This document shows, one piece after another, positions 1 through 37,254 of a DNA stretch of 37,254 bases (within the stretch, counting starts at the first letter, position 1; each line of letters begins with the position of its first letter). The notes beneath the pieces are model-generated. The model did not search any database, had not been told where the DNA came from, and worked only from the letters and a program-made list of their open reading frames with translations. This DNA is from an uncultured Clostridia bacterium (GTDB taxonomy: Bacteria > Bacillota > Clostridia > Christensenellales > CAG-138), in NCBI GenBank assembly GCA_946631895.1, contig CAMPAN010000009.1:1-37254 (forward strand). Direction: 5' to 3'. A program made the translations under genes and the position numbers.

Positions 1-343
1 GAAGCGCGCGATCTTCCTCTGTAACGAAGTGGATACGCGCCGACCGCTTTGCGTCCACGCGTCGCCGGAGATTCTTCCGCTGTCTAAACAATCAGAAGAA
101 TCTCCGTATCGGATCGCCGCCGCGTCACCTTTGCGCGAAGCGCTTACCATCAGATTTCTCCGTAATAGATCGCCGCTATTTTCATTCAATTTAATTCTTG
201 CTGTCCCATAAATGAACTTGTATAAAAGAACGAATAATAGTATAAACGATTGTTTTGAAAAATCCTCTTTCGCATATTTAGAGTAAAGCATCTTGCAGCC
301 CTGAACGGGGACGAGTGCAAAATTCCAATCAAAGAGGCATGCG

Positions 344-379
344 ACAAAGCCCGAAACGTTTTTACGCTTCGGGCTTTGT
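344..379. terminator. Probable (bidirectional) intrinsic terminator downstream of purB
   Basis: Perfect 12-bp inverted repeat ACAAAGCCCGAA (344-355) / TTCGGGCTTTGT (368-379) with a 12-nt loop, just beyond the 3' end of minus-strand purB. Confidence 0.65.
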
Positions 380-467
380 GCGTCTAATATGCTTTTTACC
401 GGCGGAGCGTTACCCCGGCGCGTGTTCATCACGGTTCGCCTTGCAAACGCGTGTGCGGCGCGGCTGT

Positions 468-1898
468 TCAGACCGATATGTCTTCGTCGCGTTCCGGCAG
501 CACCTCGTACTGCGTGCGGTACGTCTCCAAAAGCTCTTCGACCTGTTCCGCGCAGCGACCGGTATAGTTCCGGGGCACGAGCAGAGCGGTAAGCTCCTGT
601 TCCGTCATGCCGAACGTCCCGGCGGCGGCGAGCCGTGAAATCAGGTCGCAGGGTTTTCCTGCGCGCATCTCCTTTACGCTTTCCATGGAACATCGGCGGA
701 TAACCTCGTGGAGGACCTGTCGATCCCCGCCCCGTTTGACGGCTTCCATCAGCAGATTCTCCGTTGCGAGGAAGGGCAGATATTCCATTAAAGTCTTTTC
801 CACCATGACTTCGTTGACCTGCAGCCGCGCGGTTACGTTCCGGCTGAGACGCAGAATTGCGTCGGCGCAGAGGAACCCCTCCGGCATGGAGATGCGGCGA
901 TTTGCCGAGTCGTCCAGCGTCCGTTCCAGCCATTGCGTCGATGCGACGGCAGCCGCGTTCGCCGCATCCGCCATAAGATACCTGCCGAGAGAACAGATGC
1001 GTTCCGAACGCATGGGATTACGCTTGTAGGGCATGGCGGACGAACCGATCTGGTCCGTTTCGAAGGGCTCTTCCAGCTGCCGGTCGTGCTGCAGCAGACG
1101 GATATCCGTTGCCATGCGGCAGCAGGTCTGCGCGATGGCGGACAGGACGTTCAGGATACGGCTGTCCAGCTTCCGCGGATAGGTCTGACCGCAGACGTCG
1201 AAACACCGATCAAAGCCGAAAGCCGCCGCCAGACGCCGGTTCAGCTCCTCAACCTTTGCTCCGTCGCCGTCAAACAGATCCAATAGACTCGCCTCCGTTC
1301 CGGTAGCGCCGCGGCAGCCCAAAAAGCGAATGCAGGAAAGCACGAAATCCACCTCCAGGACGTCGGACAGAACGTCCTGAAGCCAGAGAGACGCCCGCTT
1401 TCCGACCGTCACGGGCTGGGCCGGCTGATAATGGGTATAGCCCAGAGTCGGCAGATCGCGATACCGCTCGGCAAAGGCGGCCAGATTGGCGGCAAGCCCC
1501 AAAAGCTCCCGCTTGATATGCCGCAAAGCGTCCCGATACAGGATCAGATCGGCGTTGTCCGTTACATAGCAGCTGGTAGCGCCCAGGTGAATGATGCCTG
1601 CAGCTTCCGGCGCAGCGACGCCATAGGTATAGACGTGCGCCATTACGTCGTGGCGCACTTCCTTTTCCCGCCGTGCCGCCAGCTCGAAGTCGATGTCCTC
1701 CACATGGGCTTCCAGTGCCGCCACCTGCTCCGCTGTGACGGGCAGCCCCAGTTCATGCTCGACGCGTGCCAGCTCGGTCCAAAGCCTGCGCCAGGTTTCG
1801 ATGCGGGTCCTCTGGGAGAACAGGCGCTTGATCTCCTCCGAAGCATATCGGGAGCACAGGGGGGATTCATATGTATCGTACAAAGTCATTACCTCCAT
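468..1898 (-). CDS. purB: Adenylosuccinate lyase
   Basis: 476-aa ORF with lyase-superfamily motifs (HLGATSCYVTDNAD, GSSAMPYKRNPMRSERI); adjacent to purC and purA. Confidence 0.95.
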   Translation of the reverse strand: MEVMTLYDTYESPLCSRYASEEIKRLFSQRTRIETWRRLWTELARVEHELGLPVTAEQVAALEAHVEDIDFELAARREKEVRHDVMAHVYTYGVAAPEAAGIIHLGATSCYVTDNADLILYRDALRHIKRELLGLAANLAAFAERYRDLPTLGYTHYQPAQPVTVGKRASLWLQDVLSDVLEVDFVLSCIRFLGCRGATGTEASLLDLFDGDGAKVEELNRRLAAAFGFDRCFDVCGQTYPRKLDSRILNVLSAIAQTCCRMATDIRLLQHDRQLEEPFETDQIGSSAMPYKRNPMRSERICSLGRYLMADAANAAAVASTQWLERTLDDSANRRISMPEGFLCADAILRLSRNVTARLQVNEVMVEKTLMEYLPFLATENLLMEAVKRGGDRQVLHEVIRRCSMESVKEMRAGKPCDLISRLAAAGTFGMTEQELTALLVPRNYTGRCAEQVEELLETYRTQYEVLPERDEDISV

Positions 1899-1995
1899 AT
1901 CGTTCGTCAGTCGGATCGGCGATCCGCGGCAAATTGTTTGTTCTTCGGCGGATCATACGCCGCGCGCCTCATGGACGCGTCTTTTCGACCGTCCC

Positions 1996-2712
1996 TCAGG
2001 CGTCGTGCTCGCACAGGCGGCGCATGACTTCGGTATAGGCGTCCTCGACATCGCCCAGGTCTCTGCGGAAGCGGTCTTTGTCCAGCTTCTTTCCGGTCTT
2101 GCTGTCCCAAAGGCGGCAGGTATCCGGGCTGATCTCGTCTGCCAGAATGATCGTGCCGTCCGAAAGCCGACCGAATTCCAGCTTGAAGTCCACCAGCGTC
2201 ACGCCGCAGTCCGCCCAGACGGCGCGCAGGACTTCGTTGACGCGCAATGCGTACCGTTTGATCGTCTCGATCTCGTCCTCCCGGGCAAGATGCATCGCCA
2301 TTGCATGCGAAGTGTTGATCAGAGGATCTCCGAGGGCGTCGTTTTTATAGGAAAACTCTACGGTCGGAGCATCGAAAACCACGCCTTCCGGCACGCCGTA
2401 CCGCTTGGAAAAGGAACCGGCGGCGATGTTGCGGACAATCACCTCCAGCGGAACGATCTCGACACGCCGGACAAGCGTTTCCCGCTCCGAAAGCTCTTTC
2501 ACGAGATGGGTCGGGACGCCTTCGCGTTCCAGCCGCTGCATCAATCGGTTGCTCATTTGATTGTTGATGACGCCTTTTCCGCAGATCGTCCCCTTTTTCA
2601 GACCGTTGAACGCCGTTGCATCGTCCTTGTATGCCACGATCAGCAGATCGGGATCGTCCGTTGCATAGACCTTCTTTGCCTTTCCTTCATATAACTGTTC
2701 TTTCTTCTGCAT
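1996..2712 (-). CDS. purC: Phosphoribosylaminoimidazole-succinocarboxamide synthase (canonical SAICAR synthetase)
   Basis: 238-aa [55 protein letters not shown] motifs. Confidence 0.96.
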
Positions 2713-2733
2713 GATAAACCTCCTTGCGGCTTT

Positions 2734-4008
2734 TTAACGACGGATACAGGCGTCCCGCTCCGCACCCACCGAGATATACGCGATCCGACAGCCCACGGCG
2801 TCCTCGATCCGTTCCACATACGCCCGGGCGGGCGCCGGAAGCTCGTCCCATGTGCGCGCCTTGGAGATGTCGCAACACCACCCGTCCATATACTCCAAAA
2901 CGGGCTTTGCGTCCGGAAGCGCAGCGGGGAACGGGAACCGATCGGTCTCTTCTCCGTTCAGTTCATACCGTGCGCAGATCGGAATTTGATCCAGATAGCT
3001 CAGCACGTCCAGCTTCGTCAGCGCCAGCGACGTCGCGCCCTGCATCCGCACGCCGTAGCGGGTGGCGACCAGGTCGATGGGTCCCACGCGGCGGGGACGT
3101 CCGGTCTTTGCGCCGTACTCCGCGCCGGCTTCTCTGAGCGCATCCGCTTCCGCGCCGAACAGCTCGCAGGTGAACGGTCCTTCCCCCACGCAGGTGGAAT
3201 ATGCCTTTACGACGCCGATCACCTCGTCGACCTTGAGCCACGGGGCGCCGGAACCCACGGGAGCGTAAGCGGCGACCGCGTTGGAAGAAGTGGTATAGGG
3301 ATAGATCCCGCTATCCAGATCCCGCAGCGCGCCCAACTGCGCTTCAAACAGGATGCGCTTTCCCTCCGCCTGCGCTTTTTCCAGCTCTGCACCCGTGTCG
3401 CAGAGAAAAGGCTTCATGCGATTTCCGAAGGTTTCGAGCCAATTGAGCAGAGTTTCAAGGGAATACGGTTCCGCGCCGTAGACGCCGGTCAGCGTCAGAT
3501 TCTTCCATTCCAGAAGATCCTTCGCATGTTCAAAAAGATGCTCCGGATAGTTCAGCTCCCCCGTCAGCAGCGTTTTTTTCTGATATTTGTCGGAATAGAA
3601 CGGCGCGATTCCCTGTTTGGTCGAGCCATACTTTTTATCCTTGAGCCGCGCTTCTTCCAGCGCGTCCAGGTCCCGATGCCACGGCAGAAGGAGGGAAGCC
3701 CGCTCGCTGATCTTCAGGTTTTCCGGCGTGATGGAGATGCCTGCCGCACGGAGCGTTTCGATCTCCGTCCACAGACTTTCGAGGTCGAGGGCGACGCCGC
3801 TGCCGAGAACGTTGACGACGCCCGGACGAAAGATGCCCGAAGGCAGCAGATGCAGGGCGAATTTTCCGAATTGGTTGACGACGGTATGACCCGCGTTTCC
3901 TCCGCCCTGATAGCGGACCACATAATCGAATCGTTCGGTCAGAAGATCGACCATACGACCTTTGCCTTCATCACCCCAGTTGATCCCTACGATTGCACAA
4001 TTTGACAT
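2734..4008 (-). CDS. purA: Adenylosuccinate synthetase
   Basis: Start MSNCAIVGINWGDEGKGRMVDLL at 4008; GDEGKGR P-loop, QGGGNAGHTVV, STKQGIAP; the ORF-track start at 4182 is an in-frame extension into the leader. Confidence 0.95.
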   Translation of the reverse strand: MSNCAIVGINWGDEGKGRMVDLLTERFDYVVRYQGGGNAGHTVVNQFGKFALHLLPSGIFRPGVVNVLGSGVALDLESLWTEIETLRAAGISITPENLKISERASLLLPWHRDLDALEEARLKDKKYGSTKQGIAPFYSDKYQKKTLLTGELNYPEHLFEHAKDLLEWKNLTLTGVYGAEPYSLETLLNWLETFGNRMKPFLCDTGAELEKAQAEGKRILFEAQLGALRDLDSGIYPYTTSSNAVAAYAPVGSGAPWLKVDEVIGVVKAYSTCVGEGPFTCELFGAEADALREAGAEYGAKTGRPRRVGPIDLVATRYGVRMQGATSLALTKLDVLSYLDQIPICARYELNGEETDRFPFPAALPDAKPVLEYMDGWCCDISKARTWDELPAPARAYVERIEDAVGCRIAYISVGAERDACIRR

Positions 4009-4200
4009 AAATACATGCTCCTTTCCCGGATTGGCGAAAGTCGAAAACAGAAGGATGCGCATCGCTTTGCGCGCATCGGCGGATTTGTTGTGCAAAGGGC
4101 GCCGCTCTTTTTTTGAATCCTTCATCAGCGCCTGAAGCGCTTTCTGAGACAAGCGGAGTCTCCGAAACCGACCATCCTGCATTCGATCAAAAACATATAT

Positions 4201-4229
4201 ATATTATATCAATGATGCGACTTTTGCAA
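4201..4229 (-). promoter_or_regulatory. Putative sigma-A-type promoter for purA
   Basis: On the minus strand TTGCAA (4224-4229), 17 nt, TAATAT (4201-4206), or TATAAT (4203-4208) with a 15-nt spacer; AT-rich island in GC-rich DNA. Confidence 0.45.
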
Positions 4230-4414
4230 CCGGCGTTTTTGATAAACCGAGAGCAAGGTAAAAAAACAGGAACAGTTGTTCAAGCGGAAATGCTTTCCGG
4301 CCGGTTTTCGGCGTTCAAACGCTCGGCGATGCCTTCGGGAGGCGCCGTTTCGGAAACCGCGGCTTCGTTTTTCGCTTACAAACCGCCGTATTGCAGGGCT
4401 TTTTCCGGAATCCG

Positions 4415-5842
4415 TCAGTCCGGCTGCTGCTCGCCGCCGTCGGTGTCGCTGCGCACGATGTTGACGACCCAGCGATCGCTCTTAACCAGGATAAAGCCGA
4501 TCACGCACTTGATGAGCTCCAGCGAGCAGCACACGATATAGAGCGGCAGGATCGGAAGCGCCGTAAACCGGCTTAAAACGAACGCAACGGGGATGCAGAG
4601 CGCCCAGACGAAGCAGCTGTCGAACAGCATCGTGATCCGCGTCTGCCCGCCGGAGCGCAGCGTGAAATAGCAGGCGTGGGTGAACGCGTTGAACGGCATC
4701 ATGCACGCGGAGACCCAGAGGAAACGCGTCGCAAGCGTCTTTACCTCGTCGCCCGTGTTGTAAAGCCGCGGGATGAACGGCGCGGCGACGGCGAGCGCGG
4801 CGCCGAAGAACAGACAGGTGCACACCGACAGCGCAATGATCTTTTTGTCCGTGTCCTTCGCCTCCTCCAGCTTGTTCGCGCCGAGCAGGTTGCCGACGAT
4901 GATGCCGATCGAGGAGCCGATGGACATGAAGACGATGTTAAAGAGGTTCGATACCGTGCTCGAAATGTTCAGCGCTGCGACGGCGGAGATGCCGCGCATC
5001 GAATAGCACTGCATCATGGTCGTCATGCCGAGCGACCAGAACGCTTCGTTCAAAAGCAGCGGCGTGCCCTTCAGAACGATCTGCTTTGCAAGGGTGCCGG
5101 GCACATACAGCGAGCGATAGACGCCTTTGAAGAACGGGAAGCGCTCCGTATGAGTATGCGCGTAGGTCACGATGATCGCAAGCTCCGCAAAGCGCGAGAT
5201 GACCGTTGCGATCGCCGCGCCGAGTACGCCGAGCGCCGGAAAGCCGAGCTTGCCGAAGATCAGCAGCCAGTTGAACAGCAGATTGATGAGCACGGCGGAT
5301 CCGCTGGCGACCATCGGCACGAAGGTCTCACCCGTTTCGCGGAGCGAAAAGGCGTAGCACATCGAAAGCGCGGCGGGAACGAGCCCGATCAGCATGATCA
5401 GTACGTATTTGCTGCCGTATGCGAGCGTTGCGGCAAGGTCGCCCTCCGCGCCGCTTTCGTGCAGAAACAGCGTGAGCAGCGGCTTATGGAAAAAGCCGAG
5501 GACGACCAGCGCGATGATCGAGATACCGGCGCAGATCCATAGCTTAAACCGGAGCACGTGCCGCACGCCGTCCGTATCCTTTTTCCCGGCGAACTGCGCG
5601 CCGAAGATGCTCGCCCCGGAGAGCCCGCCGAAGACCGTCAGATTGAATACGAAGATCAGCTGGTTTGCGATCGCGACGCCGCTCATCTGCTCGGTTCCGA
5701 TCCTGCCGACCATCAGATTGTCCAGTACGTTGACGAACTGGCTGACGCCGTTCTGGATCACGACGGGAATGACGATCGCAAGGACCGCCTGATAAAACGC
5801 TTTATTCCCGATGTATTTTGAAAGAAAAGACCGCTGTTCCAT
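4415..5842 (-). CDS. MATE family efflux transporter
   Basis: Multi-TM protein starting MEQRSFLSKYIGNKAFYQAVLAIVIPVVIQNGVSQFVNVLDNLMVGRIGTEQMSGVAIANQ; typical MatE N-terminal sequence. Confidence 0.93.
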   Translation of the reverse strand: MEQRSFLSKYIGNKAFYQAVLAIVIPVVIQNGVSQFVNVLDNLMVGRIGTEQMSGVAIANQLIFVFNLTVFGGLSGASIFGAQFAGKKDTDGVRHVLRFKLWICAGISIIALVVLGFFHKPLLTLFLHESGAEGDLAATLAYGSKYVLIMLIGLVPAALSMCYAFSLRETGETFVPMVASGSAVLINLLFNWLLIFGKLGFPALGVLGAAIATVISRFAELAIIVTYAHTHTERFPFFKGVYRSLYVPGTLAKQIVLKGTPLLLNEAFWSLGMTTMMQCYSMRGISAVAALNISSTVSNLFNIVFMSIGSSIGIIVGNLLGANKLEEAKDTDKKIIALSVCTCLFFGAALAVAAPFIPRLYNTGDEVKTLATRFLWVSACMMPFNAFTHACYFTLRSGGQTRITMLFDSCFVWALCIPVAFVLSRFTALPILPLYIVCCSLELIKCVIGFILVKSDRWVVNIVRSDTDGGEQQPD

Positions 5843-6055
5843 TGTCCGCCGTTCTCCGCAGGGCGTTCTTCCGCCCGTCCGTCTCACAGTATACCATGAA
5901 CGTCTGCAAAAGAAAAGCCGGAAAGCACGCGATCCGACCGGCTGTCCCTGCGAAACAAAAAACTTGATCTATATCATCCGGATGAAGGTCGTTTCTGCAG
6001 AAAATTCTGCTGTCATTGAAGCGTGCGCTTCGGACTTTGTGTTGTCTTTCTGCGG

Positions 6056-6192
6056 CTATTCGCGGCAGACGATCTCGCGGAGGACGAGTGTTTCCGCATT
6101 CTGCCATACCTGCCGACGGAGACATCGGGCGTGGAACGGGAAACCGGATTCGGAAGTTGGATGTTGCCGGCTACGGGATAGGTGACGTTCAT
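6056..6192 (-). pseudogene. Remnant of a transposon-encoded TnpV-like protein (internal deletion plus frameshift)
   Basis: Strong RBS (GGAGGT) upstream of ATG at 6192; N-terminal MNVTYPVAGNIQLPNPV..VGRYGRMRK resembles the TnpV N-terminus; the shifted frame reads QNAETLVLREIVCRE* (stop 6056-6058), like the TnpV C-terminus; the central region is missing. Confidence 0.55.
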
Positions 6193-6445
6193 TTTGATAC
6201 CTCCTTCAGTGGATTCTGTGTACTTCGCGCGGGGGCTGCTTTCGCCGGACGGAAAGATGCGTTCCGAGCAGGATCGGAAGGTACAATCCTGCATACTCTG
6301 TCAGGTCCCTCCGCCGCTGCCATAGGATGACAGAATGATCCCGATATGGCAGAAGCAGGGTTGAAACAGATCTTTCTGCTGTGAGAAAGCACGTTTTCGG
6401 TCAAGTATTTTCCATAGAAGCGACGTCTGAAAATACCGGCATATA

Positions 6446-6474
6446 TTGATTATGGGCCGGTTTTCCGGTATAAT
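6446..6474 (+). promoter_or_regulatory. Putative sigma-A promoter for the histidine kinase/response regulator operon
   Basis: TTGATT (6446-6451), 17-nt spacer, TATAAT (6469-6474), 65 nt upstream of the ATG at 6539. Confidence 0.7.
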
Positions 6475-6538
6475 ACTCATTAAATCGACCGGATCGGAAC
6501 ACAGAAAACGGATCATAACAGAAGGGAGGCGCAGGCAT

Positions 6539-7813
6539 ATGACCGACAATTACAGCACGCTTGCTGCGATCTCTCCCCTGCTGCTGCTTTTGATCGGACT
6601 GTCGATCACGGTGATGATCGATCCGTATATCCGGCGGGAGCATCGGCGCGTCATGCTGATCATTGCCGCTCTGCTTGTGACGCTGGTTGCGCAGAATGTC
6701 CTGGATTTTTGGGTAGAGCAGGACAGCACGCAGCGCGTGGCAAGGACGATCCTCGGCATTTACGGGTATTCCGTTCGTCCGGCTGTCCTTGTGCTGTTTC
6801 TGTATCTGTTCGGCACAAAGCGCAGGATCTGGCCTTTCTGGGCACTGGTCGGCGTCAATGCGCTGATCTATTCTACGGCGCTGTTTTCCGGCGTCAGCTT
6901 TTTCATTGACGAAACCAACCACTTTCTTCGCGGACCGCTGGGCTACAGCTGTCATGTTGTCAGCGGTATCCTGCTGTTCTGCCTGCTTTGGATCACGATC
7001 CGCGCGTTTCGCAAGATCAAAAGAGCGGAAATGTGGATTCCGCTTTTGAACGCGCTGCTCATCATTGCCTGCGTTCTGATGGACTCCGTATTCGCAACAA
7101 ACCTCCGTTATCCGGTCACGTTTCTGACCGTCGGCATTGTGATCAGCACGGTGTTCTATTATATCTGGCTGCATCTGCAGTTCGTCCGCGCGCATGAGCG
7201 CGATCTGATGGCGGCGCAGCGCATCCAAATCATGATGACGCAGATCCAGCCGCACTTTCTGTTCAATGCGCTCAACACCATCCGCGCGCTGTACGCGAAA
7301 GACCCGCCCATGGGGGATCGCATTCTGGAGGATTTCAGCACATATCTCCGGCAGAATCTGGAAACGCTGAACCGGACCGAGCTGATCCCGATCAAAAAAG
7401 AGCTGGAACACACGCGGCTGTATGCGGAGATCGAAGCGCTGCGGTTTCCGAATATCCGTATGGAGTATCGGATTGAAGACGACGCGTTTTCGATCCCCGC
7501 GCTGACGATCCAACCGCTGGTGGAGAACGCGATCCGACACGGCGTCCGAAGCCGCAAGGACGGATCGGTCATTGTGTCCACCGCGCGCGAAGCGGGCGGA
7601 CACCGGATCACGATCGAGGACAACGGCACGGGCTTCGACCCGACCGAAGAGCGATCCGACGGGGAAACCCATATCGGAATTCAGAACGTAAAAGCACGCA
7701 TCGAGCAGACGTGCGGCGGAACGATGGTCTTAAGAAGCGAGATCGGAAAGGGCACCGGCGTCACGCTGTTCATCCCGGATGCTTCGGAGAAAGGAAAGGA
7801 GCGAAAGCTGTGA
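6539..7813 (+). CDS. Sensor histidine kinase, multi-TM N-terminus (LytS/YehU-type His_kinase plus HATPase_c)
   Basis: MTDNYSTLAA start with RBS GGGAGG; several TM helices; QIQPHFLFNALNTIRAL H-box; VENAIRHGV N-box; IEDNGTGF G-box. Confidence 0.92.
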   Translation: MTDNYSTLAAISPLLLLLIGLSITVMIDPYIRREHRRVMLIIAALLVTLVAQNVLDFWVEQDSTQRVARTILGIYGYSVRPAVLVLFLYLFGTKRRIWPFWALVGVNALIYSTALFSGVSFFIDETNHFLRGPLGYSCHVVSGILLFCLLWITIRAFRKIKRAEMWIPLLNALLIIACVLMDSVFATNLRYPVTFLTVGIVISTVFYYIWLHLQFVRAHERDLMAAQRIQIMMTQIQPHFLFNALNTIRALYAKDPPMGDRILEDFSTYLRQNLETLNRTELIPIKKELEHTRLYAEIEALRFPNIRMEYRIEDDAFSIPALTIQPLVENAIRHGVRSRKDGSVIVSTAREAGGHRITIEDNGTGFDPTEERSDGETHIGIQNVKARIEQTCGGTMVLRSEIGKGTGVTLFIPDASEKGKERKL

Positions 7814-8610
7814 AAGCGATCTGTGTCGACGACGAGCCGCTGGCGGTCGAATATACGGTATGTCAATGCGAAAGCCTGCCGGAGATCGACGAGATCCGGG
7901 GGTTTACCGATGCGCAGTCTGCGCTGGACTGGCTTTCGGAGCACGCGGTTGACCTTGCGCTTCTCGATATCAATATGCCGGAGATCGACGGCATTGCGCT
8001 TGCCGCGCGGATCAAGGCGCTGCATCCGCAAACGGCGATTCTGTTTCTGACCGCATACAAAGAATATGCCTTCGACGCGTATACGGTGCACCCGGCGGGG
8101 TATTTATTAAAGCCGGTTTCTCTGGAAAAGCTCGCGGCGGAGGTACGGTATCTGTACGAAGAGAAAAGGTCCGAACCGTCCGAACGGATCCGGATCAAGA
8201 CCTTCGGATCCTTCGATGTGTTTGTGGAGGACCGATTCATGCATTTCAAGCTGGCGAAAAGCAAGGAAATCCTGGCGTATCTGGTGGACAGGCAGGGCTC
8301 CGGGGTTACAAGGGCGGAGCTTTTTGCCGCAGTTTGGGAGGATCGCCCGTACGACCGCGGCATGCAGAAGCAGCTTGACACGTACATCCGTTCGCTGCGG
8401 GATACCCTGCGCGAATACGGCGCGGAGGAGATCATGGAGATGCGCAAGGGGATCCTTCGCGTCAGACCGGAGACGTTCATCTGCGACGCATACCGGTTCC
8501 ATGCGGGCGACAGCGAGGCGATCAACGCGTACCGCGGGGAATACATGAGCGCCTATTCCTGGGCGAGCATGACGGAAAGCATCCTGTCCGGAAAAGCAAA
8601 TATAACCTGA
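7810..8610 (+). CDS. Response regulator: receiver domain plus SARP-like winged helix and short BTAD-like tail
   Basis: GTG start overlapping the kinase stop (GTGA); AICVDDEPLAVEY, ALLDINMPEIDG, LFLTAYKEYA; C-terminal FGSFDVFVEDRFMHFKLAKSKEILAYLVDRQG...CDAYRFHAGDSEAINAYRGEYMSAYSWAS. Confidence 0.9.
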   Translation: MKAICVDDEPLAVEYTVCQCESLPEIDEIRGFTDAQSALDWLSEHAVDLALLDINMPEIDGIALAARIKALHPQTAILFLTAYKEYAFDAYTVHPAGYLLKPVSLEKLAAEVRYLYEEKRSEPSERIRIKTFGSFDVFVEDRFMHFKLAKSKEILAYLVDRQGSGVTRAELFAAVWEDRPYDRGMQKQLDTYIRSLRDTLREYGAEEIMEMRKGILRVRPETFICDAYRFHAGDSEAINAYRGEYMSAYSWASMTESILSGKANIT

Positions 8611-8633
8611 TCCCGAATAAATACAGAAACGCA

Positions 8634-8672
8634 AGCCGCTTTTTTCAGTTATTTTGGAAAAGCGGCTATTTT
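8634..8672 (+). terminator. Intrinsic terminator after the two-component operon
   Basis: AGCCGCTTTT (from 8634) / AAAAGCGGCT (8658-8667) 10-bp stem followed by ATTTTCTTT. Confidence 0.7.
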
Positions 8673-8673
8673 C

Positions 8674-8706
8674 TTTGGACATCCTTTGGACATGCTCTGC
8701 TATACT
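8674..8706 (+). promoter_or_regulatory. Putative activator-dependent promoter with 11-bp-period direct repeats
   Basis: TTTGGACAT at 8674 and again at 8685 (period 11), followed by TATACT (8701-8706); no good -35 hexamer at normal spacing. Confidence 0.6.
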
Positions 8707-8784
8707 GAAATGTTGAAAAATATATTCTTCGCAGCCCGATTGACGGCTGCAGGGAAACAATTCCGTTGACAGGAGGAAAAAACA

Positions 8785-9822
8785 ATGTTCTCATTCAAAG
8801 GACCCGGATTGAAAATCTTCGCGGCGATCCTTGCCGTGATCGTGCTCGGCGTCGGCGTTTATTTCACGTTCTTCCGGTCGAAGGGCTATGAAAAGACCGA
8901 AGCGACCATCGTTTCCATCGAAAACGACCCGGATTACATCCCCGATCCGGACACCGAAAACGACGCCGGACGGATCGTGACCGTGAAGTACACGGTCGAC
9001 GGCAAGGAATATACGGCGCAGCTCGATTCCGACAGCCCGTCTTACGAGGTGGGGAAGACGGTCCATATTCAGTATGATCCGCAGAACCCCGCAAAGATCA
9101 CGTCCTCGAAGGGCTTCGGCATCTATTTCATGATCGCGGGCGCGGTCATCCTGCTTCTGGTGGTCGGACTGACGGTCAAAAAGAAGCTCGACGTCAAGAA
9201 GCTCAAGGAAACGCAGGGCGAGACCGTCTATGCGCCGTCCGAGCAGGGCGAGGAGCGCGAGCTGTACTTCTTGACCGACCTCGGCACGCCGAAGTACGGT
9301 CATCGCATCGAGGACAAGGAACGCAACGTCCTTTATGAAGCGAAGATGACGAAGTTCACGCTCGCGGGTCCGTTCGGCTTCGACTTCATCGACTATGAGC
9401 ACGGCACGACCAAGGCGCATCTTGTCGGACATCAGGAGGAGACCGACTGGAACTCGTTCCTGCTCGACAATCACTACACCTTCTCGCTGGACGGCGAGGA
9501 CATCTGGAAGCATCTCAAAAAGAACGGCGTCAAGGTGGAATCCCGCTTTGCCGAGGGCAAGGTCCTCTTCCCTTCCTACACGGTTTCGAGAGACGGCGCG
9601 GAGATCGGCTATATCGAGGCTTCGAGCCAGTACGTCCACGAGGAAGACGCCGAGGAACACGCAGTCGCGAACAAGGTCCCGGTCCCGGGGTTCTATCGCA
9701 TCTTCACGAGCGAAAAGAACCTCGACCTGCTGTTTGTCGTCGCGCTCGCGTTCGCTCGCAGCGGCGCAACGGACGACAAGGGCGGATCCCGCAAGATCCT
9801 CTTCAACGCAATGAAGGGCTGA
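8785..9822 (+). CDS. Membrane protein with DUF3592-like N-terminal region and a beta-rich C-terminal domain
   Basis: 345 aa; TM helix, ATIVSIENDPDYIPD...VTVKYTVDGKEYTAQLD..YEVGKTVHIQYDPQNPAKI is DUF3592-like; second TM; RBS GGAGG. Confidence 0.75.
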   Translation: MFSFKGPGLKIFAAILAVIVLGVGVYFTFFRSKGYEKTEATIVSIENDPDYIPDPDTENDAGRIVTVKYTVDGKEYTAQLDSDSPSYEVGKTVHIQYDPQNPAKITSSKGFGIYFMIAGAVILLLVVGLTVKKKLDVKKLKETQGETVYAPSEQGEERELYFLTDLGTPKYGHRIEDKERNVLYEAKMTKFTLAGPFGFDFIDYEHGTTKAHLVGHQEETDWNSFLLDNHYTFSLDGEDIWKHLKKNGVKVESRFAEGKVLFPSYTVSRDGAEIGYIEASSQYVHEEDAEEHAVANKVPVPGFYRIFTSEKNLDLLFVVALAFARSGATDDKGGSRKILFNAMKG

Positions 9823-9882
9823 AATCCCGCAATCATATGGGACGTTCATAAACACATAAAGGATAAGGATTAGGAGGCAAAT

Positions 9883-10848
9883 ATGGACAACAAGCAAATC
9901 TACAAAAAGACGCTCGGATTCTCCCTGCGCCGCCTGTTCTGGGACGTCATCTCTCTGGTGCTGTTCCTTGCGCTCTGTACGCTCGGCTTTATGCTGGGTG
10001 AAAAGCTGATCGAAAACGGCGGCGTCATCGGTCTCGTGATCGGTGCGATCATCGGTCTCGTGGCGGTGATTCTGATCTCGAGATTCGTGTCCTACATGCT
10101 GAAAGCGGGACAGATCGCCATGATGACCCGCGGCGTCACCGAGGGCGAGCTGCCCGACAACGTGATCGCCGAGGGCAAGAAGGTCGTGAAAGAGCGCTTC
10201 CTCACCGTTGCCGCGTACTTTGCGGTGACCAACGTCATCAAGGGTATCTTCAACCAGATCGGCAGAGGCATCACGAAGGTCGGCGAAAGCATCGGCGGCG
10301 ATACCGGCGGCGCGATCGGCGGCGCGGTGAGCTCCGTCATGCAGACGATCGTCAATTATCTTTGCGACTGCTGCCTCGGCTGGGTCTTCTACCGCAAGGA
10401 CGTCAAGGCGGCGAAGGCGACCTGCGAAGGCGCGGTGCTGTTCTTCAAGCACGGCAAGACGTTCGCAAAGAACATGGGCCGCGTGTTCGGCATGGGACTT
10501 GTGTCCCTGCTTCTCATCGGCGGTGTGTTCACGGGCGTTTTCTATGCGATCCTGCACGCGATCGGCGATCTGCCGCTCTATACGGACGTTGCGGCATTCT
10601 TTGCGGAGAACGAAAGCCGGCTTGCCCAGATCCTCAGCAATCCCGCGACGCTTCCCATCGCGTTCTCGATCCTCGGCGGCGTCATCGTGTGGAGCATCCT
10701 CCACTCCGTGTTCATTCGTCCGTTCGTGCTCACCGGCGTGCTCCGGAACTATCTGGAATCCGGCATGAACGACATCCCCTCGGAATCGAGCTTTGCGATG
10801 CTGGATTCGAAGTCCGATAAGTTCCGCAAGCTTCATCAGGAGATGTAA
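9883..10848 (+). CDS. Multi-pass membrane protein of unknown function
   Basis: 321 aa, RBS AGGAGG, multiple TM helices, Gly-rich segment IGGDTGGAIGGAVSSV; good plus-strand coding context. Confidence 0.8.
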   Translation: MDNKQIYKKTLGFSLRRLFWDVISLVLFLALCTLGFMLGEKLIENGGVIGLVIGAIIGLVAVILISRFVSYMLKAGQIAMMTRGVTEGELPDNVIAEGKKVVKERFLTVAAYFAVTNVIKGIFNQIGRGITKVGESIGGDTGGAIGGAVSSVMQTIVNYLCDCCLGWVFYRKDVKAAKATCEGAVLFFKHGKTFAKNMGRVFGMGLVSLLLIGGVFTGVFYAILHAIGDLPLYTDVAAFFAENESRLAQILSNPATLPIAFSILGGVIVWSILHSVFIRPFVLTGVLRNYLESGMNDIPSESSFAMLDSKSDKFRKLHQEM

Positions 10849-10874
10849 CGGACGCGGGAAAAAGGAGTTTAGCG

Positions 10875-11294
10875 ATGAATAAAAAAACCGTTGCCGCAAT
10901 CGTACTCTCTGTCGTTGCACTGTGCCTGTCGATCGCGGGACTGATCGTTGCGCTGCTGCCGAAGCAGGCGGCGGGCGACGTGCAGTACGTCATGTATCTC
11001 GGCACGAACGATAAGGATACGAACGAGCCGGTGTTTGCGCCGGACGAAGCCAAAACGAAAGCGGAGGAGATCCTGCTCAAGCATGTCGGCGGCTGGACGA
11101 TCCAGGAGGCGAACGGCGGCTGGGCGGACGGAGACATGCTCTATCGAGAATACACGATCGTGATCTATCTGAGCGACACAAGCGCGGACGCCGTCCACGC
11201 CGCTGCGGATGAATTGATCGCGGCGTTTCATCAGAGCTCCGTTCTGATCCAGAAAAACGTGACCGCGACCGAGTTCTATTACGGCAGACCGTAA
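10875..11294 (+). CDS. Small N-terminally anchored or secreted protein of unknown function
   Basis: 139 aa; N-terminal hydrophobic helix (TVAAIVLSVVALCLSIAGLIVALL) and soluble C-terminus; RBS AAGGAG. Confidence 0.8.
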   Translation: MNKKTVAAIVLSVVALCLSIAGLIVALLPKQAAGDVQYVMYLGTNDKDTNEPVFAPDEAKTKAEEILLKHVGGWTIQEANGGWADGDMLYREYTIVIYLSDTSADAVHAAADELIAAFHQSSVLIQKNVTATEFYYGRP

Positions 11295-11349
11295 GCGGTC
11301 CGACCGGTATACCGGTTCCCGCGGGACGGCGCTTCTCCGTCTCGCGGGA
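11287..11349. repeat. Three consecutive inverted repeats or palindromes
   Basis: GACCG-taag-CGGTC (11287-11300); perfect palindrome ACCGGTATACCGGT (11303-11316); TCCCGCGGGACGG-cgcttct-CCGTCTCGCGGGA (11317-11349, one G-T pair). Confidence 0.8.
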
Positions 11350-11728
11350 GCGCACGGATTGTGTACGGATCCATGGGACCATGGCGTCTGACACAGGGGT
11401 GAATGCGCATGAAGAAAACAAGAAAGGTTGATATCGTCATCGTCTGCGCTGCCTGAACCGGCCGGAGGATCCACCTCCGGGAAAATCTTTGTCGACGGCA
11501 ATCCGCTCTCCGCAACGATCGCCCGAAGGCTTGCGAAACGGACCGATTTTACATTTGACGGCGAAAACAGGGTACTTGCTGTTTTCTGACCGTATTCCGC
11601 ACGGACCGGCGCGATTCCGGGACGGCATTCCGCTGCGGAAAAACGCGTTTCGATCCGGAAGGACAGAATGATGCAGAATAATCGTCCGAAAAGGACGTCG
11701 AAAAGTGATTCTGAAAGGAGATACAAAT

Positions 11729-12025
11729 ATGAATATCGAACAAAAGAAAGACGGAAAAGCACTGGATCTCGCGCTCGAGGGCCGTTTGGACACCGTGACC
11801 GCGCCGGAGCTCGAAGCGGTGCTGAAAGATGCGCTTGCGGGCGTGGAGGAGCTGACGTTTGATTTTGAAAAGCTCGATTACATCTCTTCCGCAGGGCTTC
11901 GCGTGCTGCTTGCGGCACAGAAGACCATGAACCGGCAGGGGACCATGAAGGTGATCCATGCCAACGAGATGATTCGGGAGATTTTTGACGTCACCGGCTT
12001 TTCGGACATCCTGACCGTCGAATGA
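11729..12025 (+). CDS. STAS-domain anti-sigma factor antagonist (RsbV/SpoIIAA-like)
   Basis: 98 aa: MNIEQKKDGKALDLALEGRLDTVTAPELEAVL...LDYISSAGLRVLLAAQKTM; conserved SSAGLR phosphoacceptor motif; RBS GAAAGGAG. Confidence 0.93.
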   Translation: MNIEQKKDGKALDLALEGRLDTVTAPELEAVLKDALAGVEELTFDFEKLDYISSAGLRVLLAAQKTMNRQGTMKVIHANEMIREIFDVTGFSDILTVE

Positions 12026-12069
12026 TCTCCTGAAAGAAAAGCTATAAATAAAATGAGGAGAAACGAACA

Positions 12070-12765
12070 ATGAAAAAAGTATTGTCAGTTTTACTGATCG
12101 CTCTGCTGATTCTCAGCGCGGCTGCGTGTACCCCAAATGCCGAACCTGCGGCGCCGGATGCCGAACCCGCGGCGCAGGAATCCCCCGCCGCCGACCCGGC
12201 GCAGTGGAAGATCCTGGGCGACATCTGGGCGTTTGAATCCGACGGCTACGGAAGCGAGGAAAACCGGTATGTCCGGATCTTCAAGGCGGATGGCGTCTAC
12301 TATCGCGCGGAGACCGATATTCCGCAGGATGTGGCGGAAAAGCTGGACGCCATCGACTTTTTTGACGAGACAAGGGAAACGCAGGAAAAAGAGCTGATGA
12401 AGGATCTGCCCATTCAGACGATCTGCAATCTTTCCGAGGTGCTGCTTTCCCAAAGCGAACTCGATGCGCTGATCGGCAAGACCGGTCAGGAGCTTTTGGA
12501 TATGGGCTTCGTGCCGCAGGGCAGCTTCAGCACGCTGGAGAAGGTTTTCTGTGCAAGTCTGGATAAGGGTCCGTTCGAATATGAAATCGAGTTTGAGGAG
12601 ATTGCGGAAGTCGACGACAATCCCAACGTGGCGGCGGTCATCCGGCCGCTGACGGTGAAGAGCGCAGCTTTTTCCGGCCTTTCCCAGTACTGCCTGGAAA
12701 TGGAGTTCGACATCAACGGCGGCAGATCTCTGGCGGATTATGAAGCGGAGTTCGCCGGGGACTGA
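12070..12765 (+). CDS. Putative lipoprotein of unknown function
   Basis: Signal peptide with lipobox (LLILSAAAC) followed by an Ala/Pro/Glu-rich linker; RBS GAGGAG. Confidence 0.85.
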   Translation: MKKVLSVLLIALLILSAAACTPNAEPAAPDAEPAAQESPAADPAQWKILGDIWAFESDGYGSEENRYVRIFKADGVYYRAETDIPQDVAEKLDAIDFFDETRETQEKELMKDLPIQTICNLSEVLLSQSELDALIGKTGQELLDMGFVPQGSFSTLEKVFCASLDKGPFEYEIEFEEIAEVDDNPNVAAVIRPLTVKSAAFSGLSQYCLEMEFDINGGRSLADYEAEFAGD

Positions 12766-12877
12766 TACGGGCCGGGCGCTTGCAGTCTTCGGGATTACCC
12801 TTTTCGGATCGTGATCCGCTTTCCGTCGGATCGCGCAAAACAGACACGACCATCAGTTCATAAAGGAGACCGGAACC

Positions 12878-14098
12878 ATGGCAGAAGAAAAACGGTTTAC
12901 AAAAGCGACATGGCAGATCATGGAACAGCTTCTCGAGGTGGATAACCTCGACGACGCGCTCTCCGGCAGTCTGGAAATCATTGTCAACACGCTGAACAGC
13001 GAAGCCGGCGCGATCTGGCTTCTGGATCAGAAAACGGATCGGCTGACCCCGATGTTCCACATCGGACCGGCTGATATCTCCAACATCACGGTGGAAAACG
13101 GACTCGGCATCGAGGGCGTCGTCACCAAGACCGGCAAGTCCGTGATCGTGGAGGACGCGGCGAACGATTCGCGCTTCGAGGGCTCCGTGTTCGACGACAA
13201 CGGGCTTATTACCAAGACGATGATCTGCGTGCCGCTCAACAACCTGCACGACGTGATCGGCTGCGTGCAGATCGTCAACAAGAAGGACGGCAGTCTCTAC
13301 GACGCCGAGGAGCTGAAGCTGTGCGAGCGCATGGCGTCTCTCGCGGCGATCACGATCGACGAAAAGGGACTGATCGTCGACCTCGGTGAGAAAAAGGAGA
13401 TTCTTGCAACGCTCCGCAACGTCACAAAGGAGTTCCCCTCCGGCGACGGCGTGCTGCAGGTGCTGAAAGGAATCAACCTTGACGTCTACAAAAACGAATT
13501 TGTGGTCGTGCTCGGCGAGTCCGGCTGCGGAAAATCGACGATGATGAACATCGTCGGCGGCATGGACTTTCTGACCGACGGCGAGCTTACGGTCGAAGGC
13601 AGAGATTTCTCGCATCCCTCCGACGCCGAGCTCACGCAGTACCGCCGCGAATACATCGGCTTCATCTTCCAGTCCTATAACCTGATGCCGAATCTGACTG
13701 CGCTCGAGAACGTGCAGTTTATCGCGGAGCTTGTGAAAGAGCCCATGGACGCGGCGGACGCGATTGCAAAGGTCGGGTTAGCGGAGCGCGCAAACAACTA
13801 TCCCGGGCAGATGTCCGGCGGTCAGCAGCAGCGCGTGTCCATTGCGCGCGCGATCGTGAAAAAGCCGAAGCTGATCCTTGCCGACGAGCCGACGGCGGCG
13901 CTCGACTACACGACGAGCATTGAGGTCCTTTCGGTCGTCGAGGATATCGTACGCAAGCAGGGCGCGACGGTCATGATGGTCACGCACAACCCCGAGATCG
14001 CCAAGATGGCGGACCGCGTGGTCAAAGTGCGCAACGGAAAGATCGCAAGCATCAAAAAGAACCTGCACCCCGTCCACGCAGAAGAACTGGTTTGGTGA
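12878..14098 (+). CDS. GAF domain-ABC transporter ATPase fusion
   Basis: N-terminal GAF-like region (about aa 10-165: IWLLDQKTDRLTPMFHI...GIEGVVTKTGKSVIVEDAANDSRF...MICVPLNN..VIGCVQIVNKKDG) followed by a complete ABC ATPase (GESGCGKST, MSGGQQQRVSIARA, LILADEPT). Confidence 0.93.
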   Translation: MAEEKRFTKATWQIMEQLLEVDNLDDALSGSLEIIVNTLNSEAGAIWLLDQKTDRLTPMFHIGPADISNITVENGLGIEGVVTKTGKSVIVEDAANDSRFEGSVFDDNGLITKTMICVPLNNLHDVIGCVQIVNKKDGSLYDAEELKLCERMASLAAITIDEKGLIVDLGEKKEILATLRNVTKEFPSGDGVLQVLKGINLDVYKNEFVVVLGESGCGKSTMMNIVGGMDFLTDGELTVEGRDFSHPSDAELTQYRREYIGFIFQSYNLMPNLTALENVQFIAELVKEPMDAADAIAKVGLAERANNYPGQMSGGQQQRVSIARAIVKKPKLILADEPTAALDYTTSIEVLSVVEDIVRKQGATVMMVTHNPEIAKMADRVVKVRNGKIASIKKNLHPVHAEELVW

Positions 14099-14104
14099 TT
14101 TGTC

Positions 14105-16759
14105 TTGAAGAAAACACAGCTGAAAGACGCATTACGCAACATATGGAAACAAAAGGTTTCCTTTCTGTCGATCATCGTGATCGCGCTTCTGGGCGTGACC
14201 GCCTTTTTGGGCATCGGATATTCGGCGTCGGCATTGCGGAAAAACGCATCGGCGGCGTACAACCGGCAGAACTATCGTGATATCGAGGTCATTTCCACGC
14301 GTCTTCTGACGGCGGAGGACCTCGACTGCATCCGCGCGCTTGACGGCGTGAAGGACGTCGAACCGGTCTGGCAGACCGCCGCGAACGCCTATATCGGCAG
14401 CGAAAAGCAGGTCATCAACATCATCACCGCGACGGAGCGGATCAATCTTGTATCGACGATCGAGGGGCGCATGCCCAAGGATGCTTCCGAGTGCGCGATC
14501 GAGCAAACCGTCGCCGAGGAAGCCGGATGGAAGATCGGCGACGAGATCGAATGGGCGGAAATGACCGATGTCACGGGGCAGTTCTTCCTCGGCGGGGATC
14601 CGTTCACGATCGTCGGCATCGTCGCGCATCCCGATCACGCAAGCAAAACCGTGCCGGAGACGCCGTATATGATCGTCAGCGCGGATCGGTTCGATCGGGA
14701 GGCGATGGAGAACTGCTGCATGAAGGCGGAGATCGTCATTGAGAAAGCAGCGGACGTCAACCGGTTTTCCGAGGAGTACGACGGGACCGTCGCGGCGGTT
14801 ATGCAAAAGGTCGAGCAGATCTCCGGGGAACGGATCGCGATCCGGGACGCGCAGATCAAAGAGCAGGCGCTTGCGCTGATCGAACAGGCGGAAACGACGC
14901 TTTCGGACAATAGAGAGCAGCTGACAACGGGAACCCAGACAAAGGACACCCTGCTCGGCATCATCGTGCAGGCGGAGCAGATCGTGGGCGGCATAGACGG
15001 GATGGACACCTCAATCGATTCTCTGCGGGAACTGAGACAGAAGATCGAAGAGAAGAGCTCCGATTTGGACGACACCGAAGCGATGCTTGCGCAGACGGAA
15101 ACGATGCTTCGGGAACAGCGCGATCAGCTGGACAACATGGAACCCGGCTACTGGTTCATCTTCGACGGACACGGCAGCGCGAGCTTTGTGCAGCTGATCA
15201 TCGGCAGCGGGAACCTCAAGAGCCTGGAAATGACCTTTTCGCTGCTGTTCGTGCTGGTCGGCGCGCTCGTGATCTATGCCACGATCAGCAAGATGATCGA
15301 CGAGCAGCGCACGCTGGTCGGAACGACCAAGGCGCTCGGCTTCTTCAACCGGGAGATCTTTGCAAAATACCTGCTGTTCGGTCTGTCCGCAACGGTGCTC
15401 GGCACCCTGCTCGGCATCCTGCTTGCGCGGTTTGTCTTTGAACCGTTCATTCTGAAAGGGTACGGCGCGTACTACACCTATGATACGACGGAACCGACGG
15501 TGACGGTCGGACCGACGCTGATCGTGCTGCTTGCGGGGATCGTCCTCGCCGTCGGCGCGATCACGCTTGCCTGCTACCGGCTGATCCGCACCCCTGCGAT
15601 CCGGCTGATGCAGCAGGCGGTCCCCAAGGGCAAAAAGACGAGCGCAAAAGGCGGAAAGCGGCTGTTGTCGCTGTATTCGCGACTGATCCTACTGAATATG
15701 CGCACCGACCTCAAACGCGTGATCGTGACGATCGTCAGCGCGGCGGGCTGCTGCGCGCTGATCGTGATCGGCTTTACGCTGAAGGCAGCGGTAAACGGCG
15801 CGGTCAAAAACCAGTATTCTTCCGTCGTGCATTACGACGCGAAGGTGCAGTATGAATACGGCGAGGAGATCGAAGCGGAGCTCATAAGATCCGGCGCGGA
15901 ATGCGTACCGCTGTACGACGTCTACATCACCTATCGGATCACGGACAATCAGGTGGGCGAACTGCTGTGCGGCGATATCGAAGCCATCGAATCCATGTAC
16001 CGTTTGAACGATTGGAAAACCGGAAGTCCGATTAAACCGACCGACGAGGGCATTCTGATCCAGCGGCGTCTGGCGGAGATCGAAGGTCTCGGCATCGGCA
16101 GCGAATTCCTGATCACCGTAGGCGGCGTGAAAACGGCGAAGGTCCGTGTGGCGGGCATCTTCGAAAACTACATCGGCCGCTCCATGGTGATGAGCACCGG
16201 GTATTACGCGTCGCTGTTCGGCGCGGCGCCCACACCCAATTCCTACCTGATCCGCCTGAACGACGCGGACGAGGAGGCGCTGCATACGCGACTCAAAGCG
16301 ATTTCGGGCTTTACCAAATACACGCCGGCGTCGGCGGACCGGGCAATGTTCGATTCCGCGACCTCGGTCGTCAACAGCATCGTCGTGCTGTTCATCGTCC
16401 TGGCGGCGATCATGGCAGGCGTGGTGCTGACAAATCTCATGAATATCTACATCATGCAGAAGAAGCGCGAGCTCGTCGTCATGCGCATCAACGGCTTCAC
16501 GGTCAGGGAGGTCATCGGCTACTGTACGCGTGAAACGATCCTGACGACGATTGCGGGCATCGTGCTGGGCATTGCGCTCGGCTCCGGGATCGCCTATCGG
16601 ATCGTGCGTTCGATGGAACAGGCGTTTATCCGGTTCGACCGCGGCGTCAGCCCGCTCGCATGGCTGTACGGCGCGCTGATCACGGTGCTGTTCACGGTCA
16701 TCATCAATGCGATCGTTCTTCGGAAGGTGAAGCATCTGAAGCTGACGGACGCTGTATAA
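14105..16759 (+). CDS. FtsX-family (MacB-like) ABC permease, paralogue 1
   Basis: 884 aa, TTG start; KDALRNIWKQKVSFLSIIVIALLGVTAFLGIGYSA; two FtsX-like TM regions, short coiled coil; directly downstream of the ABC ATPase. Confidence 0.9.
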   Translation: MKKTQLKDALRNIWKQKVSFLSIIVIALLGVTAFLGIGYSASALRKNASAAYNRQNYRDIEVISTRLLTAEDLDCIRALDGVKDVEPVWQTAANAYIGSEKQVINIITATERINLVSTIEGRMPKDASECAIEQTVAEEAGWKIGDEIEWAEMTDVTGQFFLGGDPFTIVGIVAHPDHASKTVPETPYMIVSADRFDREAMENCCMKAEIVIEKAADVNRFSEEYDGTVAAVMQKVEQISGERIAIRDAQIKEQALALIEQAETTLSDNREQLTTGTQTKDTLLGIIVQAEQIVGGIDGMDTSIDSLRELRQKIEEKSSDLDDTEAMLAQTETMLREQRDQLDNMEPGYWFIFDGHGSASFVQLIIGSGNLKSLEMTFSLLFVLVGALVIYATISKMIDEQRTLVGTTKALGFFNREIFAKYLLFGLSATVLGTLLGILLARFVFEPFILKGYGAYYTYDTTEPTVTVGPTLIVLLAGIVLAVGAITLACYRLIRTPAIRLMQQAVPKGKKTSAKGGKRLLSLYSRLILLNMRTDLKRVIVTIVSAAGCCALIVIGFTLKAAVNGAVKNQYSSVVHYDAKVQYEYGEEIEAELIRSGAECVPLYDVYITYRITDNQVGELLCGDIEAIESMYRLNDWKTGSPIKPTDEGILIQRRLAEIEGLGIGSEFLITVGGVKTAKVRVAGIFENYIGRSMVMSTGYYASLFGAAPTPNSYLIRLNDADEEALHTRLKAISGFTKYTPASADRAMFDSATSVVNSIVVLFIVLAAIMAGVVLTNLMNIYIMQKKRELVVMRINGFTVREVIGYCTRETILTTIAGIVLGIALGSGIAYRIVRSMEQAFIRFDRGVSPLAWLYGALITVLFTVIINAIVLRKVKHLKLTDAV

Positions 16760-16792
16760 CTCAAAGGAACGGCGTTCGCGGAGGGAAAGCAT

Positions 16793-19700
16793 TTGAAGCG
16801 AACACAGATTAAAGACGCATTGCGGAACATCCGAAAACTGCAGATCTCGTTCTGGTCGATCGTCGTGATCGCCGCGCTCGGCGTGACGATCTTTCTCGGC
16901 GTCGACTATGCCGCGGCCGCGCTCCGAAAAAACGCAACCGCCTATTATCGGGATACAGGCTTCCGCGACGTCGAGATCGTTTCCACCATGCTGCTTTCCG
17001 CAGAGGATATGGACGTTATCAAAAACACGGAGGGCGTGACGGACGTTGAGGGCGTCTATATGACCGCCGCCAAGGCGGTGTCAAACGACACCCGCATGGA
17101 CGCGTATGTGATCTCCGTGACGGAGCGGATCAACATCCCGTCCGTATACGAGGGACGTCTGCCGGAAAACGTCGGCGAATGCGCCGTTGAGCGGCGGCTG
17201 ATGGATCAGATGGGATGGAAGGTCGGCGATACGATCGCGGTCACGAGCGCTGACGGCAAGACGCCGCAGTATCTCAAAGCCGATTCGTTCGTTATCTGCA
17301 GCGCGATCCTGCATCCGGACCATGCCTGCAACAGCATCACGGAAACGCTTTACATCGTCGTGACGCCCGAGGCGTTCGATGCGGAAGCGCTGAACGGCTG
17401 TTTTATGAAGGCAGAGATCATGGCGGACCGTCCGATCGACATCAACCGTTACGGCGCCGAATACCGGACGGCGGCGGCTGCAGTGCGCGAACGGATGGAA
17501 ACGACCGCCGAAACGCGCACGCCGCTTCGCGAGGCGTCGGTAAAGGAGCAGATCGACGAGAACCGACAGAAACTGGACGACGCCGAAGCGGAGCTTGAGA
17601 ACGGACGCGCGGAACTCGACGACGGCTGGAACCGGCTTGCGGAGGGCGAACGGGACTACGAGGAAGGCAAACAGAAGCTCGAGGACGGACGGAAGCAGCT
17701 GGACGATACCAAGGAACAGCTTGCGGAAGCCGAGCAGAAACTGAAGGACGGACGCGCGGAGCTGGATGCCGCAAAGGCGGAGCTCGAAGCAGGCAAGGCG
17801 CAGCTTGATGATGCGGAAAAGAAGCTCAATTCGGCAAAGCGGAAGCTCGTTTCCGGCTGGGACACGATCGAAGACGCCAAGACGCAGATCCGAAACAAGC
17901 TGCATGCCGGGCTTGATAACATCATCAGCGAGGATTCCTCCCAATGGATCCACTGGGCAGCGCCGATGAAGGCGAACCCGAACAGCTCGAAGGTTTCCGC
18001 GAGCGACTTCCGGATCACGGAAAGCTATACGATCAATCTCGGCGCGTCGCTGTCCGATAAGATCAATCAGCTCATGAGCACGGTGCAGATCCCGGATCGC
18101 GTGCTACGGATCGCGTTCGAAAAACTCGGAGGCGAGGGCGAATACGATCCCGATACTGCGCGCAATCTTCTTGCCTCCCGTCTTGCATCGCTTGCGGGCG
18201 GGTATCAGTCGCAGTACGACGCGCTCGCCGACGGATGCACCAAATGGGACAAGGGGCACAAGACCTATCTTTCGGGACTTTGGCAGTATCGCGAAGGTCT
18301 TGCAAAGTACGAAGAAGCGCTCAAGCTGTATCAGGATGGCGAAGCGCACTACGCCGAGGGGCTTGCACAGTATGAGGACGGTCTTTCGCAGTACAACGAC
18401 GGAGAAACGCAATATGCGCAGGGATTGATCGATCTTGAAAACGGCCGCAGGGCGCTTGACGACGCCCGCGCAAAGCTTGAGGATGCCGAACGGCAATACG
18501 CGGACGGACTCAAACAGTACAACGAAGGCAGGGAAGCGCTCCAAACGGCGCAGAAGCGCATTGAAGCGCTCGGTCCGTGCAAGTGGATCGTGACCGACGG
18601 TTTCGGAAACGTCGGCTTTGTGCAGCTCGGGACCGCTGCAAATAATCTGAAGAGCATGGAGATGACCTTTGCGCTCCTGTTCGTTCTGGTCGGCGCGCTC
18701 GTCATCTACGCAACCGTCAGCAAGATGGTCGACGAACAGCGCAGACAGATCGGGACGACAAAAGCGCTCGGCTTTTTCAACCGTGAGATCTTCGCAAAAT
18801 ACCTGTTGTTCGGGATCTCGGCGACACTGCTCGGATGCGTGATCGGTCTGCTGATCGCGCGATTCGGGATCCAGGGCTTTATCACGAACGGCTATAATCT
18901 TTATTTTGATTACAATCTTAAGAAGCCTGCAATGGTTGCGCTTCCGACGGTGATCGTGTTTTTGGCGGGTATCCTTTTGGCGTTCTTCTCCATTTGGTTT
19001 GCATGCGCGAAGCTGCTACGCACACCGGCGATCAGGCTGATGCAGCAGGCGGTTCCGAAGGGCAGGAACAAGGCGGCGTCCGGCAAAAAATCCGCGTTGT
19101 CGCTCTATTCGCGTCTGATCCTTTTGAATATCCGGACGGATTTCCGCCGCGTGCTCGTCACGGTCGTGAGCGTCGCGGGCTGCTGCGCGCTGGTCGTCAT
19201 CGGCATTACGATCCGAAACGCGGTCAGCAATTCGCTGGAGCTGCAGCTCAACAAGATCATCCGTTACGACGGCATGGTGTCGCTTGATCCCGAAACGAAC
19301 GCCGATGCGCCGGACGCCGTCGCGCGGATCCTCAAGGATGCGGGCGCAAAGGGCTGTCCCGTTCTCAAAAAGAACGTCACCGTGCACATCACGGATCTCG
19401 ACATGCTGGAGCTGTACGTCGGAGATCCTGCGGAGGTCGGCGAAATGAACCTGCTTGCCGACGCCAAAACCGACGAGCCGATCCCGCCGACCGATGAAGG
19501 CATTCTGGTCTCGAGACGGTTTTCCGAGAACTATCACATCAAGGTCGGCGATCCGGTTGAGATCTCTCTGAACGGCACGGAGACGGTGCAAACAACCGTC
19601 GCAGGCATCTTCAACACTTATATCGGCAGAGAGACGTATATGAGCGACAACTGCTTCCGGAATCTGTTCGGACGCGATCCGGAAACGAACGCGTTCCTCG

Positions 19701-20209
19701 TCCGCCTTGACGGCACAGAGCTCGATCCTTTGCTTGAAAAGCTCGGTACGGTCGAGGGGTATGAGAGCTACGAACGCTCCGATTCCTTCAAACCGCTGTT
19801 TGAAACGGCAACCGGCGTCATGAACATGGTCGTGTTGCTGTTTATCTTCATGGCGGCGGTCATGGCGGGCGTCGTGCTGATGAACCTCACCAATATCTAT
19901 ATCATGCAGAAACTGCCGGAGCTGACGATCATGCGCATCAACGGCTTTACGGTCCGGGAGACCGTTGGCTACGTTCTGCGTGAAACGGTCGTCACGACCG
20001 CAGCGGGCATTCTGCTCGGCATCGGGCTCGGCACGGGCATCGGCTACAAGATCGTATGTTCGCTGGAACAGAGCTTCGTACAGTTCGATCGCCGTCCGTC
20101 GATCGTCGCATGGATCGTCGGTGCATTGATGACGATCGTATTCACGGTCATCGTCAACGCGATCGCGCTGAAGAAGGTCCGAACGCTGAAGCTGACGGAC
20201 GCCGCATGA
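16793..20209 (+). CDS. FtsX-family ABC permease, paralogue 2, with long extracytoplasmic coiled-coil arms
   Basis: 1138 aa, TTG start with GGAGGG RBS; N- and C-terminal regions closely similar to paralogue 1; large heptad-repeat insert. Confidence 0.9.
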   Translation: MKRTQIKDALRNIRKLQISFWSIVVIAALGVTIFLGVDYAAAALRKNATAYYRDTGFRDVEIVSTMLLSAEDMDVIKNTEGVTDVEGVYMTAAKAVSNDTRMDAYVISVTERINIPSVYEGRLPENVGECAVERRLMDQMGWKVGDTIAVTSADGKTPQYLKADSFVICSAILHPDHACNSITETLYIVVTPEAFDAEALNGCFMKAEIMADRPIDINRYGAEYRTAAAAVRERMETTAETRTPLREASVKEQIDENRQKLDDAEAELENGRAELDDGWNRLAEGERDYEEGKQKLEDGRKQLDDTKEQLAEAEQKLKDGRAELDAAKAELEAGKAQLDDAEKKLNSAKRKLVSGWDTIEDAKTQIRNKLHAGLDNIISEDSSQWIHWAAPMKANPNSSKVSASDFRITESYTINLGASLSDKINQLMSTVQIPDRVLRIAFEKLGGEGEYDPDTARNLLASRLASLAGGYQSQYDALADGCTKWDKGHKTYLSGLWQYREGLAKYEEALKLYQDGEAHYAEGLAQYEDGLSQYNDGETQYAQGLIDLENGRRALDDARAKLEDAERQYADGLKQYNEGREALQTAQKRIEALGPCKWIVTDGFGNVGFVQLGTAANNLKSMEMTFALLFVLVGALVIYATVSKMVDEQRRQIGTTKALGFFNREIFAKYLLFGISATLLGCVIGLLIARFGIQGFITNGYNLYFDYNLKKPAMVALPTVIVFLAGILLAFFSIWFACAKLLRTPAIRLMQQAVPKGRNKAASGKKSALSLYSRLILLNIRTDFRRVLVTVVSVAGCCALVVIGITIRNAVSNSLELQLNKIIRYDGMVSLDPETNADAPDAVARILKDAGAKGCPVLKKNVTVHITDLDMLELYVGDPAEVGEMNLLADAKTDEPIPPTDEGILVSRRFSENYHIKVGDPVEISLNGTETVQTTVAGIFNTYIGRETYMSDNCFRNLFGRDPETNAFLVRLDGTELDPLLEKLGTVEGYESYERSDSFKPLFETATGVMNMVVLLFIFMAAVMAGVVLMNLTNIYIMQKLPELTIMRINGFTVRETVGYVLRETVVTTAAGILLGIGLGTGIGYKIVCSLEQSFVQFDRRPSIVAWIVGALMTIVFTVIVNAIALKKVRTLKLTDAA

Positions 20210-20245
20210 TCGGACGCCAAGGCGCACGCAGAGGAAAAATATGCT

Positions 20246-20274
20246 TTGACACAAAAACCAGGATTGCTTATTAT
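20246..20274 (+). promoter_or_regulatory. Strong sigma-A-type promoter for the giant exoprotein gene
   Basis: TTGACA (20246-20251), exactly 17 nt, TATTAT (20269-20274), 50 nt before the ATG at 20324. Confidence 0.75.
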
Positions 20275-20323
20275 CGACACAGATAAACATGCGGTTCGGA
20301 TCCCAGACTCAGGAGGAACGGAA

Positions 20324-23300
20324 ATGAAACGAAAACTGACGGCATGGCTGCTTATTATGTGCATGGCGATCGGACTGCTGCCGGTTACGGCGACGGCGGA
20401 TTCCGACGCATATATCGGCAAGGTTTCGGTGCTCAACGGGGGCACCAAGTATTATACGTCCGTCTCCGAGCTTGCAAATTATGTGAAGGAGCTTTCCGAC
20501 CGTTCCTTCACCGTCGACATGCTTGCGGACTGGGACAACGCGCGGCTGTGCATCCCGAGCAAGGCGTGGGCGACGCTGAACATGCACGGGCATCTTTACA
20601 ACCGCGGATTGACGGAAGCCGAAAGCGACGGCGAGGTCATCTGGGTCGGGTCCGACGCAAAGCTGACGATCAACGGCTACAGCACGAGCGACGAGCGAAA
20701 CGTCGAGCATGCGGTCGGCGTGTATCACGACTGGAGACACGAAGGCAAAGCAGACGTTCAAAAAACCTTCCGGGGCGGCGTGATCGCGGGCGGATACAGC
20801 ACCAACGGAGGCGGCGGGATCGACGTGAAAAGCAACTGCGAGCTGACGCTGAACGACGTCACGATCGCGGGCTGCCGGTCCGAGCAGAGCGGAGGCACCG
20901 ACGGCTACGGCGGCGGTATCTGGGTGCACGGCGGTATCAACGAAGCGGGCACGGTGATCATGAACCGTTCGACGATCACCGGCTGTTACGCATACAATTC
21001 CGGCGGCGGTCTGTATCAATCCAACCACAATAAATTCTATATGGAGATGAATCAGTCGCACATCGAGAGCAATTACTGCTACAGCAACGGCGGCGGCGTC
21101 TACCTGGGCGGCGCGACCATCACGCTGAAGGGCGACAGGGGCTCCTACATTTCGTACAACCGTACGGGCGGCGGCAAGAATCAGGACGGCGGCGGGGTTT
21201 ACGTCAACAACGACGAAGTGACCGTGAGCGGGTTGATCATCGCAGACAATCTCGCGTACAACGGCGGCGGCGTCTTCTGCGACGATAAAAAGATCACGCT
21301 TTCGGACTGCGACATCCGGGATAACTATGCGTTCCATTGCGGCGGGGGCGTCTATATCTGCAACAACAGCGACGCGATCAACAGCTGCAGCATCGGCGGC
21401 AACGAGTCCCGGAACGAAGGCGGCGGCGTTTACGTGGAATCCGACGTCGAAAAGGGCTTTGCGGTGACCGGCAGCACGCAGATCGCGGGGAACCGATCCG
21501 GCAATCTGTATCTGGAGAACGGCGCGCGCGCAAATTTCGTGCTGACCAAGGGCGCTTACGTCTGCCTGCAATACCGGGATATGCCGAGCTCCTATCAGAT
21601 GGTCACGGAGGGCGAGGCCGGCGATACGGTCAAGACGACGGACTGCATCCGCTTCCTTGAAAGCGACGTAAGCGGGTATCACTTTACATTCAATTCAGCG
21701 CCGGACCAGCGCAAGATCTATCTTGTGAAGGACGGGTATTCCGACGGTACGGTCGGCACGTCCTATACGCCGCTGACGCCGATCCGGATCAGCGCGGAGG
21801 AAGCGACCGCCGCGGCAAAGACGCCGGTTCCGGACTATACGGTCGAAGGCGAATCCGGCAGGTCGTACGATCTCTATCGCGGATACTACCGGTATCAGTC
21901 CATCGAAGATCCGACCGCGAACAATACCGCCGTGTTTTATTATTCCGACGGGTATTTCGACGCGTCGCCGGCGAAATACAACGCGCATCTTGCCACGATG
22001 TCGACGGCGATGGCGCAGGCAGGCATGTATCTGCAGAACATGGACTATCCGTACAAGCACGCTGCGATCCGTCAGCTCATGACGGACATCGGCGTACCGG
22101 AGGAGAACGTATACGTCAACGCATACAATCTTCAGAAGCCCGGCACGGACACGATCGGCGTTGCGATCGGATCCAAGAAGCTGAAAGACCGAAACGGCAA
22201 TGAAACCGGCTATATTCTGATTCCGGTCGTCGTTCGCGGCGGCGGGTACGAAGCCGAATGGGCAAGCAATATGACGCTCGGCTCCGGCGCGGAGCGCGAC
22301 GGCGAGGCGCAGGGCTTTTCCGAAGCCGCCGATCAGGCGAAGCAGGAGATCGAAACCTATCTTGACCGGTACGACCTGCGCGGCGCGCTGAACGAGGGCA
22401 GGATCAAATTCTGGGTCATGGGCTTTTCCCGTGCGGGCGCGACCGCGAACATCACGTCGAAGCGGCTTGTGGAGGAATACTGCTGCGGAGGGTATCAGGA
22501 CCTTTATAACAATCAGGTCTTTGCATACTGCATCGAAGCGCCGCAGGGCGGCACGGACAAGGCGGAGGCGCTTTCAAACCCCCGCGATTATTACTGCATC
22601 CATAACGTCATCAACTACGCGGATATCGTTCCGCTGGTGGGACCGACCGAGATGGGCTTCAAACGCTACGGCGTGGATCACTATGTTCCGGGCACGGCGA
22701 CAGGCGAAGTGTATAAGATCACCGGATCGGCTACCCGCGCCGGGAGCTTCAGCGGGATCACGACCGTGACAAGGCGAGAGGACAACGATCCGATCGAGAC
22801 CAAGACGAGCGCTTACGAAGCCCTGCGCGAACAGATGCTCCCGCAGCTCAGGTCGATGGATTCCGATATCGTGTTCGACGATTATTTCCATCTGACGGAG
22901 ATGAACTTTATCTCGGATCCGATGTTCGAGGAGGCGGGCTCTTACGAACCGAACGAGGAATGGTTCATCCGTTCCTTCCTGTCGGTTTTCCAGAGCGCAA
23001 GCCTTACGTCCAGAGACTTGTGGGCGGTTGAAAAAGTCCAGATCAACGGTGTAACCTACAACACCATGCAGCAGGCGCTCCGCGAGACCTGTGCTCTCGT
23101 TTTCGGCATGGACGAATCGCGCATGCAGCAGTTCATCAACAAAGCGTCGCGGATGGCGAGCACGATCTCGTATGTTCCGTTGAAATCGTATGAATACGGC
23201 ATGATCGAGATCTGGGACGACGTGATCGGCGATTGGCATACGCTGTCCGGCGCAACAAAACAGTCCTATATCAACTTCATCTGGGATCGATTGAAAGCGA

Positions 23301-26300
23301 CCGGGGCATTCCAATATCTCGACGAGGACGACGTCCGCAAGCTGCGCAATAACTTCCCGACGCTACTGGAACGGATTCTGAACTATACGGACTGGGATTA
23401 TGCGCATACGCACGTTTCCTGCTCGGATTATTCCAACATGATCTGGACCGGCACGTTTGCGGCGAATGCAGGAAAGATTATCTCAAACCACTATCCGGAG
23501 GTGGATATCGCATGGCAGCGCGCCGCGGACAGCTTCTATAACGGCGAGGTGTTCGACGAGCGCAACAGGGAATACAAGATCTCGCTGCCCGATCATATCG
23601 ACGTTCCTGGCGCATACTATACGGTTACCGACGGGGAGGGCACGCATCGGGAGCGGATCAACACCTCCGCCGTCGTGGATCTTGAGGGCGAGCAGCGCCT
23701 GATCCTCGACGTGCCGGAGCTTGACGGCGAAGCGATCTATTATTCCCTGAACGGCGGCGACTGGGAGCTCTTCCGCGGTTGGATCGATCTTCCGCTCAAC
23801 GAAGGCGAAGCGTTCACAAGCTACTATATCCGCACCTATGCAAGATGGTATGACCGCAACAGCCAGACGACCGTGTATCAGGTCAAGCTGCTGAGCGGAA
23901 AACAGCCGGTCATGGTGATCACGCAGATCGACGGGGAATCGGGCGTCGAGGAAAAGATCGAGACCGCGCAGTATGCAAGCGGCGAGACCGTTGCGCTGCA
24001 TGCCGACGTTCCGTCCGGAACGTTCTTCCTGAAGTGGAATATTCAGACCCAGTCGGGCAGATACGTCACCAACAAGCTGATCCCGGATCCCGAACAGCAA
24101 AAGCAGACGGACGTCACGTTTGTAATGCCGGAGGCGGGAAAGGGCGATTTCCCGATGGACTACGAGCTCACCTGTACGGCAAGCTACGGCGAAAGGATCG
24201 GGGAGATCGATATCCGCCTGAAGGACAAGGACGGATATGCGGAGGACAATCCGACGGCGGGCGAACCGCTTCCGTATTGGTTCAACGCGGTCTGGAACGG
24301 AACCGGTCATCTGTATGCGGGAGAGTGGTATCTCCATACGGAGGACGGCTCGAAGATCCTTTGGGACAGAGATATTCCCGCATGTAACCACACGGTCTAT
24401 TCCGCAGTCATCACCATTCCGGAGGAACGGGCGATGCTGTTCGAGGATGATCTGGCCGTGACGTACAGTTATACGTCCGGCGTCACGTATACGTATTCGC
24501 TGGATCCGACGACGCGCGATGTGACCGTCGAACTCACCTTCCCGGAAACGGATTATGAGAGCGAAGAATTTGAGCCGGATCTCAGCAGCGTGTTCACGCT
24601 CACGATCGAGCAATGGAACAAGAACCGCACGGAACCGACCAAAGCGGCGGAGGACAGAGTCGTTCGCCTGCTGAAGGGACATTCCATCACGATCTATCCG
24701 TCTTCGATCGACAACATGGCGTTTGACGGATGGGATTCCTGGGTCGAAGCATTCGACGGAAAAGATATCGAAGTGCAGAGCCCGGGCGACGGAACGGGGC
24801 GGATCATCCTGCACGTCGGAACGAACGCGCCGGATACAGCGTCGCTCACCTGCCGGTATGTGCCGCTTATCTCGCGCGTCGAGATCACGGTCGGGCCGCA
24901 GAACGGAGCCGACGACTGGACGCCGACCGCTGCGGAACGCACGGATTGTGCGATCAAACAGGTGATGGTCACCTGCGGCAAGACATACGAGGTGTGTCCG
25001 GTTTATGACGGAGTTTCGTTCTTCCGCCTGATCATGTCGCCGAGCGGGACCAGGATCCGCGATGAGAACGGAAACAACATTTTGGTATACAACTACAATA
25101 CCGTGTATACGGCGAAGGTCGATTTTCTCGTGCGCTCCGAACCGATGCGCGTATTGAGATACGATCTGTATGAGCCGGAGGATTTCTTTGTGAACGGAAA
25201 TTACCAGCTCACGGAGGATGCGGTGGTCCTGATCAACGGACGCAGCGCGGATATCGTCAACGACGCGGGAACCACGGCGACGCTGGCATTCCCGAAAACG
25301 GAATCCGGGCCGGTAAAGCTGATCGATTACGAGAGGCCGTCGGGTATGTATGAGGCTCCGCACGGATCGAGCCGCGATGTCGTAAAGTACGAGTATTTAC
25401 CGCAAGTGCTTCCGATCACGGTCGATGACGGGAGCTTCACTGAAGCATCCGTTATATGGAACAGCATCGAGCCGGATCCGGATCCGTACCCCGCAACGCT
25501 GGACGAGATCGTCTGCACGGCGGAGGGGCATCTGAGCCTGCCGTTCGGCGTCGACAGCAACGGGATCGATACGACGTTCTCCGTGCAGATCATTGTGAAG
25601 GAAGCGGATCACTGCGCGGCGCCGGTCGCTTCCGTGCCGTCCGGCACATACCCGGCGGCGATCGACGTCATCCTTTCCACTGAAACGGAAGGCGGCGCCA
25701 TCTGGTATACGACGAACGGATTGACTCCGGGTCTGACGGAGACGCATGAGTATGAAGAACCCATCCATATTACGCCGGACATGGTCAACGAACAGGGTGA
25801 ATTCGTCATTCGCGCATATGCGTGGAAAAACAAACTGAACGACAGTCCGGAATCGGTCTTTGTCTACAAATTCACGGACAGGATCGTGCCGCCGGAGGGC
25901 GATACGCTGACCTATCGCGGCGAACCGCAGATCGGCGTGGGGGCAAGCCCGTTCTACACCCTGATCGCGCCGGACGGCAGCGGAGTTGAGATCGACGGCG
26001 AAGGCAATGCAACTGCGACGAACGCCGGCGTCTATACGGTCACGGCGCATATCGCGGACGGCTACGTCTGGAAGATCGGCGAAACGGAACCGCAGGCGGT
26101 GCCGGGCGAACCGGACGAAAACGGCACGGTTCCGGTCGAGTGGATCACAGAGGATATTACAACGGACGAGGACCGGACGATCACCTTCACGATCGGGAAA
26201 GCGTCGCTCGAAGGCGCGATCGTCACCGCGGAGGATATGGTTTACACGGGCGAACCGCTGACGCCCCAAGTCACGGTCAGCCTCGGCGACGCGCCGATTC

Positions 26301-27346
26301 CGGCCGCCGAGTATTCGGTGACGTTCGAGAACAACACCGAGATCGGTACGGCAACGATCATCGTCACGGGCAACGAAATCAACTACACCGGTACGGCGAC
26401 CGGCACGTTTGAAATCCTCGGCGCGCCTGAACCGAAGTTTGCCACGCACAGTCTCGTCCTGTCCGGGCAGATCGGCGTGAACTTCTATATGGAGCTTCCT
26501 GCGATCGACGGCGTGGACTGGTCGGCAAGCTACATGACGTTCGAGATCCCGCACGGAACGGTCACCGCGCGCGACGATTACGATCCGACCGCGATGAACA
26601 GAAAAGCGACGTATTACTGCTTCACCGCGTATGTCAATTCGGTCCAGATGGCGGAGCCGATCACGGCGACGTTCCACTATTTTGTGAACGACGAAGAAAA
26701 AACGATCAAGGATACTTACGCGATCCGCGACTACTTCACAGGGTTCGACGACGCGCTTGCAGAGGATCCGAACGCCTATGACGAACAGACGATCGACCTC
26801 GTTCACGCGCTTGCGGATTACGGTCACTATATGCAGATCTTCCTGTCGGCAGCACGGAACTGGACGATCGGCGAGGATTACGCGGAGATGGATCTGTCCT
26901 ATACGGGCAGCTATGACATCGGTGCGATCAAGACAGCATTGACCGGCTATGCGATCGAACCGACCGCAGACGGTGCGGACGTCACCGGATTCTCATTTGC
27001 CGCGGTATTCGATTCCGCAACGGCAATCCGCATGCAGTTCAGGGTGCCGAAAGGATATTCCGGCGCATTCACGGCGGAGACGTCGGACGGCACGCCGGTC
27101 GTTGCGGCAAAGTCCGGCAGCCGGTATACGGTTGAGATCAAAGACATTGCCGCGCATCAACTGAGTAAGGTGTTCGAGCTCGTGATCACAACGGACAGCG
27201 GCACAATGACGGTGAAGATTTCCGCGCTGTCCTATGTGAAGACCATACTTGACGCCTGCGCGGATGACGCTTCGCAGAACGCGATGGCGGCGATCTATGC
27301 CTATTCCGAGGCAGCGCGGGCCTATAAAACGGTACATCCGAACTGA
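20324..27346 (+). CDS. Very large exported multidomain protein (beta-helix, alpha/beta-hydrolase-like region, chitobiase-like and MBG/Ig-like repeats, C-terminal module)
   Basis: Signal peptide MKRKLTAWLLIMCMAIGLLPVTATAD; repeated GGGVY beta-helix rungs; WVMGFSRAGATAN nucleophile-elbow-like motif; GGAIWYTTNGLTPG..Y.EPI chitobiase/HEX C-terminal-like repeat; no LPXTG at the C-terminus. Confidence 0.9.
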   Translation: MKRKLTAWLLIMCMAIGLLPVTATADSDAYIGKVSVLNGGTKYYTSVSELANYVKELSDRSFTVDMLADWDNARLCIPSKAWATLNMHGHLYNRGLTEAESDGEVIWVGSDAKLTINGYSTSDERNVEHAVGVYHDWRHEGKADVQKTFRGGVIAGGYSTNGGGGIDVKSNCELTLNDVTIAGCRSEQSGGTDGYGGGIWVHGGINEAGTVIMNRSTITGCYAYNSGGGLYQSNHNKFYMEMNQSHIESNYCYSNGGGVYLGGATITLKGDRGSYISYNRTGGGKNQDGGGVYVNNDEVTVSGLIIADNLAYNGGGVFCDDKKITLSDCDIRDNYAFHCGGGVYICNNSDAINSCSIGGNESRNEGGGVYVESDVEKGFAVTGSTQIAGNRSGNLYLENGARANFVLTKGAYVCLQYRDMPSSYQMVTEGEAGDTVKTTDCIRFLESDVSGYHFTFNSAPDQRKIYLVKDGYSDGTVGTSYTPLTPIRISAEEATAAAKTPVPDYTVEGESGRSYDLYRGYYRYQSIEDPTANNTAVFYYSDGYFDASPAKYNAHLATMSTAMAQAGMYLQNMDYPYKHAAIRQLMTDIGVPEENVYVNAYNLQKPGTDTIGVAIGSKKLKDRNGNETGYILIPVVVRGGGYEAEWASNMTLGSGAERDGEAQGFSEAADQAKQEIETYLDRYDLRGALNEGRIKFWVMGFSRAGATANITSKRLVEEYCCGGYQDLYNNQVFAYCIEAPQGGTDKAEALSNPRDYYCIHNVINYADIVPLVGPTEMGFKRYGVDHYVPGTATGEVYKITGSATRAGSFSGITTVTRREDNDPIETKTSAYEALREQMLPQLRSMDSDIVFDDYFHLTEMNFISDPMFEEAGSYEPNEEWFIRSFLSVFQSASLTSRDLWAVEKVQINGVTYNTMQQALRETCALVFGMDESRMQQFINKASRMASTISYVPLKSYEYGMIEIWDDVIGDWHTLSGATKQSYINFIWDRLKATGAFQYLDEDDVRKLRNNFPTLLERILNYTDWDYAHTHVSCSDYSNMIWTGTFAANAGKIISNHYPEVDIAWQRAADSFYNGEVFDERNREYKISLPDHIDVPGAYYTVTDGEGTHRERINTSAVVDLEGEQRLILDVPELDGEAIYYSLNGGDWELFRGWIDLPLNEGEAFTSYYIRTYARWYDRNSQTTVYQVKLLSGKQPVMVITQIDGESGVEEKIETAQYASGETVALHADVPSGTFFLKWNIQTQSGRYVTNKLIPDPEQQKQTDVTFVMPEAGKGDFPMDYELTCTASYGERIGEIDIRLKDKDGYAEDNPTAGEPLPYWFNAVWNGTGHLYAGEWYLHTEDGSKILWDRDIPACNHTVYSAVITIPEERAMLFEDDLAVTYSYTSGVTYTYSLDPTTRDVTVELTFPETDYESEEFEPDLSSVFTLTIEQWNKNRTEPTKAAEDRVVRLLKGHSITIYPSSIDNMAFDGWDSWVEAFDGKDIEVQSPGDGTGRIILHVGTNAPDTASLTCRYVPLISRVEITVGPQNGADDWTPTAAERTDCAIKQVMVTCGKTYEVCPVYDGVSFFRLIMSPSGTRIRDENGNNILVYNYNTVYTAKVDFLVRSEPMRVLRYDLYEPEDFFVNGNYQLTEDAVVLINGRSADIVNDAGTTATLAFPKTESGPVKLIDYERPSGMYEAPHGSSRDVVKYEYLPQVLPITVDDGSFTEASVIWNSIEPDPDPYPATLDEIVCTAEGHLSLPFGVDSNGIDTTFSVQIIVKEADHCAAPVASVPSGTYPAAIDVILSTETEGGAIWYTTNGLTPGLTETHEYEEPIHITPDMVNEQGEFVIRAYAWKNKLNDSPESVFVYKFTDRIVPPEGDTLTYRGEPQIGVGASPFYTLIAPDGSGVEIDGEGNATATNAGVYTVTAHIADGYVWKIGETEPQAVPGEPDENGTVPVEWITEDITTDEDRTITFTIGKASLEGAIVTAEDMVYTGEPLTPQVTVSLGDAPIPAAEYSVTFENNTEIGTATIIVTGNEINYTGTATGTFEILGAPEPKFATHSLVLSGQIGVNFYMELPAIDGVDWSASYMTFEIPHGTVTARDDYDPTAMNRKATYYCFTAYVNSVQMAEPITATFHYFVNDEEKTIKDTYAIRDYFTGFDDALAEDPNAYDEQTIDLVHALADYGHYMQIFLSAARNWTIGEDYAEMDLSYTGSYDIGAIKTALTGYAIEPTADGADVTGFSFAAVFDSATAIRMQFRVPKGYSGAFTAETSDGTPVVAAKSGSRYTVEIKDIAAHQLSKVFELVITTDSGTMTVKISALSYVKTILDACADDASQNAMAAIYAYSEAARAYKTVHPN

Positions 27347-27469
27347 GAGGCGGAACGGTACGAACACACGGGAACGGAGACCTTCGTTTTTGAAAACGCC
27401 GATGCGATAACAGGCATCTGCGGCATCGGAACGCCGGATAGCCGCAAACCGGATGCGATATAAACAAGT

Positions 27470-27497
27470 AAGCCCGAAGCGTGTGCGCTTCGGGCTT
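27470..27497. terminator. Bidirectional intrinsic terminator between the giant exoprotein gene and the cyclodeaminase gene
   Basis: Perfect 12-bp stem AAGCCCGAAGCG (27470-27481) / CGCTTCGGGCTT (27486-27497), TGTG loop, followed by TGCTGTTT; sits between convergent genes. Confidence 0.75.
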
Positions 27498-27624
27498 TGC
27501 TGTTTCATAATGCGGTTATTCGCCGTAAACGATCCCGCGGGGGCTGTTCGTGCGGTGCATCCGGCATTCGGAGACGCCGCTCCCCTGCCGTGCGGGCGAT
27601 TTCCGGGAGTTTTCGGCGCGCGGA

Positions 27625-28251
27625 TCAGAGCATGCCGAGCACCTGTTCGTAAACCGCGCCGGTGCAGGCAAGCGTATCTTTGAGCAGCTGTTCGCCTCTG
27701 TGGCGGTAGAGTGCGGCTCTGTCGCCGTCCTTGAGGTAGCCGAGGTTGATCAGCACATTCAGCCAGGCGCTGCGGACGGTCGATTCCAGCATCATGACTG
27801 CGACGCCGAGGTCGCTGACGGCGTTCATATTGGTCTTTCCCGGCATGCGCTCGATCATCTTCGCGGCGTCGAGGGAAAGCTCCATCGTGTGCAGCGGCGA
27901 TTCGATGCAAAGGATCAGCGCGTTCTGGATCGCGGCGGTGCGGGCGGCTTTTTCCTCCGCCGTCCCTTTGGGCAGATTCAGCGCCGCCGTGAACCGGTGG
28001 AATGCGTCGGCGTCGCGCTCCATTGCGTCGAGAAACGCTGCGCGCAGCGCGGAGCATCGTTCCTTGCAGATACGGATTTCCTCCGAGAAAGCCGCGTACT
28101 GCGGGCGGTCGAGGGACAGATTGCCGACCATTTCGGCAAGTGCAGAGCCCAAAGAGCCCGTCATGGCGGCAGCGGAGCCGCCGCCGGGAGCTGCCGCATC
28201 GGAACCGAGAAGCTCAAAGAAGGAACGTAACGTCAGATCGGAAAGCACCAT
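27625..28251 (-). CDS. Cyclodeaminase/cyclohydrolase family protein (formiminotetrahydrofolate cyclodeaminase-like, FTCD_C)
   Basis: Start MVLSDLTLRSFFELLGSDAAAPGGGSAAAMTGSLGSALAEMVGNLS at 28251 with RBS AAGGAG; the PGGGSAAA motif is typical of the family. Confidence 0.9.
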   Translation of the reverse strand: MVLSDLTLRSFFELLGSDAAAPGGGSAAAMTGSLGSALAEMVGNLSLDRPQYAAFSEEIRICKERCSALRAAFLDAMERDADAFHRFTAALNLPKGTAEEKAARTAAIQNALILCIESPLHTMELSLDAAKMIERMPGKTNMNAVSDLGVAVMMLESTVRSAWLNVLINLGYLKDGDRAALYRHRGEQLLKDTLACTGAVYEQVLGML

Positions 28252-28449
28252 GGTTGTTTCTCCTTGTGTCGAAAGAATACAGCGTACAAATTCACTATAC
28301 ACCCGATCATAGCCTATTCGACCGGAAAAAGCAAGATGTTTTCCCGCATTTTGACCGACTGCAAAGGGACGCTGCTTCGATACGGTGTAAAACCGTCGAA
28401 ACTGCGGCAAACAGGGCACGATCCGCAATTATATTGCGCGCCTCGGGGG

Positions 28450-28479
28450 TTGACAGGACCTGTCGGATTGTGGTAGAGT
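28450..28479 (+). promoter_or_regulatory. Putative promoter of the pyr/pur operon
   Basis: TTGACA (28450-28455), 18 nt, TAGAGT (28474-28479), 49 nt upstream of the pyrC ATG. Confidence 0.6.
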
Positions 28480-28528
28480 AGAAATGTTAATTGGAAATCG
28501 AACCCCTATGGGCACGGGAGGACAAACC

Positions 28529-29740
28529 ATGGCAGAGAACCGTTATATCGGCACATTTCTCCGGAACGCCAAGGGACGCGCCCCCCTTGCGAAAGCGGGC
28601 ATACTGCCTCCTTCCGATCACTGCACGATCATACCCGGCTTCTGCGATGTACACGTACATCTTCGCGAGCCGGGTTTTTCTTATAAAGAAACGATCGCAA
28701 GCGGCACCGCGGCTGCCGCAAGAGGCGGCTATACCGCCGTATGCGCGATGCCGAATCTGAACCCCGTGCCGGACAACCTCGAGCATCTGGCGATGCAGGA
28801 AGCGATGATCGCCGCACAGGCGCGCGTCCCTGTTTGCCCGTACGGCGCGATCAGCGTGGGCGAGCGGGGCGAACAGCTTGCCGATCTTGAGGGTTTGGCG
28901 CCGCGGGTCGTCGCCTTCTCCGACGACGGAAGAGGCGTGCAGAACGACGATCTGATGCGCGAGGCGATGCGGGAGGCAAAGCGGCTTCACAAGCTGATCG
29001 CCGCGCATTGCGAGGACAACCGCCTTCTGCACGGCGGCTATATCCACGACGGCGCGTACGCCCGCGCCAACGGTCATGCGGGCATCTGCTCCGAGAGCGA
29101 GTGGGGACAGATCCGCCGGGACCTCGATCTGGTCCGTGAGACCGGCTGCGCCTATCACGTCTGCCATATCTCGACAAAGGAGAGCGTGGCGCTGATCCGG
29201 CAGGCGAAGCGGGAAGGACTGGACGTGAGCTGCGAGACCGCGCCGCACTATCTGGTGCTGGACGAAACCGATCTCAAAGAGGACGGACGTTTCAAGATGA
29301 ATCCGCCGCTGCGGAGTCCCGAGGACCGCGAAGCGCTGATCGAGGGACTTCTGGACGGCACGATCGACATGATCGCCACCGATCACGCGCCGCACAGCGC
29401 CGAAGAAAAGGCAAAGGGTCTGCGCGGAAGCGCATTCGGGATCGTCGGGCTGGAAACCGCATTCCCGGTGCTCTATACCAGGCTGGTCGTTCCGGGTGTG
29501 CTTCCCTTGGAAAAGCTCGTCGATCTGCTCGCATACCGCCCGAGAGAGCGCTTCGGGATCTCGCTTGCGGAGAACGATTACGCGGTCTGGGATCTGGACG
29601 CGGCGTATACCGTTGATCCGGATACCTTTTTGAGCAAAGGCCGCGCGACGCCGTTCGCCGGCATGACGGTTCGCGGCAGGTGCCTGATGACCGTCTGCAA
29701 CGGCAAGCCGGTCTACACGGCGGAGGACGGCGCGATATGA
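28529..29740 (+). CDS. pyrC: Dihydroorotase
   Basis: IIPGFCDVHVHLREPGFSYKETIASGTAAAARGGYTAVCAMPN; DMIATDHAPHS; operon context. RBS GGGAGG. Confidence 0.96.
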   Translation: MAENRYIGTFLRNAKGRAPLAKAGILPPSDHCTIIPGFCDVHVHLREPGFSYKETIASGTAAAARGGYTAVCAMPNLNPVPDNLEHLAMQEAMIAAQARVPVCPYGAISVGERGEQLADLEGLAPRVVAFSDDGRGVQNDDLMREAMREAKRLHKLIAAHCEDNRLLHGGYIHDGAYARANGHAGICSESEWGQIRRDLDLVRETGCAYHVCHISTKESVALIRQAKREGLDVSCETAPHYLVLDETDLKEDGRFKMNPPLRSPEDREALIEGLLDGTIDMIATDHAPHSAEEKAKGLRGSAFGIVGLETAFPVLYTRLVVPGVLPLEKLVDLLAYRPRERFGISLAENDYAVWDLDAAYTVDPDTFLSKGRATPFAGMTVRGRCLMTVCNGKPVYTAEDGAI

Positions 29741-30471
29741 ACGATGTGATCTTCACCGTCGCGGCGCAGAAGCGCCTGACGGACAACGTATATGAGATCC
29801 GGCTCACGGGCGATACGTCGGCGATCACCCGACCGGGACAGTTTGTCAACCTAAAGCTGGACGGGCTGTATCTTCGGAGACCGCTCTCCGTCTGCGATCT
29901 CGAGGGGGACGCGCTGACGCTGATCTATAAGGTCGTCGGTCGCGGCACGGCGCTTCTGCGCGGCATGACGCCGGGGCAGACGATCCCGGTGCTGACGGGT
30001 CTCGGCAACGGCTACGACACGGCGCTTTCCGGGAACAGACCGCTTCTGATCGGCGGAGGCGTCGGCGTGCCGCCGCTGTATCTGCTGGCAAAGCGCCTGC
30101 GCGCCGAAGGAAAGTCCGTCTTTGCGGTCCTCGGCTTCAACACCGCCGCGGAGATCTTCTATGAAGAGCAGTTCCGGGCGCTCGGCTGCACGGTCGCCGT
30201 GACCACGGCGGACGGTTCTTACGGGATCCGGGGCTTCGTCACCGACGCGCTGCCGGGGGATTATACCCACGTTTACACATGCGGACCGGAGCCGATGCTG
30301 CGCGCCGTATACCGCAGGATCAAAACCGGCGGTTCGTTCAGCTTTGAAAAGCGCATGGGCTGCGGCTTCGGCGCGTGCATGGGCTGCTCCTGCAAAACGG
30401 TCGCCGGATACAAGCGCATCTGCAAAGAGGGACCCGTGCTGGAAAAGGAGGAGATCGTATGGGAAGACTGA
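29737..30471 (+). CDS. pyrK: Dihydroorotate dehydrogenase B electron transfer subunit
   Basis: ATGA overlap with pyrC; RPGQFVNLKLDGLYLRRPLSV FAD site; C-terminal MGCGFGACMGCSCKT [2Fe-2S] cysteines. Confidence 0.95.
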   Translation: MNDVIFTVAAQKRLTDNVYEIRLTGDTSAITRPGQFVNLKLDGLYLRRPLSVCDLEGDALTLIYKVVGRGTALLRGMTPGQTIPVLTGLGNGYDTALSGNRPLLIGGGVGVPPLYLLAKRLRAEGKSVFAVLGFNTAAEIFYEEQFRALGCTVAVTTADGSYGIRGFVTDALPGDYTHVYTCGPEPMLRAVYRRIKTGGSFSFEKRMGCGFGACMGCSCKTVAGYKRICKEGPVLEKEEIVWED

Positions 30472-31364
30472 GCGTCGATCTCTGCGGCGTCGAGCTGGAC
30501 AACCCCGTCATCCCGGCGTCCGGCACGTTCGGGTACGGCTGGGAGTTTGCCGAGCTGTACGACATCAATATTTTAGGTACGTTCTCCTTTAAGGGGACCA
30601 CAAAGGAACCGCGCTTCGGCAATCCGACGCCGCGGATTGCTGACTGCCCCGCGGGCATGCTGAACGCCGTCGGGCTGCAGAACCCCGGCGTGGACCGGGT
30701 CATCGACACGGAACTTCCGAGACTCGCGAGCGTATTTCATAAGCCGGTCATGGCAAACGTCAGCGGATTTTCCGTTGCGGAATACGCGGAGGTCAGCGCA
30801 AAGCTGGACGCGCAGCCGCAGGTGGGCTGGCTGGAGGTCAATATTTCCTGCCCCAACGTCCACGGCGGCGGCATGAGCTTCGGCACCGATCCCGAACAGG
30901 CGGCGGCTGTAGTGCGTGCGGTCAAGGCGGTGACGACCAAGCCCGTCATCATCAAGCTGACGCCGAACGTAACGGACATTGTGACGATCGCAAAGGCATG
31001 CGAGCAGGCGGGCGCGGACGGGATCAGCCTGATCAATACCCTTCTGGGCATGCGGATCGACCTCTTAACACGCAAGCCCGTTCTTGCCAACATCACCGGC
31101 GGGCTTTCGGGTCCCGCGGTCTTTCCGGTCGCCCTGCGCATGGTGTGGCAGGTCGCACACGCGGTGAAGATCCCGGTCGTCGGTATGGGCGGGATCTCCT
31201 GCGCCGAGGACGTGCTGGAAATGCTGACGGCAGGCGCCGCCGCCGTCGAGGTTGGCGCGGCGAACCTGGTCGACCCGCTGGCGTGCAAAAAGATCATCGA
31301 GGCTTTACCGGAAGCAATGGACCGGTACGGCATTCGCAATCTTCGTGAACTGAGAGGAGCATAA
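30459..31364 (+). CDS. pyrD: Dihydroorotate dehydrogenase (type 1B) catalytic subunit
   Basis: MGRLSVDLCGVELDNPVIPASGTFGYG; EVNISCPNVHGGGMSFG; ITGGLSGPAV; GMGGISCAEDVLEML. Confidence 0.96.
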   Translation: MGRLSVDLCGVELDNPVIPASGTFGYGWEFAELYDINILGTFSFKGTTKEPRFGNPTPRIADCPAGMLNAVGLQNPGVDRVIDTELPRLASVFHKPVMANVSGFSVAEYAEVSAKLDAQPQVGWLEVNISCPNVHGGGMSFGTDPEQAAAVVRAVKAVTTKPVIIKLTPNVTDIVTIAKACEQAGADGISLINTLLGMRIDLLTRKPVLANITGGLSGPAVFPVALRMVWQVAHAVKIPVVGMGGISCAEDVLEMLTAGAAAVEVGAANLVDPLACKKIIEALPEAMDRYGIRNLRELRGA

Positions 31365-31365
31365 C

Positions 31366-32064
31366 ATGGGAAAAGACGTCATCATCGCCTGCGATTTTCC
31401 GACCGCGGCGCAAACCCTGACCTTTCTGGACCGCTTTCCCGAACGGAAACCCTTCGTGAAGATCGGCATGGAGCTCTTCTATGCCGAGGGTCCGTCCGTC
31501 GTGCGCGAGATCAAGGCGCGCGGGCACAAGATCTTTCTGGACCTGAAGCTGCATGACATCCCGAACACCGTCAAAAAAGCGATGGCGGTGCTGTCCGGAC
31601 TGGACGCGGATATCGTGAACCTCCACGCCGCGGGAACGGCGGAGATGATGCGCGCCGCGCTGGAAGGGCTGACGCGCCCAGACGGCACACGGCCGCTTCT
31701 GATCGCCGTCACGCAGCTTACCTCGACCGATCAGACCGCTTTGGAACGCGAGCTTCTGATCGACCGTCCGATGGACGAGGTGGTCCTCGCTTACGCCGAA
31801 AACGCAAAGAACGCAGGACTGGACGGCGTGGTCTGCTCACCGCTGGAAGCCGGAAAGGTCCACCGCCGCTGCGGTTCCGGTTTTCTGACCGTCACCCCGG
31901 GCATCCGGTTTGCCGACGGGGAGAAGGGCGATCAGAAGCGGATCATGACGCCCGCGCAGGCAAAGCTCGAAGGTGCGGACTACATCGTCGTGGGGCGTCC
32001 GATCACCGCCGCAGCCGATCCCGCAGCCGCGTATGCGCGCTGCTGCGCAGAGTTTATAGATTGA
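31366..32064 (+). CDS. pyrF: Orotidine 5'-phosphate decarboxylase
   Basis: IIACDFPTAAQTLTFLDRF, FLDLKLHDIPNTVKKA catalytic motif, TPGIRF. Confidence 0.96.
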   Translation: MGKDVIIACDFPTAAQTLTFLDRFPERKPFVKIGMELFYAEGPSVVREIKARGHKIFLDLKLHDIPNTVKKAMAVLSGLDADIVNLHAAGTAEMMRAALEGLTRPDGTRPLLIAVTQLTSTDQTALERELLIDRPMDEVVLAYAENAKNAGLDGVVCSPLEAGKVHRRCGSGFLTVTPGIRFADGEKGDQKRIMTPAQAKLEGADYIVVGRPITAAADPAAAYARCCAEFID

Positions 32065-32081
32065 GAAAGGAAACGAAAGGC

Positions 32082-32726
32082 ATGGAACTGTCAACGCTGA
32101 TTGCAAAGGACCTGCTGTCCATCCGCGCGGTCTTCTTCCGTCCGGAGGAGCCCTTCCTTTGGGCGAGCGGGATCAAGAGCCCCATCTACTGCGACAACCG
32201 TCTGACGCTCACGGCGCCCGCGGTCCGCAGCGACGTGGAAAACGGGCTTGCTGAGCTTGTCCGGACGTACTATCCGGAGGTCGAGGTTTTGATGGGCACG
32301 TCCACCGCCGGCATCGCGCACGCCGCCATTGTCGGGCATCTTCTGGGTCTGCCGATGGGCTACGTCCGCGGCGGAAACAAGGATCACGGCCGTCAGAACC
32401 GCATCGAGGGACGGCTGGAGCCCGGACAGAAGGTCGTCGTGGTGGAGGATCTGATCTCCACCGGCGGATCCGTCATCGAGGTCGTCGAAGCGCTGCGGGA
32501 CGCGGGCGCAGAGGTCCTCGGCGTCGTATCCATCTTCACCTACGGCATGAAAAAAGGTCTGGAGCGGCTTTCAGAAGCGCAGGTCGAGAACCATTCGCTG
32601 ACGGATTTCGACCGTATCGTCGCGGTCGCCGCCGAAGAACACTATATCAAAGCAGAAGACGTGGAACGGCTGATCGCCTTCCGCGATAACCCATCGGATG
32701 AAAGCTGGATCGGAGGTAACAAATGA
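32082..32726 (+). CDS. pyrE: Orotate phosphoribosyltransferase
   Basis: [42 protein letters not shown]-binding motif. Confidence 0.96.
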
Positions 32727-33649
32727 AACGAAGCATCATCGACATTCTGGATCTGAGCACTCAGGAACTGGAGGAGCTCATCGCAACGGCGGAGGACATC
32801 ATCGCCGACCCCGACAAGTATGCGCACGCGTGTGACCGCAAGAAGCTGGCGACCCTGTTCTTTGAGCCGTCGACCCGCACCCGCATGAGCTTTGAAGCGG
32901 CGATGTACGAGCTGGGCGGACACGTGATCTCCGTGTCCAGCGCCATGTCGTCCTCGGCAGCCAAGGGCGAGAGCGTGGCGGACACGGCAAAAACCGTTTC
33001 CTGCTATGCGGACATTATCGCCATGCGCCACCCCAAGGAGGGCGCGGCGTATGTGGCGGCGACCAACGCCACGATCCCCGTGATTAACGCGGGCGACGGC
33101 GGTCACTGCCATCCCACGCAGACGCTGGCGGACCTTCTCACCATCTGGCGCGAAAAGCGCCGCTTTGAAGGGCTGACCATCGGTCTTTGCGGCGACCTGA
33201 AGTTTGGGCGCACGGTGCATTCCCTGATCAACGCCATGTCCCGCTATAACGGCAACCGGTTTGTGCTGATCTCGCCCGAGGAGCTCAAGGTACCCTCCTA
33301 CGTGAAGAAGGGCAGCCTGAAAAAGTTCAACATTCCCTACACCCAGACGACCGATCTCGAGGCGGTCATACCCGAGCTCGACATCCTTTATATGACCAGG
33401 GTCCAGCGCGAGCGCTTCTTCAATGAGGAAGATTATCTCCGCCTGAAGGACAGCTACATCCTGACCCCGGACAAGCTGAAGAACGCGAAGCCCGATCTTG
33501 CCATTCTGCATCCACTGCCCCGCGTCAACGAGATCAGCGTCGCCATCGACGACGATCCGAGAGCCTGCTATTTCAAGCAGGTATTGAACGGCAAATACAT
33601 GAGAATGGCTTTGATTCTGAAACTTCTGAAGGAGGCAGGCACCATATGA
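32723..33649 (+). CDS. pyrB: Aspartate carbamoyltransferase catalytic subunit
   Basis: [41 protein letters not shown] overlap with pyrE. Confidence 0.97.
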
Positions 33650-34065
33650 ACATTGATTCCATCCAGAACGGCGTGGTCATCGACCACATCACCGCAGGGC
33701 AGGGCATGAAGCTCTATCACCTGCTCAAGCTCGACGAAACCGACCTGTCCGTGGCGATCATCCGCAACGTTGTGAGCCGCAAGATGGGCAAGAAAGACAT
33801 CATCAAGATCGACGCCGACATCCCCGTGAACCTGGACGTCATCGCGTACGTGGACCCCGGCGCCACCGTCAACATCATCCGCAACGGCGCGCTGGTGGAG
33901 AAGCGGCAGATGGAGCTTCCCGAAACGCTGACCGACGTTCTGACCTGCAAGAACCCGCGCTGCATCACGTCCACCGAGCAGGAGCTCAAGCATATCTTCC
34001 GGCTGACGGACCGCGAAAACAAGGTCTATCGGTGCATCTACTGCGAGACCAAGGCGGGCATCTGA
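33646..34065 (+). CDS. pyrI: Aspartate carbamoyltransferase regulatory subunit
   Basis: [20 protein letters not shown]; zinc-site cysteines CKNPRC...CIYC; ATGA overlap with pyrB. Confidence 0.96.
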
Positions 34066-34080
34066 CGGAAAGGGGCCGCA

Positions 34081-34578
34081 ATGAAGAAGATCGGAATCGT
34101 CATGGGAAGCAAAAGCGATCTTCCCGTGGTGCAGAAGGCGATCGACGTGCTCAACGAGCTGGAGATCCCCTTTGAAGCGCACATTTATTCCGCACACCGC
34201 ACACCCGAAGAAGCGGCGGCGTTTGCCCGCGCCGCGCGGCAGAACGGCTTTGCCTGCGTGATCGCGTTTGCCGGCATGGCGGCGCATCTGGCGGGCGCGA
34301 TCGCCGCGAACACCACGCTGCCGGTCATCGGCGTGCCCTGCAAGGGACCCGTCTTCGACGGAATGGACGCGCTGCTGTCCACCGTGCAGATGCCTTCCGG
34401 CATTCCGGTGGCGACCGTGGCGGTCAACGGCGGCGCGAACGCCGCGCTGCTGGCGGCGGAGATCCTGTCCGTCGGGGATCCGGAGCTTGCCTGCCGGCTT
34501 CGGAAAAAACGCGAAGCCGCAGCCGCCGCGATCCTGGAGCAGGACGCGCAGCTTATGACAGAACTCTCTCATTCTTAA
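34081..34578 (+). CDS. purE: N5-carboxyaminoimidazole ribonucleotide mutase (class I PurE)
   Basis: [46 protein letters not shown]. Confidence 0.96.
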
Positions 34579-34621
34579 CCCGCATTTTTCATCGAAATCC
34601 ATTGAAAAGGGGCATATCATT

Positions 34622-35308
34622 ATGGAGAACAAGCTCGTTTATACCGGCAAGACCAAGAACGTCTATGCGCTGCCCAACGGCAACTACCTGCTGAAATTCA
34701 AGGACGACTGCACCGGCAAGGACGGCGTCTTTGATCCCGGCGAAAACAGCGTCGGTCTGACGATCGACGGCGTGGGCGACGTCAATCTGCGCATGTCCAT
34801 CTATTTCTTCGAGAAGGTCAACGCGGCGGGGATCCGTACGCACTACGTCTCCGCGGATCTGAAGAACACCACCATGGAGGTCCTGCCCGCCAAGGTCTTC
34901 GGCAAGGGTCTTGAGGTCATCTGCCGCCATAAGGCGGTCGGCAGCTTCCTGCGCCGCTACGGCGAATACATCGAGGAAGGCGCAGACCTGCCCGCATACG
35001 TGGAGACCACGTTCAAAAACGACGCGAAGGGAGATCCGCTCGTCACCAAGGACGGTCTTGTGGTGCTCGGCGTGATGACCGCGGAGCAGTACGACGAGAT
35101 CAAGTCCATGACGCAGAAGATCACGCAGATCGTTGCGGACGAGATGGCAAAGCGCGGCATGGTGCTCTATGACATCAAGTTCGAGTTCGGTTACGACGCG
35201 GAAGGCAAGGTCATGCTGATCGACGAGATCGCTTCCGGCAACATGCGCGTGTACAAGGACGGCAAGTACGTCGATCCGATGACGCTTTCCAAACTCTTCT
35301 TTGCGTAA
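34622..35308 (+). CDS. purC: Divergent second SAICAR synthetase (PurC) homologue
   Basis: 228 aa; [67 protein letters not shown]; PurC fold motifs but diverged from the canonical copy at 1996-2712. Confidence 0.85.
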
Positions 35309-35366
35309 GCGGCGGCAGGGGCTTTCTGCCCCGCGCACCGATTCCATTATTTCAGGAGGTTCCCAC

Positions 35367-36791
<1,425 letters not shown>

Positions 36792-36794
36792 AGC

Positions 36795-37254
36795 ATGAAC
36801 GAATTTTCCAAATCCGAAGCGTACGCGGCAGCCGGGGTGGACATCACCGCCGGATACCGCGCCGTGGAACTGATGAAACGGCATATCGCCAAAACGGTCA
36901 CGCCGGGCGTCTGCTCCGACGTGGGCGGCTTCGGCGGGCTGTTTGAACTGGATCTTACGGGGATCCGCCGCCCGGTCCTGGTCTCCGGCACCGACGGCGT
37001 CGGCACCAAGCTGAAGCTGGCTTTTCTGATGGATAAGCACGACACCGTCGGCGTTGACTGCGTTGCGATGTGCGTCAACGACATCATCTGCTGCGGCGCG
37101 AAACCGCTGTTCTTCCTGGACTATATCGCCTGCGGAAAGAACGTTCCGGAGCGCATCGAGCAGATCGTCAAGGGCGTCTGCGACGGCTGCGTGCAGGCTG
37201 GCTGCGCGCTGATCGGCGGCGAGACCGCCGAGATGCCCGGCTTCTATCCCGAAA
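36795..37254 (+). CDS. purM: Phosphoribosylformylglycinamidine cyclo-ligase (truncated by window end)
   Basis: Own translation from the ATG at 36795: [35 protein letters not shown]...[17 protein letters not shown]...[31 protein letters not shown]...[13 protein letters not shown]; not in the ORF track because it has no stop in the window. Confidence 0.96.

Follow-up and report, generated by a model that had tools for sequence, protein, structure and literature searches.

A predicted operator with SARP-like geometry beside an OmpR-type response regulator in uncultured Clostridia

Pho boxes consist of 11-bp direct repeats that replace the -35 element and lie about 10 bp from the -10. The SARPs, exemplified by AfsR and the afs box, use 11-bp repeats whose 3' repeat lies 8 bp from the -10, in a box that is centred at -29.5 and overlaps a poor -35, and the bound AfsR/SARP dimer provides a substitute docking place for sigma region 4 (PMC10936776). 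SARPs have an N-terminal winged helix followed by BTAD and no receiver, whereas in the OmpR/PhoB family a receiver is joined to a Trans_reg_C winged helix. In the COG3947 'SAPR' regulators (REC-wHTH-BTAD) a receiver precedes a SARP-like winged helix; a search of the searchable literature for an operator of COG3947-type regulators, or for the repeat motif described here, found none.

We analysed a 37,254-nt stretch of DNA (the window) from an uncultured Clostridia bacterium. The exact 10-mer CTTTGGACAT is present there in two copies (8673-8682 and 8684-8693) with a period of 11 bp, one turn of the helix, the letters from 8673 reading CTTTGGACATC-CTTTGGACATG, and the repeat cores TTTGGACA lie at 8674-8681 and 8685-8692. 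The predicted operator (8673-8695, + strand) is composed of two head-to-tail 11-bp units, TTTGGACATCC and TTTGGACATGC, within a promoter ordered TTTTC-TTTGGACATCC-TTTGGACATGC-TCTGC-TATACT. The end of the second core is separated by 8 bp from the -10 (TATACT, 8701-8706), and a TG at 8698-8699 makes this an extended -10 (TGC-TATACT, 8698-8706, + strand) without a -35 at normal spacing; the operator is centred about 28-29 bp before the predicted transcription start. A sigma-70 scan of 6300-8900 scored no -35 at this promoter, and the sole promoter it reported on this strand, upstream of the kinase gene, was the ordinary sigma-70-like TTGATT-17-TATAAT (6446-6474, + strand) of the histidine kinase/response regulator (HK/RR) operon, which lacks the repeat. 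The HK/RR terminator (8633-8672, + strand), a hairpin of -18.2 kcal/mol (z = -4.4) followed by ATTTTCTTT, lies directly upstream, its T-run abutting the operator. A first-pass annotation had already pointed to an 11-bp-period direct repeat right after this terminator, ending shortly before a TATACT -10 that has no good -35, and each of these observations was borne out.

The contact between the T-run and the first unit could suggest that the repeat is part of the terminator, or a chance occurrence, with no regulatory role. Only about 0.0003 matches to the repeat pattern are expected by chance in the whole 1.73-Mb genome, however, and relatives keep the site away from the regulator's terminator, at divergent promoters (L064, L081 and L086); conservation refutes both a chance repeat and a terminator artefact, and we give this explanation practically no credence. 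The pattern did not occur in 100 dinucleotide-shuffled windows, and the genome scan proposed in the first-pass annotation returned the window site as the only match at up to 2 mismatches in the assembly (63% complete). A weight matrix built on 15 sites from other genomes, with the window site left out, scored that site at 60.9 vs -3.7 for the second-best position in the window.

The candidate cognate response regulator (7810-8610, + strand; 266 aa) is composed of a receiver (Response_reg, PF00072, E 4e-22), a C-terminal winged helix (Trans_reg_C, PF00486, E 4e-9) and a C-terminal tail of about 40 residues. Receiver residues D6, D7, D52 and K100 are invariant across 25 homologues, which fits a phosphorylatable receiver. 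Pfam gave no match to BTAD (PF03704) even at E <= 1. The DNA-binding profile showed weak and about equal matches to DrrB (E 0.002) and EmbR (E 0.003), while a fold search with the full regulator model returned ordinary response regulators only, the best structural matches being PrrA, RpaA and DrrB (TM-score ~0.40-0.50 over the whole two-domain chain). The partner sensor histidine kinase (6539-7813, + strand) is a multi-TM protein with His_kinase (PF06580) and HATPase domains, and its gene overlaps the regulator gene by 4 bp (GTGA).

By the domains tested, with a receiver followed by a Trans_reg_C winged helix as in the OmpR/PhoB type, the regulator is an OmpR-type response regulator. The first-pass label of SARP-type suits the operator: SARPs bind direct repeats with a spacing of 11 or 22 bp, a period of 11 bp is found in the window and at 15 further sites, and, as at the afs box, the 3' repeat lies 8 bp from the -10, the -35 is weak and the centre is near -29.5. 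It fails for the protein, in which the SARP order of an OmpR-type winged helix and then BTAD was not found and the winged helix is instead C-terminal to a receiver. Classification of the regulator as a SARP was rejected on these grounds and, because BTAD was undetected, we describe it as SARP-like at the promoter but outside the SARP class. The words also differ from those of SARPs, and the -10 is here extended and AT-rich. Pho-box promoters are a close second analogy after the SARP geometry, though the distance to the -10 is 8 bp here vs about 10 bp in the pho box; the locus further differs from OmpR/PhoB systems in that the partner kinase is of the His_kinase (LytS/YehU-like) rather than the HisKA type and in the family-specific C-terminal tail, INAYRGEYMSAYSWA. 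Residual EmbR similarity past the winged helix recalls the COG3947 regulators, but at 266 aa the window regulator contains no recognisable BTAD.

Conservation was assessed in a family sample of 103 genomes, with a regulator of >=70% identity taken as a close orthologue (11 genomes). The repeat (<=1 mismatch) was found in 11/11 close-orthologue genomes vs 6/92 others (Fisher p = 6e-11), usually just downstream of the regulator gene. This orthologue-conservation result supports, from comparative genomics, the proposal of the first-pass annotation that the repeats are the operator of the adjacent regulator, and the comparison of orthologous loci that it had suggested found the whole promoter geometry conserved: both units, the spacer, the 8-bp gap, the TG (T in 13/15, G in 14/15) and the -10 are retained across 15 aligned sites from other genomes, where no -35-like element is conserved. 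A stem equivalent to the terminator is visible at most of these 15 sites. Some other matches look like chance: at G074 a hairpin instead of a -10 follows, and those in G066, G098, G099 and G041:C12 have no -10 at the right distance.

Rearranged loci separate the operator from the regulator gene. In G076 the HK/RR genes are found beyond the FtsX genes, and 17 kb separate them from the operator, which is still upstream of the DUF3592 gene; in G057:C16 and G077:C2 the operator is intact beside a frame-broken regulator remnant, and in G070:C91 it is intact with a shorter regulator trace. Since the operator stays with DUF3592 or beside a decayed regulator, it tracks the targets, as expected of a trans-acting site. 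Operators are also intact beside decayed C-terminal regulator remnants in L065 (1659-1944), L066 (8756-9040) and L068 (6176-6297), loci that probably arose by duplication of target modules whose own regulator was lost.

Paralogous regulators (50-59% identical) are accompanied by a sister word, GTTGGACATTT, that stands in front of genes of the same types; these repeats number 1-4 per locus, often at divergent promoters, and also precede kinase or regulator genes. A composite pattern of either word, an 8-bp gap and a -10 occurred 44 times in 26/103 family genomes, vs 0 for a reversed-pattern control, and was present in 24/25 genomes with a regulator of >=50% identity vs 2/78 without (4e-20). Beyond the family, it was absent from all 391 genomes sampled from the class (0/391), and the exact TTGGACA word was likewise not found outside the family in the class-wide sample. 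The 2 exceptions, G070 and G071, have composite sites without a detected regulator and would be compatible with the repeat belonging to another DNA-binding protein to which the regulator is merely a neighbour, as would the fact that binding of the repeat by the regulator is a prediction from sequence. Yet G070 retains a regulator trace, co-occurrence of regulator and repeat across the 103 genomes is near-perfect, the word changes with the regulator subfamily, and G079 and G042, which hold both A- and B-type regulators, have each type beside its own word; we consider another protein a very improbable owner of the site. The adjacent regulator is the preferred one.

The first predicted target encodes a DUF3592 membrane protein (8785-9822, + strand), and a DUF3592 gene also follows the site in G057, G070, G076 and G077. 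The second and third probable targets are a membrane protein without a Pfam family (9883-10848, + strand) and a DUF3574 protein (10875-11294, + strand). A possible further part of the regulon (11705-20209, + strand) comprises a STAS gene, a lipoprotein-like gene at 12070, a GAF-fused ABC ATPase and two large FtsX permeases. Because a 410-bp gap (11295-11704) lies between these and the first three target genes, we treat use of the 8701 promoter by the STAS/ABC genes in the window as a possibility only. In relatives the STAS/GAF-ABC/FtsX genes have an operator copy of their own: in G042 three operators flank the locus, one of them upstream of the GAF-ABC/FtsX genes, and in G084 the operator precedes STAS-GAF-ABC. 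The placing of these genes in the regulon by the first-pass annotation thus agrees with sites directly upstream in relatives, while the weight-matrix search of the window located no second site upstream of STAS, GAF-ABC or the kinase. Across 43 sites with a called downstream frame, most precede the regulator itself or a gene whose product starts with a signal or membrane segment, and the family's sites point to a putative envelope/export regulon.

The GAF-ABC ATPase (12878-14098) carries an N-terminal GAF domain fused to the ATPase and adjoins the STAS protein; it is 87-97% identical in relatives with regulators at about 53-75%, is among the most conserved proteins of the cluster, and apparently represents a cytosolic sensor built into a MacB/LolD-like exporter. 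The tandem FtsX permeases (14105-20209; 884 and 1138 aa) have a mutual identity of 41-48%, the second with a coiled-coil insertion. A 2366-aa protein encoded at 20246-27346 gives weak Lipase_3, CHB_HEX_C_1 and MBG matches; in the relative L082 a GTTGGACATTT operator stands immediately in front of the gene for a 2253-aa exported protein, so the regulon may include giant exported proteins. On the minus strand, ordinary genes for adenylosuccinate lyase, adenylosuccinate synthetase and a MATE transporter precede the locus (468-5887).

Taken from sequence, the repeat is very likely an operator of the class-II-like, sigma-adaptation kind, through which the adjacent LytS-type HK/REC-wHTH regulator (7810-8610) would activate envelope/export genes. 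The kinase would respond to an envelope signal and phosphorylate the regulator, and the geometry suggests that two regulator winged helices would bind head-to-tail, one per 11-bp unit, on the same face of the DNA. Since the site takes over the position of the absent -35, and the -10 is of the extended type, the bound dimer probably docks sigma region 4, offering it an alternative dock and recruiting RNA polymerase as with AfsR. The promoter would then drive the DUF3592-9883-DUF3574 membrane genes and perhaps also the STAS/GAF-ABC/FtsX export genes. We infer activation, like the dependence on phosphorylation, and activation rather than repression is read solely from the position of the site. 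The same regulator might instead act there as a repressor, with phosphorylation releasing or tightening binding, given that the operator occupies promoter DNA between the -35 region and the -10, where a bound protein can block polymerase; this we judge unlikely, as there is no -35 for basal activity, the -10 is extended, and the centring near -29 is as in the AfsR activator complex.

A word-independent scan showed that the word changes and the geometry stays. Among 61 divergent regulators, about 29-45% identical to the window regulator, a blind scan for 7-mers of any sequence that recur with a period of 8-15 ahead of a TATAAT-like hexamer gave a single strong peak at period 11 and gap 7-12, with 13-25 matches per cell at gaps 8-11 vs 0-3 in most others. 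When the register was set by the window site, repeats near the regulator numbered 65 at period 11 vs 4-10 at other periods, a comparison that takes in the A and B loci. Period-11 repeats were present in 13/40 non-redundant divergent loci vs 0-2 for nine other periods. In 80 later loci from named genomes, a set that mixes distant relatives with some close ones bearing the A and B words, identity of >=10/11 was found in 15 vs 0-2 at the nine other periods, and 11/11 identity in 8 vs 0. A clear nearby repeat was absent in about two thirds of loci (27/40 and 56/80), where the targets are perhaps elsewhere, the words degenerate or the spacing different.

New words include CGTACGGTTCT, GTGGCACTTTT and GTCACGGTTCT, and TTTGCGGTTTC in Clostridiales bacterium 1_7_47_FAA; CGTACGGTTYT and GATGTGCTTTR are also among the words predicted. 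In Clostridioides difficile HC132 (L204 6853-6889), a GATGTGCTTTA repeat is positioned shortly before TATATT. On its upstream side is a kinase/regulator pair, whose kinase frame ends early (485 aa), and downstream of it follows a gene with GGDEF-like sequence. One subfamily (L159, L161, L163, L165, L167, L169, L170 and L172) has the recognition helix ENTGYRRTIKELTDTL or one near it and the word CGTACGG, and L163, L165 and L170 carry, downstream of the regulator, two successive operators at a distance of about 136 bp. Over 48 non-redundant pairs, the word is variable at positions 1-7 and T-rich at positions 9-11; neither the -10 nor its extension is constant, and TG is present in 24/48 pairs. 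Words tend to be more alike where the DNA-binding domains are more alike (Mantel r = 0.40, p = 0.0002), though regulators were associated with words mostly by neighbourhood, so that shared ancestry inflates the statistic and a recognition code is supported but unproven. We think it likely that the whole clostridial REC-wHTH family, to about 30% identity and including C. difficile, keeps to a fixed promoter geometry, in which an 11-bp direct repeat has a unit starting about 27 bp ahead of the -10 and a -35 is not needed, and that each subfamily reads its own word, about 7 bases long with a T-rich step after it.

The analysis assigns a predicted operator to the regulators of a widespread, apparently uncharacterised two-component family of uncultured gut and rumen Clostridia, and the geometry of Streptomyces antibiotic activators is now seen with BTAD-less response regulators from a different phylum. 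Since relatives share the layout with different words, their targets should be readable from sequence. Word/recognition-helix pairs can be gathered in large numbers (48 in this analysis), and the family could therefore show how the helix sets the DNA word. If the fixed geometry is true, the operators and regulons of hundreds of uncharacterised two-component systems would become readable, and a recognition-helix code would be derivable.
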